Source of the DNA: Oscillospiraceae bacterium
GTDB taxonomy: Bacteria; Bacillota; Clostridia; Oscillospirales; Acutalibacteraceae
DNA: 64,000 nt
Assembly: GCA_022508805.1 (NCBI GenBank)
Contig: JAFLUM010000007.1
Location: 1-64,000, forward strand
Direction: 5' to 3'
Shown one piece after another: positions 1 through 64,000 of the stretch (positions are counted from its first letter, which is position 1; each line of letters opens with the position of its first letter). Under the pieces are notes generated by a model. It made no database searches, had not been told where the DNA came from, and worked only from the letters and a program-made list of their open reading frames with translations. Both the position numbers and the translations under genes were made by a program.

Positions 1-502
1 TATGCCAGTTGTTGCGGCATCCCGGCTCAAAGGTCACATTGAAGCAGGGAGCCTGAGTCTCGGACACCTGTGCAAGATAGCTTTGCCCCGTGAAAAACTG
101 ACCGAAAGGATTAGCCTCGCCAATGGGGAGGAATATCTCCTGCTGGAATCTCTCTTTGTCGGTTGGGGCAGGTTCGTCCTCTGTCCATACCTCTTTAGCC
201 ATATTGAATACCGACCATGCCATGGGCCATCCGGCATAGAAACCTGCATGGGTGATTATCGCGGCGATCTCCTTTTTGGTGACGCCGTGTTTCTTTGCGG
301 TCTGCAGGTGATATTTCAGCGAGCTGTCTGCCAAACCCCGACCCATAAATACCGAAATCACGATGATACTGCGGGTTTTCAAATCGATGTCGGGATTGTT
401 CCAGTTCTCCCCGAACAGGATATCGTCATTGAAATGCGCAAATTCCGGCGCAAATTTGCCGAGACTGTCTCTTCCTGCCGTTTGAACGATTTTTTTATCC
501 AT
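1..502 (-). CDS. Carboxymuconolactone decarboxylase (CMD) family protein with C-terminal cupin start, partial at window edge
   Basis: Reverse-strand translation from ATG at 502: MDKKIVQTAGRDSLGKFAPEFAHFNDDILFGENWNNPDIDLKTRSIIVISVFMGRG...HLQTAKKHGVTKKEIAAIITHAGFYAGWP...FEPGCRNNWH; RBS-like aggagg just upstream; runs off the window (not in the ORF track). Confidence 0.85.
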   Translation of the reverse strand, partial: MDKKIVQTAGRDSLGKFAPEFAHFNDDILFGENWNNPDIDLKTRSIIVISVFMGRGLADSSLKYHLQTAKKHGVTKKEIAAIITHAGFYAGWPMAWSVFNMAKEVWTEDEPAPTDKERFQQEIFLPIGEANPFGQFFTGQSYLAQVSETQAPCFNVTFEPGCRNNWH

Positions 503-547
503 TTTATTTTCCTCCTGAATAATCATTTGCAATTCTTATTTTTTAAA

Positions 548-1066
548 TTATGTTTTAGTCTTTTGAAAAGTTACCTGAACACTGCCATTTCCAAGTGCCG
601 CTGCAAGACCGTTCGCATCGTCAATGTGACCGAGAGATGTGTAGCTGTATGAGGTGGAAAAGCTCTCATAAAACAGTACAAGGCAATTGTTGCCGTACAG
701 CATAATATCCCCTGCCTTAATTTCGGACGGTATGCTTGCGTTTGTCGGCAGGTCGGTATCAAGATAATAATACTTTTCATTGCCATTCAGCTCGCTCATA
801 TTCAGCGTCAAAGGCAGCATATCCGCCAAAGCGCTTGCCGCAGCGTTATCATACAAAGTTGCGGAAAAGGTTTTATTCTCAATTACGATTTCGATTTTTA
901 ACATATTCGATTCCTCCTCACTAATAGGTGTTTCCTGTTGTTCGCTTGTATTGGGCTGCGAGGACGGTTCTTCTGTGATGTCGCGGTTATTGGTCGGGCT
1001 GTTTCCGCATCCGAACAAGTTCATCAGTAAGCATATCATTACAAGAAAAATAAGAAATTTTTTCAT
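548..1066 (-). CDS. Lipoprotein with cyclophilin-like domain
   Basis: Signal peptide with lipobox (LLMNLFGCG); domain ...IEIVIENKTFSATLYDNAAASALADMLPLTLNMSELNGNEKYYYL...GDIMLYGNNCLVLFYESF...YTSLGHIDD typical of the cyclophilin-like family. Confidence 0.8.
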   Translation of the reverse strand: MKKFLIFLVMICLLMNLFGCGNSPTNNRDITEEPSSQPNTSEQQETPISEEESNMLKIEIVIENKTFSATLYDNAAASALADMLPLTLNMSELNGNEKYYYLDTDLPTNASIPSEIKAGDIMLYGNNCLVLFYESFSTSYSYTSLGHIDDANGLAAALGNGSVQVTFQKTKT

Positions 1067-1303
1067 AAAAGCACCCTTTGCTCATTTATAATTATATTCT
1101 ACCACAGCAAGACGGTAAATAGCAAATACCTCGCCGAATAAAATTCCGTTTTCGGTTAAACTTGCTGTTTATCAAAAAAGCATCAATTTGTCGTTGTCAT
1201 TTTTCAATATTTTCGCCTTCGTTCATAAAAATTCGGTAGAATATAGCGAGAAAATGTGATAGAATATAATCAATCTATATGATGACGGAAAGGGCAAAGT
1301 AAA

Positions 1304-2014
1304 ATGAGCAATATAGAAGAACAAAAAGAACTGATATGTGATATTTGCCATAAAATGTGGCAGCTTGGCTGGGTTGCGGCAAATGACGGTAACGTGAGCG
1401 TAAAACTCAGCGACGGTACGATTCTTGCAACACCTACGGGTATGAGCAAGTCTTTTATCACCCCCGAAAAGCTTATCCGTATTGACCGTGAGGGCAATGT
1501 ACTTGAGGCGGCAGAGGGATTGCGTCCGTCAAGTGAAATAAAAATGCATCTGCGCTGCTACGATAAGCGTGACGACGTAATGAGCGTTATTCATGCACAT
1601 CCGCCGGGAGCAACAGGCTTTGCCGTGGCTCACAAGGCGATGGATATGTACAATATGATCGAGGATGTTGCCGTTATGGGAGCGGTTCCGCTCACGCCTT
1701 ACGGAACGCCTTCAACAACAGAAGTACCCGATGCTATTGAGCCGTATCTTGAAGAGCACGACGTTATGCTTCTTGAAAATCACGGTGCGCTCGCTGTTGG
1801 CAGTGACGTTGTGACTGCATTTTACAGAATGGAGAGCCTTGAGCTTTGGGCAAAAATCACCATCAACGCAGTTATCCTCGGCGGAAGCTACGATATAAGC
1901 AGAGAAAACATCCAAAAGCTTATAGACCTCAGGGGCTATTATCGGGTTACGGGCAAACACCCGGGATATAAGACATTTAACCCAGACGATAATCTTCTTC
2001 ACAAAAAAGATTAA
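1304..2014 (+). CDS. fucA: Class II aldolase/adducin family protein, probable L-fuculose-phosphate aldolase
   Basis: Motifs AANDGNVSVKL, TPTGMSK, HAHPPGATGFA, LLENHGAL; followed by fucU, kinase and isomerase. Confidence 0.85.
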   Translation: MSNIEEQKELICDICHKMWQLGWVAANDGNVSVKLSDGTILATPTGMSKSFITPEKLIRIDREGNVLEAAEGLRPSSEIKMHLRCYDKRDDVMSVIHAHPPGATGFAVAHKAMDMYNMIEDVAVMGAVPLTPYGTPSTTEVPDAIEPYLEEHDVMLLENHGALAVGSDVVTAFYRMESLELWAKITINAVILGGSYDISRENIQKLIDLRGYYRVTGKHPGYKTFNPDDNLLHKKD

Positions 2015-2026
2015 GGAGGCGGCAAA

Positions 2027-2467
2027 ATGTTAAAAGGAATCTCCCCTCTCATTTCACCTGAATTATTAAAGGCTCTTTGCGAAATGGGGCACGGTGATGA
2101 GCTGGTTATTGCAGACGGCAATTTTCCCTCGGAAAGTGTAGGTAAAAATGCCATTGTTGTTCGTGCCGACGGTCACGGCACTGCCGAAATATTAGATGCC
2201 GTATTAAAACTGATTCCGCTTGATACATATACCGAAAAGCCTGTGGCTCTTATGGAAGTGGTTAAGGGTGACAGCTGTCCTACCCCTGAAATCTGGAAAA
2301 CTTATGAAAAGCTGCTGGAGAAATATGAACCCGAGCATCACGGTATAGAAATGACGGAGCGTTTTGCTTTTTATGAGAGAGCCAAAAATGCTTATCTCAT
2401 TATCGCAACGGGTGAAACTGCAATTTATGCAAATGTTCTGCTGAAAAAAGGAGTTGTGACACCGTGA
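2027..2467 (+). CDS. fucU: RbsD/FucU family protein, L-fucose mutarotase
   Basis: MLKGISPLISPELLKALCEMGHGDELVIADGNFPS; overlaps the next gene by 4 nt. Confidence 0.9.
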   Translation: MLKGISPLISPELLKALCEMGHGDELVIADGNFPSESVGKNAIVVRADGHGTAEILDAVLKLIPLDTYTEKPVALMEVVKGDSCPTPEIWKTYEKLLEKYEPEHHGIEMTERFAFYERAKNAYLIIATGETAIYANVLLKKGVVTP

Positions 2468-3879
2468 GTACAGTTCTTGCATTCGATTTCGGCGCCTCAA
2501 CAGGCAGAGCAATCAAGGCTGAATATGACGGAAAAGCCCTAAAATACAATGAAATACACAGATTTGAAAATGTACCGACATATGAGGGCAACCGTCTCTG
2601 CTGGGATTTCCCCTATCTTTTGGGTGAGGTAAAAAAGGCGATCGATATGTGCGGTGACGTTGATTCTCTTGCTTTTGATACATGGGGTGTTGACTACGGA
2701 CTCCTCGATGAAAATGACGGGCTTATCGGTCTGCCGACACACTACCGTGACACCCGTACAGACGGTATTCCTCACAGGATATTTGAAAAAATTTCGCCAT
2801 TTGATTTGTATAAATCATCCGGCAATCAGATTATGCCTATCAACACACTTTTTCAGCTTGCCACCGAGGAAAAGAAAAATGCAAAAGCACTTCTTTTTAT
2901 GCCTGACCTCTTCGTTTGGTCGCTTTGCGGTGACAAATCCGCTGAAAAGACGATCGCATCTACCTCGCAAATGTATGATTTTGAAAATGGTGATTGGAAT
3001 ACCCGTATAGCCGAGCTTTCGGGTATGGACTCAAGTATTCTTCAAAGGCTTGTAAACAGTGGAGTAGTTGTAGGTGAATACAAGGGTATCAAGGTTATTA
3101 AAGTAGCAGGTCACGATACACAGTGTGCGGTTGCCGCTATGCCTGCCGACAGTAAGAGCAGTTCGGCATTCCTTTCATGCGGTACGTGGTCCCTTATCGG
3201 CTGCGAATGTGACAATGCTGTTCTTACCGAAAAAAGTATGACTGACGAGCTTTCAAATGAGCTTGGAGCAAACGGCAAAGTAAATTATCTTAAAAACATC
3301 AGCGGTCTTTGGCTGATTCAAGAAATTCGCAGGAATTTCAGGGCAATTGGTAAGGACTATTCATTTAACGATATGGAACAGCTTGCAAGAGCGGAAGAAC
3401 CGTTTATTTCCTTTATTGACCCCGATGCACCTGAATTTGCCGCGGTAGGCTCTATGCCCGAAAAAATTCGTGAGTTTTGCAAAAAAACGAATCAGCCGAT
3501 TCCGACAAGTGACGGCGCTTTGGTGCGCTGTATTTATGAAAGTCTTGCAATGAAATATAAATTTGCCATAAATCAGATTTCTGAGAATACGGGAAAGGTG
3601 TTTGATGTTCTTCACCTTTTAGGCGGCGGCACAAAGGACGGATTTTTGTGTCAAATGACGGCAAACAGCCTCGGTATTCCCGTTATTGCAGGACCGACTG
3701 AGGCAACGGCTCTGGGTAATATTTTATTACAGCTTATTGCGCTGGGTGATATTAAAGATATTGATGAGGGCAGAGCACTTATCAGAAAGCAGGAAAGTGT
3801 TATGGAATACTCCCCTGCCGATATTAGCAGTTGGGAAAAAGCATATAAAAAATATATCACTGTATTAAAGGAGAGGTAA
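2464..3879 (+). CDS. FGGY-family carbohydrate kinase (rhamnulokinase/L-fuculokinase type)
   Basis: [11 protein letters not shown]-terminus, [38 protein letters not shown]; translationally coupled to fucU. Confidence 0.85.
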
Positions 3880-3884
3880 AAATT

Positions 3885-5669
3885 ATGAACTATCCAAAGA
3901 TTGGTATTCGACCGGCTATCGACGGACGTTGGGGCGGAGTAAGAGAAAGTCTGGAGACACAAACTATGGGTATGGCTCAGGCGGCTAAAGAGCTTATTGA
4001 GTCAACACTTCGTTATCCTGACGGAACACCCGTTCAGTGTATTGTCAGCAATACCACAATAGGCGGCGGTGCTGAGGCTGCAAAGTGTGCCGAACAGTTT
4101 GCAACTGAAAATGTGGTTGCAACTCTTACCGTTACACCCTGTTGGTGCTACGGTTCTGAAACCTTTGATATGGACTCACAGACGATCAAGGCAGTATGGG
4201 GCTTTAACGGCACGGAGCGTCCCGGCGCTGTTTATCTTGCGGCAGTTATGGCGGCGCACGCTCAAAAGGGTATTCCTGCTTTTTCTATCTACGGACACGA
4301 CGTTCAGGATATGACAGACACAACAGTTCCAAAGGATGTGGCTGAAAAGATATTGCGCTTTGCGAAAGCATCCGTTGCAGTAGGCTGGATGAAAAATAAG
4401 GCATACGTTAACCTCGGCGGTGTAGCAATGGGTATTGCAGGCTCATACTGCAATGCGGATATGTTCCAAAAATATTTCGGCATCCGTGCCGAGTGGGTCG
4501 ATATGACTGAAATCGTCCGCAGAATCACTCTTGAAATATATGACCACGATGAATATGACAAGGCGCTCAAGTGGGTTAAAGAAAACTGCAAAGAAGGCTT
4601 TGACTTAAACGAAGGCAAGGAACTGCCTGAAATCATAAGAAAATCAAAGGTTGTCCCTGCCGATAAGGACTGGGAATTTGTCACAAAAATGACTATGGTT
4701 ATGCGTGACATTATCTACGGCAACAAAAAACTTGATGAAATGGGATGGCACGAAGAGGCACTCGGTAAAAATGCTGTTGCAGGCGGCTTCCAAGGACAGC
4801 GCAACTGGACTGACTGGCTGCCTAACGCAGATTTTACCGAAGCTATTATGGCATCAACCTTTGACTGGAACGGCGCAAAAATGCCTACACCCTTTGCAAC
4901 GGAGAACGACACTCTCAACGGCGTTTCAATGATGCTCGGAACACTCGTTTCACATTCGGCACCCTGTTTTCACGATGTACGCACCTATTGGAGTCCCGAT
5001 GCCTGTGAGCGTGTAACGGGTGTTCGTCCCGACGGTCTTGCTAAGTACGGCTTTATTCACCTTATTAATTCAGGCGCTACGGCTCTTGACGGCAGTGGCG
5101 CTGCTAAAAATGAGAACGGCGAGGGCTGTATGAAACCGTTCTGGGAAATGACCGACGAAGATATCAAAGCCTGTCTTGATGCTACGGACTGGTGCAGGGC
5201 AAACTATGAATACTTCCGCGGCGGCGGATATTCAAGCCATTTCCGTTGCCGTGCTCAAATGCCTGTTACAATGCTCAGAGTAAATGTTGTTGACGGCATC
5301 GGTCCTGTTATGCAGATTGCAGAGGGTTACACCGTCCATCTTCCCGATGAAATTCACACTACGATCGACAAGAGAACCGACCCATCTTGGCCGACAACGT
5401 GGTTTGTTCCCCGTCTGACAGGCGAGGGTGCATTCAGCGATGTCTACAGCGTTATGGCTAACTGGGGTGCAAATCACGGTGTTACCGTATACGGTCACGT
5501 GGGTGCTGATTTGATAACCCTTGCATCAATGCTGCGTATTCCTGTTAATATGCATAATGTTCCTAAAGAAATGATTTTCCGTCCGCACGCATGGGCTTCA
5601 TTCGGCACAGAGGATACGCAGTCCGCAGACTTCCGTGCCTGTCAGAATTACGGTCCGCTCTATAAATAA
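3885..5669 (+). CDS. fucI: L-fucose isomerase
   Basis: 594 aa; [51 protein letters not shown]; operon context. Confidence 0.93.
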
Positions 5670-5690
5670 AAGGCATACAAAACAAATAAA

Positions 5691-5730
5691 AATCCGGAGA
5701 GGGTTTAGTCCTTCTCTCCGGATTTTTTTG
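5691..5730. terminator. Rho-independent terminator downstream of fucI
   Basis: Inverted repeat AATCCGGAGA...TCTCCGGATT followed by T-run. Confidence 0.8.
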
Positions 5731-5733
5731 TTA

Positions 5734-6261
5734 CTATACCGTTGCTCTTTCCTGAGCATTCGGTGATATAATTTGCTGAAAATAGGCAAAGCTGTCATTA
5801 TATATTGATAATACAAAGGATACTACCATAAAAAATATTTCAACAACGATAGCCTTTGTTATATAGTTCCAGTTTTCAAAGGGCAACCATACAAACACAG
5901 TTGAAATAAGTACAATAGCAAATGGGCATATTTTCAAAAACGGAAGAAATTTTCCGCCCTTCATTTTATGATTATCGTAATACCAACCTCTGAAAATTCC
6001 AAGCGGTATGCCTATAATATTTGCAACTATAAGCATTATCCACAGGTCCAGCGGTTTCAGTCCGATACTTTCACCTACAAGAAAGTTTGCCGCATCAAGC
6101 CCTATATTACCGGCAAGTGTTGTGGTCCAGTGCACACCGAATCCGGCAAGTCCGAGAGAAACAACTTCTTTGTACGGAACATAGTTGCCTTTAGCAGGGC
6201 TATTTCGGTACCTTTTTACAGTTGTGATAGTATTACCTATCTTTTGTTTTGCATTAGGCAT
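5734..6261 (-). pseudogene. Truncated GPH/MFS sugar transporter (N-terminal portion only, 175 aa)
   Basis: YVPYKEVVSLGLAGFGVHWTTTLAGNIGLDAANFLVGESIGLKPLDLWIMLIVANIIGIPLGIFRGWYYDNHKMKGGKFLPFLKI is the start of a GPH-like permease; ORF ends abruptly beside the fucI terminator. Confidence 0.65.
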
Positions 6262-6363
6262 AAATAATTCCCCTTACTTTCATGATATAACATAGAATTA
6301 TACATAAGAAAAGCAGTAAATAAATAATAAACATTTAAATTTTAACAGTGAAATATATAAACT

Positions 6364-6397
6364 AAAAATCCTGCCGACAAATACCGACAGGATTTTA
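6364..6397. terminator. Terminator-like hairpin
   Basis: AAATCCTG ccgacaaataccga CAGGATTTT inverted repeat. Confidence 0.5.
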
Positions 6398-6528
6398 TCT
6401 TTGGCAAAGAACCATAATTTTGATACAAATGAACCGCCTTTTCCGTAAGGGGGTTCAAAACGGTCAAGGGGGTTCACTTTTCCCTCGCATGGGGTTCAAA
6501 ACAGAAACAGAGTTCCAAGTTCACCAAA

Positions 6529-7266
6529 TTACCAATCTTTGAGGACATCCTTTTTCGAGGCGCGGTCTCTTATCCTTATGTCAATGGCATCGGCATTGAA
6601 TCGAGAAATGTAATAAAACTGTCCGCTTTTTAAGTGCGGAGTACCATAATTAGACAACGCTATCGCTAATCCCAAACGCTGTGCTTCACCAAATAATGGT
6701 TTCATTCCAATTGTTTGAAAACTATACCCATGATCATAGTCCGTAAAGCCAGTGTTGGTTAAGCAACCATAAGGCTGTAATCCACGAGTGAAGAGCGGAT
6801 CGAGAATCTCTGTATGCGAATTTAAAACAATATTTTTGAAGTTATCAGCCTCTTGAAGCGTTCTTTTATCAAATACAGTTGCAATAACAACTTGATTATC
6901 CCTGTTTTTTTGCACAATACTTTTTGAGTATTCTTCTGACACAATCACGGTGTATGTAGTGGAATACCATTCATAGACCGTATGATATGGTTCGACTTTT
7001 TCGGGCAACGGAGTTGTAATCGTTGTATTTTTGACATAAGAAATCCCTTTAGGTAGTTTTGACAACAACCGTTCAGCTTCTGTGCATTTTTCACTTGAAT
7101 CGACGTATGAATCAACACACGTCCAACGATACGAAAAAAAGATTTTTTTTGCAGTATATTTCTTTGTCCATGAAATTGGCGATAATACTACCATCTCAAA
7201 TGCAGATGCATTGTTAATGTGGCAGTTTAAGTTTACTTGTTCGAGTAGTTGTTCATAAGAAATCAT
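6529..7266 (-). CDS. Hypothetical protein (245 aa)
   Basis: Single intact ORF; no family recognised. Confidence 0.6.
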   Translation of the reverse strand: MISYEQLLEQVNLNCHINNASAFEMVVLSPISWTKKYTAKKIFFSYRWTCVDSYVDSSEKCTEAERLLSKLPKGISYVKNTTITTPLPEKVEPYHTVYEWYSTTYTVIVSEEYSKSIVQKNRDNQVVIATVFDKRTLQEADNFKNIVLNSHTEILDPLFTRGLQPYGCLTNTGFTDYDHGYSFQTIGMKPLFGEAQRLGLAIALSNYGTPHLKSGQFYYISRFNADAIDIRIRDRASKKDVLKDW

Positions 7267-7390
7267 TTCAAAATTCCTCTATGTATTTGTACAATTTCAG
7301 TTTTTACTGAAAATTTGTTTTTTATTATAACATGTAAAATGTAAAATTTCAATATATATGCACACTATTCCTTGTTCGCATAGCCTGTCA

Positions 7391-7484
7391 TTTAACGATT
7401 ATCATATAAAATCAACGATTACCCATAAGTTCAACGATCGCCCCCATAAATTCAACGGTTACTGTTCTTTCAACGATTACCCGC
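7391..7484. repeat. Iteron-like direct repeats (about 5 degenerate copies of TCAACGATTACCC at 18-21 bp spacing)
   Basis: tttaacgattatc / tcaacgattaccc / tcaacgatcgccc / tcaacggttactg / tcaacgattaccc. Confidence 0.7.
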
Positions 7485-7611
7485 TTGTAAACTGCCGGAA
7501 ATGAGGCTGAAAACAGATGCGTTTTGTACTAACTTCGGTAAGTCGGGCATAAGCGCACAACACCCAATACTGCAAAAAGCCTTGTTTTCAAGCCTTTTCA
7601 GGCAAAAAAGT

Positions 7612-7656
7612 AAGAATCCTAACTTCGATACGCATTGTATCAAAATTAGGGTTCTT
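7612..7656. repeat. Long imperfect inverted repeat / hairpin
   Basis: AAGAATCCTAACTTCGATAC gcatt GTATCAAAATTAGGGTTCTT, 20-nt arms with few mismatches. Confidence 0.65.
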
Positions 7657-7941
7657 ATTTGGCGGGGTCAGAAGGGCCTGAATCCTCAGATTATAAGTGC
7701 GCACCTTTGAGGAAGAAATCGGATTATCTCAATAAGTGTTTCAATATCGGATCACTTCACTACCAAGAGGAAATCACTTGATAACTTGGAGTATTTTTGC
7801 TATAATTATATGAAAATATTATCCACTGAGGTAGAAGCTGCCGAGTTTGACCGTTTGATATCTCTGTGAGATTAAGGAATTTATCCTTGGGACATATAGT
7901 AATTTTGCTGTGCGTCTCTTTGGTCATCAAAAGGATAAACT

Positions 7942-8091
7942 ATGTTTTCGATAAGATTGGCAGATCATATTTTCAATATTGACAACAAGTATGCTTATGT
8001 TCAGAAAATGTACAAAGCGTATACAAGCAATGAAGCTTTGGAAGCATTAATTTCTGTAACGGAAACAGCACATTTAAAGATGAAACGATGA
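7942..8091 (+). pseudogene. Short ORF (49 aa) resembling the N-terminus of an HPr-kinase-like protein, overlapping the ABC transporter start
   Basis: MFSIRLADHIFNIDNKYAYVQKMYKAYTSNEALEALISVTETAHLKMKR; stop overlaps ATG of the next gene (ATGA); too short to be a kinase. Confidence 0.35.
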
Positions 8092-9788
8092 AGAAGATAA
8101 AAAAGAACCTCCCTGCCATTTTTTGGATCAGCCGCGTGGTGGGAAAATCAAAACTGAATATCGGTATCCTGCTGATCATCCGATCGGTTGGCAGTCTCTG
8201 CGGCGTATTCTATGCGTTCCTTTTGCGAGGGATCGTTAATGCGGCTGTGGACGGACAAAAAGACGCTTTTTTTACGGCTGTTTTCTATTTTACGGGACTG
8301 GTCGTATTTCAGATGATCCTATCGGCAATCGGACGGTTTTTGGGTGCATATACGCAAAGCACCGTGAACAATCAATTTAAAAAACGGTTGTTTTCAGCGC
8401 TGATGACAAGGGATTACGCCTCGGTAACGCAGGTTCATTCCGGCGAATGGATGAACCGCCTGACCTCGGATACATCGATCGTTGCAAGCAACGCGACGTC
8501 GCTTCTTCCCGGTATTATATCCACGGTAGTGAGAATAATCGGTGCGGTGATCGCCGTTCTCTGGCTGGAGCCAAGACTTTTGTATCTTCTCATTCCGGGC
8601 GGTCTGATCCTGGCGTTTTTTGCGACCGTATTCCGCAAGGTCTTGAAAAATATGCACAAGAGGATTCTTGAAGCATATGGGCGACTGCGGGTATTTTTAG
8701 CGGAACAGCTGGGGAGCCTGATGATCGTGCGGACCTTTGCGCAGGAGCAGCAGACCGCGGACAAAGCCGCAGACCTGATGGCGGAGCATAAAGCCGCCAT
8801 AATGAAACACAGCAATTTTTCAAACATATGCAGTATCGGATTTGGAATAGCCATGAACGGCTTTTTTGTGCTGGGGACGGTATATTGCGGTTACGGCATA
8901 CTGACCAAAAGTATCAGCTACGGTGATATGACGGCTGTTTTACAGCTCGCTTCACAGCTCCTGTCTCCTTTAACCGGCATCACCGGATTTTTACCCGCTT
9001 ATTATGCTATGCTCGCCAGCTCGGAACGCCTGATGGAAGCGGAAGGATTTGGCGAGGAGAATGAGGATAAAATTCCTGAAAAAGACCTGAAAACATTCTA
9101 TACGGAACGCTTTCAAGGCTTGAAATTTAAAAACGCAGACTTTACATATCGACCGCCGGTGCAGACAGACGGCGACACGACCCCCATGCCGACGGTGCTG
9201 TCAAGCTTTGATCTGGAAATAAAAAAAGGCGAATACGTGGCGTTTACAGGTCGGTCCGGGTGCGGAAAAAGCACTGTGTTAAAGCTTATGCTGTGTCTGT
9301 ATCCTCTTGATGCGGGCGAGCGCTGTTTAGAGACCGCTGACGGAAGTGTACCTTTGACCTCCGCATGGCGCGGGCTGTTTGCCTATGTTCCGCAGGGAAA
9401 TCAGCTTCTTTCGGGAAGCATTCGGGAAATCATTGCGTTTGGGGATAAAGAGCGGATGCTGCAGGAAGAAAAGCTGCACCGCGCGCTTGATATCGCCTGT
9501 GCCGAGGAATTCGTGTCAAAGCTTGAGGACGGACTGGATACACAGCTCGGCGAGCGGGGCGCAGGTCTTTCGGAAGGGCAGATGCAGCGCATCGCCATTG
9601 CAAGGGCGGTATTCTCCGATCATCCCATCTTATTACTTGACGAAGCCACCGGCTCCCTTGACGAAGCAACAGAGCGCAGATTGCTTGATAATCTGAGAAC
9701 GATGACCGATAAAACCGTGGTCATTGTCACGCACAGACCTGCCGTGCTGAAAATATGTGACAAGCAGATCGATTTCGGAAAGGGATAA
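8088..9788 (+). CDS. ABC transporter, fused permease and ATP-binding domains
   Basis: Walker A GRSGCGKST, signature LSEGQMQR, Walker B ILLLDEATGSLD; N-terminal TM segments. Confidence 0.92.
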   Translation: MKKIKKNLPAIFWISRVVGKSKLNIGILLIIRSVGSLCGVFYAFLLRGIVNAAVDGQKDAFFTAVFYFTGLVVFQMILSAIGRFLGAYTQSTVNNQFKKRLFSALMTRDYASVTQVHSGEWMNRLTSDTSIVASNATSLLPGIISTVVRIIGAVIAVLWLEPRLLYLLIPGGLILAFFATVFRKVLKNMHKRILEAYGRLRVFLAEQLGSLMIVRTFAQEQQTADKAADLMAEHKAAIMKHSNFSNICSIGFGIAMNGFFVLGTVYCGYGILTKSISYGDMTAVLQLASQLLSPLTGITGFLPAYYAMLASSERLMEAEGFGEENEDKIPEKDLKTFYTERFQGLKFKNADFTYRPPVQTDGDTTPMPTVLSSFDLEIKKGEYVAFTGRSGCGKSTVLKLMLCLYPLDAGERCLETADGSVPLTSAWRGLFAYVPQGNQLLSGSIREIIAFGDKERMLQEEKLHRALDIACAEEFVSKLEDGLDTQLGERGAGLSEGQMQRIAIARAVFSDHPILLLDEATGSLDEATERRLLDNLRTMTDKTVVIVTHRPAVLKICDKQIDFGKG

Positions 9789-9829
9789 CGCAAGTAATGA
9801 AAATAATTATTCCTGCGTCGTAAAAATCC

Positions 9830-10210
9830 GTGCAGATACTCGGGAAACAAAAAAGACGGGAGGGCGTTACCTACCGTCTGTTCAAATATGCAGTACAGGT
9901 CCCCGCGAAGGAATGGCTGCTGCTTTACGACCCATTAACGCCGGAGCTGCTCCTGCTCTCGCCCGAGGAATCGAACGAGCTTATCGCCAAGTGGTTCTCG
10001 GTACGACGGAAGCAGGATGACATGAAAATCCCCGACCGACTCCGCGCCACAGACGCTTTCGGAGCGCGTAGAAACAGTGAAGATAAGAACGCCAAAGAGT
10101 CGTGTAACACGAGCCGAAAGCGCCGAAAATCACCGGGGATGCCACGGAAAAAGGTCAAAATCAGCCACCAGCTTTTGATGCCGAACCTTTTGGAATCTAA
10201 AGCAATTTAA
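9830..10210 (+). pseudogene. Fragment resembling the N-terminus of a radical SAM peptide-maturase-type protein, followed by unrelated basic sequence
   Basis: YRLFKYAVQVPAKEWLLLYDPLTPELLLLSPEESNELIAKWF resembles the leading segment of such maturases; no CxxxCxxC present. Confidence 0.3.
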
Positions 10211-10551
10211 ACCTTAAACAGCCCGTCTGTCAGAATAGAAATCCCAATAGCAATACAAATGAATGTCATAAGGTCATCCGGTCTGATCAGGACGATCGAC
10301 CCCAAAACAAGCAGCATTATGCCGAATTCCAGGTCAAACTGAAAGGCCGATCGGAACAAATCTCTTGAAAAATATCCGACGAGTTTTACAATACCGAATA
10401 CGATCATTGCGATTCCCATGGATACACCGATCATTGATATGGAAATATCCGGCAGTGCAATGAACAAAACGCCGATGATACAAAGAAATACCGACATCAT
10501 GATGTATCCGATTTTTGCAATTCGTATGGGTGCTACAGAACGCATTTTCAT
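10207..10551 (-). CDS. DUF308/HdeD-like small membrane protein
   Basis: 114 aa with four hydrophobic helices; GIAMIVFGIVKLVGYFSRD, FGIMLLVLGSIVLIRPDDLM. Confidence 0.65.
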   Translation of the reverse strand: MKMRSVAPIRIAKIGYIMMSVFLCIIGVLFIALPDISISMIGVSMGIAMIVFGIVKLVGYFSRDLFRSAFQFDLEFGIMLLVLGSIVLIRPDDLMTFICIAIGISILTDGLFKV

Positions 10552-10621
10552 AATCCTAACCTCCTCGTTTATTTTCTATTATCATAGTACCGACTTTTTA
10601 TTATGAATACAGACATTAAAA

Positions 10622-10656
10622 CTCCCTGTGTCTGAAAATCAGGCACGGGGCTTTTT
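10622..10656. terminator. Rho-independent terminator
   Basis: CCCTGTGTCTGA aaa TCAGGCACGGGG followed by T-run. Confidence 0.7.
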
Positions 10657-10726
10657 CTGTCCGTACGCAAACAAGATCAAGGCATTTATACTAAAGTTGA
10701 AAAAACGAAATTTGCAGTAAAAATCA

Positions 10727-10755
10727 TTGAAGGAAATGTTAATTTATGTTAGAAT
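10727..10755 (+). promoter_or_regulatory. Candidate sigma-A promoter upstream of the V-ATPase operon
   Basis: TTGAAG - 17 nt - TAGAAT. Confidence 0.4.
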
Positions 10756-10887
10756 AATTACAAATAGGCATCTCGCCTTTGAGATTATTGGACCGTTTCA
10801 GCGGTCGACATATTTTGCACATCTTTTTTACGTACAATATGATAAAGTGTTTACATATAAATTGAATTCTGAAAAGGAGAAAGCCTT

Positions 10888-11508
10888 ATGGAAATACAAT
10901 TACAAGAACTCATTAATCAGATCAAAAACGACGGTGTGGCAGCTGCAGAGACCGAAGCAAGGTCCATTGTCGATGCCGCAAAGTCCGAAGCGGACAAACT
11001 CGTTGCCGATGCGCAGGCACAGGCAGATAAGATTTTGGCTGATGCTAAGGTCGAAAATGAACGAATGGTGAAATCGAGCGAGGATGCGATCCGTCAGGCA
11101 GGACGTAATCTGCTTATATCCTTTAGGGAAAGTGTAGCAAGAGAGCTTAAATCTATCGTAGGTGAAAATGTAAAGTCGGTATATTCCTCTGAGTCTTTAG
11201 CACAGTTGATCATAAATGTTGTTGAATCCTGGGCGAACAGACCGGATGCAGAAGAAATAACAGTCATTTTGAACAGCGATGATTTAAAGGTTCTTGAAAA
11301 CACCTTGCTTACAGCTCTTAAAGATAGAATGTTAAAGGGACTTACACTGAAAGCAAACGATAATTTTGACGGGGGCTTCCGCATTACCGCGGGTGACAGC
11401 GGAGCCTATTACGATTACTCTGCCGAGGCTGTTGTAGATATGCTGTCAAATTATCTCAGTCCCAAGGTCGCCGAGCTTTTGAAAGAGGCAGAAAAAGAGG
11501 CAGAATAA
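10888..11508 (+). CDS. atpE: V-type ATP synthase subunit E
   Basis: Long N-terminal helix AAETEARSIVDAAKSEADKLVADAQAQADKILADAK; position at head of V-ATPase operon. Confidence 0.8.
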   Translation: MEIQLQELINQIKNDGVAAAETEARSIVDAAKSEADKLVADAQAQADKILADAKVENERMVKSSEDAIRQAGRNLLISFRESVARELKSIVGENVKSVYSSESLAQLIINVVESWANRPDAEEITVILNSDDLKVLENTLLTALKDRMLKGLTLKANDNFDGGFRITAGDSGAYYDYSAEAVVDMLSNYLSPKVAELLKEAEKEAE

Positions 11509-11510
11509 TT

Positions 11511-12065
11511 ATGGCTGAATATTATTTAATTTCACAGTTGCCGTCTTTAGACGGAATCGGTGAGAATATGCCGCTCCCCATTACAGAAGATCGGTTTTTA
11601 GAGCTGTGCAACCGCTTTTTAGGAAAAAAAGCACGGAACGAAATGAAAAACCTGACTCTCTTGCCGCCGAAAAGTTGTGAATATTCAGGTTCGGCATTGC
11701 TTAAAGCTTGGAACGAAAGCGAAAGAAATCTGCGGCTTGCTCTCGGTAAGGTCCGAGCCGAGAAGATGAAAAAGCCATTTGATGCAGAAAATCGGGTTCT
11801 GCCTATAGAGTATACTAAGGTGGCAAGCACGGCAATAGAAATGGATAATCCGATGGAAGCGGAGAAATTTCTTAACCGTTACCGTTTGGAGCTTTTGGAA
11901 ACGCTCAGACCGACGGATAACTTTTCGGAGGATTTTGTCTTTTATTATGGGCTTAAGCTGAAGCTGATACTGCGCATAAGGCAGTTCGATGCGGATGCAG
12001 GAAAAGCCGCATACAAAAATATTTACAACTCCATTTTAAACGGAGATAGGTTGGAGGCTATGTGA
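11511..12065 (+). CDS. DUF2764 family protein (V-ATPase operon; probable subunit C-like)
   Basis: MAEYYLISQLPSLDGIGENMPLPITEDRFLELC...; between E and A subunit genes as in spirochaete/Bacteroidetes/Chlamydia-type operons. Confidence 0.75.
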   Translation: MAEYYLISQLPSLDGIGENMPLPITEDRFLELCNRFLGKKARNEMKNLTLLPPKSCEYSGSALLKAWNESERNLRLALGKVRAEKMKKPFDAENRVLPIEYTKVASTAIEMDNPMEAEKFLNRYRLELLETLRPTDNFSEDFVFYYGLKLKLILRIRQFDADAGKAAYKNIYNSILNGDRLEAM

Positions 12066-13834
12066 TGACCGAAAATACAGGAAAGGTTGTAAGCATTAAC
12101 GGAAACCTGGTGTCGGTTGAATTTGACGGCAGTGTTTCTATGAATGAAATATGCTTTGTTAAAGTAGCTGATACTGCGCTAAAAAGCGAGGTTATCCGTA
12201 TACGGGGCAACATTGCGCAAATACAGGTTTACGAAATGACCGATGGCATAAAGTGCGGAGATGAGGTCGAATTTACGGGAGATATGCTGTCTGCGGAGCT
12301 CGGTCCGGGTCTTCTCGGTCAGATATACGACGGACTTCAGAACCCGTTGCCGGTATTGGCTCAGCAGGCGGGTTGGTTTTTGGAACGCGGAATTTATGCA
12401 GACGGACTGGATGTCGGGAAAAAGTGGGAATTCACCCCGACTAGTAAGGTCGGTGACACCCTGCGCGCAGGCGAATATATCGGAACGGTTCCCGAAGGTC
12501 CGTTTACGCACAAAATCTTTATTCCCTTTTATCTGCTTGGAAGCTATACATTAAAATCAATTGCAGAAAAAGGCAAATATACGGTAAAAGAAACCGTTGC
12601 GGTCATAACTGATGAACGCGGTCGGGACATCTCTGTATCCATGTCATTTAAGTGGCCTGTTAAGCGTGCTGTAAAATGTTACAGCGAAAGATTGGCCCCG
12701 ATAGAAACAATGGAAACGAAGGTGCGCCTTATTGACTCTTTCTTTCCCGTGGCGAAAGGCGGCACCTATTGCACTCCCGGACCCTTCGGCGCAGGTAAAA
12801 CCGTATTACAGCATACCACTTCAAAATATGCCGATGTGGATATCGTAATAATTGCCGCCTGCGGAGAGCGTGCGGGAGAGGTTGTGGAAACATTAACCGA
12901 GTTTCCGGAGCTTACAGATCCCAAAACAGGCCGTTCTCTTATGGAACGCACCATTATTATCTGTAATACCTCGTCTATGCCGGTTGCGTCCCGTGAGGCA
13001 TCGGTTTACACTTCGGTAACACTTGCCGAATATTACCGTCAGATGGGACTGAATGTTCTGCTTTTGGCAGACTCAACATCCCGTTGGGCGCAGGCTCTCA
13101 GAGAAATGTCCGGCAGACTTGAAGAGATCCCCGGCGAAGAGGCCTTCCCCGCCTACCTGGAATCCTATATTGCGGCATTTTATGAAAGAGCAGGCTACGT
13201 TCGTTTGCCTGACGGAAGCACGGGATCTGTTACCATCGGCGGTACGGTCTCCCCTGCCGGCGGAAACTTTGAAGAACCGGTAACGCAAGCTACCTTAAAG
13301 GTCGTCGGCGCCTTCCATGGCTTGTCACGTGAACGCTCGGACGCAAGAAAGTATCCTGCGATCGACCCGCTTATTTCCTGGTCCAAATATAAAAGTGTTA
13401 TTGACGGTAAAAAATCAGAATTTTGCAAAAACATTCTCCGTCACGGAGATGAAATCGGTTCGATGATGAAGGTTGTCGGTGAAGACGGCACTACTCTTTC
13501 CGATTATATAATCTATTTGAAAGCAGAAATGCTGGATGCGGTATATCTGCAGCAAAACTCTTTTGATTTAGTTGATGCAAACTGCGGTACTTTGCGGCAA
13601 CGGTATGTTACGGATAAGCTTATCCGTATTTTGGGCAGTGATTATACAATAGATAAGAAAGATGATGCCCGCGGTTTCTTTAACCGTATGCGTCAGAAGT
13701 TTATCGATTGGAATTACACAGAATTCGAAAGCGATGATTTCAAAAGGGCTGAGTCCGAAATCGATACACTCTACAAAGAAGGCAACGGTAAGCTCGGAAG
13801 CGTCGCAGAGCGCTTATTAAAGGACGGTGAGTGA
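12062..13834 (+). CDS. atpA: V-type ATP synthase subunit A
   Basis: P-loop [66 protein letters not shown]. Confidence 0.97.
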
Positions 13835-15132
13835 GTATGAATAAAGTTTATAACCGAATTGAATCTATCACCGGCAATGTTATTACCGTACGGGCCCGGG
13901 GCGTTCAATACAAAGAATTGGCTCAAATAAATACACGCTTCGGTAAATCACTTGCACAGGTTAATAAAATCGAAGGTGATATTGTTTCCCTGCAGGTGTT
14001 CGCGGGCGGTCAGGGCGTTTCCACGGGAGATGAAGTCCGCTTTTTGGGTCACGAAATGCGGGTGTCCTTTAGTGAAGACCTATTGGGTCGCATATTTAAC
14101 GGCTCAGGTGAACCGAGAGATAAAGGTCCGGCACTTACAGAGAATATGAAATCCATCGGCGGACCTTCAGTTAATCCTACCAAACGTATTCTCGCCAACC
14201 GAATGATGAGAACAAACATCCCTATGATCGATATGTTTAATACGTTGGTCGTTTCGCAGAAGCTGCCGATCTTCTCGATTTCGGGAGAACCGTATAATCA
14301 GCTTCTCGCCCGTATTGCCATGCAGGCGGGCGCCGATGTGATCGTGCTCGGCGGTATGGGACTTAAATATGATGATTTTCTCTATTTTAAGGATGAGCTT
14401 TCAAAGGGCGGGGCGCTCAGTAAGACGGTTATGTTTATTCACACCGCTTCCGATCCTACGGTTGAGTGCATGATGATCCCCGATATGGTATTGGCTGTTG
14501 CAGAGCAGTTCGCTTTGCAGAATAAGGATGTATTGGTTCTTCTCACTGATATGACCAACTTCGCCGATGCCATGAAGGAGATAGCGATTACGCAGGAACA
14601 GGTACCTTCCAACCGCGGATATCCGGGTGACCTTTATTCTCAGCTTGCAGCCCGTTACGAAAAAGCTGTTGACTTTGCAGATTCAGGCTCGGTTACCGTT
14701 TTAGCTGTTACCACCATGCCGGGCGATGACGTAACGCATCCTGTCCCGGATAATACCGGATATATCACAGAAGGGCAGTATTATCTTAAAGGCGGTCGAA
14801 TTGAACCCTTTGGCTCACTTTCCCGACTGAAACAAAATGTAAACGGTAAAACACGAAGAGACCATAGAGCGCTTATGGATGCTATGATCCGTTTGTACTC
14901 CTCATATAAGGAAACTCTTGAAAAGAAAAGCATGGGCTTTTCTATGAGTGGGTGGGATGAAAAGCTGCTGAAGTACGGTGTGCTTTTCGAGAACAAGCTT
15001 ATGGACCTGTCGGTTAATCTGCCGCTTGAAGAGGCTCTTGATTTAGGCTGGGAGATTTTAGCCGATTGCTTTAGTAAAGATGAAACCGGAATCAAGTCAG
15101 ACCTTACTGATGAATTTTGGCCCGTGAGGTAA
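13831..15132 (+). CDS. atpB: V-type ATP synthase subunit B
   Basis: [67 protein letters not shown]. Confidence 0.97.
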
Positions 15133-15146
15133 GGAGGACTGTAATT

Positions 15147-15779
15147 TTGGCAAAAATCAAGCTAACCAAAAATGAGTTAAAGGTACAAAAGGACGCACTT
15201 AAAATGTACCGGAGATATTTGCCTACACTGACTCTTAAAAAGCAACAGCTCCAAGCGGAAATTCGTACTATCGAAGCCAAAGCGAGATCAGTAAGAAAAG
15301 AAAAAGAAGATCTTGAAAAAGGCTTTAGAGATTGGATCGCTGTTTTCAGCGAAAAAGATGCTTTTCCCGAAGGGATAATTACCGTAAGCAATATTCGCAA
15401 AGGAATCGGTAATATTGCAGGCGTTACAATTCCGACCTTTGACGGAGCGGATTTCTCCAGAGGCGATTATGATCTGTATGAAACTCCCCTTTGGGTGGAT
15501 ATCGCTGCAAATCATATGGAGAGGGCAATGCTGCTTGATCTGGAGGCGGAAGTGTTGGATGAGCAGGTCAGACTTTTAGAGGCAGAGCTTCTTGCAACAT
15601 CTCAAAGAGTCAACCTGTTTGAAAAGGTTAAAATCCCTGAGGCAGAGGAAAATATCAGAAAAATATCGATATATTTGGCAGACCAACAGGTCAGTGCCGT
15701 AGTGCGTTCTAAAATATCAAAACGCAAGATAGCCCTTCGTAATGCTGAGGTTTCCGAAAGGCAGGTTTATTCGCCATGA
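15147..15779 (+). CDS. atpD: V-type ATP synthase subunit D (TTG start preceded by AAGGAGG)
   Basis: MAKIKLTKNELKVQKDALKMYRRYLPTLTLKKQQLQ; ORF track start 15117 lies inside subunit B and lacks an RBS. Confidence 0.88.
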   Translation: MAKIKLTKNELKVQKDALKMYRRYLPTLTLKKQQLQAEIRTIEAKARSVRKEKEDLEKGFRDWIAVFSEKDAFPEGIITVSNIRKGIGNIAGVTIPTFDGADFSRGDYDLYETPLWVDIAANHMERAMLLDLEAEVLDEQVRLLEAELLATSQRVNLFEKVKIPEAEENIRKISIYLADQQVSAVVRSKISKRKIALRNAEVSERQVYSP

Positions 15780-17716
15780 TCGTGCCTATGAAAAAAGTAT
15801 CTCTCATAATCATGGGAGACAAAAAAGCAGAAACACTTAAAGAACTCCGCAAATTGGGAATTGTTCATATTGAAATAACCGAAGGCTCAGGTGAAAGACT
15901 CGGCGAACTGAAAGAAGAGATATCCCTACTTGAAAACGCGGTTTTCACCGTAGGGAAAAATAAAAAAGCGGAAGAAAAGGATATAAATGCTTCCCAAGCG
16001 CTGTCTGTTGCAAGAGAAATTATTTCTCTTGCCGAGGAAAAAAAGGCGTGTCACTCAGAACGAATTGCCCTTAATGCAGAGCTTGATCGGCTGAAAAGCT
16101 GGGGTGAGCTTGACCCGCACAGCATCACTGACTTAGCTTCAAAGGGCATTGATATTTCATTTTATGAGATGCCGAAAGCCGAATACGAAGGTTTGAGTGA
16201 CGGTGTAAGAACTGTGAGGTTGGATTCAAATAAATCCTCCGTTAAATTCTTGTTGCTCAAATCTGATCTTGATAGCGAAGATGAGACTGCCCAAGCCTTG
16301 CGCAATTACCGATTGGAGTTGCCGCAGCTTTCTACCGCTGAAACGGCAAAAAAAATTGACGAGCTCAACTCCCGTATTAAAACAATAGACGAACAAATTA
16401 CTTCCTATGCAGGCTATGCCGAGAGCATGAAAAAGGCAATAAAGTCACTTAAAAAGGAAGTCGAATTTGAAGTTTACGCTACGGGTATGGGGAATGAAAA
16501 CCTATCAACCGATGAGAACAAAGCAGTTTCTGTGGCATATTTCAAAGGATATATTGAGGCAGAGAATCTTGACAAACTGCAACAGACAGCCAAGAAAAAT
16601 TCCTGGGGACTTCTTGTGGAGGATCCGTGTGAGGAAGATAATGTTCCTACCAAGCTGAAAAATAATAAGTTTGTCAGTCTTATCTATCCGTTGACCGACT
16701 TTTTGGGTACTGTCCCCGGATATTTTGAGTATGACATTTCCGGTTGGTTTTTAGTATTTATACTCATATTTTTTGGAATTATCTTCGGGGACGGCGGCTA
16801 CGGACTGCTGACATGTACTGTTGCGGCTGTACTGATTATAAAATCGGTTGTTTCAAAAAAGACGATCTCACCCGCCGTTTTGCTTATAGGGCTTTTCGGA
16901 TTGTCGACGGTACTGTTCGGAACTCTTACCTGCACATGGTTTGGGCTTTCTCCCGAGCAGCTGCCGCATTGGCTCAAGAGTTTATCGATACCTGTAATTT
17001 CAAATGTTTATGCCGACAGGATCTGGCATCCGTTCTGGACAGAGGGCGAAATAGGGCTTACGACCGCGCAAAATTTACAGATATTTTGTTTTTCGTTGGC
17101 TCTTATACAGTTGACAGTAGCGCATATAAAGTGTTCCGTGAGAAATAAAAGCTCGGTTAAAATGCTCGGTGATATAGGCTCAATATTACAGCTTTTGGGA
17201 ATTTATTATTTAGTACTTAGCCTTGTAGTAAACTCTGAGGTGTTCAGTTTCGGGCTTACAATAGGCGGTATTCCCATCGGTACGGTCGCTATCGCTTTAA
17301 TAGGAATAGGCTTCTGTTTGAGCTTTGTGTTTTCAAACTACGAAGGAAGTATTGTGAAGTCTATACTTTCAAGTCTTACCAACATCGTTTCGGTTTTGCT
17401 TGGCGTAGTCAATGTGTTTTCAGACATAGTTTCGTATATACGCCTTTGGGCTGTGGGTCTTGCGGGCGCCGCAATATCCTCAACCGTAAACGAGCTTGCG
17501 GGACCGTTGTTCGGAAACTTTCTGTTTATGATAGTCGCCATCGTTATTTTAGTGTTTGGTCACGGACTTAATATGATATTAAATATTCTGTCTGTTATCG
17601 TTCACGGAATCAGGCTGAACACATTGGAATTTTCATCACATTTAAATATGTCCTGGAGCGGACATAAATTCAAGCCTTTCAATGAAGAAATTGATTATAA
17701 AGGAGAATTATTATGA
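15776..17716 (+). CDS. atpI: V-type ATP synthase subunit I
   Basis: 646 aa, N-terminal soluble coiled coil plus about 7 TM C-terminal domain; IIFGDGGYGLLT, SYIRLWAVGLAGAAIS, GHGLNMILNILSVIVHGIRLNTLEFSSH. Confidence 0.95.
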   Translation: MIVPMKKVSLIIMGDKKAETLKELRKLGIVHIEITEGSGERLGELKEEISLLENAVFTVGKNKKAEEKDINASQALSVAREIISLAEEKKACHSERIALNAELDRLKSWGELDPHSITDLASKGIDISFYEMPKAEYEGLSDGVRTVRLDSNKSSVKFLLLKSDLDSEDETAQALRNYRLELPQLSTAETAKKIDELNSRIKTIDEQITSYAGYAESMKKAIKSLKKEVEFEVYATGMGNENLSTDENKAVSVAYFKGYIEAENLDKLQQTAKKNSWGLLVEDPCEEDNVPTKLKNNKFVSLIYPLTDFLGTVPGYFEYDISGWFLVFILIFFGIIFGDGGYGLLTCTVAAVLIIKSVVSKKTISPAVLLIGLFGLSTVLFGTLTCTWFGLSPEQLPHWLKSLSIPVISNVYADRIWHPFWTEGEIGLTTAQNLQIFCFSLALIQLTVAHIKCSVRNKSSVKMLGDIGSILQLLGIYYLVLSLVVNSEVFSFGLTIGGIPIGTVAIALIGIGFCLSFVFSNYEGSIVKSILSSLTNIVSVLLGVVNVFSDIVSYIRLWAVGLAGAAISSTVNELAGPLFGNFLFMIVAIVILVFGHGLNMILNILSVIVHGIRLNTLEFSSHLNMSWSGHKFKPFNEEIDYKGELL

Positions 17717-18138
17717 ACTTAGGATCATTAGGAACAGCGTTAGTTATGGGAATTGCCGCAATCGGTTCAGCAATCGGTATCGGCATTGCAGGCCAGGCAT
17801 CAATTGGCTCGTGGAAGAAGTGCTATATGAATAATAAAGCGGCTCCTTTCATCCTTACCGTTTTTGCCGGTGCTCCCCTTACACAGACAATTTACGGTTT
17901 TCTTTTGATGCAACAGATGAAGGCATCGGCTGCTGATCCCGCATTTTTGCTTGGTCTCGGAATCGCCTCCGGTGTGGCTATGGCATTATCGGCTGTTTTC
18001 CAAGGTAAGGCAGGCGCTGCCGGTGCGGATGCATTAGCTGAAACCGGAAAGGGCTTCTCTCAGTACATCACCGTTGTCGGACTTTGCGAAACCGTTGCAT
18101 TGTTCGCACTTGTTTTCAGCATGGTGGCATTGGGATAA
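17713..18138 (+). CDS. atpK: V-type ATP synthase subunit K (rotor proteolipid)
   Basis: Four TM helices; APLTQTIYGF, AVFQGKAGAAG, LCETVALFALV. Confidence 0.95.
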   Translation: MNLGSLGTALVMGIAAIGSAIGIGIAGQASIGSWKKCYMNNKAAPFILTVFAGAPLTQTIYGFLLMQQMKASAADPAFLLGLGIASGVAMALSAVFQGKAGAAGADALAETGKGFSQYITVVGLCETVALFALVFSMVALG

Positions 18139-18152
18139 ATTCAAAAAAATTG

Positions 18153-18207
18153 AAACACCTATTGAAATCCGAACTTCCGTGGTTTGGACAACAATAGGTG
18201 TTTTGTT
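18153..18207 (+). terminator. Terminator at end of V-ATPase operon
   Basis: AACACCTATTG...CAATAGGTGTTTTG. Confidence 0.65.
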
Positions 18208-18234
18208 ATTTATCTCTTAATATATAAGAATGCA

Positions 18235-19764
18235 TTAAATTTCTTCGGCGTTCTTTTTTGCTTCCTCGGCAAGTCTTGCGGCCTCTTGGGCTTCTGCTTC
18301 AGCTTTTCTCGCTTCTTCCTCAGCCTTTTCAATGTCACGTCTGATTTTTTCTTCTTTTTCGGCTTCCTTTTCAGCCTTTTCTGCCTCTTTTTTAGCCCTC
18401 TCGGCTTCCTTTTTAGCTTTTTCCTCGGCTTCTTTCTTAGCCTTTTCAGCTTCTTTCCTTAATTTTTCAGCTTCTCTTTTAGCTTTTTCTTCGGCTTCTT
18501 TTTCGGCTTTTTCAGCCTCTTTCTTTAATCTTTCGGCTTCCTTTTTAGCCTTTTCTTCAGCTTCTTTTTCGGCCCTCTCAGCTTCTCTTTTAGCCTTTTC
18601 TTCGGCCTCTTTTTCGGCCTTTTCAGCCTCTTTCTTTAATCTTTCAGCTTCCCTTTTGGCTTTTTCGGCTTTTTGAAGCTTTTTCTGGGCTTCACGCTCA
18701 GCCTTTTTCGCCTTTTCCTCGGCCTCCTTGCGAAGCTTCTCTCTTTCCTTAGATTCAGCAAATTTAGCTTCACGTTCCTGACGTTCTATCTTGATTTCTT
18801 CCATATCAAGATCATCTGTACCGCCGTCACGCCAGGTGTGTATGATTTCGGGCTCTTCAAATATCTCGTCAAGTTTCTTGATAAACGGAACAATTTCTCC
18901 GAAGTCAAGGGCTCTGTGGTCAAAGGCTATGCAAAGCGGCATTACCTGGCGGATAGCGATCTCCTTTTCGCCTGCCTCGTTTACGATAACAACGGGCTTA
19001 TCCTGAACTGCGCCCAGAGCAATAGCGCAAACCTGAGGCGGAACTATCTCAAGCAGGCAGGTTGCTCCCCTTTGCTGACGGTAGGTAGAGCCTATATTTG
19101 AAACGGTTATGGTTCCCTGCTCAATATCGTGCTTTGTGAGCCTGTCTGTCTCGGGTATAGCCTCATAAGCCTTCTTTGCCTTGCCCGAAAGAGTTTTCAC
19201 CTTGTGCTTGCCCGTTTTTGAGCCTATCAGACGGTAGATAGTCTGCTTGATCTTGCCTTGCTTTAACGCTGTAAGGGTGTTGTCAAGGGAAACGTCGAAC
19301 ATTACCTCGTTTAAGTCCGTATTTTTAACTCTTCGGTTTACATCGGCAATATAGTCTACCATTTGATCAAGGGTTTTGCTTTCAAAATTATGGAGGTTAA
19401 TGGTCATCATCTCACCGTTTGGCAAAACCATAGGCATAGATATGTTAATATCCTCAAATGTGTGAATTTCGCCTCTTACAAGCTTTCGGTCGAAATTGAT
19501 ATATGCGTTCATTGCAGGGTCAGCCTTCAGACCCTCAACAATGATTTTTAGCATAAGGGTGTTGAGGGTGACTTTATCCTCGGGAGCACAGTTTTCGTTA
19601 AGACGCTTATATTCAATCATAAATTCGGTAACGTCGGGCTCGTAGTTGTATGTCACGTGTGGGATAGTTTCCCAGCTTTCAGCCGTCATATTGGCTACGA
19701 TTTTTCTTTGAATACCGAAGTGAGTAGTTCCGGTCTTTTTTAAGCCGTTTTTATTTTTTGCCAT
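18235..19764 (-). CDS. 2-oxoacid dehydrogenase E2 acyltransferase-like catalytic domain fused to about 180-aa charged repeat helix
   Basis: N-terminal ~320 aa: TLNTLMLKIIVEGLKADPAMNAYIN, GTITVSNIGSTYRQQRGATCLLEIVPPQVCAIALGA, IAFDHRALDFGEIVPFIKKLDEI; C-term KKEAEKAEKEAEEKAKREAE repeats; no lipoyl domain. Confidence 0.85.
   Translation of the reverse strand: MAKNKNGLKKTGTTHFGIQRKIVANMTAESWETIPHVTYNYEPDVTEFMIEYKRLNENCAPEDKVTLNTLMLKIIVEGLKADPAMNAYINFDRKLVRGEIHTFEDINISMPMVLPNGEMMTINLHNFESKTLDQMVDYIADVNRRVKNTDLNEVMFDVSLDNTLTALKQGKIKQTIYRLIGSKTGKHKVKTLSGKAKKAYEAIPETDRLTKHDIEQGTITVSNIGSTYRQQRGATCLLEIVPPQVCAIALGAVQDKPVVIVNEAGEKEIAIRQVMPLCIAFDHRALDFGEIVPFIKKLDEIFEEPEIIHTWRDGGTDDLDMEEIKIERQEREAKFAESKEREKLRKEAEEKAKKAEREAQKKLQKAEKAKREAERLKKEAEKAEKEAEEKAKREAERAEKEAEEKAKKEAERLKKEAEKAEKEAEEKAKREAEKLRKEAEKAKKEAEEKAKKEAERAKKEAEKAEKEAEKEEKIRRDIEKAEEEARKAEAEAQEAARLAEEAKKNAEEI
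18270..18740. repeat. Degenerate tandem repeats encoding (K/R)EAEKAEKEAEEKAK helix
   Basis: Repetitive ttttcggcttctttctta/ttagccttttcagcttc units within the 3' part of the E2-like gene. Confidence 0.85.
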
Positions 19765-19995
19765 TATAAAGTCCTCCTTTATATAGGGTACAAAGCGTTA
19801 CGGTAAAATTCGTCCGTCTTTGCCGGTATGCCGAAAGGCAAAGGGACACAAAATGCTTGCATTTATTTTACCACAAAACAATGCCTAATGGAAATACAAT
19901 TTTGCAAAATTTATAAATCATACAGAAATTTTTTTGATTTTGTTAACGTCACAAAGCTGTCGCATACATTGAAACTGTTTTACATTTTTATTTTA

Positions 19996-20024
19996 AAAGG
20001 TTGTGCATTATCTGCACAACCTTT
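19996..20024 (-). terminator. Terminator of the Dlt-like cassette
   Basis: AAAGGTTGTGC attatct GCACAACCTTT next to stop of 20033..21187. Confidence 0.7.
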
Positions 20025-20032
20025 ATTTTGGC

Positions 20033-21187
20033 TTATAAATATTTTTCAATTTCTTTCATACATTTATAATCTTCGCGCACCTCTATGTTTTTTTTGTTTT
20101 CAATCAGCGAGAAACTATATTCGCTGAAAGCTTCATAATATTTTACACAGGTGTCCCATTCCTCTTTTTGTGAAGGAGTAAGAGTGCTTTCTGAAATTCC
20201 GTAATTCTCCTGTATATATCTGCCGAAATATTCGGTAAACTTCCTCTGACCGTAAATATTTAAATGATCAAAATTGTAAAAATCCGTGTTAACGTCAAGA
20301 CCTGTGTCATCAAAATTTCTTTCAAAGTTGATGTAGTCATACCCGTATTCAGCAATAATATCGCCGATCGTATTGCCTCTGTAAAATCTTGTAAGTGATT
20401 TTTGAGTAACTATATGAGGAAATCTTACAAAAACAATATTATCTATGTTTTCGGATTTACAGTATTCAAGACACTCTCTGAGGTATTGCTCCGCTTTTTC
20501 GTTTAAATCATTTCTTTTATCATTGTCTTTCAAGCTGCTGTTATAAACTTTTCCCTTTTCCTTATATATAACCGCCTTGCATTTTGCACCTTTCAGATAA
20601 TTATATCCCCTCACGGTACTCTGTATAATTGATAAATTCCATTTAAGGCCTTTCGGGAAATCGTTCCATACAGAATGGTACTTTATAATCGGCAGATAAT
20701 ATTCAAGCTGATTTTCGGTTACACATTCTGAGATAAACTCAACCTTATCGGAATCAAGAGGAATATTATCAACATAATTTCTGAAATTTGCCTCTTTTTC
20801 AAGATCCTCATCTTTGATGTAAAGCGCTCCGTTTACCTCAACCACTATGAGCTTCGGATGCTGTTCTTTTATTGCAGATTTTATTTGTGTTTTAAAATTC
20901 TGAACTATATTCGACTGTGTAGAAATAGGATAGCTTGTAAAGCCGAATTTTTCATACGCATAGCAGGAAGAAAAGTCTGCATAAATCTCGCTGGCACCTA
21001 TCAAAACCACATCAACAGAATCCTTATCCTCCAGATAAAATCCTTTTATACGTTCTCTGTTATGGTCAGCGTGACAAAGTACATATTCTTGAAGTACTCC
21101 CACACATAATACAACGGCAAGCAAAAGCGACATTATTTTGATTGCCCGTATAATATAAATTTTCATTTTCATATGAATACTCCTCAA
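20033..21187 (-). CDS. SGNH/GDSL-like (DltD-like) membrane-anchored protein, partner of MBOAT
   Basis: N-terminal TM; VVLIGASEIYADFS (GxS block) and FDHLNIYGQRKFTEYF (DxxH block); overlaps the MBOAT gene. Confidence 0.7.
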   Translation of the reverse strand: MRSIHMKMKIYIIRAIKIMSLLLAVVLCVGVLQEYVLCHADHNRERIKGFYLEDKDSVDVVLIGASEIYADFSSCYAYEKFGFTSYPISTQSNIVQNFKTQIKSAIKEQHPKLIVVEVNGALYIKDEDLEKEANFRNYVDNIPLDSDKVEFISECVTENQLEYYLPIIKYHSVWNDFPKGLKWNLSIIQSTVRGYNYLKGAKCKAVIYKEKGKVYNSSLKDNDKRNDLNEKAEQYLRECLEYCKSENIDNIVFVRFPHIVTQKSLTRFYRGNTIGDIIAEYGYDYINFERNFDDTGLDVNTDFYNFDHLNIYGQRKFTEYFGRYIQENYGISESTLTPSQKEEWDTCVKYYEAFSEYSFSLIENKKNIEVREDYKCMKEIEKYL

Positions 21188-22806
21188 AACTGCATATACA
21201 CGAAATCGGACGCATTATATCCTGAGCCGTAAATGCCGAATACCACAAGTATCATTATGCCGACAAATATTACAAGCCATCTTAAAATGAAAGGCTTTTC
21301 ATCAAGCATCTCTCGGACCGTTGTTTTGTCATGACGTTCCTGAATAACGCTGATTATGAATATTAACACTGCTCCTGCAAGAACAAGCAAATAGTCCTTT
21401 TTGCCGAGCCCCAGCTCACTTATCTGTGCCCAGCCTGCGGAAAGGCTTTGGTTTGTAAAAAACAGCACAAAGGTATGCATTGCCTGCTTAAAGGACGGAG
21501 CAACGTCAAACACATAGCCCACAAGGACGACTAAAAATGTTCTTATGATCTGAAAAACAGTATAAGGTACAGTCTTTGGGTCAATGCGCAATTTGTTATG
21601 ACACCATTCAAATACGGGCTTCAAAAGGACAGACAGCATTATAATGCCGCCGTTCCAAACGCCAAAGCCTACATATTTCCAGTTTGCACCGTGCCATATA
21701 CCCACAATGAAGAACACGATAAACGATGCAACGCCTGTAGGCAGAACCTTTGCGATATGTGTGCCTGCTGCCGTTGAACCGAATTTTGAGTTTTTGATTT
21801 TTTTACTTGTATTGATAAACAGTGAGGACATTGCAAGCGGATAGAACAAATAGTTCTTGAACCAGTTGCCGAGGGAAATATGCCATCTGCGCCAGTATTC
21901 ATTGATATCCTTTGAAAAATACGGGCGTTTGAAGTTTTCCATCATATCTATGCCGAATATCTGTGCGACGCCTCTTGCAATATCAATGCCTCCTGAGAAA
22001 TCAGCATAAAGCTGAAGGGCATAAAGCAAAATTGTAAATGTAAGTGCCGTTCCGCCGTAGCTGTTATAATCCGCTGTGACGGTATTGATCGCAATTACCG
22101 CACGGTCGGCAATAAACATTTTCTTTATAAGTCCCCATAAAATAAGCTCCGCACCGTGCTTAAAGCGTGTAAAATCAAAGCTGTGAGGCTCGTACAGCTG
22201 ATGTGCAAGAGAATCGTAAATGCCTATAGGACCCTGTACAATTTGCGGGAAAAACGATACAAACAGCGCAAGCTTAAAAGGATTCCGCTGTGCAGGCGTT
22301 TTTCCCCTGTAAACATCTACAATGTATCCCATTGACTGGAAGGTATAGAATGAGATGCCGAGAGGCAGTAATAAATGCAAAGTCGGTGCTGAAAAGCCAA
22401 TGCCAAAGGCTCCGAAAATGTCATTAAGACTGCCTGCAAAAAAGTTATAATATTTCAAAAAGGCAAGAAGTCCGAAATTGAGCACAAGTGCCGATGACAT
22501 AACAAGCCTTTTTCTTGTTTTAATTTTCTCTTTGTATTCTTTCTTTTGTTCCCTGCTCCATTCTGCTTTATGCAGCTTAATATTCTCCTTTGAACGTACA
22601 GAAATTTTTTCTACCCATAAAGCAATAAGATATGTACTTAGCGTTGTAAACAGTATAAAAACTACATATTTATATCCCGCAAAAAGATAAAATATATAAC
22701 TTGCCGCAAGCAACACTGTCCACTTTTGTCTTTTAATTGGGAACAGAAAGTATACAAGCATTGTCGCAGTGACAAAAATCAAAAAGTTTAATGATGTATA
22801 ACTCAC
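21184..22806 (-). CDS. MBOAT family O-acyltransferase (DltB/AlgI-like)
   Basis: LPLGISFYTFQSMGYIVDVYRGK, FWRRWHISLGNWF-like (EYWRRWHISLGNWFKNYLFYPL), FFIVGIWHGANWKYVGFGVWNG. Confidence 0.95.
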   Translation of the reverse strand: MSYTSLNFLIFVTATMLVYFLFPIKRQKWTVLLAASYIFYLFAGYKYVVFILFTTLSTYLIALWVEKISVRSKENIKLHKAEWSREQKKEYKEKIKTRKRLVMSSALVLNFGLLAFLKYYNFFAGSLNDIFGAFGIGFSAPTLHLLLPLGISFYTFQSMGYIVDVYRGKTPAQRNPFKLALFVSFFPQIVQGPIGIYDSLAHQLYEPHSFDFTRFKHGAELILWGLIKKMFIADRAVIAINTVTADYNSYGGTALTFTILLYALQLYADFSGGIDIARGVAQIFGIDMMENFKRPYFSKDINEYWRRWHISLGNWFKNYLFYPLAMSSLFINTSKKIKNSKFGSTAAGTHIAKVLPTGVASFIVFFIVGIWHGANWKYVGFGVWNGGIIMLSVLLKPVFEWCHNKLRIDPKTVPYTVFQIIRTFLVVLVGYVFDVAPSFKQAMHTFVLFFTNQSLSAGWAQISELGLGKKDYLLVLAGAVLIFIISVIQERHDKTTVREMLDEKPFILRWLVIFVGIMILVVFGIYGSGYNASDFVYMQF

Positions 22807-22828
22807 AAAATCCCCTCCCCAGTTAAAA

Positions 22829-24004
22829 CTAAGGCGTATTAAATCGGTCAGTATAAATGAGATCGCGAAGGATTTCTAAACCTTCTGCTTTTGAATAAAG
22901 TGAAATAGCAGGTAATTCACGGCTTAAAAACACTGCCATGCCTTCCATTGCGGAATACGCCCCCGTGCGGCAGAATACAAGAGTATCTCCGATTTTAAGC
23001 GAATCAAATTCGGCATTTTTCGCAAGAATGTCCGCAGTTGTGCACAGGCTTCCGCATAATGTCCACTTTTCTGTACCGATCCCCGTATTTTTATTATCTT
23101 TTATATGAATGATCTTGGGTATCTGCATACCCTGAATTTGCCCGTCATATTTAAGCTGGTTAAGCCCTCCGTCGAGGATGGCATAGTTGATCTCGCAGTT
23201 GGTTTTAACGTCCATCACCCTTGTAAGATAATAGCCGCAGGGTGCCGCAAAGAACCTGCCCATTTCAACAGTCAGTTCAAATTTTTCTGCAACCTCCCTG
23301 ATTTTTTCGGAAACCGCCAAAAGACGTTCCCGTTCAAGCTCATCGGCATTATCCGCAAAATAGTCGACAGCAAGTCCCGTGCCGTATTCAATGCGCCTTG
23401 CCTCAAAGCCCGTCTCATTTTTAAGCCTGTCCGCAAAATCGGAAATATAATCGAGCTCTTTTTCGATAACGGCGGGTTTGCGCTTTTGTGTGCCCGTAAA
23501 ATAATGCAGACCTACAAATTCAATGCCTTTATACTCTTTTCTACGGTTTATGAGGTCAATTACATCCTTCTCATCCATACCGAACTGACTGCCGCCTGTT
23601 ACTCTGACAAGTACGGGAACGGTTATTCCTCTTTTCAATGCGCTGTTATTTATAAGCTCTGCATGAAGATAGCTTTCGGCAGTGAACGTTCCTACATTAT
23701 CATCCATAGCGCGCTCAACATCTTCAGCAGTCTTATTTACGCCTGAAAAAATGATTTTTGATGTATCAACACCTGTTTTTTCACAAATTGTAAGCTCTCC
23801 GGGACTGCAGACCTCAATTTTATCAAAAATATCCGGAAGCCTTTTTAATAAAAAGGAATTTGCTTTTATAGAAAAACAAATTCCCACTTTGCTTCCAAAA
23901 CTTTCTTTTACAAGCTCTGCACGTTTTGTAAACTCATCCGTATCAAAAATATACGACGGAGTTTTTACCTCTGAGAGAAGCTTTCTCAAAAGTTCTGTGT
24001 TCAT
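22829..24004 (-). CDS. Group III PLP-dependent decarboxylase (diaminopimelate/ornithine decarboxylase fold)
   Basis: MNTELLRKLLSEVKTPSYIFDTDEF; PLP Lys block FSIKANS; VELGRFF-like VEMGRFFAAPCGYYLTRVMDVK; CGSLCTTADILAKN; GAYSAMEG. Start moved from 24058 to ATG 24004. Confidence 0.85.
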   Translation of the reverse strand: MNTELLRKLLSEVKTPSYIFDTDEFTKRAELVKESFGSKVGICFSIKANSFLLKRLPDIFDKIEVCSPGELTICEKTGVDTSKIIFSGVNKTAEDVERAMDDNVGTFTAESYLHAELINNSALKRGITVPVLVRVTGGSQFGMDEKDVIDLINRRKEYKGIEFVGLHYFTGTQKRKPAVIEKELDYISDFADRLKNETGFEARRIEYGTGLAVDYFADNADELERERLLAVSEKIREVAEKFELTVEMGRFFAAPCGYYLTRVMDVKTNCEINYAILDGGLNQLKYDGQIQGMQIPKIIHIKDNKNTGIGTEKWTLCGSLCTTADILAKNAEFDSLKIGDTLVFCRTGAYSAMEGMAVFLSRELPAISLYSKAEGLEILRDLIYTDRFNTP

Positions 24005-24017
24005 ATAAAAGCCTCGA

Positions 24018-24245
24018 TTATTCGTCCTGAAGCTGTTCAATAAGATCCAGCATAGCATTTACGGAATTAAAGTTTTCAGGTACAAGATTGTTCGGTTTAA
24101 TTTCTATATCAAAGGCATCGTTAAGCTCACCAACAAGCGCAACAATGTCAAATGAATCAAGCACTCCGTCTGTAATAAGTGCGGTTTCATTTTCAAAATC
24201 CACATCAGGTCTTAATTCGTTTAAAATTTCCATTAATTCGTCCAT
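24018..24245 (-). CDS. Acyl/peptidyl carrier protein
   Basis: 75 aa; phosphopantetheine site motif GVLDSFDIVALV. Confidence 0.9.
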   Translation of the reverse strand: MDELMEILNELRPDVDFENETALITDGVLDSFDIVALVGELNDAFDIEIKPNNLVPENFNSVNAMLDLIEQLQDE

Positions 24246-24321
24246 ATTAAATTCTCCTTTTACTTTAATGTTTTATTTTTTTTACATTTTTTACGAAAGC
24301 ATCATAAAAAATGCTAAACAA

Positions 24322-25827
24322 CTATTTAAAATATGCTTTTAATGCCTGCATATCCTTTTTACCGTTTGGCAAAGTGGGAAGTTGTTCGAGCTGCACCAGT
24401 TTTCTCGGCGACATAAAGCCCGGAAGCACTTCTCTGAAATGCAAAACGATTTCTTTTGATGAAGCGCTGCCTGTGTAAAACAGATACAAATGCTCCTTTT
24501 CCTTATTATATAAAGCGCAGCAGTCAAAAACACCTTCGACCTGCTTTGCGGTTTCTTCAATTTCATCAAGCTCGATTCGGTGACCCATATGCTTTATCTG
24601 ACGGTCTTTTCTGCCGTGAAATTCCAGCAGTCCGTCCTTGTTATAGCTTCCCAAATCGCCTGTTTTATAGATAAGCTCACGGTAGTTTTTATTAAGCGGA
24701 TTTTGTATGAATGTCTCGGCAGTTTTTTCGGGATTACCGTAATATCCGAGAGCCAAAATCGGACCGCTTACACAAATTTCACCGATCTCACCGTTTTTTA
24801 CGGTTGTGCCGTCCTCATTCAGAAGTGTGACCGTATAGTTATCATACGGCACACCGATGGGCAGCACGGTATCATCTGAAACTTCTTTGTCTACCACGTA
24901 ATAAGTACAAGATGCGGTAGCTTCAGTGGGACCGTACTGGTTTACATACATAACATCAGGTAAATTCTGTTGCCATACCTTCAGATATTTACAGGGCATC
25001 ACTGAACCTGAAAAGCATACTTTTTTAAGATACTCCGGCTTTATGACATCAAATGCACCCAGCTTTGCAGGCAGTTCAATTCCCGCAACGCTCCAACATA
25101 ATGCCGTAACCCTGTTTTTGTTAAGTGTTTCAAAAAGCTTTACAGGCATCGAAAATTCGTTTTTAGGAATTATAACCGTTGTCGCACCTGTTTTTATGGG
25201 AAGATAAATGTCACGCACTGCTGCAATATAGTCAAGGGGTGACTGACTTCCGAAAACATCGCTTTCCGTTACCTTAAGAACACTGCACACAGCATCAATA
25301 TAGCACATTAACGAATGGTGTGAGGTTATAACACCCTTGGGAACTCCTGTTGAACCTGATGTGAAAATCACATAAAGCGGTGAAAGCTCGTTAAGAGCAG
25401 CTGTGGCTTTACAAAGAAGCTCTTCATTACACGGAGTATTGATAATATCTTCCATTACAATTATTTTTCCGCTGAAATCAAGCTCTTTTGCAATTTCAAG
25501 ATGCTCTTTATCAACGATCATACAATCCGCTTTTATTACATCTAAAATCTGATTGAGCCTTGCCTGAGGCATTGAAGCATCCATCGGCGCATAAAAGCAG
25601 CCTGCTCTGACAATTCCGAGAAAACAGGCGGGAGTATATATATGACGTCCCGACATAACTATTACAGGACTGTTCGAAGCAAGAAATGCTGCGAGGTAAG
25701 AACCGATTGCTTTTGTTATATTGTTGAATTCAGCAAAGCTGATACTCTGCTCTGAATCAGTAAAAATAATCTTCTCGGGATACTGCCGAGCTGTGATATC
25801 CAACCAATTTAATACCGACGTTTTCAA
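24322..25827 (-). CDS. AMP-binding amino acid adenylation enzyme (DltA-like)
   Basis: YVIFTSGSTGVPKGVITSHHSL, YVNQYGPTEATASCTYY, YKTGDLGSYNKDGLLEFHGRKDRQIKHMGHRIELDEIE, PNGKKD; likely TTG start at 25827 after AAGGGGG, ORF track start 25845. Confidence 0.92.
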   Translation of the reverse strand: MKTSVLNWLDITARQYPEKIIFTDSEQSISFAEFNNITKAIGSYLAAFLASNSPVIVMSGRHIYTPACFLGIVRAGCFYAPMDASMPQARLNQILDVIKADCMIVDKEHLEIAKELDFSGKIIVMEDIINTPCNEELLCKATAALNELSPLYVIFTSGSTGVPKGVITSHHSLMCYIDAVCSVLKVTESDVFGSQSPLDYIAAVRDIYLPIKTGATTVIIPKNEFSMPVKLFETLNKNRVTALCWSVAGIELPAKLGAFDVIKPEYLKKVCFSGSVMPCKYLKVWQQNLPDVMYVNQYGPTEATASCTYYVVDKEVSDDTVLPIGVPYDNYTVTLLNEDGTTVKNGEIGEICVSGPILALGYYGNPEKTAETFIQNPLNKNYRELIYKTGDLGSYNKDGLLEFHGRKDRQIKHMGHRIELDEIEETAKQVEGVFDCCALYNKEKEHLYLFYTGSASSKEIVLHFREVLPGFMSPRKLVQLEQLPTLPNGKKDMQALKAYFK

Positions 25828-26042
25828 GATACAGCCCCCTTGCATTTTTTACAAACAAACTGCATAAACCGTGACGATCAATGATCAAGTTCGTCCGAAC
25901 TCCTACCGAGATCAACTGTGCTATCTATGACATTACAGTTTGCAAAATATATAATACTACTTTTTTATTGTTTGTCAACAGTATTTTTTTATTTTTTATA
26001 AAGTTTAAAAAAATCTTAAATAAGTTTTTTCGTCCGACATAC

Positions 26043-26080
26043 AAAAAGCCCTGAAGCAACGTGGCTTCAAGGCTTTTTCA
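26043..26080 (-). terminator. Terminator (copy of a recurring hairpin family)
   Basis: AAAAAGCCCTGAAGCaacgtGGCTTCAAGGCTTTTT. Confidence 0.8.
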
Positions 26081-26091
26081 TATACAAATCA

Positions 26092-26691
26092 TTATTCACT
26101 TCTTCTGCGCTTACAGTACAGGATCATGCAATACACTGCAGCTATCGTGAGAATCGCGGTACCGGCAGCTAAATAAGATGTTACGCCGATTCCGCCGCTT
26201 TCGGGAAGCTCATAGACGGGCGGTTCCCCCTTTAAAACGTTCCTTACGACGATGACCTTACCGCCTGAGCCCTCAGAATCAGAAGAATTTCTGGCACGGT
26301 TTATGTCGTTTACAGCGTAAAAGTCAGCATAACCTTCGGCAACATCTTTCTCAACAACAAAGTAGATGTATTCATCGGCGCCTGCCTCAGCAAGCAAATC
26401 CTTCAAGTTATATGACCAACCGTTTTCATCGTTCAATGTTATCGTCACGGAAAAGTCCGGATCGATCTCATATCCCTCAGGCAGGTCGGATGCACTCGGT
26501 ACGATTTTTATCTGCGAGGAGGAGCCGGATTCGGGCTCCGAGGTGTCGTCAGAATCAGTATCCTCTACCTCCTCGGTAGCGGCGACGGTCGTGTCCAAAT
26601 TTTCATCATCGGTGTAGGTTTCGGCGCTCGCGGTGACAGCTAAGGAAAGCAACAGAGTCACTGTAAGCAGTAGACCAAGTAATTTTTTCAT
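26092..26691 (-). CDS. Secreted surface protein with LPESGG-type sorting signal
   Basis: Signal peptide; C-term YELPESGGIGVTSYLAAGTAILTIAAVYCMILYCKRRRSE. Confidence 0.75.
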   Translation of the reverse strand: MKKLLGLLLTVTLLLSLAVTASAETYTDDENLDTTVAATEEVEDTDSDDTSEPESGSSSQIKIVPSASDLPEGYEIDPDFSVTITLNDENGWSYNLKDLLAEAGADEYIYFVVEKDVAEGYADFYAVNDINRARNSSDSEGSGGKVIVVRNVLKGEPPVYELPESGGIGVTSYLAAGTAILTIAAVYCMILYCKRRRSE

Positions 26692-26703
26692 ACTGCTTCC
26701 TCC

Positions 26704-27450
26704 TTATCGTAAGTTCAACGTGCCGGTTTCTTCATCTACTACAACGTTTCTGCCCCAGGCACTAAGGATAGCAGCCTCGGCATTGTTCTCCTGAACGGCA
26801 TCTACGTGAACTTCTATGCGAAATTGTGCACCGTTGTAGGCTGCCTTTTCTTTGCGGCAGGCACTGCTGATAGTCACTTTATCGGCAAACAATGGTGTCT
26901 CATCTCCGGAGTTTAAGAGACGGTTGTAATACAAAACAGTACGTTCCGATGTACTGGCATTTGTATCTATTATCCAAGCACTGTCAAGATTGGTAAGGTG
27001 CAAATCAATATACGACGAATCCAGATCTAATAGCTTCGCATTATCCGGATCTTTTGCGAATTTATCCGGATCGACCCAGTATTTATAAACGGAGACTCGG
27101 ACATACTGGTTGATTGATCCGCTGTTGCGGACATTTAATTCCTCTTGATAGGTTTTTCCTAAGGCAAGCTGCTCGCCTTTAGGAATCATATTGCTGAGAA
27201 GAACTCCGGGAATATTTGCATCCCATTTGCCGTCGTCGACGGAGCCGTAGTCACGCCAGGAAACTCTTTCGCCGTTTTCCAGCAGGGAGACGCCGATATC
27301 AAACATTTGTACCCGGGAGTTATATGTCTCGAAGATATACATCGCCGCACTGGCCGCACCGATAGTGGCACACAGTATCAGCACTACCACCATAATGAAT
27401 GCTGCAAGGTTTGTTCTCGGAGAAAGAAGAATATTTTTCAGTTTTTTCAT
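26704..27450 (-). CDS. TasA/CalY-like secreted protein (probable SipW-type substrate)
   Basis: MKKLKNILLSPRTNLAAFIMVVVLILCATIGAASAAMYIFETYNSRVQMFDIGVSLLENGERV; ELNVRNSGSINQYVRVSVYKYW; ATG at 27450. Confidence 0.6.
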   Translation of the reverse strand: MKKLKNILLSPRTNLAAFIMVVVLILCATIGAASAAMYIFETYNSRVQMFDIGVSLLENGERVSWRDYGSVDDGKWDANIPGVLLSNMIPKGEQLALGKTYQEELNVRNSGSINQYVRVSVYKYWVDPDKFAKDPDNAKLLDLDSSYIDLHLTNLDSAWIIDTNASTSERTVLYYNRLLNSGDETPLFADKVTISSACRKEKAAYNGAQFRIEVHVDAVQENNAEAAILSAWGRNVVVDEETGTLNLR

Positions 27451-27454
27451 CTTT

Positions 27455-27961
27455 TTATTCTCCTTCCAGCGTCGAATTCCAATCGGCATAAGGGTTACCG
27501 TTCTCGTCATATGCTACCGGGGTGGTTTCGTAGATAACTACCACATTGAAGTGATCGCCTATATCCACATCAGCGGGAATGTCTTCAATTCTGACCCGCA
27601 GCTCAGTCGTATTCTCGCCGCCATTGAGGATCCTGTCGTAGTACCAATATCCGTCTTCACCCGCGGTCCAGTCATCGCCGGCATAACTCAGAGAATATTC
27701 GCTGCCCGAGAAAGCTCTGGCACGGACAAAGACCGGCTGACCGTCGGGATCGTTGGTGATTGTCACACGCTTAGTCCAATCAGAGAACTCCTCCTTAATG
27801 TCCTGACCGCCGCCTGTGATAACATAGCCGCCACCCAGATGGAGAGTATATCCGCCTGATGCTTCGGCATAGGTGGTGAAGTAGGCAAGTGCACTGTTTA
27901 TGGAGGTTGCAAAGATCAGTGCGATCGACAAAACAAACAGAAAAATACTTTTCTTTTTCAT
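27455..27961 (-). CDS. Small TasA-like fibre subunit candidate (168 aa) with SipW-type signal peptide
   Basis: SINSALAYFTTYAEASGGYTLHLGGG at the signal peptide junction; VTITNDPDGQPVFVRARAF...YWYYDRILNGGENTTELRV. Confidence 0.65.
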   Translation of the reverse strand: MKKKSIFLFVLSIALIFATSINSALAYFTTYAEASGGYTLHLGGGYVITGGGQDIKEEFSDWTKRVTITNDPDGQPVFVRARAFSGSEYSLSYAGDDWTAGEDGYWYYDRILNGGENTTELRVRIEDIPADVDIGDHFNVVVIYETTPVAYDENGNPYADWNSTLEGE

Positions 27962-27975
27962 CTTCGCTCCCTCCT

Positions 27976-28989
27976 TTACGAATTATGCGGATTCGGTGTC
28001 CACGTCCAACCGTCTGACGTATACTCAAAATGGTTGGTAATTCCGCCGCCACTGTTGATTTTATCGTTGGGTGCGTTGGTGAATTCGACGGAAACAATTT
28101 CATCTGCCGTAATCATAGTCGTTTGATTCTTTTCGCTTATCAATCTGTAGCAGACACCCTCATAGACCTCAGTGACTGTGACCTGTGCACCTACAGGAAT
28201 GTTATCCACCGTCACTTTGTTTGTACCTGCTTGGTTGAATGTGATGGAAACAACATCGCTGTATACGATTTTACCGTCGAATACGGCTTCTATATCGAAA
28301 ACAAAGGTTGCCGGGGATCCACTAACAAATCCAATCAGATTCTTGACAATCTGCAATGAACCGAGCCTTGTTTGCTGTTCAGCTTTGAGAGTTATGGCGG
28401 TATCGTAAATCCAATCACCGCTAATACCTTCTCTTCCGGGAAGGGACAGCAGGATCGGAGCGAAACGGTAGGTATGGGAAGAAGTTGAAGCGATTGTGCT
28501 TATGATCTTATTCCCGTCCTTATCTTTACCTTCGGAAACATAGTTCTCTACACCTGCTCCGTGAACAAGAACCAAATACAAGCCTGTACTCAAATTTTTA
28601 ACAGGAGTTTCGATTGAGACACCGCTAATGGCGGGACTGTCGTTAGCCAAAGCACGGTCAGCTGCCTTTTGAGCCAAATCAGTCCATCCGCTGTTGTCTT
28701 GAATGCCGTTCAAAACAAGACCGCTGTAAGCAGGGTAGGGATCACTGTAAGCATAACTGTCATAGGAACTGTCAGCTACTGCATCGGCAACTTTATAGAA
28801 ATCTGCCACCAAATCTGCTTCCTCTATATCAGCATACTCTGACTTACCGCTGAGATTGACAGTTAAGGTGCACGAACGACCTACATCGACTGCATTGGCA
28901 GTGACAGATACCGCTGCGACCATCAGTGCAAATACCGTCAGCAACGCGGTCAGGCGCTTATATATATGTTTCATAGGCACATCCTCCAT
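27976..28989 (-). CDS. Pilus-locus surface protein with DUF5979/Cna-B-like domain, paralogous to N-terminus of the 37076..38881 protein
   Basis: Signal peptide; NLSTGLYLVLVHGAG; TYRFAPILLSLPGREGISGDWIYDTAITLK; VDNIPVGAQVTVTEVYEG. Confidence 0.7.
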   Translation of the reverse strand: MEDVPMKHIYKRLTALLTVFALMVAAVSVTANAVDVGRSCTLTVNLSGKSEYADIEEADLVADFYKVADAVADSSYDSYAYSDPYPAYSGLVLNGIQDNSGWTDLAQKAADRALANDSPAISGVSIETPVKNLSTGLYLVLVHGAGVENYVSEGKDKDGNKIISTIASTSSHTYRFAPILLSLPGREGISGDWIYDTAITLKAEQQTRLGSLQIVKNLIGFVSGSPATFVFDIEAVFDGKIVYSDVVSITFNQAGTNKVTVDNIPVGAQVTVTEVYEGVCYRLISEKNQTTMITADEIVSVEFTNAPNDKINSGGGITNHFEYTSDGWTWTPNPHNS

Positions 28990-29002
28990 TCATGTAAAGG
29001 GC

Positions 29003-29998
29003 CTAAGATTTCTTTAAATCGTCCAAAATTTCGTCATAAGACATTTTGGGTTTACGCTTGCGGCTGGCAATCAGCAGGATAACCAGCAGGATAAACAGCA
29101 GCGGGATGCCGACGCCGAACATAGCGTAAAAAGTTGGCAGCTTATTGGCCTCGGCCACCACTTTGATGTCACCGTCGGACAAATTTTCAATTCTCACGCC
29201 GCGCACCAGCATACGGTGAGTGTTAACTCCGTAGGGAGTGCAGGTGATAAGAGTACAGTAGTCTGCCCCCTCCTCGATCTCCAGATCGTCCACCTCATAG
29301 GGGAAAACGATGCGGATCTGATCGACCATATAGGTGACGGTCTGGTCAAAAACCGTGATGGTAAAAACATCACCCTCGCGCATACGGTCCAAATCTGTAA
29401 ACAGACGGGCGGACGGCAGACCACGGTGACCGGAAAGAGCAGCGTGGGTACTCTCGCCGCCGATCGGCAGTGAGCTCCCCTCCAAATGACCGACCGCCGA
29501 CTGAAGAACGGACTCCGCAGTCGTGTGGTAGATCGGCAAATTCACGCTGATAGCGGGGATCTGTATGTAGCCCATTATACCGGTGCCGGTGATGTCCAAA
29601 ATACTTCTGTACTCTGCCATCTCCGCATCGGACAGGGTATGGCTGGTTCCTACTTTAGCAAGGCGCTCATTGTAGGCTCTTGCAGCCTCCAACATCAGCG
29701 CACGCTCCTTGACCGTCAAATCCTCCACAGCTTCTGTGTAGCTTGCGATCGCCTGTGTGGCGTGCATACTGTTCCACCAATTACTGAAGGTGGGATACAG
29801 CAGGATGCCCGTGCCTACCAAAACCAAAGCAAACAGCAGCAAGGTTGAAAAAAGCCCTCCGTGCTTTTTCTTTTTTGGCTTTTTTACGGGTTCTTCTATC
29901 TGCGAACGTGTTTCCTCTGCTTCTGAATATTTTTCCTCATTCATAGGTTGCTCCATGTGAGAAATCGTTGATTCTTTTTGCCAGCGTTTGCCAGACAA
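29003..29998 (-). CDS. Class C (pilus) sortase
   Basis: Two TM segments; IMGYIQIPAISVNLPIYHTT, HAALSGHRGLPSARLFTDLDRM, CTLITCTPYGVNTHRMLVRG. Confidence 0.95.
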   Translation of the reverse strand: MSGKRWQKESTISHMEQPMNEEKYSEAEETRSQIEEPVKKPKKKKHGGLFSTLLLFALVLVGTGILLYPTFSNWWNSMHATQAIASYTEAVEDLTVKERALMLEAARAYNERLAKVGTSHTLSDAEMAEYRSILDITGTGIMGYIQIPAISVNLPIYHTTAESVLQSAVGHLEGSSLPIGGESTHAALSGHRGLPSARLFTDLDRMREGDVFTITVFDQTVTYMVDQIRIVFPYEVDDLEIEEGADYCTLITCTPYGVNTHRMLVRGVRIENLSDGDIKVVAEANKLPTFYAMFGVGIPLLFILLVILLIASRKRKPKMSYDEILDDLKKS

Positions 29999-30129
29999 AA
30001 GCTTTTGTCTGTTGCTCGCCGCACACCACGGGAAGGTGCTGACTTGTGCGGCAACTCCGGAGACGGAAGAAATGCCCGTCCCCGGAGGAAATTTAATTTT
30101 GCAGGAAAAATCCTATGTATTTATTAGGA

Positions 30130-31665
30130 TCAGTCTACATTCTTTATGCGACGCTTGGTGATCAGCAGAACACCTGCGACGAGAACCATCAAACCACCGA
30201 CAATATAGAAGAGTGTGGTGCCGATGCCGCCGGTCTCGGGAAGAGTAGCGCCTGTGTTGTTTTCTACATCAGTAGAAAGTGATTTTCCGACAATCTTGAA
30301 GTCTTCAGTTTCAGCAAGAGTCGTTCCGTCTGCAGTATGCTCAGCAGAAACCTCGAAATAGATAGGCTGTGCGAGCTTGTTGTAGCCCTCGGGAGCCTTA
30401 GTCTCAGTCAGTCTGTAATAACCGTCGTCAAGACCTGTGAACTGGAACTTATCGCCTGCTGTACCCTCTACCTGATCAACGGCAACCCAAGCACCGGTCT
30501 TGCCTTCGTACTCTTCAGAGCCTGCACCCTCAACAAACTTCTCTAATGTGAATTCAGCACCGGTAATCGGAGCTTTGCTGTTAGCATCAACCTTGTTTAC
30601 GGTTACATCATAGGTGAAAACAACAACCTTCTTCTTCTCGGTTGTGCCTGTGGGCGGCTCGTCGGGCTCATCACCGGGCTCGCCGCTGCCGTCAGATGTG
30701 TAGTTGGGGTTGTTGGAGAACTCAAGGTATACTTCGTTGTCCTGACCGGGGTTGTAGATTATTGCAGTATCAAGAAGCTCTGCTGTGTATGTAACAACAA
30801 CGCCCTTAGTAGCATCATAACCTGCTTTGTCCTTAACGGAGTTGATAACAGAGATAAGATCCTTGATAACAACTTCGAAGGAGCAACCGTCATCAGTATC
30901 GGTAACGATTTCATAGCCTGTTGTGATCTCAATACCGCCAACGGTTACTTTGAAATCTTTAGCTGTGCCAAAGGTGTCATCCATCGTATCATGGAATGCA
31001 TAGTAGTAGGTCTTGTAGCCGGTAGTATCGGGGATAGTACCTGTAAGTCTGAACTCTACATCGTCGCCGATATCGTAGTCAGCGGATTTGCCCCAAGTGC
31101 CGTTTGCGCTGTCAACTGAATCGTTGTAATCGAGAACGTCCTTCTCAACATCGGGGTAATCGATCTTGGCAGTAACCTCAACGTCTGTTACAACAGCAAG
31201 AATGTAACGGCTGTTTGCGTCGTGAGCGCCGGAAAGCTCGGTTTCGTCAACAACAAGATAGTAACCTGCCGGTAAATCTGCCTTGTAAGTTCCGTTCGGG
31301 CTCTCGGTAAGTGCTGTACCGCCGCTTACAAACTTTGCAGCAGTTGCAGCAAAGTCGATCAATGCAGCAGTATCGCAGTTGCCGATATAAGCAGCAAGGG
31401 CTGCGGCATCTGCAATTTTAAGAGCAGCAGCAAGTCCGGAACCGTCAACGTCTTTACCGTAAGCGGGATCACCTAAGCTCTTTGATCCTGTTCCGGTAAC
31501 GGTACCTTTAAGAATCTGATAAGCCTTAAAGGTGTGACCGGTTGAGTCGCTCGTGATCGTGATGCTGTAGCTGTCATCAGCAAATGCCAATACTGCCATG
31601 CTAAGCAACATAACTGCCGCTACCACAATTGCGAGCACTTTTTTCATTGTGTTCATGTTTTTCAT
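30130..31665 (-). CDS. LPETG-anchored fimbrial backbone-like pilin with Cna-B/SpaA domains
   Basis: Signal peptide; KIDYPDVEKDVLDYNDS pilin-motif region; VNKVDANSKAPITGAEFTLEKF; LPETGGIGTTLFYIVGGLMVLVAGVLLITKRR. Confidence 0.92.
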   Translation of the reverse strand: MKNMNTMKKVLAIVVAAVMLLSMAVLAFADDSYSITITSDSTGHTFKAYQILKGTVTGTGSKSLGDPAYGKDVDGSGLAAALKIADAAALAAYIGNCDTAALIDFAATAAKFVSGGTALTESPNGTYKADLPAGYYLVVDETELSGAHDANSRYILAVVTDVEVTAKIDYPDVEKDVLDYNDSVDSANGTWGKSADYDIGDDVEFRLTGTIPDTTGYKTYYYAFHDTMDDTFGTAKDFKVTVGGIEITTGYEIVTDTDDGCSFEVVIKDLISVINSVKDKAGYDATKGVVVTYTAELLDTAIIYNPGQDNEVYLEFSNNPNYTSDGSGEPGDEPDEPPTGTTEKKKVVVFTYDVTVNKVDANSKAPITGAEFTLEKFVEGAGSEEYEGKTGAWVAVDQVEGTAGDKFQFTGLDDGYYRLTETKAPEGYNKLAQPIYFEVSAEHTADGTTLAETEDFKIVGKSLSTDVENNTGATLPETGGIGTTLFYIVGGLMVLVAGVLLITKRRIKNVD

Positions 31666-32156
31666 CCTTTCAATGAATAATATACTTGTTTATGCAATGG
31701 AAGATTGTCACCGTTTCCGGTTTCTACCGCCCGTTGTATACAATAAATATAGGACACAAGTTGAAAATCCATCCTGCTTATCGGCGATGCCGCTATAAGG
31801 AGCATCAACTCTTCCCCAAATTTTCTTGGATTATATCACCGTCAAAATGTGTTTGCAATACCATTTCCCCATTGTTTAAAATCATTTAACAAATTATTCA
31901 AATTTAGCGTGTTAAAGCGTCATATTTTCAATTTTATAACCGCTTTTTTCTCAAATAATTGTATAAATTAGCGAAAAATCTTAATAAATATACATTTTTT
32001 TTGCAAAATTCTATTTCTGAATCAGCGATTTTGTAACATTTTTTTGAACATTTTATGTATTCGGTTGACTTTTTAATACATTTGCAGTACTATTCGGTAA
32101 ATACAATTTTAAATATTGTTAAATAGGTATTATTTTGAGATAAAGAGGGCATTGAA

Positions 32157-34937
32157 GTGGAAGTTTCTGTATTCAAGATGATCGAAAATTTCATACAGGA
32201 GAAGAAAATCAAGCACACATGGCTGATCATATTCCTGTGTATGGCTTTGGTCGTCGCTCTGACGACGGCGGGGGCATTGAAACTGACCGGTATTGCTCAG
32301 ACCAGAACGCTGACGGTGCTCAACTGCCCTGCGGAGATCCACGAGCACGTGGACGGCTGCTATGACATCGGAGAAAACCTTAGCTGCGGTTACGCGGACT
32401 TTGTGGTACATACACACAGCCTTGACTGCTATTTCGATGACGTGCTGACCTGCGAGCTTCCTGTGATCGAGGCCCATGAGCACACCGAGGATTGCTATTC
32501 CCAAGAGGAGTATTTGATCTGCGGTCAAACTCAGTCGAAGGAATCGGACGGCGAGGATCACATCCATACGGATGAGTGCTATGAAACGCGCGAGACGCTG
32601 AGCTGCGACAAAGAGGATATCCTCCTGCATACCCACACCGCCGAGTGCTTCAAAGAAGCAGTGTTCGACGAGAACGGTACAATGATCTCACTCACTTCAC
32701 AGCTTCCTGAGGATGTGACAGTCCCTGATACATGGACACGTGATATGGTTCCCGCTTGCGGTCATCTCCAAATCGAGGAGCATATCCACGGTGCAGGCTG
32801 CCTGGATACCGTCAAGTTCACACCCGAAGAGGCAGAGGCTTATACAGACTCCATGGGCGATGACGAAACACAGACAGATACTGACAGTAATTGGAACGGT
32901 ACATTGGAAGGCATGGGCCGCAAGGACATCGGCAACGACGACGGCACTAAGACCGTCGTGGAGCAGCTCACATGGTCCGCGACCATAAACTTCCCGAACG
33001 ATGATACTTGGACGGATTTCATATACACTGACAGCTTCCGTCAGACGATGACCGGTTGGGTCTTACAGGAAAACGGCGAAAAGACTTGGGAAGAGGACCA
33101 TCTCATTCACCACTATCGGACACTCAGCCGACTTGACAAAGAACTGAATGACTCCTTGAGCTTTTGGCTTGCACAGTCCGATTTGGAAAATGATCTCACC
33201 TATACATTTATATACAAGGATCAGGATGGAAACGAGGTCACCGACGACAGTGCGGAAGTTATCTACTTTGAGATTCATTTCAAGCGCGAGGCAGGTAAAA
33301 ACCTGCACGGACAGTCGATCAACATCGACTATACCTCGCTCGTTGATACAGAAGACTTTGTAAACAATACCAATTATAATATTGATAACGACTTTACGCT
33401 GCCGGAATTCACTGGCACGGGAAATTTCTGTTTCCGATACACTGACCACATCTCCAACGAGACTGAAACCGGCGATATCAGCGTACAAAATGTTTGGCTG
33501 AACGTTGAGGGCGACCCGCAGACCGATAACCTACCCGACAATGTGGAAATGGTCTTGAAGCAGTACGCCTTCAAGGGCGGCATCTACCTCACCGAAAAAC
33601 CGGAAGATACGAAGAATTGGTGCGAACTCACCTTGCGTATAGAACAAGGTTCAGAAGATAATCAACACGACGTGTGGATCAAGACACTGGACGAAGAGAT
33701 CTTAGGTGAAAAAACAGCTACCGTTTGGATCCCGAGGAATTCACAGGTTCAGCTCAGCGCAGATGACCGAGCTTCAACGTGGAACTACACATTCAACGTG
33801 AAGAATGTATCAGCCTATGAGTTGACCATCCCCGTTGATACAAACATTAACAGTATATTCCTGAGTGTAATCGGCAAAGCTCCTACCGGCTTTATCCCCA
33901 CCGGTGATTTCACCAAGTACGGCGGCACGATTACGCTGAACGGTGATGACGACGATTGGAGCCATACATGGGAACAGCTGCCGTTGGATGACGGCAATGA
34001 CACCCGATATGTATATACGGTTGAACAAGAAGAAGTGCCCGACGGTTACTATACTAATGTCGAAAACGACGGCGAAGGCACCTTCACCGTAACCAACCGA
34101 AAGAGTATGGAGCCCGGCAAAATCACCGTAGAAAAGATATGGGTCGATGATGAGGGATATCCGCTGGCTATTCACCCCGACTCCGTTGAGATTGAGCTGC
34201 AGAAGAGGTCTTCTGCGGATGATGAATGGGACACGGTCGAAAACGGCAGAATAACATTGCCGAATGATAAAGGCGAATGGACGGCAAGCTGGACAGGTTT
34301 GGAAGACGGCGAATACCGCGTTGTAGAGAAAAAGATAGATGGCTATTTAGTCAGCTACGCTTACAGCACCTACGACGACCAAGGTAACAGGCATACAAGC
34401 TCGACAAGTCTTTCCGGAAATGCAGGCTTTGCCACCGTAGTCAACGTAAAGACTCTCGCCGACGACGGCGACATCGTTGTGGTGAAGGTTTGGGAGTATG
34501 AGGACGGTACACCTGATACCAGCCACCCCGGTTCGGTCGATATAGTCATAAAACGTGCAAGGATGTCACCCCCCGAGGAGAGTGAGCCTTCCTCTGAGCC
34601 TGAGACAGATTTGTCTGAGCCGAATACTTCCGAGACGGTTACTTCCGTAACGGATTCTTCCGAGCCGAATACTTCTGAGACAGTTACTTCCGTAACAGAT
34701 ACTTCTGAGACGGTTACCTCCGGAACGGATACCCCCGAGATGTCTACTTCTAAAACAGACACTTCGAGCAATAGTAGCATTTTCGACAGAATCCCGAATA
34801 CCGATGACAACTCAAAGCTGATTCCGTATATCATTGCTGCAGTGATCAGCGGCATTTTGTTCGTGACATTTGCCTGTGCGGCCTCAAAAGCCGGTCGCCG
34901 TAAGAAAAAAACAACCGAGGACAACATAGATGAATAA
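32157..34937 (+). CDS. Large Cna-B-type surface protein with N-terminal HxHxxxC repeats and C-terminal TM anchor
   Basis: Signal/TM N-term; six HxHxxxC motifs; Cna-B repeats KITVEKIWVDDEGYPLAIHPDSVEIELQK; Ser/Thr/Glu-rich stalk; C-term TM plus RRKKK. Confidence 0.85.
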   Translation: MEVSVFKMIENFIQEKKIKHTWLIIFLCMALVVALTTAGALKLTGIAQTRTLTVLNCPAEIHEHVDGCYDIGENLSCGYADFVVHTHSLDCYFDDVLTCELPVIEAHEHTEDCYSQEEYLICGQTQSKESDGEDHIHTDECYETRETLSCDKEDILLHTHTAECFKEAVFDENGTMISLTSQLPEDVTVPDTWTRDMVPACGHLQIEEHIHGAGCLDTVKFTPEEAEAYTDSMGDDETQTDTDSNWNGTLEGMGRKDIGNDDGTKTVVEQLTWSATINFPNDDTWTDFIYTDSFRQTMTGWVLQENGEKTWEEDHLIHHYRTLSRLDKELNDSLSFWLAQSDLENDLTYTFIYKDQDGNEVTDDSAEVIYFEIHFKREAGKNLHGQSINIDYTSLVDTEDFVNNTNYNIDNDFTLPEFTGTGNFCFRYTDHISNETETGDISVQNVWLNVEGDPQTDNLPDNVEMVLKQYAFKGGIYLTEKPEDTKNWCELTLRIEQGSEDNQHDVWIKTLDEEILGEKTATVWIPRNSQVQLSADDRASTWNYTFNVKNVSAYELTIPVDTNINSIFLSVIGKAPTGFIPTGDFTKYGGTITLNGDDDDWSHTWEQLPLDDGNDTRYVYTVEQEEVPDGYYTNVENDGEGTFTVTNRKSMEPGKITVEKIWVDDEGYPLAIHPDSVEIELQKRSSADDEWDTVENGRITLPNDKGEWTASWTGLEDGEYRVVEKKIDGYLVSYAYSTYDDQGNRHTSSTSLSGNAGFATVVNVKTLADDGDIVVVKVWEYEDGTPDTSHPGSVDIVIKRARMSPPEESEPSSEPETDLSEPNTSETVTSVTDSSEPNTSETVTSVTDTSETVTSGTDTPEMSTSKTDTSSNSSIFDRIPNTDDNSKLIPYIIAAVISGILFVTFACAASKAGRRKKKTTEDNIDE

Positions 34938-35448
34938 ACGTCATAAGGGCGGAAAGCTTCTTTCCGCCCTATGCAACCTATTAGGAACTCTCATACTGTT
35001 GGCAATAATTGCCAGTTGTTTACTGATCGTCGTGCCGCAGTTCAAGGACTATCATGTCTATCACGTTGTCAGCGGCAGTATGACACCGGAGATTCCGATC
35101 GGCAGCATTGTCTATGTACAGTCCACCGCGCCGGAGGACATTCAGACCGATGATATCATCGCTTTTAGGTCCGGTGACAGCGTCATCACCCATAGGGTCG
35201 TGACCAATCATCTGGTCGAGGGAGAATTCACCACCAAAGGCGACGCAAATGAAGTCGAAGACGCAAACCGTGTAGATTACGATGAGCTTATCGGCAAAGT
35301 TGTCCGCCACTACCCTTACTTGGGTGAGCTGTTGGTGGTCTATTCTACCAAGATTGGTAAAATCTACATCATTCTCTTTGCTGCCTGCGGAGCCATGTTG
35401 AACATTCTGGCAAGCCGTATACGCGCACGTTGCAAAGAACAGGAATAA
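34930..35448 (+). CDS. sipW: SipW-like (ER-type, S26B) signal peptidase
   Basis: YHVVSGSMTPEIPIGSIVYVQ; DDIIAFRSGDSVITHRVV (His in place of Lys). Confidence 0.85.
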   Translation: MNKRHKGGKLLSALCNLLGTLILLAIIASCLLIVVPQFKDYHVYHVVSGSMTPEIPIGSIVYVQSTAPEDIQTDDIIAFRSGDSVITHRVVTNHLVEGEFTTKGDANEVEDANRVDYDELIGKVVRHYPYLGELLVVYSTKIGKIYIILFAACGAMLNILASRIRARCKEQE

Positions 35449-35564
35449 AACTGTAAAGGGTTGTGGCAAAATATGCATTTCGCTGCAACCCACTTGTCTT
35501 GAAAAACTGCGTATGGGGACGGACACCTGTCCACCGATACGCATGGGAAATGAGGTTACAATAT

Positions 35565-36338
35565 ATGACCGAAAAAGAATTGCGTAAACTAAAGCGGAGC
35601 GATTATCTCCAGTTGCTCCTCACCCAAGGAAAAGATATGTCTGCAGTGCAAACCCGTCTTGATGAGACGACGGAGGAGATTGGACAACTGCAGGCTGCTA
35701 ACGAACACCTGAAAGCCAAACTGAACGAGAAAGACGAACAGATCGAAAAGCTCAAAGAACGTTTGGACGACAAGGATGCCACAATCAGTGCGCTTCGCCG
35801 AGAAATCGAGGAGATGAAGACCAGCCGAAGGATCGAGCTGGAGGAATTCGGCTCTATTGCCATGGCATCACTGAGTCTCAACGGTGTCTTTGAAGCGGCG
35901 CAGGAAGCGGCAGATCAGTATCTATACAATATTCGCGTCATACACGATGAACTGATGGCCAAACGCCAGGCGGAAAAAGCAAAGCAGGAAAATTTGAAAA
36001 AAGCCATACAGACGGCGCATCCGGCACCGCAGCCTCTCCAACCGGAAGCATATTCGATGCCGCAGGCACTTCAACAGGAAGCGTATCCCATGCCGCAGGC
36101 ACCCAAGCCTGAAGCGTATCCCATACCGCAGGCACCTAAGCCTGAAGCGTATCCCATACCGCAGGCGCCTAAGCCTGAAACCTATCCCATGCCGCAGGTG
36201 TCCAAACCTGAAGCGTATCCTATACCACAGGCGCCCAAGCCTGAAACCTATCCTATACCGCAGGCACCCAAGCCTGAAGCATATCCGACACAAAGAATCG
36301 GGTTGTTTGACAGATTGTTCGGGCGCGGCACACGATAA
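35565..36338 (+). CDS. Coiled-coil protein with C-terminal (K/Q)PEAYPIPQAP repeats
   Basis: MTEKELRKLKRSDYLQLLLTQGKDMSAVQTRLDETTEEIGQL; start at 35565 with upstream GAGG, ORF track start 35463. Confidence 0.75.
   Translation: MTEKELRKLKRSDYLQLLLTQGKDMSAVQTRLDETTEEIGQLQAANEHLKAKLNEKDEQIEKLKERLDDKDATISALRREIEEMKTSRRIELEEFGSIAMASLSLNGVFEAAQEAADQYLYNIRVIHDELMAKRQAEKAKQENLKKAIQTAHPAPQPLQPEAYSMPQALQQEAYPMPQAPKPEAYPIPQAPKPEAYPIPQAPKPETYPMPQVSKPEAYPIPQAPKPETYPIPQAPKPEAYPTQRIGLFDRLFGRGTR
36039..36290 (+). repeat. 33-bp tandem repeats (about 7.5 copies) encoding KPEAYPIPQAP
   Basis: aagcctgaagcgtatcccataccgcaggcacct and near copies. Confidence 0.9.
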
Positions 36339-36366
36339 ACTTGTTGCACAGGGAGGATAAACCTGT

Positions 36367-36954
36367 ATGAGCAAAAAAGAAAATACTTTAGAGTTGCCAA
36401 GCCTTGATCAGCTTGCCGAGGAGCTTGAGCGAGAACAGTATAGAACGAACTACAGACGAGTGCTGAGAAGCACGCTGTTTTCCCTCCTAACGGTAGCGGC
36501 TGTGGCGGTTTTGGTTGCAGTGCTGTTGCTACCGATCCTGCAAATCACAGGCTCGTCCATGACAAACACTCTGCAAGACGGCGATATTGTTGTGGCGTTC
36601 AGCGGCTCGTCCTATAAAACGGGAGATGTCATCGCGTTTTACTACAACAACGAGATATTGGTCAAGCGAGTCATTGCCACGGCCGGTGACTGGGTCAATA
36701 TTGACGACGAAGGCAATGTTTTTGTAAATGACAAGCCTTTGGATGAGCCTTACATCACCGATAAATCCTTGGGACAGTGTAATATTGAGATGCCTTACCA
36801 GGTACCCGACGGTCGCTGTTTTATCATGGGCGATCACCGCTCCACCAGTATTGACAGCCGTAACACAGCCGTAGGCTGCATAAGCAACGATATGGTCGTC
36901 GGTAAGATCTTTATACGTATCTGGCCCTTTGAAGAAATCTCTGTGATCGAGTGA
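36367..36954 (+). CDS. lepB: Signal peptidase I (bacterial Ser/Lys type)
   Basis: ITGSSMTNTLQDGDIVVAF, LVKRVIATAGDWVNIDDEGNVFVN, GRCFIMGDHRSTSIDSRN. Confidence 0.93.
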   Translation: MSKKENTLELPSLDQLAEELEREQYRTNYRRVLRSTLFSLLTVAAVAVLVAVLLLPILQITGSSMTNTLQDGDIVVAFSGSSYKTGDVIAFYYNNEILVKRVIATAGDWVNIDDEGNVFVNDKPLDEPYITDKSLGQCNIEMPYQVPDGRCFIMGDHRSTSIDSRNTAVGCISNDMVVGKIFIRIWPFEEISVIE

Positions 36955-37033
36955 TCGGACTAAACGAAATAAAGCCTGACGAGGAAATTCTTCACTTCCG
37001 TTCCATGGGCGGAACTCCCCCACATTACCACAA

Positions 37034-37064
37034 AAAAAGACCACACAACAGTGTGGTCTTTATT
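37034..37064. terminator. Bidirectional terminator between convergent genes
   Basis: AAAGACCACAC aacaGTGTGGTCTTT. Confidence 0.75.
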
Positions 37065-37075
37065 ATTTGTCATAA

Positions 37076-38881
37076 TTAGGCTTGTCGGCGACGCCTTTTG
37101 ATTCCCGGTAACAGGAGCAGTGCGATTGCTATCATTCCGCCGCCGATAACGGTGAACAGCGTTGTGCCGATACCGCCTGTCTCCGGCAGAAGTACGCCGG
37201 GATTGTCGGGAGGAGTTGGCTCGTCGGGCTTGTTTTTAATGGTTATTCCGTTTTCAGAGTCGCTGTCTTTATAGTCCCAACTGTAGTTGCATTGCTCCAC
37301 AATGCGTGCAGTTCCTGTAGCTCTCAGGTCACCGTCCGATCCACCCAATTCTATCTGATATCCGCCTTTCGCTTCCGCCATCGGCCGGATCATCCCTTCA
37401 TTCGAATTCAAGCTCATCTCGCTGACCCCATTGCTCTGCGGATCCCAATTCCAATCCGCATTGCGGGGGTCGATGGGATTACCTTCACCATCGTACTGCG
37501 CCGGTATGAAATTATAGACGATCGCTAAACGTCCCGCGCGAGGAAGAGAATACCCGTCGATGTCGGTGAGTTCCGTACCCGTGGCCATAACAAGCAGAGA
37601 ATCCGCCGTCTCACCCGGGTTGAGGATCTCATTATAGTAGTAATAGCCATCGTCCGAATCATAAGTCCAGCTGTCGCCGTTATATATTGCCTCAAAGTCT
37701 CCGAGACTTTCTCCGTTTATGTAACCTTCGTAGCTGTCATATGCCTTGACTCTGACACAGACAGGCTGAGCTTCTGTTGCATTTGAAAGAGTCACCTCAT
37801 TCAAATCCCCGCTCGTCTGCCTATCAAAGGTCACACCGCCGGTACCGTTGGGATGCTCATTATCATAGCGCAAATGCGTTTCAAGAACTCCGGGTTGGTT
37901 CATCCAGCTTACATAGTCGTTAGGAACCTCCATGCCATAGGCATAGAAAAAGTGCGGATTCGAATCAAGCACATAGCCTGCAGGCGCCTTCGTCTCTACC
38001 CAAGCATAGAGTGTATTGTCGTCAAGGAGCGGCGCATCGAGCACAATGTCGCCGTTTTTGTCGGTGGTATAAGTGCCCACGCAGTACAGGGTGACGAAGC
38101 CTTCCCCTTCAACATAGGCAGTAATTGTATCATCCGAGGGGTAGCCGTCCACAAAACGGGTGGCATAGAGTTTGAACTCAGCATCGGGCAGTCTTAATCC
38201 TGTCTCGCCCTCCTTGTGAAGGATGATCTTCTTTTGCGAGTGGGCATTTCTGTCCACCTTCAAGCTGATTGTCTTATGGTAAATCCAATTGCCGTCGTTT
38301 GCCGTTACGGTATCATCGCCGCCCTCGTTGGTAGGCAGGGTTACCAAAACCGGCGAGAAAACATATTCGTAATTTACATATGTCACGGCAGAGGCATAAA
38401 ACGATTCGCCGGTATCCTCATCTTTAATTTCTTTGACATATGCTCTGTCCTGATCTACTCCGCGAGCGACTACCAGATACAGACCTGCCTCAAGATCCTC
38501 GATCGGCGTATTCAGTGGAAGACCTGATTGGAAATCTCCCATATATCCGTCATCCGTAGCTATCAGCAACGCCTTCTGAGCGAGAGCTTTCGTGTCAACT
38601 TTACCGCCTTCAGTGCCCAGATCATCAGCCAGCGCCGTAAAAGCGGGCTGAACATCAAAGGTTAGCCCATCTTGAAGATAGGCAACACGGTAGATATCGA
38701 TCGCAAAATTATTCACCAACTCCGCGGTAACGTCCGGATCGTCACTGAGGTGAGCTGTCACCGTGAGACTGCAAAGGCTATTCAGATCCGGCGCAGAGGC
38801 AGCACTTCCGATGCCAACAAGCGGTATCACCAGCAGACACACGGTCAACAGCGCCGCTATGCGTTTCCACAGTCCTTTCAA
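37076..38881 (-). CDS. LPETG-anchored surface protein with Cna-B/SpaA domain and TasA-like module
   Basis: Signal peptide; EGETGLRLPDAEFKLYATRF; VTLSNATEAQPVCVRVKAYDS...YYYYNEILNPGETADSLLV similar to 27455..27961; LPETGGIGTTLFTVIGGGMIAIALLLLPGIKRRRR. Confidence 0.88.
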   Translation of the reverse strand: MKGLWKRIAALLTVCLLVIPLVGIGSAASAPDLNSLCSLTVTAHLSDDPDVTAELVNNFAIDIYRVAYLQDGLTFDVQPAFTALADDLGTEGGKVDTKALAQKALLIATDDGYMGDFQSGLPLNTPIEDLEAGLYLVVARGVDQDRAYVKEIKDEDTGESFYASAVTYVNYEYVFSPVLVTLPTNEGGDDTVTANDGNWIYHKTISLKVDRNAHSQKKIILHKEGETGLRLPDAEFKLYATRFVDGYPSDDTITAYVEGEGFVTLYCVGTYTTDKNGDIVLDAPLLDDNTLYAWVETKAPAGYVLDSNPHFFYAYGMEVPNDYVSWMNQPGVLETHLRYDNEHPNGTGGVTFDRQTSGDLNEVTLSNATEAQPVCVRVKAYDSYEGYINGESLGDFEAIYNGDSWTYDSDDGYYYYNEILNPGETADSLLVMATGTELTDIDGYSLPRAGRLAIVYNFIPAQYDGEGNPIDPRNADWNWDPQSNGVSEMSLNSNEGMIRPMAEAKGGYQIELGGSDGDLRATGTARIVEQCNYSWDYKDSDSENGITIKNKPDEPTPPDNPGVLLPETGGIGTTLFTVIGGGMIAIALLLLPGIKRRRRQA

Positions 38882-39055
38882 ACGATGTCATCTCCTTATA
38901 TTACAATTTTCCATGATGATGGTTAATTTTACCTCAAAACCCGTTGACCGTCAATGCGAACAAGTCATCCTTAACAGATTCTTAACAGATCTTTAACAGA
39001 ATCAAAATAAAAACGCTGTTTCTGCATACGTGATATTCTTAACGGTGAATATCAA

Positions 39056-39080
39056 TAAAAAACGGCAGATCACTCTGCCG
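39056..39080 (-). terminator. Terminator overlapping the rtcB stop
   Basis: Minus strand CGGCAGA gtga TCTGCCG TTTTTT. Confidence 0.7.
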
Positions 39081-40278
39081 CCTTAAAATTATATATAGGT
39101 TTAATGCGTGCGATAATTTCTGCTGTAGGCTTAATATTCTCAATAATCTCGTCCATATTTTTGTATGCCATAGGAGACTCATCAAGGGTTGAGGTATTTA
39201 CACAGGTGGTATAAATACCCGCCATTTGCTTCTCATACTCTTCCATAGTGAGTTTTTCGAAAGCGGCGGAGCGGGACATCAGTCGCCCTGCACCGTGAGG
39301 CGCAGAATTGTTCCAATCCTCATTGCCCTTGCCTATGCAAATAAGGCTTCCGTCACGCATATTGATGGGTATCAGGAGCTTTTCACCGACCTTTGCAGAT
39401 ACCGAACCTTTACGGAGTATCATTTCATCAACGTCGATATAATTATGGATGGTCTGGAAAGAATCATAACCGATAAGACCCGTCTTTTGCAGTAAAATTT
39501 CTGCCATCTTCTCACGGTTACGCTTTGCGAATTGCTGACAGATACTGATATCGTGTAAATAATCCTCCATAAAAGTGCCGTAGAGGTAGCAAAGCTCGTA
39601 AGGCATCGTTGGCGCTTTCTCCTCCCACTCTTTTGCTAAAGCCACGAGAGTTGCCTGAATTTCACTTCTTCTCCCCGTTTCTTTATAGGTGCGTATGATC
39701 TCATCTCTCTTTTTGAAATACTCTTCCTTACCTGCGTTCAAATCGACAGCGATTTTCTGATAAAATGTAGCCACCTGTGTGCCGAGATTTCGGCTGCCGG
39801 AATGGATAATAAGATATTTATTGCCGTCAGCATCAGCATCGATTTCAATAAAGTGATTTCCACCGCCCAAAGTACCGAGACTTCTTTCAAGTCTTTTGGT
39901 ATCTTTAAGATTACGGTAGCAACGAAGCTGTGTCAAATCAAATCTTTCCTGTCTCCCCTCCCATACATTCATCCCACAGGGAATGGTATGCGCCGCCTCA
40001 TCAAATTTTTCAAAATCAATATCAATATTGCCAAGGCTTACGGTGTACATACCGCAGCCGATGTCTACACCCACCATATTGGGAACGACTTTATCCGCAA
40101 TGGTCATTGTAGTACCGATAGTGCATCCTTTTCCTGCGTGGACATCGGGCATAATACGAATTTTAGAATTCTTGAAAGCCTCTTCATTGCATACTGATTC
40201 AATCTGCCCGTATGCAGTAGGCTCAAGCTCGTTTGTATAACATATGGCAGTATTAAACTTGCCGACTATCTCTATCAT
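39070..40278 (-). CDS. rtcB: RtcB family RNA ligase
   Basis: RIMPDVHAGKGCTIGTTM, VGVDIGCGMYTV, LGTLGGGNHFIEI, HSGSRNLG, HGAGRLMSRSAA; ATG at 40278 with AAAGGAGAA. Confidence 0.95.
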   Translation of the reverse strand: MIEIVGKFNTAICYTNELEPTAYGQIESVCNEEAFKNSKIRIMPDVHAGKGCTIGTTMTIADKVVPNMVGVDIGCGMYTVSLGNIDIDFEKFDEAAHTIPCGMNVWEGRQERFDLTQLRCYRNLKDTKRLERSLGTLGGGNHFIEIDADADGNKYLIIHSGSRNLGTQVATFYQKIAVDLNAGKEEYFKKRDEIIRTYKETGRRSEIQATLVALAKEWEEKAPTMPYELCYLYGTFMEDYLHDISICQQFAKRNREKMAEILLQKTGLIGYDSFQTIHNYIDVDEMILRKGSVSAKVGEKLLIPINMRDGSLICIGKGNEDWNNSAPHGAGRLMSRSAAFEKLTMEEYEKQMAGIYTTCVNTSTLDESPMAYKNMDEIIENIKPTAEIIARIKPIYNFKAAE

Positions 40279-40291
40279 AGCAATTCTCCTT

Positions 40292-41392
40292 TCATGTGTT
40301 ACCTCTAAGAATACCTGTAAGCTGTGAAAGAACATCACCGTTGCCGTTCAAATTGATGTTGCCGACATTCTCGCAGATACGCTCAACGAACTCCAGCTCT
40401 TTGAGCTTGTAAAGAGTTTGGTTCTCATCCATCAGTTTTGCGGTGTTAAGCAAGGACCTGGTAGAAGCAACCTCCTCGCGGCGAGTAATAACATTCGCCT
40501 GAGCACGTTTTTCGGCAACTAAAACAGTATTCATAATCTCACGGATCTCACCGGGAAGAATGATATCTTTTACCCCTGCATCCGTGATTTCAACAAACAA
40601 CTCTTTTTCTTTTGCTTTCAGTTTTTCAAATACAAACTCAGACATTCGGTCCTTGTTTTCAAGAATCTCATCAAGTTTGTATTTGCCCACATACTCGCGA
40701 AGAGCAAGCTGCGCAGCAACGTGCATTTGCTCGGCAAAGTCATCGATCTCAGTGGAAATCTTCACATAATCGGTTACTCGGTAATTGCAAACAAAATTGA
40801 TGCGAAGAGAAACCTTATCCTGCGTCAAGATCTCCTGACCCGTAATATCCATCTGAGTAAGTCTTGTGTCAACAAAATCTACGTCAATTTTAACGCCGTT
40901 TTTCCAAAAGTAATATGTACCTGCATCCAAAATCTTGACGAATTTTTGATTGAAGTAGAGCCTTGCTTTTTGATATTCCAAGACCTCAATCTTAGTGTAA
41001 TAAATTGAAGGAATCTTAGAGAAAATGTACTCGGGCACTTCTGCAGATACCTCAGGCGTAGAAATATCCACGATTTTATACTCGTGCTTATCTATAACAG
41101 ACCAAAAGGCATACTTGCCGCGGCGAAGCACCGAACTAAACTTTCCGTTCACGAAATGAAGCGCTAATTTCTCGTCAGCGACCTCAATAACCGAAACGGA
41201 ATTTGTGACAGCTTTATCATTAAGAATGGTATCCAATGCACATATATTAGAAGCAATAGGCTGATTCAAGTCTGCTGTTTCGATTTCTTTACCGCCGTAA
41301 ATATAGTATTTTCCTGCAGTAAGCATTTTTACATACTTACCGTTCTTAAAAAGAAAGCCTCTTTGATTTTCGTTGATAATAATCTTTTTCAT
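40292..41392 (-). CDS. Slipin/SPFH (band 7) family protein
   Basis: QEILTQDKVSLRINFVCNYRVTDYVK, LALREYVGKYKLDEIL, GVKDIILPGEIREIMNTVLVAEKRAQANVITRREEVASTRSLLNTA. Confidence 0.9.
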   Translation of the reverse strand: MKKIIINENQRGFLFKNGKYVKMLTAGKYYIYGGKEIETADLNQPIASNICALDTILNDKAVTNSVSVIEVADEKLALHFVNGKFSSVLRRGKYAFWSVIDKHEYKIVDISTPEVSAEVPEYIFSKIPSIYYTKIEVLEYQKARLYFNQKFVKILDAGTYYFWKNGVKIDVDFVDTRLTQMDITGQEILTQDKVSLRINFVCNYRVTDYVKISTEIDDFAEQMHVAAQLALREYVGKYKLDEILENKDRMSEFVFEKLKAKEKELFVEITDAGVKDIILPGEIREIMNTVLVAEKRAQANVITRREEVASTRSLLNTAKLMDENQTLYKLKELEFVERICENVGNINLNGNGDVLSQLTGILRGNT

Positions 41393-41584
41393 AATATGTA
41401 AACCCTCCTAAAGGTAAAAATACAGTCACAATTACTCATGCAAACACTTGCGGCCGAAAATTTGAGCGGTCGCGCGTATAAGCGGAAAGATAACTTTTGG
41501 CTTATATGCTTGATTCACGGTATCCGTTCTCGGGCAAGGCAGATGCCGCACTGCATCCTTCAAAAATAACTTTTTGCTTTCAGC

Positions 41585-41790
41585 CGAGTAATTGCAGCTT
41601 TAAAAATGACGTTCTCGCGTGCTTTCGCACACCGTCTTTTTGCCGTTTCCGGCATTTACCAAACCACTGGCGATATGCTCTTATTGCATACGGCGGGATT
41701 CGAACCCGCGATAGACGGACTTTAGGGGAGTTGAACCCCATCTGTCAGAGCTTTTGAGACTCATCAGATTGCCAAAGAGCAAGAGTTTCC
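41585..41790 (-). ncRNA. Candidate tRNA-like structured ncRNA (Y-RNA-like?) upstream of slipin-rtcB
   Basis: Two T-arm-like hairpins (GGGG TTCAACT CCCC; GCGGG TTCGAAT CCCGC), adjoining stem CGUAUGC-aauaaga-GCAUAU, GUGGUUUGGUA segment, UGCCG GAAA CGGCA and GUGUGC GAAA GCACGC hairpins; exact ends unknown. Confidence 0.55.
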
Positions 41791-41902
41791 TTCGGGCATA
41801 CACGTCGGCATAGCCTTGTGCACCGCAGTGAAAGTATTTCAAACACACGCTTGAAGTAACCTTGCAAGCATATTTTACCAATTAAAAATTCGTTAAACAC
41901 GG

Positions 41903-41942
41903 AAAAAAAGCTGCGAACTCATTTAAGTTCACAGCTTTTTTG
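41903..41942. terminator. Terminator between WYL genes and ncRNA region
   Basis: AAAAAGCTGcGAACTcatttAAGTTCaCAGCTTTTTT. Confidence 0.7.
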
Positions 41943-42830
41943 TCTTTGCAAGCGTTCTATAATCAGATTTCTGAAATCATTCGGCCCAATAACCTCAACC
42001 ATAGGTCCGAAACTCAAAATGCGAATTACCATTTCGGTTTCATCGTCCTTGTCGTATTTAATATGTACGGTATAATGCTTTTTATCAACACGTTCCGCCC
42101 GCTTTTCAAAATGAGCGAAATGGAGCAAACATCTTTCAAGGGCATTTCTGTCATCACGGATGCGAAGTGTAACTGTTCTTTTTTCCGACACGGGGGAATT
42201 TTGTTGTATAAAACCGCCAACGGCACATTTTTCACAGGACACTATCCGAGCGAGATTTACTGTGCCGCCGTAACGGCATCCAATATTGATAAGTCTGAAT
42301 TTATCATCCTTTTCGGAGTATTCCAACCGCTGTGGCATCAATGACATTGAAATAATATTACCCTTCCGATTGACCGTTTTAATTTTAAGCGGCTGTTTTT
42401 CCTTTAAGGCGGACAAGATCGTTCTGAATCTTTCAATATATCCCTCATCCTCAAAGGGATCACCGTCACCGTATTTGTCATAAATTATATAGTCGGCAGG
42501 AGTGAACAGCGGTTCGACATCGTCAAGACCGTTGAATTCAATATCAAACAGCTTTATACGCGGATCGAGAGATATCGCTTTCAGCCATTGTTTTTGTATA
42601 AGCGTGGGCGGCATTGTGGGCTTATGTTTTATAGGTGTTGTCATATCTGCCCTTACAAGCTGCCACTTTTCGCTTTTAAGTGACGGCAGAACAGTCAGCA
42701 TACTTTCTCCGAAAGCATTATCGTAAACAATTTGGTTAAGCTCTTTTTCGTCCCTTTCACCGCTGATAATTTGAGCAATTATTTTTGCCACAGCATTATA
42801 GTAAACGGAATAAATTTCGTTAAATATCAT
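41919..42830 (-). CDS. WYL domain-containing protein
   Basis: Layout KEKQPLKIKTVNRKGNIISMSLMPQRLEYSEKDDKFRLINIGCRYGGTVNLARIVSCE; overlaps next WYL gene by 4 nt. Confidence 0.75.
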   Translation of the reverse strand: MIFNEIYSVYYNAVAKIIAQIISGERDEKELNQIVYDNAFGESMLTVLPSLKSEKWQLVRADMTTPIKHKPTMPPTLIQKQWLKAISLDPRIKLFDIEFNGLDDVEPLFTPADYIIYDKYGDGDPFEDEGYIERFRTILSALKEKQPLKIKTVNRKGNIISMSLMPQRLEYSEKDDKFRLINIGCRYGGTVNLARIVSCEKCAVGGFIQQNSPVSEKRTVTLRIRDDRNALERCLLHFAHFEKRAERVDKKHYTVHIKYDKDDETEMVIRILSFGPMVEVIGPNDFRNLIIERLQRQKSCELK

Positions 42831-44089
42831 ATTTCCACCTCCGTAATGCCGTACATACGGTACATTTCTTCAATGTCACGTTTAAACTGATTTTCAACAG
42901 TACGGTTAGAGAAATGGAGTTCAGTAATACGACAGATAAATGTCCTGATCCACGGAATCATTTCGCTTGTGTCATACACATCTGCCGTAAAACGGTAGGT
43001 ACGGTCGTCAATCTTCTCGACCTGACCGACACGTTTTTCACGCTCTAAGCGGCGAACGATATGCTCTTCGCTGTTATCTATTTTTACAGTGAAATCAATG
43101 TGTTCTATTCGTTCTTCGCCGTAGCGATTCTTCTTTGCGGTAACGCCCCACATTTTTGACTGCATTTTATCAAGCTCTGCTCTAAGCTCATCAAAACGCG
43201 GTGTCGGCTCCTCAATTTTTACATTTGACAAATAGTCAATACGAAAAGATTTAATTACGTTAAACTCGGGCTGATACGCCAACAGATACTGCCTGCCGTT
43301 TTGTACGCTTATAAATATGCGAAGCGGTATTATGCGGATTTTTCGGGGTTCATCGGCTCGGCGGCTTGTGTTAGACACAGTAACAGTACTCTTTTCTCGC
43401 ATTGCCTTAAAAAGCATTGCCAATACACCGCTATCCATAGCTGAGGTTATGTAGTGATGCTTAAAACTGAAATAATCTGTTTTATCCTCCTCTTTATCAA
43501 GCAAAAAAGAACCGATTACGCCGCAAGGGGCAACTTCGGAGTAAAAGTTCAGTATATCCGTGATGTCGGGTAATCCGATATCATCTGCTCTGCAATACAT
43601 CATTTTTCTGCCGATTTTTTCACCGACGATGACACCCTGCTCTATGTATTCTTTCAGTTTCTTTCTGACGGTAGATTCATCAAACATCATCGGGCTTTTA
43701 AAACCGGAGAGATATTCGTCGATTTCTTTTAATATTTCCGGAAGAGAAAGAACAATATCTGAGGAGTGAAGAATATCAAACAATATAAAATGTAGTGTAA
43801 TATCACCGTCCGTAAAGCTCTTGGCTTTGATAGCCTTGTAGAAAGGATTGTGCCCTGACACTCGGCTGTCAATGGAAATGAACACGTTTTTGCCCTCCGG
43901 TGTGCGCACAAAGCTCATATGATCCCCAAGCCAGCTCTCCATCCTTCGGCGCTCGTCATCGTAAGAACGGGCGCTTTTCTTATCGTATTCTTCACGGCTT
44001 TTAAATCCGTACACATAGAACTCGCGCATATAACTGCGGATCTTTTCAAAGTTTTTAATTAACTCGCTATACGATGACATTGTGTTCAC
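42827..44089 (-). CDS. WYL domain-containing transcriptional regulator
   Basis: TVTVSNTSRRADEPRKIRIIPLRIFISVQNGRQYLLAYQPEFNVIKSFRIDYLSNVKIEEPT; N-terminal winged-helix-like region. Confidence 0.85.
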   Translation of the reverse strand: MNTMSSYSELIKNFEKIRSYMREFYVYGFKSREEYDKKSARSYDDERRRMESWLGDHMSFVRTPEGKNVFISIDSRVSGHNPFYKAIKAKSFTDGDITLHFILFDILHSSDIVLSLPEILKEIDEYLSGFKSPMMFDESTVRKKLKEYIEQGVIVGEKIGRKMMYCRADDIGLPDITDILNFYSEVAPCGVIGSFLLDKEEDKTDYFSFKHHYITSAMDSGVLAMLFKAMREKSTVTVSNTSRRADEPRKIRIIPLRIFISVQNGRQYLLAYQPEFNVIKSFRIDYLSNVKIEEPTPRFDELRAELDKMQSKMWGVTAKKNRYGEERIEHIDFTVKIDNSEEHIVRRLEREKRVGQVEKIDDRTYRFTADVYDTSEMIPWIRTFICRITELHFSNRTVENQFKRDIEEMYRMYGITEVEI

Positions 44090-44386
44090 CTCCGTTCTTT
44101 GAAGCCTAAATTTAATTTAAATGATTTTTTAATTTCATCTGTGAAACACACAAAATCTTTGATTTTGGCTGTATTTCATCAGGTTATTTATGAAACGAGA
44201 TTATTATAACACATATCCTTAAAAAACAAGTATTTTAATGTTAAAAATAAAAAATTCCACTGATTTTATCGATTTCCGACTTATATTGAACTTTACAAAA
44301 ATAAGAAAAATGTTATAATTAGTCGTATATTGTATTTAAAATCAGTAAATTTCAAAATAGATGTGTATGAAAGAGGTTCCAAAACA

Positions 44387-44905
44387 ATGACTGTTGATGA
44401 AACCAAAATATGTAACGAAATATGGGAAGAACACAAACCACGTTTGCAAAAATTATGTATGATAAAGTTAAGCGGTCATCCTGACGAAGTAGACGATGTT
44501 ATTTCTGAGGTCTTTTTAGCTTTATGTGAACAAATAGAAAAAAGAGGCGTTCCCGAAAAACCAAAAGCGTGGTTATACGGCACATTCAGCCATATTTTAA
44601 ATTCAAAGTACCGTGAAATATATAAAGCAAGAGCAAAACACGTCAGTTTATACGACAAAGAAATTACCCTGCCTTACACGACCGACCTAAATAAGGATAT
44701 ATTTGATAAAATATACAACGATGAACTGCGAGAATTTCTCAAAAGTGAATTAAATGAAAATGAATACCGTCTGATTCAATACATATATTATGACAAACTA
44801 AAAATGGCGGAGATCGCCGTTTTAGAAAACTCAACTGAGGCAGCAATTAAGCAAAGGCACTACAGATTATGTAACAAGCTGCGGTGGTTAGCCAATAAAA
44901 TTTAA
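44387..44905 (+). CDS. Sigma-70 family (ECF-like) RNA polymerase sigma factor
   Basis: HPDEVDDVISEVFLALCEQI region 2; LKMAEIAVLENSTEAAIKQRHYRLCNKLR region 4; ATG at 44387. Confidence 0.85.
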   Translation: MTVDETKICNEIWEEHKPRLQKLCMIKLSGHPDEVDDVISEVFLALCEQIEKRGVPEKPKAWLYGTFSHILNSKYREIYKARAKHVSLYDKEITLPYTTDLNKDIFDKIYNDELREFLKSELNENEYRLIQYIYYDKLKMAEIAVLENSTEAAIKQRHYRLCNKLRWLANKI

Positions 44906-44967
44906 AAATAAAAAAATTTTGTGTTACTTTTTCTCTAAAATTGCGACTAACATATTGAGAGGTAGTT

Positions 44968-45756
44968 ATGGATCAAAAAATCTTACTCGAAATATTGAAA
45001 ACAAAACCGTTTTCATTCACTCTCCGTGAAATTGAAGAAATCTTGGACGAGGAGTTAAGCAAAGCTCCCGATGAAATGGATACAGAGATTATTGATATCT
45101 GTGTTGACATACTTGACAGAGAATATTCCAAAGAAAACGCTGCATCCAAGCCTAAAAAGCAGAAAATTAAAAAGTTTAAAGCCCGCAGGGTTCTTTTAAT
45201 TGCCGCAATCTTGATTTTAGCACTGGTTTTATCTATTTCTGCCGGCGCAAAATTTCTCAATATAGATGCGTCTGAAAAAGTTGTTCGGTTTATGAATAAT
45301 CACTTTAATGTCAATTTTGGGGATAAAAATACAGATGCTGATAATTATTTCGATAACGGCTTGGAATTGATAAACTATTTGAATGACTATGGCTTTGAAA
45401 ATGTAGTTTTGCCTTCTGCGCTGATAAATGATGATTATTCTATGAAAATAAATACATTTAGCTTGGAGAATATTGAGAAAGCTTTCATAGAATTTAAAAG
45501 CTATTCAACAAATGTTCAGGGTGATTTTTCAATTACAAAGTACTCAAACAGTAATGATCTCTTTACAATTGGACAGGGCTCGATGTCCGATACATATGAT
45601 CAGGTGAAACAGATATTTGTTAACGGAATTGATGTGCTTATTTTTAATAGTAATAATAATTCTATGATTTATTATATTGATAGCAATATAGAATATTACA
45701 TAACTATAAACTGTGATTTTGATTTGGCAATTGAAATTGCAGAGACAATAAAATGA
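44968..45756 (+). CDS. Membrane protein, probable anti-sigma factor with extracellular domain
   Basis: Soluble N-term, single TM (RRVLLIAAILILALVLSISAG), extracellular C-term; directly after sigma factor. Confidence 0.6.
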   Translation: MDQKILLEILKTKPFSFTLREIEEILDEELSKAPDEMDTEIIDICVDILDREYSKENAASKPKKQKIKKFKARRVLLIAAILILALVLSISAGAKFLNIDASEKVVRFMNNHFNVNFGDKNTDADNYFDNGLELINYLNDYGFENVVLPSALINDDYSMKINTFSLENIEKAFIEFKSYSTNVQGDFSITKYSNSNDLFTIGQGSMSDTYDQVKQIFVNGIDVLIFNSNNNSMIYYIDSNIEYYITINCDFDLAIEIAETIK

Positions 45757-45767
45757 GGTATATAAAT

Positions 45768-46271
45768 ATGAAAAAATTTTTTATGTCAGCAATTGTATTC
45801 ACTCTGCTGGTAAGTCTACTGTTTCCAACAGTTGCTTTTGCCGCAGATGACAGTCAACCCGCTGAATGGCAGGATATAACTCTGTCAGAACAGGAAATTG
45901 ATGACATATTATCTTTAAATCCTAATAATGATATTTCAACTTATGCTTCAGATTTAATAGCTATGTACAATATTGCCATTTCTAAAAGCGGAAGCACTTT
46001 GATCATTGTAGGTAAGACATATGGAACTTACGAGGTCAAAAAAAGTGGATTCAAAGAGGTAGTTATTCAACAAAGAAAAAGCATCAATGATTCTTGGAGC
46101 ACATACTTAAAGTACACTGATTTATATATTGATGCCTCCGGCTATACTCTATCAAAGAGCATAACCGTTCCCAGCGGCTACCAGTACAGAGTAACCTGCG
46201 TTCACTATGCGAAAAAGAGCTTGTTGTCTACTCAAAAAATAAACAACACATCAAATACTGTAATGATTTAA
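45768..46271 (+). CDS. Small secreted protein of unknown function
   Basis: Signal peptide MKKFFMSAIVFTLLVSLLFPTVAFAADD; overlaps preceding gene region. Confidence 0.7.
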   Translation: MKKFFMSAIVFTLLVSLLFPTVAFAADDSQPAEWQDITLSEQEIDDILSLNPNNDISTYASDLIAMYNIAISKSGSTLIIVGKTYGTYEVKKSGFKEVVIQQRKSINDSWSTYLKYTDLYIDASGYTLSKSITVPSGYQYRVTCVHYAKKSLLSTQKINNTSNTVMI

Positions 46272-46305
46272 TCATTACCTTTGCAGTCTGACCCTAATAT
46301 CTAAA

Positions 46306-46358
46306 TGGAACTATCTCATAAAAGCGCTTGACGATTGAGATAGTTCCGTTTTTCTTTA
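46306..46358. terminator. Terminator after sigma/anti-sigma/secreted gene set
   Basis: GGAACTATCTCA...TGAGATAGTTCCGTTTTT. Confidence 0.75.
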
Positions 46359-46446
46359 AAGGTGTCTTTTATCCGTATTTATAATTCGAGAGTTAAAATC
46401 TATACACCAAAACCGCAAAGATACTTTTTGTGTCTGTTGTACATAC

Positions 46447-46483
46447 AAAAAGCTTTGAAACAGTATTGTACAGTTTCAAGGCT
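46447..46483. repeat. Recurring hairpin family, copy
   Basis: AAAAAGCTTTGAAACagtattgtacaGTTTCAAGGCTT. Confidence 0.6.
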
Positions 46484-46540
46484 TCAGCGTGTAGAAAAAA
46501 TACATCGCGCTTGGCAAAATGCATAAAAGAGTAAATTTAT

Positions 46541-46696
46541 GGGGAACCTCCGGCGAGGGTTCCCCACCGAAAAACAGTCCTCTGAACTGTTTTTCGCCCC
46601 TCCTGCGCTTTTTTAAGGAAAAGGATTTCGCAGTCTGCGGACTGCGACAAGGGGCGCTGCCCCTTGACCCCGCCGCCTTTTAAAAAAGGCGGGCGA
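46541..46696. repeat. Composite palindromic intergenic element
   Basis: Consecutive palindromes GGGGAACC..GGTTCCCC, GAAAAACAG..CTGTTTTTC, GCAGTC..GACTGC, AAGGGGC gct GCCCCTT, CGCCTTTT..AAAAGGCG. Confidence 0.65.
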
Positions 46697-46740
46697 AAAT
46701 TAGTTATTTTGCTATTGTAAAATTGTTTTATCGACAGACT

Positions 46741-46782
46741 GAAAGCCTTGAAACAGTATTGTACGGTTTCAAGGCTTTTTAT
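46741..46782. terminator. Terminator (copy of recurring hairpin family)
   Basis: GAAAGCCTTGAAACagtattgtacgGTTTCAAGGCTTTTT. Confidence 0.7.
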
Positions 46783-46886
46783 TTTATGCTTATCAAAAAG
46801 GAGAAATGATAAAGCAATATTCAGTCTCCTTTATTTTTTTGTTATATTATTTTAAATACACCCATTAATAGATGCTTAGTTTATCG

Positions 46887-46925
46887 AAAACAGGCAGGGC
46901 TCAGAGTGAGTCCTGCCTGTTTATC
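46887..46925 (-). terminator. Terminator downstream of VWA surface protein
   Basis: AACAGGCAGG...CCTGCCTGTT. Confidence 0.65.
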
Positions 46926-46938
46926 TTAGTTTGTGTAA

Positions 46939-49900
46939 TTACCTTAATCCATATCGGCGTCTGCGGCTGAACAGCCATGCTCCTCCTGCCAATACCAACA
47001 AGATGCCTGTCAGATAGAACGGTGTTCTGCCGACACCGCCCACATTGGGGAACTCTATCAGTGACATCGGATTTTCTACTGTTTCGGTAATTTTCGCCGG
47101 ATCATCGTCCACTGCAACACTTGCACGGTTGAAGATCTCGTAATCGGATTCGCCGATGACGGGTTCTCCTTCAATTCCGCCGTCTTTATAACTCCAAGCG
47201 TCAGAAGCGTTTTCATTGACCTTGACCACCAGAGTTACCATGCCGTTAGAAAACGGAGCGGCATTCTTAATTTTCCATGTAACAGTGTGTAAATCCTCGT
47301 CGTACGTGATCGTAATATCATTTTTATCAACGCTTCCGACCGCGGTCAGTTCGACGCCCTCACAGCTTGCGCTGACAAAATCCACACCCGGGTCAAGCCG
47401 ATCGGTCACGGTGACGGTAGCTTCCGCATTCTTGTAATTTACATAGGAGATCGTATATGTGATCTCGTCTTCAATTTCAACTTTCGGTCCGACAAGGTTG
47501 CCGCTTGTTGCATCCTCTTTCAGATTTCCGTTTCCTTCGCTTACCTCTGTGTCGCCCACGAGGATTTCGGTTTTATGGGGGGCTCCCGTTCCGGTTTCGA
47601 CGATTTCGGTGTAGATCATACGGTGGTCATTTACCTGCACACCGGCTTTGTTCAAAACCTCAAAATCATATTCCGGTGGCGTGCCTTCAGGTGTTTCGTA
47701 ATCATTCCAATACTTGTCGGCATTTTCGTTGATTTTGACCTTGAGCTGCACATAGCCGGAGTCCTGAGCTTCTGCGTTGATCGTCCATGTTACGGTATGA
47801 TCCTCGTAATTATATGTCCATCCGTTCTGCGGATATTCTACACGCTCGTAGGTCTCCCCGTCATCGCCCTTAACCAGCCTGAACACATCTGCCGAAATAA
47901 AGTCCACACCGTCATCGAGCCAGTCTACGACTGTGACAGTTGCCGGCACAAACACCCGATTTTCCATCTCATAGTTTTCCCAATAGATCTCATATGTGAG
48001 TGTGTCGCCGATTTTGGCGTAGCCGTCGTCGCTGTGCTCAAGCTCGGTTTTTTCTGTCTTAGGCACATAGTTGAAATAGTTGACCTCCTCCGCAAAGTAC
48101 GGCGTTGTGTTACCTGATACGGAGTAGGTATATTTGATATTATTGTACTCAAACTTATCAATATCCGTTTCAACTTTGTTTGGACTGTCCCAGCCTTCAT
48201 CCTTCGTGAGGTCTGCAAGATAAGTGTTTACTTCACTTTCGAGATTGCGATTTCTCTTATGCTCGACTCTACGGAACGTGACGCCGTCGGCAATCTGGTC
48301 ATCCGTCAGTGTTTCTGTCACGGTATAGTTCGAACCGGAGTTAATACCGTTGAACAGATAACCTTCACCGTCACGCAGAGAAAACGTTGCCTCGCCTTTA
48401 TCATTAAATGGAATGGACTCCGTCTGATATGCAATCGTACTGCTATAGTACATAGTGATGGCATGACCGATATTGTTGGGCTCTACTTCACCTATGGCGA
48501 AGGGCGCAAAATCTTCGCTTGTGATTCCGCTTTCGGCATAGCTCCATCCGGTATTTTCTGAGCCGTCTTCATTATATCTGGGTACGAGATAAGCCTGAGC
48601 ATATATTGTAGTTCCGCCGCCGAGCATATCTGCAAAGTCGTGATCTACATTCTGATAATCGAAATAAGTAAAGGTGTGCAAGTCGCTATTATCATCCGAT
48701 GATGTACCGTCACCGCCCACATAGATGAAATACTCTTTGCCATTTTCCTTATGGACGGAAACCTGACCGTCGGTACCCATTAAAAAGCCTTTATTATTGG
48801 TGGTCAGTTCAAGAGTCGCGATCAGAGTACGCCAGACACCGTAACCCTCTTCCCATACAGCTTTAATTGCACTGTAGCCCGTTCTGCCCGCCATACTGGG
48901 GATCTTAATGGTATATTCGAACTCCGCTTCATCGGCAGCGTTTCTTTCGTCCTTTATGTTCAACGTTGTTTTTGTGACCAAAAGCAGGGTATTATTGACA
49001 GCAAGTCTGCCGTTGTTGCCCAAGTACAGGTTCATAGTAACCGATCCTGTTGTGGCGGTCCTACTGATGGTGGGCATGTAATAGGTCTGAGCGGTACCTG
49101 TCAAGCTCTCTTTTTCAGAATCTCCTTCTACGGTCTTCTTGATACCTAAGCCGGCGGAAAGGTCGCCTACTCGAAGTCCGCCCTCTATCGCAGCAACATA
49201 ATATTTGCCTTCGCTGCTGACGGGACGCTTACGCACTTTTTCGACGCCTTCTACGTATCCCGCATCGTCTTCGGTTAGCATATACGACTGATAATCCTCT
49301 GTTGTGGGATTATACCAACACAGATACTCGTTTCTCGTACCGCTTACGCCGACACCGAACTCAGAGCCGAGACGCGGCAGCGCATACTGAACAAGACCGT
49401 TTCTGTCGTAATATTCGATCATTACATAATAGTAACCGTCACTGCGGAAACCGCTTCCGTCACTTGTATTGTAGTAACTGTCTTCGACCAATTTGAGCTG
49501 CTTTGTATATTCTTTACCGATCACTTTTCCGTCTTGATCGAGTATATCTTTATACAGCCAGTAGCTGTTATATTCAGCTCTATACTCCATTTTAGAGCCG
49601 TCATTGTCGTTCACATCATCTCTGTAAAACAGCAGACGGGATTTTTCAAATACATAATAGCGGTTCGCATTATTTGCCGTAAAGGACAAATAAGGATCGC
49701 CGAAGGTGAATTCGTCAGTGGCGACATAGTCCTGAAAACCTTTTTTATCGCTGTTGAACCAGTTTGAGTAGAAATAGACCTGACCTGTTTGTTTATCTCT
49801 GTTAACATCCAAATAAGTAGCATCAACCTTGGTCAAATCCACATTACGGTTCTCGGTCAGTATCTCATCGGCGACGCCGACCTCATAGATGACCCTTATC

Positions 49901-52431
49901 GGTGTAGACTGCTTTCTCTTGGTATAGTATTCAGGGGTAAGATTACCGTCACTGTCTACATCTCGATTCGTAAGACCGATGTTTGTAGAGTAGCCGAGGA
50001 ATTTGCCGTCGGGATCAAAAGTGATGGTGGCAACCTGAATCGGCAGAGCAGCCGACGGAATATCGACAACAAAGCTCTGATCACTTCCGGCTGCATCCGA
50101 TTGTGTGCTATCTTCTCTGCGGTAGTTACCGGTGGTTTCTACATAAATATTTATCTCGGACAGCCTAAACCTACCGTCGGTGCTGGTCGCTCCGTAGCTG
50201 GGGTTTATCTGCTCATTCGGCATACTGCCGGGAACAATAGTATAGTACTGACGGGAGTAGTAGTACTCTTCGGGCGGATTACCGCCGGTACCGAATACCT
50301 CTTTTTCGACCTCGACCTCTTTGGTTACCCCGTTTTCTTCGATGGTTTGTTTTTCTGTTACATAATATTTCAAATCACCGGGCTTAACACTATAAAGCGT
50401 TCCGAAAAGCAGGACATACCTGACGTTTTTGACCTCCATATACTTACCGATGGGGTCAACGTATGTCAAAGTATTGCCGTCAAGTCCCGCATCGTTCGGT
50501 CCGTCAACAGGCGTAAAGACTTCAGTCTTGAATTTGTCCATCAGTTCATTAAAGATCGGGTCCAGATCTTTAGGCTCCTCAGCCTGGAAAACCTCCGTCG
50601 GGTATTCGAGCGAGGTTATGTCGTTTGACGACGGGTGTTTCATTGTGTAGGTGCCTGCGGCTTGAAGAGTTACGGTTCCGTTTCTGTTCCCGCTTTTGAC
50701 CTGTGTTAAATATGTGTTCCACCAACCGTTAATAGTAGTGAAATAAGGATATTTACCCGGTTCTTGTATGAAACTGGAAGGGTTCAAAGCAGCAAGAGCC
50801 ACCTGACCGTCGTGAGCGGCATTGATTTGGGCAGTGGTAGGGCTGCTGTTGTTAGCCGCGTCCGGATCATCCATACAGAGACCGATGTTATAAATCAGAG
50901 TCTGATAGTCACTGAAACCGCCGGAGGGAACAGTGTCGTTATTAAAATAGTGTGCCTCAACGAGCTGTTTCTGGTAAGCTGCGGTTGCTGACACTAAAAG
51001 ACCGTTTGCAGCGTCATATCTGGTTATTTCTGATTTTGTTGTCTTGGTACCCGTGCCGTTCCACCAGTTATATCCGTAACCTAGCGAGCCGGTGCTGTTG
51101 GGATTGGGTGCGCCGTCTGTAAGCATAACGATGATGGGCTGACGTCGGATTTTTCTCGTAGTATATTTATCTTGATTTGTATCATAGTCACTGGGCTTTT
51201 TATCCGTCATATTGCCGGCTGAGTCTATATACAACTCAAGCTCAGTATCTGATTCCTGCAATATCTGCATGCCTTCCAGGATACCCCAGTATGTATCCGT
51301 ACCGGCGGATGTATGAATGTAGGGCAAATCCTTACCGTCGTTATCTTTTGTCCAATAAACATGATAATCCGCATTACCGGTAATGCTGTTTTTTCCTATG
51401 TAGCTTTTTCTACCTGCACTTTTCGTTTGGGAAACGGCGTTTATCTCAATGATTTTCCAGTCATCAACAGTTCCCTGACTGTCAATAAAGCGCTGTTTTA
51501 CTGTATTGGACTCCTGTTTATCGTTAATTATTTGCGGAAATCTATCGTCATTATGCTTTACATCGGCGAGCAGATAATCGGCATTATTATCTGTATCCCA
51601 TATAGGGTTGTTCGGTATTATAGTTCCGCTGCTTTCTTTACTTTGCTGAGCACCGGTTCTGACTTTTTTCAAATTGCTGGCTTGTGCAATGGTAAGATAG
51701 CGTTCTTCATCGTTATGAAGACCGGCGCTTTGATTGGGATTTCTGTCTACTGTCGTGGGGTCGTAGCGGTCCAACGGCAGAACAGTAGCAGCGCCGAGAT
51801 TAAAGGTCACCAATGCAACGCGGTTAAAGTCACCGTCCATCAGCTGCCCTATGGCATTGTTAAGGGAGTCAACGGCGTCTTCAAGTCTGGGATTATAGTT
51901 TGTATCATATACGGTTCTTCCGTCAGCTTTATAATGAGTTCTCTGATTATCAGCTTTTGCTTGGATAAACTGTTGTTCGCCCTGGCTGGACATAGAGGCA
52001 GAGGTATCCAAAATGAACACAACATCCAGCGCCTGAATGTTTTTCTTTTGCTGGCTGGAGCCGAGAGCTGAGAACATATGTAAGAAATCGCTTTCGCTGT
52101 ATATGGTAGGATAATCAATACCGTCCGTATCCATATCCAGCGTGATGCCGTCGGTGAACACGGATTTGTCCGCCCACACACGGCCTGCCCTTCGGGAATC
52201 GTCACGCAGATCTATAAGACTGCTGTAAGTGTCAGACGAATCGGTATCCGAGATATGACCTACTGCTCCGGCAGTTTGACCGGACGCACCTTCAGCCGCA
52301 GGATTCGCATTATTTGACGATATTATCGCCACGGCTCCGATAGTTATCATTGACACGCATATGAGCAGCGCAAGTATTATGCTTATAACCTTATTTTTCA
52401 TAGCACGACCTCTTTCTCGATACATATACAA
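46939..52431 (-). CDS. 1830-aa VWA-domain surface protein with repeat domains and FPNVGG-type sorting signal (pilus-tip/adhesin-like)
   Basis: MIDAS DVVFILDTSASMSSQGEQ; repeated TVTVVDWLDDGVDFISA / TVTVTDRLDPGVDFVSA domains; C-term IEFPNVGGVGRTPFYLTGILLVLAGGAWLFSRRRR. Confidence 0.88.
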   Translation of the reverse strand: MYMYRERGRAMKNKVISIILALLICVSMITIGAVAIISSNNANPAAEGASGQTAGAVGHISDTDSSDTYSSLIDLRDDSRRAGRVWADKSVFTDGITLDMDTDGIDYPTIYSESDFLHMFSALGSSQQKKNIQALDVVFILDTSASMSSQGEQQFIQAKADNQRTHYKADGRTVYDTNYNPRLEDAVDSLNNAIGQLMDGDFNRVALVTFNLGAATVLPLDRYDPTTVDRNPNQSAGLHNDEERYLTIAQASNLKKVRTGAQQSKESSGTIIPNNPIWDTDNNADYLLADVKHNDDRFPQIINDKQESNTVKQRFIDSQGTVDDWKIIEINAVSQTKSAGRKSYIGKNSITGNADYHVYWTKDNDGKDLPYIHTSAGTDTYWGILEGMQILQESDTELELYIDSAGNMTDKKPSDYDTNQDKYTTRKIRRQPIIVMLTDGAPNPNSTGSLGYGYNWWNGTGTKTTKSEITRYDAANGLLVSATAAYQKQLVEAHYFNNDTVPSGGFSDYQTLIYNIGLCMDDPDAANNSSPTTAQINAAHDGQVALAALNPSSFIQEPGKYPYFTTINGWWNTYLTQVKSGNRNGTVTLQAAGTYTMKHPSSNDITSLEYPTEVFQAEEPKDLDPIFNELMDKFKTEVFTPVDGPNDAGLDGNTLTYVDPIGKYMEVKNVRYVLLFGTLYSVKPGDLKYYVTEKQTIEENGVTKEVEVEKEVFGTGGNPPEEYYYSRQYYTIVPGSMPNEQINPSYGATSTDGRFRLSEINIYVETTGNYRREDSTQSDAAGSDQSFVVDIPSAALPIQVATITFDPDGKFLGYSTNIGLTNRDVDSDGNLTPEYYTKRKQSTPIRVIYEVGVADEILTENRNVDLTKVDATYLDVNRDKQTGQVYFYSNWFNSDKKGFQDYVATDEFTFGDPYLSFTANNANRYYVFEKSRLLFYRDDVNDNDGSKMEYRAEYNSYWLYKDILDQDGKVIGKEYTKQLKLVEDSYYNTSDGSGFRSDGYYYVMIEYYDRNGLVQYALPRLGSEFGVGVSGTRNEYLCWYNPTTEDYQSYMLTEDDAGYVEGVEKVRKRPVSSEGKYYVAAIEGGLRVGDLSAGLGIKKTVEGDSEKESLTGTAQTYYMPTISRTATTGSVTMNLYLGNNGRLAVNNTLLLVTKTTLNIKDERNAADEAEFEYTIKIPSMAGRTGYSAIKAVWEEGYGVWRTLIATLELTTNNKGFLMGTDGQVSVHKENGKEYFIYVGGDGTSSDDNSDLHTFTYFDYQNVDHDFADMLGGGTTIYAQAYLVPRYNEDGSENTGWSYAESGITSEDFAPFAIGEVEPNNIGHAITMYYSSTIAYQTESIPFNDKGEATFSLRDGEGYLFNGINSGSNYTVTETLTDDQIADGVTFRRVEHKRNRNLESEVNTYLADLTKDEGWDSPNKVETDIDKFEYNNIKYTYSVSGNTTPYFAEEVNYFNYVPKTEKTELEHSDDGYAKIGDTLTYEIYWENYEMENRVFVPATVTVVDWLDDGVDFISADVFRLVKGDDGETYERVEYPQNGWTYNYEDHTVTWTINAEAQDSGYVQLKVKINENADKYWNDYETPEGTPPEYDFEVLNKAGVQVNDHRMIYTEIVETGTGAPHKTEILVGDTEVSEGNGNLKEDATSGNLVGPKVEIEDEITYTISYVNYKNAEATVTVTDRLDPGVDFVSASCEGVELTAVGSVDKNDITITYDEDLHTVTWKIKNAAPFSNGMVTLVVKVNENASDAWSYKDGGIEGEPVIGESDYEIFNRASVAVDDDPAKITETVENPMSLIEFPNVGGVGRTPFYLTGILLVLAGGAWLFSRRRRYGLR

Positions 52432-52599
52432 ACTGATTTTCGAAATACAGACAGTTAACTGTCTTGTACCCGAACGGCTTTTATGTAAAACATTCTACTC
52501 CTATCCAATATAAATAGTCTATTGTATTATATCATTACTCATCAAGAAAATCAATGCTTTTTAAGTCAAATTAGCAAATTTTTTTGCAACTCGCTAATT

Positions 52600-52917
52600 G
52601 AAAAAATATATAACTACTGTTCAGAAATATAAGAAGCCCACGATAGCTTTCATAAATTTTATGAAAACTTTTAGAATATTTCCGTTTATAAAAACGCCGT
52701 GTGTCTTTGCATTATGCAAATTGGAGAACTTTCAACGCACTTGTCTGACACATTCAAAGAAGAGCATAGCAATATACCGTGGAAACAGATACGCGGAATG
52801 CGCAATGTTGTAGCACACGAATACGGAGCAACAGATACAATGGTTGTATGGGAAACCGTAACCGAAGATATTTCTGAAATTGAACAATTTTGCCGAAATA
52901 TTTTAGGCGAGAGATAA
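52600..52917 (+). pseudogene. HepT-like (DUF86/HEPN) remnant
   Basis: MQIGELSTHLSDTFKEEHSNIPWKQIRGMRNVVAHEYGATDTMVVWETVTEDI matches HepT C-terminal half; upstream in-frame TAG (52672-52674) in EAHDSFHKFYENF*NISVYKNAVCLCIMQIGEL; no MNT partner. Confidence 0.75.
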
Positions 52918-52933
52918 AATCAAGAGAATGTCT

Positions 52934-52972
52934 AAAAAGCCCTGAAACAGCACGGTTTCAAGGCTTTTTTCT
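52934..52972. terminator. Terminator (copy of recurring hairpin family)
   Basis: AAAAAGCCCTGAAACagcacgGTTTCAAGGCTTTTTT. Confidence 0.75.
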
Positions 52973-52985
52973 ATATGCTTATTTA

Positions 52986-55900
52986 TCATTCCTCTTTTTC
53001 GAGAAAATCGTATAATTTATTCAATGCTCCGCGCTGTGGGAGAGTTTGTGAGGCATTTGCGGCAAAAATGATAATATCGGGATCGTTGGGCAGTTTCAGG
53101 GTTCTTGAGGCGGGAACATCGACTCTGAACATCCATAACTGCCTGGCAACGTCATTTGCCCCTTCAATATGGGTGTGAGTAATTTCGTAAGCCAGCGTGC
53201 ACTCCTTTACATAGCCCTTTTCTTTCATACCGTACAGATCCCACGCTCCGATAGCTTCAAAGCAATCGGGGACAAATACGGCGGTTTTTCCGTTACCCTC
53301 AAACACACAGTTTTTGTCGCCGCCCCTGCTTGTAATAAGCAACGAGACGGATTTTGTGCCTTCGGGCAACGGGATCGTCTGTCCCCTGCAAGAAAGTGCG
53401 TTCGATTTCTCGCTTGACAGTTCGAATGCAGTATCTTTACAATAGACTTTTTTCGGGAAAAGCTCGCCGGGAATAGTGTGACCTGCGAGAATACCGCTCT
53501 TTTTGTGTTCAAAGGATGATGTCACGTTTTCATTAAAGGGTATCTTTACGGGTGTCGCTGATGCGGGGATTTTCTTCCCGTCAAATGGCTTTAACGTCAA
53601 CGCAAAGCTTTTTGGCGCATAGGGCATAATGTCAAAAACCAGTTCCCCGTTTTCCACTTTAGCATCTTTGACATATTCCTCTGTGGCAAGTATCTCCTGA
53701 GCAGAAAGAACTCCGTCACCGATTTTAAGACGGACATTTTTGTGTTCTTTTCCCTGAAGTTCGGCAAAGCGGACTACCGTTCTGTCGCCGTTTTGCTCCT
53801 TTTTGATAGCCTTTATCATTACGCCGTTTTCGTTGAGACTTGCAAACGTGAAGCTTGACGGGAGCGGTCCTTTATTGCCCTGCAGGGCTTCGAAAACGCA
53901 AAGAGGACGGGAAAACAATGCTCCGTGATGCTGAGTTTCGGTAAGCTGCTCCCCCGAATGAGAGAAAATTCCGAAGGCATAGCGGTTTTTGCCCAGATCC
54001 AAAAGATGCTGCTTGCTGTCGGGTCTGTACCAAAATTCGGGAGTGTGAATACCTGTAAGTCTGAGAGTATCGGCAGTAGGATGATCCCAACCGTATTTAC
54101 ATTCGCTGAATACGGATACGCCGAATTCCTCCGAGCTTATATCCGCCCAATTTTGCGCGGGAACTTCATAGAGATTAGGCGTGTTGACTCCTCTTTTTAT
54201 AACGCCGACTCCAAGGTCATAAGACGCTTGTTCATTGGAAACCGTAAAGGAAAAGGGAGTTTTCAACAGACTACGCTTACAATTCCATTCGATTTCATTT
54301 TCAATTCTGACCGTTTCACTGCTTTCGCCCAGAATGATTCTCTGCGTAAATACAGATTCTTTGTATCGGCGGACTGTCTTGATAACTGCTCTTGCCGAAC
54401 CGCTTTCCTCAATATAGATTTTGGGGGCGGATGCTTTGCCCACAGGAGGCGCTGACACCTCTTTATAGTCCAGCTCCCACGCGGGGAAGATAAAGTGACC
54501 GTTATATTTATGAACATCCATACTTATGGGTGCACTCAAAAGCTCTTTGTTTAAGTTTTTATCAAAAATCGAGGCGATATCGCCGTTACCGTTAAGTTTA
54601 ATTTTATATTTTCGGTTTTCCAGCGTTTTTTCGCTGACGAAAAGTCCCGTTTCTTCTCTATAGGGCTCTGAGGCGGGAGTGACGGTATATACAGAGAGTG
54701 AATTGCCCTGCACGTTGGCAGTAAAAATCACTTTTCCGTTAGAATATTGGGACGGCACTTCATTTCCGTTTTCATCTTGAACCTTAACACATTTTGTGCC
54801 TTTTGGAAGGTCAACATTGCACTCTGCAAAGTCTAAAACAGGCATATCTACCGTGTTGCTGACGACTACCGCAATGCCTTGTGCCTCGGGGACAGTCATC
54901 ATAGATGCAACGGATGAAACGGCGTTTTCATACTCCCCCGCAAACTGATTTAAGGACAGCATATAATCGTTCCAGCTTCTTTTATACGCTCTTTGCACGG
55001 AGGTTCCCGTAATATCATCGTGGAACTGATGGGCAATCACCCTTTTCCACGATGTATCAAGTACCTCGGCAGGATATCTGCCCGCGCCGAGCCACGCGGC
55101 GGCTGAACAGGTACGCTCTGCGGCATCGGCAAGCTGCTCGTTTCTTTTATTCCAGCGTTTGCCGACGGTTCTCGAGGTATAACAGCCTGCACCGTGATTT
55201 GTGAGCACAAGCTCGTTATTCCATAGGGGCAGCTTTGCTTTCGCCTCATCGGAGAGCTTATTCATTTCTCTGAAAACATGATCGGCAGAGCTTATTTCCA
55301 CATCGACCGATTCCGCATTGTTGCGGCGTTTTTCACGGACAACCGTTTCAACCGATCTATCCGTGGGAGAACCGCCGATATCCCCCGTGCCATGCAGGAC
55401 CAAGGTCATCGGAAGGCCGTATTTTTCTATATTATTATTAAGCTTACGGTTGACCTTTTTATTCTTTCGAACCCTTGACAGAGTATTATTGTATTTAAGC
55501 GAATTGAGGGAAGCGAAAACCTCCGAACCGTCAACACCCTTCCATATTCCTAAGTCAAAGGGAATGCCGTAAGCCGAGCTCCAAGTCAGCTTTTGCGTAG
55601 TAAAGCCGATAAGCCCTGAATGCTTCATTACGGACGGCAGAGCATATCCGAATCCAAAGCAGTCAGGCAAATAAATATCAACGCTTTTTTTGCCGAATTT
55701 TTTATTGAAATAGTCCGTTCCGTAAAGAATATTGCGGAACAGTGCCTCAGGTGACGGAACATTGACGTCGCCGTTTTCATAGGCACTGCCTGTGACAAAC
55801 CACTTGCCCTCAGCAATATACTTTTTCAGCTTTTCAAAGTGTGACGGATAATATTCTTCCATCAGCTCATAACGGCGGCTGCCCTCAAAGCTGAAAATAT

Positions 55901-56045
55901 AATCGGGGTATTTTTCGAACAGGCGGAAATTTTTTTCAAGCGTAGCCTTTATGTACTTGTCTACCGTCGTTTCAAAGTCCCAGTTCCACACTGTGTCAAG
56001 ATGCGCTGTTGCCACGGTGTGGATGGCAGGTTTTTTCTCAGTCAT
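52986..56045 (-). CDS. Glycoside hydrolase family 38 alpha-mannosidase-like protein
   Basis: HTVATAHLDTVWNWDFETT, YLPDCFGFGYALPSVMKHSGL, GTGDIGGSPTDRS, WKRVIAHQFHDDITGTSV. Confidence 0.9.
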   Translation of the reverse strand: MTEKKPAIHTVATAHLDTVWNWDFETTVDKYIKATLEKNFRLFEKYPDYIFSFEGSRRYELMEEYYPSHFEKLKKYIAEGKWFVTGSAYENGDVNVPSPEALFRNILYGTDYFNKKFGKKSVDIYLPDCFGFGYALPSVMKHSGLIGFTTQKLTWSSAYGIPFDLGIWKGVDGSEVFASLNSLKYNNTLSRVRKNKKVNRKLNNNIEKYGLPMTLVLHGTGDIGGSPTDRSVETVVREKRRNNAESVDVEISSADHVFREMNKLSDEAKAKLPLWNNELVLTNHGAGCYTSRTVGKRWNKRNEQLADAAERTCSAAAWLGAGRYPAEVLDTSWKRVIAHQFHDDITGTSVQRAYKRSWNDYMLSLNQFAGEYENAVSSVASMMTVPEAQGIAVVVSNTVDMPVLDFAECNVDLPKGTKCVKVQDENGNEVPSQYSNGKVIFTANVQGNSLSVYTVTPASEPYREETGLFVSEKTLENRKYKIKLNGNGDIASIFDKNLNKELLSAPISMDVHKYNGHFIFPAWELDYKEVSAPPVGKASAPKIYIEESGSARAVIKTVRRYKESVFTQRIILGESSETVRIENEIEWNCKRSLLKTPFSFTVSNEQASYDLGVGVIKRGVNTPNLYEVPAQNWADISSEEFGVSVFSECKYGWDHPTADTLRLTGIHTPEFWYRPDSKQHLLDLGKNRYAFGIFSHSGEQLTETQHHGALFSRPLCVFEALQGNKGPLPSSFTFASLNENGVMIKAIKKEQNGDRTVVRFAELQGKEHKNVRLKIGDGVLSAQEILATEEYVKDAKVENGELVFDIMPYAPKSFALTLKPFDGKKIPASATPVKIPFNENVTSSFEHKKSGILAGHTIPGELFPKKVYCKDTAFELSSEKSNALSCRGQTIPLPEGTKSVSLLITSRGGDKNCVFEGNGKTAVFVPDCFEAIGAWDLYGMKEKGYVKECTLAYEITHTHIEGANDVARQLWMFRVDVPASRTLKLPNDPDIIIFAANASQTLPQRGALNKLYDFLEKEE

Positions 56046-56057
56046 TTTATCGCCGCC

Positions 56058-57623
56058 TCACTGTGCCTTAGATGCATCGATCTCTTTGCGTTTTTCCTCG
56101 TTCGCCGCACGCATTTCCTTAAGCTCGTTATCGCCGATCTCGTATCCGAACATCGGAATAGCCTGTAAAACACAGCCCACAGCGGGAACTATGGTTATAA
56201 GCACAAACATCATAACAGTGATCTTCGGATAAGTTGCCGCAAAATTGAGTGCATAAGTGCTGCCTGCGTTGGTAGCTGTCGCAATTTCTGCGCTTAAGTG
56301 ATTTATCGTTTCGGTATAGTTAACGGTTCCTAAGAATACGTTGGAAATGAGAATCGCAATGCCCGACGAGAGCTTTGCTAAAAATGTGATACCCGAGGCG
56401 AAAAGACCGTCCTTGCGCTCACCGTAACGGTACTCGAGATAATCTATGCTGTCGGCTGACATAACGGGCTGGAGAGCTGTGGTAAAGCCCGATAAAATGC
56501 CGAAGCAACCAAGCATTATGAGCATGACAGCCATCATAGGAGCCGAATGGAGATTATCAAGATTTTTGTAGCACAAGAGGAACATCAACGCAACAGGAAC
56601 GGCAGAAAGTAAGCTTGTAAATATATAAAGCTTCTTCTTTGTAAATTTTACTCCGAGACGTGGAGTGAGTGAATAGGACACAAATGTACCGATAAGATAC
56701 GGTGCACCGAGGATGATGACCCATATTCCTTCGTAACCGTCGCCGAGCACCCATTTGCAGAAATACATACCGGCAGTGAGCAAAAGTGTCTTTGTACAGC
56801 CGAGAATTCCCGAAATCATCACGCGCAGATACGGTTTATTTTTAAGTATGAGCTTGAAGCTGCCCTTAAAGGTGACGGGATCGGAATCGTATGTGTTAAC
56901 GCGCTCTCTGACGTTGGGGAAAATTCTGCTGAAAAGCAAAGCTCCGACGATGCAGATAAGCAGAGTCGTAAGGAGATAGCCTTGCTCCTGCGAAAAATAG
57001 CCGTCATAATTGATAAGACCCACATTGGGAAATATTCCCAAATCAATTTTTCCCAAAGCATTTTTGATGGGAGCGTATATGGCGGTGACGATAGCGCCGA
57101 AGCCACCTATGAAACGGGCTGATGAGATAAGCTTTGTTCTGCGGGCTTCATCGGGAACCATTCGTGACGGCAGGCTCCAAAGGGGTATATCACCCAGCGT
57201 GTAAAAGGGCGACCACAGGAAATACATTACAACGAGATATGCTATTCGGGCTCCCATAGGCCAGCTTGACAGCGGGATAAACAACAGCGTCGTAACGATT
57301 GCGATGGGATAAGGTATGAATCTTAACCACGGACGGCTTTTGCCGTATTTCGACTTTGTTTTTTCCACTATAACGCCCGCGATCGGGTCGTTTATAGCGT
57401 CCCATACACGGGCAACGGTGAATATGAGACCTACTACGGCAATATCGACCATTGCCACGTCGGTATAATAGAGCGAGAGCGCCGCACCGATAATGTTGTA
57501 GATCATAGTCTGCCCCATCATACCCACAAGATAGCTTGCGGATTCTCTTCTCGAAAAATCCCCCAGTTCTCTGTCGGCTCTGCGAAGCTTTTTGCCGTTT
57601 GTGCCCCTATTTTCGGTTTTCAT
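56058..57623 (-). CDS. GPH-type (glycoside-pentoside-hexuronide) MFS transporter
   Basis: 12 TM pattern; DAINDPIAGVIVEKTKSKYGKSRPWLRFIPYPIAI; next to GH38; likely start at 57623. Confidence 0.9.
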   Translation of the reverse strand: MKTENRGTNGKKLRRADRELGDFSRRESASYLVGMMGQTMIYNIIGAALSLYYTDVAMVDIAVVGLIFTVARVWDAINDPIAGVIVEKTKSKYGKSRPWLRFIPYPIAIVTTLLFIPLSSWPMGARIAYLVVMYFLWSPFYTLGDIPLWSLPSRMVPDEARRTKLISSARFIGGFGAIVTAIYAPIKNALGKIDLGIFPNVGLINYDGYFSQEQGYLLTTLLICIVGALLFSRIFPNVRERVNTYDSDPVTFKGSFKLILKNKPYLRVMISGILGCTKTLLLTAGMYFCKWVLGDGYEGIWVIILGAPYLIGTFVSYSLTPRLGVKFTKKKLYIFTSLLSAVPVALMFLLCYKNLDNLHSAPMMAVMLIMLGCFGILSGFTTALQPVMSADSIDYLEYRYGERKDGLFASGITFLAKLSSGIAILISNVFLGTVNYTETINHLSAEIATATNAGSTYALNFAATYPKITVMMFVLITIVPAVGCVLQAIPMFGYEIGDNELKEMRAANEEKRKEIDASKAQ

Positions 57624-57763
57624 AGCTGAAAATCCTCCCCAATCAATATACAAAAATCCTTGAATTTATCATATATTATCTATGACTTTTTTGCAACAGT
57701 TTATTGAAAATATAAATGAAATTGTATAAAATATATTTAAATCATTATACGGAGAATAAAGAT

Positions 57764-58354
57764 ATGGAAAACAACAGCAAGTTTAAAGAAACCGTCAAGA
57801 AAAACCGCAGCTATCGGGGCTACGATGAGAGCAGAAAAATCACCCGTGAGGAACTGTTGGAGCTTGTGGACTGTGCCCGCTTTGCCCCCTCCAGCGTTAA
57901 CCGCCAGCCCTTCAAATATCTGCTTGCTAATACTCCGGAAGATCTCGATAAAATACAGCCTTTGACAGGCTGGGCAAGGGCGTTGCCGCATATGAAGCTC
58001 CCCCACCCGGGCAAATGCCCCACGGCTTTTATCGTTATATGCCAAGACACAAAGTGGGATGCGGATCTTAACCGTTATATCCGTGATGTGGGCATCGTGG
58101 CTCAGACAATGCTGCTGGCATCAGTGGAACAGGGCTTGGGCGGCATAATGATAGGCAATTTCAGTCCTGAAAGGTTATCAAAAGCATTGGAATTACCGGA
58201 GAATATTGTCCCTATGCTGATAGTTGCTTTGGGAAAACCCGATGAACAGATCGTTCTTACGGAAATTGACGACGGAGAAAGCATACAGTATTACCGTGAT
58301 GAGCAGGATATACACTATGTCCCCAAGCGAAAGCTGGAAGATATAGTTTTATAA
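57764..58354 (+). CDS. Nitroreductase family protein
   Basis: KKNRSYRGYDESRKITREELLELVDCARFAPSSVNRQPFKYL; QGLGGIMIGNFSPERLSKALELPENIVPMLIVALGKPDE. Confidence 0.9.
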   Translation: MENNSKFKETVKKNRSYRGYDESRKITREELLELVDCARFAPSSVNRQPFKYLLANTPEDLDKIQPLTGWARALPHMKLPHPGKCPTAFIVICQDTKWDADLNRYIRDVGIVAQTMLLASVEQGLGGIMIGNFSPERLSKALELPENIVPMLIVALGKPDEQIVLTEIDDGESIQYYRDEQDIHYVPKRKLEDIVL

Positions 58355-58368
58355 AACGGAGAAACGGT

Positions 58369-59472
58369 ATGAAAACTGATGCAAAGAAAAGTCGAAAAGG
58401 CTTAAAAATCACGGCAATAATCATCGGAGTAATAGCTGTCATAATATGTTCGGCATTAGTCGCAGTAGGTATACTGACAGCTCCCATTGACGACAGCTCT
58501 GAAAAAGCGGTTGCAGTGGGCGGATTGCTTAAATCGGAAAACTTTGATTATCAGGCAGACTCTGCTAAGGATCTCGAAAAAAATCCTATGATCAAAATAA
58601 TGCAGATCGTGTGGAAATTCTGTGCAAAAAGTGACGCGGCGGTTCACGCCAAGCAAACGCCGCCGGATAATCTTACAAAGGAATATGATATTCCTTACAT
58701 AGACGACGGAAACAGATATCATATGCTTGACGTTTATTATCCTGAAAACGCTACTGAAAAAATGCCCGTAATAATCGACATTCACGGCGGCGGCTGGATG
58801 TATGGGGATAAGAGCTTAAACGAATACTATAATTTGGCGTTGGCGGACAGAGGCTTTGTGGTTTTCAGTATAAGCTACCGTCTTGTGCCCGACGTTACGG
58901 TAAACGAACAGCTTTGGGACTGTATGGAAGCCCTTAAATGGATAAGCGACAATATGAATAATTACCCTTGCGACAGTGATAATATAATGCTCACGGGAGA
59001 TTCCGCAGGCGGAATGTTTGCGGCATACTGTGCCGTTTTACTGCAAAGCGAAGAGCTGAGAAATGTATTTGAGGTTACCGATGCAGATTTGGAGCTTACG
59101 GCGCTGCTGTTGACCTCTCCCGTTCCCAATATGAATGTGGACGGCGACATTATGATGAAAAAGTTTTACTGGGGCAAGGATTATCAAAGCAAGGCGACAT
59201 ATAAGTATATGAATTTGGATGAAATTATTGATTATGCCGAACTTCCACCTACATATTTGATTACCAGCAGCGGAGATTCCGCACATTCGTCGACCGTCGC
59301 AACGTATGAGCTTCTGAAAGCCAAGGGCGTGGACGCAGAACTCAAAGATTACTCGGATTTAAGGGATGATAAGGCGCTCCCGCACGTTTTCAGCGTGCTT
59401 GAGCCGTTTGACGAATTCGGAAGCAAAGCCATTGACGGTGCGCTCGGTTTTTACAGAAAAAATATGAAATGA
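58369..59472 (+). CDS. Alpha/beta hydrolase (esterase/lipase, HGG family) with N-terminal TM
   Basis: IDIHGGGWMYGDK; LTGDSAGGMFAAYCAVLL; DKALPHVFSV. Confidence 0.9.
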   Translation: MKTDAKKSRKGLKITAIIIGVIAVIICSALVAVGILTAPIDDSSEKAVAVGGLLKSENFDYQADSAKDLEKNPMIKIMQIVWKFCAKSDAAVHAKQTPPDNLTKEYDIPYIDDGNRYHMLDVYYPENATEKMPVIIDIHGGGWMYGDKSLNEYYNLALADRGFVVFSISYRLVPDVTVNEQLWDCMEALKWISDNMNNYPCDSDNIMLTGDSAGGMFAAYCAVLLQSEELRNVFEVTDADLELTALLLTSPVPNMNVDGDIMMKKFYWGKDYQSKATYKYMNLDEIIDYAELPPTYLITSSGDSAHSSTVATYELLKAKGVDAELKDYSDLRDDKALPHVFSVLEPFDEFGSKAIDGALGFYRKNMK

Positions 59473-59481
59473 TATATAGAT

Positions 59482-59518
59482 AAAGCCTTGGAGCAGCGTG
59501 GCTTCAAGGCTTTTTCTT
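59482..59518. terminator. Terminator (copy of recurring hairpin family)
   Basis: AAAGCCTTGGAGCagcgtGGCTTCAAGGCTTTTTC. Confidence 0.75.
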
Positions 59519-59554
59519 TACCGTTTATATCTATTGCTTTTTTCTCAACAAGTA

Positions 59555-61345
59555 TTACTTTGTACCGACTCGGCTGTCTTTGCGCTTTTCTTCCTCGGTA
59601 AGTAATGAAAACTTGACTAAATCATGATGCATTTTCCTAAGGGTATTTTTATCCTTGTCGGTTGATTCACCGTATACATACCCTTCCGAACGCATATAAG
59701 CATTCCACCTGCGATGCTCCAAGACCTCGATTATATCTCGTTCCTCGGACGTTAATTCGTCTTCACTTTTAGTCGCTCCGGGAATACCGCAGCCTATCCG
59801 TGCCTTCATATGGATCGCCGAAGCAACGGAGGAGCTGTAGTTATATTCGTATTGCCAAAAGGTGTCTTCTTCACCCCATTTCAGATGCCTTTGTAACGCA
59901 TCCTTTTCCAATTCAGAGTTCATGATCACGGCTGTGGAATAAGAAGATTTAATATCGCCTATAAAATCAATATCATAGGGTCGGTTTTTATAATTTGCGA
60001 TTCCCGTAAGCGCCTCTTTTTCGTCAGTGTTATATACGATCGTTTGTATCACAGGTTTAATACCGATCCGTTCAAACAGTATACGCAGATTGACCGCAGT
60101 ACGGATATTCATTTCATCGGTTCCCAAGGACACAAGAACATATGTTGTATTCTTCAATTTCATTATTTCATCAGCAAAAGATTTAGCGGACACATCGTAG
60201 CCGGAGTGAATACGAATGGTATACTCGGCTTCGCCGGGAATACTTACACCGTTATACTCATCTGACATCAGCTCAGGTGCCAATGCTTCGAAGCGCTCGC
60301 CCGCAAGCTTATCCAAATCGAAAGCATCTATTTGAACCTTATATCCGTCCATTTGGCAGAACCAGGTCAGCGCTTTCAGCATCTCGGTTCCGTGCTGACC
60401 CATTCCGATAAGAACGGCGGAAATCTGTTTAGTATCTTCAGAGATCGGAACTGCCCGTTCAAATATTTTTTGCCCGTCGTCGTATAAAAGACGGTTAATA
60501 AGCGATCTTACCTCGTTCACTCTGCGAACCTTCACCCCGCCCTTGTCTGCCCTGGCAAGAAGAAGATCGCTTTCAATTCCGGTAGAGAAAACATACAATT
60601 CGGTATTGCTTCGATGCTTAAATCCGTCAATTATTTTCAGGGACTGTTTAATATTTTCGGTTTCGTCTTCGCCTATGGTGAAAAATAAAATGCGGGATCC
60701 ACTGCTGTGTAATTTAAAATTGACCGCTAAGACATCTTTTTTAAAGCAGATCGCCTTCAGTTCTCTCGCACGCTCGATCAACTCATATGACACTTCATCA
60801 TTGTTCTCAAAAACATCCGTGAAAACTATTGCAGAATGTCTGTGATTACATTTGATATCGGCGGCCAATGCCAACGACTTATCGTTCAATTCGGAAAAAA
60901 TATAAACATCGTCAAAGAAACGGAGAATGTACTTTATGTAAGCAGAGAGATTTTTGAAAAAGGTCATCAAAAATCCAAAAGTCAATATAGGAGCTAAGAC
61001 AAAAGCAACAGACAGATATGCGGAATATACAGCGGACACCCATTCGTCAGGACAAGTTATGTTTTCAAGGATCACGCTGCGGTCAGCATCTATCGTAAAT
61101 ATTTGGAAAGTGTTGTGCAGCGAGAACATCACGGTTTTTAATGTGTTGTATGCACTTTCCAAAAGCATATTATGATAAATCGGCAACAGGCAGATGAAAA
61201 CAGAAATAAATACGCCACCGAAAAACACATTAAAAGGCGTACTTATACGCCCGGGCCTGTATTTCCCCACACCGAGCAAAATGGCGATAAGTATTGAAGC
61301 CAATAACACCGATGCCGACAGTATAATTCCGATCGTCCAACCCAT
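59555..61345 (-). CDS. Membrane protein with TrkA-N/RCK-like Rossmann domains and C-terminal RyR domain
   Basis: Three N-terminal TM segments; YIFSELNDKSLALAADIK, ISAVLIGMGQHGTEMLKAL (GxGxxG); C-term LEHRRWNAYMRSEGYVYG...KMHHDLVKFSLLTEEEKRKD. Confidence 0.75.
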   Translation of the reverse strand: MGWTIGIILSASVLLASILIAILLGVGKYRPGRISTPFNVFFGGVFISVFICLLPIYHNMLLESAYNTLKTVMFSLHNTFQIFTIDADRSVILENITCPDEWVSAVYSAYLSVAFVLAPILTFGFLMTFFKNLSAYIKYILRFFDDVYIFSELNDKSLALAADIKCNHRHSAIVFTDVFENNDEVSYELIERARELKAICFKKDVLAVNFKLHSSGSRILFFTIGEDETENIKQSLKIIDGFKHRSNTELYVFSTGIESDLLLARADKGGVKVRRVNEVRSLINRLLYDDGQKIFERAVPISEDTKQISAVLIGMGQHGTEMLKALTWFCQMDGYKVQIDAFDLDKLAGERFEALAPELMSDEYNGVSIPGEAEYTIRIHSGYDVSAKSFADEIMKLKNTTYVLVSLGTDEMNIRTAVNLRILFERIGIKPVIQTIVYNTDEKEALTGIANYKNRPYDIDFIGDIKSSYSTAVIMNSELEKDALQRHLKWGEEDTFWQYEYNYSSSVASAIHMKARIGCGIPGATKSEDELTSEERDIIEVLEHRRWNAYMRSEGYVYGESTDKDKNTLRKMHHDLVKFSLLTEEEKRKDSRVGTK

Positions 61346-61576
61346 ATCTGTATCTCCTAAATGCTTTATTTAAGTAGCAGTAGCTACCGATTATTATACT
61401 TCGCAACGGCAAACCCGTCAAGAGTGATCGCCGCCTTCGATTTTTATTACATATTATTTTTCAAACTTTTTAACTACATCTTGAAGAAAGGTATTTTTTA
61501 TGATATACTTACTAAAATTTCAAAATATATTATAAACTGTTTGGTTTGATAAGCTTTCGGGCGGAAAGGAATTGAA

Positions 61577-62545
61577 ATGGTTAAAGTAGTATTATTGTTT
61601 TGTTTAGGACTTGTATTTTTGATAAAAGGCGGCGACTGGTTCGTTGACGGCGCTACGGGTATAGCCCATCGTTTTCACCTCTCTGAGCTGCTTATAGGCG
61701 CAACGGTCGTGTCTATCGGAACTACACTGCCGGAGGTTATGGTATCCGCCACCTCTGCAGTTTCCGGGCACGGCGAAATCGCCTACGGTAATGCAATCGG
61801 TTCAATTATCTGTAATACAGCCTTAATTGCCGCTTTGACGGTGGCTATCCGTCCCGGAAAGGTCGATCGCAAGGCATTGGGACTTCCTGTAGGCTTCTTT
61901 TTCGGTGCGGCAGCACTGTATACGGTAGTTTCTTATGCTTTCGGTTATTTCAGCCGTTATATCGGCGTTGCTTTGCTGCTCATCTTTGTGGCTTATATGA
62001 TCTGCACGGTAAAAAGCATGAAATCGTCTTCTGCGGATTGTGAAGTGGAGATAACCGAGACCGACAAAAAAAGCTCCGTTGTCAAGGAGATCGCTCTTTT
62101 GATCATAGGTGCGGCACTTATTGCCGTAGGCGCCAATCTGCTTGTGAATAACGGCACACTGATCGCCGAGGCGCTGGGCGTGCCCGAATCGGTAATTGCT
62201 TTGACTTTCATAGCCCTCGGAACCTCACTGCCCGAGCTGGTTACCGCAATTACGGCTCTTGCAAAGGGTCACGGTGCGCTCTCACTTGGCAATGTTATCG
62301 GCGCAAATCTGTTCAACTTGGTTTTGGTTATCGGTGTTTCGTCAACTCTGGCACCTTTCAGCATTCCGCAAAACTCTATGCTCGCAGGACTTAATTCCTC
62401 GCTGGTGCTGGAGATACCGCTCATGCTGTTTGTTATGGGACTCTTAACTCTGCCGACACTTATTCGCGGAAAGCTGTCCCGTGCGCAGGGAATTTTGTTG
62501 CTGATTCTTTATGCGGCATTTTGTGTTGTTCAGTTTACGATTTAA
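61577..62545 (+). CDS. Calcium/sodium antiporter (CaCA family, YrbG-like)
   Basis: Duplicated alpha repeats GTTLPEVMVSATSAVSGHGEIAYGNAIGSIICN and GTSLPELVTAITALAKGHGALSLGNVIGANLFN. Confidence 0.95.
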   Translation: MVKVVLLFCLGLVFLIKGGDWFVDGATGIAHRFHLSELLIGATVVSIGTTLPEVMVSATSAVSGHGEIAYGNAIGSIICNTALIAALTVAIRPGKVDRKALGLPVGFFFGAAALYTVVSYAFGYFSRYIGVALLLIFVAYMICTVKSMKSSSADCEVEITETDKKSSVVKEIALLIIGAALIAVGANLLVNNGTLIAEALGVPESVIALTFIALGTSLPELVTAITALAKGHGALSLGNVIGANLFNLVLVIGVSSTLAPFSIPQNSMLAGLNSSLVLEIPLMLFVMGLLTLPTLIRGKLSRAQGILLLILYAAFCVVQFTI

Positions 62546-62578
62546 CGCTGACTGAAGATTAAAATAACATAATGAATA

Positions 62579-62618
62579 AAACGCGCATATCCTACAATTC
62601 GGGTGTGTGCGTTTTATA
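62579..62618. terminator. Terminator-like hairpin
   Basis: AAACGCGCA...TGTGCGTTTT. Confidence 0.45.
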
Positions 62619-62642
62619 TCGTAAGATATGGGAGAACATCAT

Positions 62643-63491
62643 ATGAACGAGAAAAAAGAATACCGTGATGCTTACTTAACCGGCGAACGGGCGCTTTTCG
62701 GAGAAAAAAATCTTCTAATCGAAGATACCATTTTCGCAGACGGCGAATCCCCGCTGAAGGAATGTCACGACATCGAGCTTCGCGGATGTATGTTTAAATG
62801 GAAATATCCGCTTTGGTACTCTGAAAATATCAAAGCCCGTAATTGCACATGGTTTGAAATGGGACGCGCCGGCGTATGGTACACAAAGCATATCTCGGTA
62901 GAGGACTGTGCCATTGAAGCGCCGAAAAATTTTCGCCGATGCCAAGATATAACACTTAGAAACGTATCTTTTCCTAATGCGGCGGAAACCCTTTGGCACT
63001 GTGACGGCGTTACAATGGAGCATATCACCGCTAAAGGTACATATTTTGCAATGAACAGCGAAAATATGACAATTTCGGATTTAACGCTGTACGGCGATTA
63101 TTCCTTTGACGGGGTAAAAAATGCAGAGATCCGCAATTCCAAATTATTATCAAAAGACGCCTTTTGGAACAGCGAAAATGTAACGGTTTACGACTCGTTT
63201 ATCTCCGGTGAGTACCTCGGCTGGAACGCAAAGAATTTAACCCTGATAAACTGTACGGTCGAAAGCCTGCAGGGTATGTGCTATATTGACAATCTTGTGA
63301 TGAAAAACTGCAAATTGCTGAATACGACTCTCGCCTTTGAGTATTCCACCGTGGATGCCGATATTGTGGGAAAGATCGACAGCGTATTAAATCCGTCAGG
63401 CGGTATAATTCGGGCGGATTCCATTGCCGAGCTGACCATAGAAAAGGATAAGGTCGATCCCGATAAAACGAAAATTATTTGCAGGCAATAA
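62643..63491 (+). CDS. DUF3737 family protein
   Basis: MNEKKEYRDAYLTGERALFGEKNLLIEDTIFADGESPLKECHDIELRGCMFKWKYPLWYSENIKARNCTWFEMGRAGVWYT. Confidence 0.9.
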   Translation: MNEKKEYRDAYLTGERALFGEKNLLIEDTIFADGESPLKECHDIELRGCMFKWKYPLWYSENIKARNCTWFEMGRAGVWYTKHISVEDCAIEAPKNFRRCQDITLRNVSFPNAAETLWHCDGVTMEHITAKGTYFAMNSENMTISDLTLYGDYSFDGVKNAEIRNSKLLSKDAFWNSENVTVYDSFISGEYLGWNAKNLTLINCTVESLQGMCYIDNLVMKNCKLLNTTLAFEYSTVDADIVGKIDSVLNPSGGIIRADSIAELTIEKDKVDPDKTKIICRQ

Positions 63492-63504
63492 AGGAAAGCG
63501 CATT

Positions 63505-64000
63505 ATGAAATACGATTTTGACACACCTATAAACCGAAGAAATACAAATTCGCTTAAATGGGACATCCCCGAAAATGAGCTTCCTATGTGGGTGGCTGAT
63601 ATGGATTTCCCGACGGCGCCGGAGATACGCACGGCTATTGAAGCCCGCGCCGCACACGGCGTTTTCGGATACTCCGTGATTCCGGACGAGTGGTACGAAG
63701 CCTACATAGGTTGGTGGCAGAGACGGCACAATTTCACCATAGAAAAGGATTGGCTTATTTTCTGCACGGGTGTTGTTCCCGCGGTTTCCAGTGTCGTTCG
63801 CAAACTCACAACGCCTGCCGAAAAAGTGCTGATTCAAACACCTGTTTACAACATCTTTTTCAATTCTATTCTCAACAACGGTCGTCAGGTGTTGGAAAGC
63901 AGCTTGAAATACAATAACGGTGGATATGAAATTGACTTTGAGGATTTGGAACGAAAGCTGTCTGATCCTCAAGTCTCTTTGATGATACTGTGTAATCCAC
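63505..64000 (+). CDS. MalY/PatB family aminotransferase, partial at window edge
   Basis: MKYDFDTPINRRNTNSLKWDIPENELPMWVADMDFPTAPEIRTAIEARAAHGVFGYSVIPDEWYEAYIGWWQRRHNF; read from sequence, runs off window. Confidence 0.9.
   Translation, partial: MKYDFDTPINRRNTNSLKWDIPENELPMWVADMDFPTAPEIRTAIEARAAHGVFGYSVIPDEWYEAYIGWWQRRHNFTIEKDWLIFCTGVVPAVSSVVRKLTTPAEKVLIQTPVYNIFFNSILNNGRQVLESSLKYNNGGYEIDFEDLERKLSDPQVSLMILCNP

Follow-up and report, generated by a model that had tools for sequence, protein, structure and literature searches.

Sortase pili and SipW-processed fibres have been studied as separate systems. In the sipW-bsaABCRSD system of Clostridium perfringens, a sortase gene, srtB, adjoins sipW-bsaABC, and its deletion left the BsaA polymers unchanged (PMC7395162). 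The preliminary description of the present locus, according to which the two systems are normally described separately, was thus slightly overstated in view of this gene neighbourhood, although the sortase is dispensable for the polymers. The TasA fibres of Bacillus subtilis are built by donor-strand exchange, the first strand being provided by TapA (PMC9674648, PMC10151520). In the archaeal threads of Sulfolobus, donor strands and inter-subunit isopeptide bonds are found in one filament (PMC9715654).

The locus analysed here, whose genes are designated A to K, has features in common with each of the bacterial systems. It shares with the Gram-positive sortase pili (SpaA/FimA/EbpC) a class C sortase, an LPETG-bearing major pilin that contains isopeptide domains, ancillary LPXTG proteins and a neighbouring signal peptidase I, and the W-x8-K of proteins D and K is spaced like the pilin motif WxxxVxVYPK (PMC3485203). 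It differs from them by an additional SipW-type peptidase with two SipW-type substrates, and by the presence in D of the lysine but not of a sorting signal. A SipW-type peptidase, substrates of the BsaA superfamily and a nearby sortase gene are shared with C. perfringens, whose sortase is however SrtB and whose operon includes the regulators bsaRS, whereas here a class C pilus sortase, a pilin and D occur in fixed order with the substrates. The tapA-sipW-tasA operon of B. subtilis likewise encodes a SipW-type peptidase and two substrates with a conserved mature N-terminus, and B has a distant profile similarity to TasA and the camelysins; that operon, in contrast, holds neither sortase nor pilin, and the B and C proteins described here fail the TasA/camelysin family PF12389 and do not retrieve TasA in a fold search. 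The Sulfolobus threads are single-protein filaments made of a different subunit, with no sortase. A class C sortase, a pilin and a set of SipW-type substrates in one operon is a combination absent from the C. perfringens, B. subtilis and Sulfolobus systems compared, and no account of an operon with SipW-type genes and a class C sortase was found in open-access papers.

Gene content and arrangement of the locus

The window, that is the whole stretch of 64,000 nucleotides analysed, lies within a contig of 118,673 bases (C28) of a 1.96-Mb genome that is 99% complete. The nearest named relative is Acutalibacter sp. 1XD8-36, which belongs to the same family. A gene-by-gene check of positions 26092-38881 confirmed every part listed in the preliminary description at its coordinates. 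Genes D (27976-28974) and I (35463-36338), both important, were absent from that list. The minus strand carries F-E-D-C-B-A and the plus strand G-H-I-J, the two units diverging from an AT-rich spacer of 490 bases, while K (37076-38881) forms a separate unit on the minus strand. Between J and K lies a perfect hairpin of 11 pairs (37036-37061), terminator-like on either strand, with a T-rich tail on the K side.

The product of E (29003-29998, minus strand) matched the class C (pilus) sortase family NF033745 with 270.6 bits (cut-off 160, E 1e-80), and its catalytic motif TLxTCTPYGVNxHR reads TLITCTPYGVNTHR in the window. F (30130-31665, minus strand) encodes a SpaH/EbpB-like major pilin with a K2N isopeptide domain, a SpaA domain and an LPETG signal; it reached 93.4 bits against NF033902, for which the cut-off is 95, and its component domains (TIGR04226, SpaA and Gram_pos_anchor) each scored above their own cut-offs. 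About 20 kb beyond the window, the same genome carries a class C sortase pilus locus of the ordinary kind, which comprises an F-like pilin, a sortase, an LPNTG protein and a second sortase-like gene. As this locus has no SipW-type genes, sortase pili in this genome do not need a SipW-type module.

Two signal peptidases of different types are encoded on the plus strand. H (34930-35448) belongs to the SipW/ER-type family TIGR02228 (93.1 bits, cut-off 51.85), has a Ser-His active site (SGSM...THRV) in which both motifs are conserved, and is 55% identical to its Acutalibacter homologue; with 70.5 bits it stays under the cut-off of 190 for NF046067, the equivalog of Bacillus SipW. J (36367-36954) is an ordinary bacterial signal peptidase I of Ser-Lys type (TIGR02227, 119.4 bits, cut-off 47). 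Two more SipW-type peptidases above the family cut-off are encoded elsewhere in the genome, so that H need not be the sole enzyme acting on B and C.

A (26092-26691, minus strand) encodes a secreted protein of 199 aa with an AxA signal peptide and an LPESG sorting signal. G (32157-34937, plus strand) encodes a large surface protein with six HxHxxxC repeats, two Cna_B stretches and an IPNTDD sorting-like end with a transmembrane segment. The coiled-coil protein encoded by I, on the plus strand, ends in proline-rich repeats, and its N-terminus is conserved among the operons described below.

Gene order in related genomes

Loci of the same kind were searched for with B and C as probes, B finding most of them and C the remainder, and each open reading frame in these loci was compared with the proteins of the window and of Acutalibacter. 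The presence of B and C is thus given by construction of the search, whereas that of E, D and H is not. Twenty further loci were obtained from Acutalibacter, Lachnospiraceae, one Clostridiaceae MAG and other Clostridia, making 21 with the window; two of them (L062 and L072) share a bin and another two (L063 and L064) are closely related, which limits their independence. The order E-D-C-B-X2/A-(X1)-H recurs in the 21 loci, mostly together with G, I, J and F. D, C and B are adjacent in all 21, the three cassettes of genome G723 being taken as a single locus. Next to D, a class C sortase gene is found in 19 of the 20 loci that could be judged, L074 being left aside as cut at a contig end, and a SipW-type peptidase gene lies within the locus in 20 of 20, leaving out L077 on its 2.9-kb contig. 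The one exception for the sortase is L079 of genome G404, where the block D-C-B-X2-X1-H has no adjacent E, F or G and the sortase is found on a different contig. In G723, three D-C-B-X2 cassettes surround a single sortase pair. Gene A fills the X2 position and has a close homologue only in G423; roughly half of the loci have a homologue of G, and several of the others are truncated by contig or locus ends.

The sortase, SipW-type peptidase and substrate genes were thus found linked in fixed order in 21 loci, and the linkage is real and meaningful, since the block E-D-C-B-X2/A-X1-H is kept across families and its core, D-C-B-X2, is triplicated in one genome. The family is patchily distributed (a strong match to C in 7 of 396 genomes of the order), as a chance neighbourhood or an annotation artefact might be; that explanation is refuted by the three cassettes of one genome and by an order that 21 loci of several families have in common, and we attach practically no probability to it. 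The order of sortase, pilin, D, C/B, the anchored companion A/X2 and SipW-type peptidase is fixed, and these genes would form one conserved surface-fibre system rather than two that are neighbours by chance. The combination is not accidental, and a coupling of the two systems is well supported.

Conserved order is also compatible with two fibres encoded by one operon, namely a sortase pilus with F, E, G and perhaps A/X2 and, apart from it, a SipW-processed fibre with C, B and H, the two being co-regulated and unjoined. The arrangement of G-H-I-J and F-E-D-C-B-A as divergent units, with K as a third, would fit such a division. It is less easily reconciled with the position of D, flanked by E and C in nearly every locus, and with the D-C-B-X2 cassette being kept as a block.

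The SipW-type substrates B and C

The genes for the two substrates are closely packed on the minus strand (B, 26704-27450; C, 27455-27961); the start of B was placed at a conserved inner ATG at 27450, the open reading frame list having 27510. The only curated family matched by the B and C proteins of the window was TIGR04090 (BsaA, SipW-dependent biofilm matrix protein), with 23.8 bits (E 3e-5) for B and 14.1 bits (E 0.03) for C, both below the cut-off of 60 bits. Among their homologues, 10 of 10 for B (best E 4.7e-8) and 12 of 12 for C (best E 4.7e-10) matched this family. Profile-profile comparison with hhalign against the BsaA type gave 98.2% (E 3.8e-14) for C and 98.0% (E 1.9e-13) for B, compared with 49.6% and 26.3% for the unrelated protein D used as control, which places both proteins in the BsaA/SipW-substrate superfamily. 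Against TasA/camelysin, B reached 96.2% and C 73%, the latter near the control level, and the two proteins are themselves related (93.7%). PF12389 had no match in the genome and none among the B homologues. PDB sequence profile searches with B and C did not return TasA, and Foldseek searches with AF2 models of the two proteins gave no significant match, TasA not being within the top 50. A direct TasA assignment of B and C was rejected on these results from Pfam, PDB sequence profiles and Foldseek. The label "TasA-like" used in the preliminary description therefore holds at the level of the BsaA/SipW-substrate superfamily and has no support from PF12389 or from the fold search. Judged from their profiles, B and C can safely be called members of the SipW-substrate superfamily, and their relation to TasA is a distant one only.

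The AF2 model of C, a small SipW-type substrate (168 aa; SALAYFTTY...), shows a confident beta-rich body (residues 53-164) with the N-terminal segment unplaced in the monomer; that of B is a fair beta-rich model (pLDDT 76). The mature N-terminus of C (residues 24-36) is among the most conserved parts of the protein. A segment that is conserved yet unplaced in the monomer is as expected for a donor strand. The conservation may instead reflect recognition by SipW. Alternatively, B and C could be secreted assembly factors, comparable to TapA or CapP for TasA, which would aid or cap the F pilus and which H would only mature. C is small, its strand-like N-terminus could be donated once, and TapA works by donation of its N-terminus (PMC10151520); BsaA, of the same superfamily as B and C, nevertheless forms polymers (PMC7395162), and in every locus two related substrates are encoded side by side, like a subunit pair. 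We consider a role as assembly factors rather improbable.

No LPXTG-type signal is present in any aligned homologue of B or C, and the sortase therefore cannot use these proteins as donors. The absence of sorting signals fits two unjoined fibres, as does the formation of BsaA polymers in C. perfringens without the neighbouring sortase (PMC7395162). It largely refutes, for B and C, the suggestion of the preliminary description that the sortase links them into a covalent TasA-type matrix. A C-like domain combined with LPETG and with a lysine at pilin-motif spacing does occur in K, which would favour such a matrix; K is however rare, and we regard a covalent B/C polymer as very unlikely. What stands of that suggestion is an anchored SipW-type domain, found in K only.

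Proteins D and K and a possible joint between the two systems

The product of D (27976-28974, minus strand) contains the motif W-I-Y-D-x-x-[IV]-x-L-K, in which the lysine stands at the exact spacing of the pilin motif WxxxVxVYPK (W188...K197), followed by a DUF5979/Cna-B-like domain. W188, K197 and the candidate isopeptide residues K211, E269 and N300 are invariant in 13 of 13 homologues. No conserved sorting signal accompanies the lysine, so that D does not qualify as a sortase pilin subunit, and the D family found no match when searched against PDB profiles. By its sequence, D looks like the front part of a pilin. By known sortase chemistry, a protein of this make-up would be able to take up the LPXT end of F, but it would not itself be handed on.

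K combines both kinds of part in a single chain. A D-like first half (33% identity, E 6e-21), which has a W199...K208 of its own, is followed by a SpaA domain, a C-like domain (residues 348-478) homologous to the body of C (E 6e-9), a copy of the C-type strand (residues ~501-514) and an LPETG signal. The strand copy, AEAKGGYQIELGG, thus sits after the C-like body, whereas in C the corresponding N-terminal strand, AEASGGYTLHLGG, precedes it; the score of this pair beats all 2000 shuffles. A K homologue of 628 aa with the same architecture and 43% identity is encoded on another contig in genome G423, and in its tail the strand copy is not recognisable or significant. With K present in 2 of 396 genomes of the order, it was rejected as a general component of the system.

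The fusion of parts of two neighbours in one protein is classical evidence of joint function. The domain make-up of K establishes such a fusion, just as the loci compared above establish the linkage, and the joining of D-like and C-like parts suggests that D and C work together. K provides the best evidence for a coupling of the two systems and for a wall-anchored SipW-type domain. It also argues against two unjoined fibres, a reading that we consider possible but doubtful.

The best explanation overall, to which we would give an even chance of being right, is one coupled system in which a D-C adaptor joins the sortase pilus to a SipW-processed assembly of donor-strand type. H would mature C and B, which may form a fibre by assembling non-covalently, probably with each subunit inserting its conserved N-terminal strand into its neighbour in the manner of TasA. 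Sortase E would polymerise pilin F, and D, if used by the sortase, would accept the end of the F chain and could thereby terminate or cap it. We infer that D binds C, and the covalent pilus would then meet the SipW-type assembly at a D-C joint. K would represent the same joint in a single chain, fixed to the wall by LPETG, and may replace or supplement the D-C joint in this species; the strand at its end could complete the C-like domain either of K itself or of a C subunit. Several observations speak against this coupled system: the rarity of K, the unrecognisable strand copy in G423, the lack of a Foldseek match for B and C, and the block without a sortase in G404. In a more specific form, which we put forward tentatively as possible, the structure would be a composite filament, a donor-strand polymer joined through D-C to a covalent pilus and in some species fixed to the wall by a K with a displaced donor strand.

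The gene order shared across related families, together with the fusion of both kinds of part in K, suggests that the bacterium joins them into one surface structure. An operon that holds both systems, with a fusion protein spanning them, offers a concrete test for a hybrid fibre in gut Clostridia and for the means by which a SipW-type fibre may be anchored in the wall.

The large surface protein and secretion-type genes in relatives

Six HxHxxxC repeats lie close to the N-terminus of the large surface protein G (32157-34937, plus strand), as in its Acutalibacter homologue. The repeats possibly form a metal-binding region, one without Pfam or NCBIfam coverage. In several relatives (loci L034, L063, L069 and L070), the operon is followed, downstream of the SipW-type peptidase H, by genes resembling the E and/or F components of type II/IV secretion (PF00437, PF00482), interspersed with small ORFs; none was seen within the window. 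At G723 C14:122000-160000 (L090/L091), in a relative's genome, the cassette D-C-B-X2 (pilin-like D, SipW-type substrates C and B, and the position held by A in the window) occurs three times and the sortase pair once, and the SipW-type peptidase (431 aa) has a long C-terminal extension.

Other genes in the window

A dlt-like cluster on the minus strand (20033-25845) comprises an AMP-binding ligase (24322-25845), an ORF that resembles a carrier protein and bears a DSF motif (24018-24245), a PLP amino-acid decarboxylase (22829-24058), an MBOAT-like ORF (21184-22806) and its secreted partner (20033-21187). The position of the decarboxylase next to the dlt-type set suggests that a decarboxylated amino acid, not D-alanine, is transferred. 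An 1830-aa surface protein (46939-52431), 8 kb from the pilus operon, matches VWA and DUF7601/DUF7619 and ends in a sorting-like, non-canonical FPNVGG plus TM segment.

A second pilus locus

The window's own genome contains another pilus locus (G000 C28:83510-87650, L129), a conventional one with a class C sortase. SipW-type genes are absent from this locus, which provides a helpful internal control.
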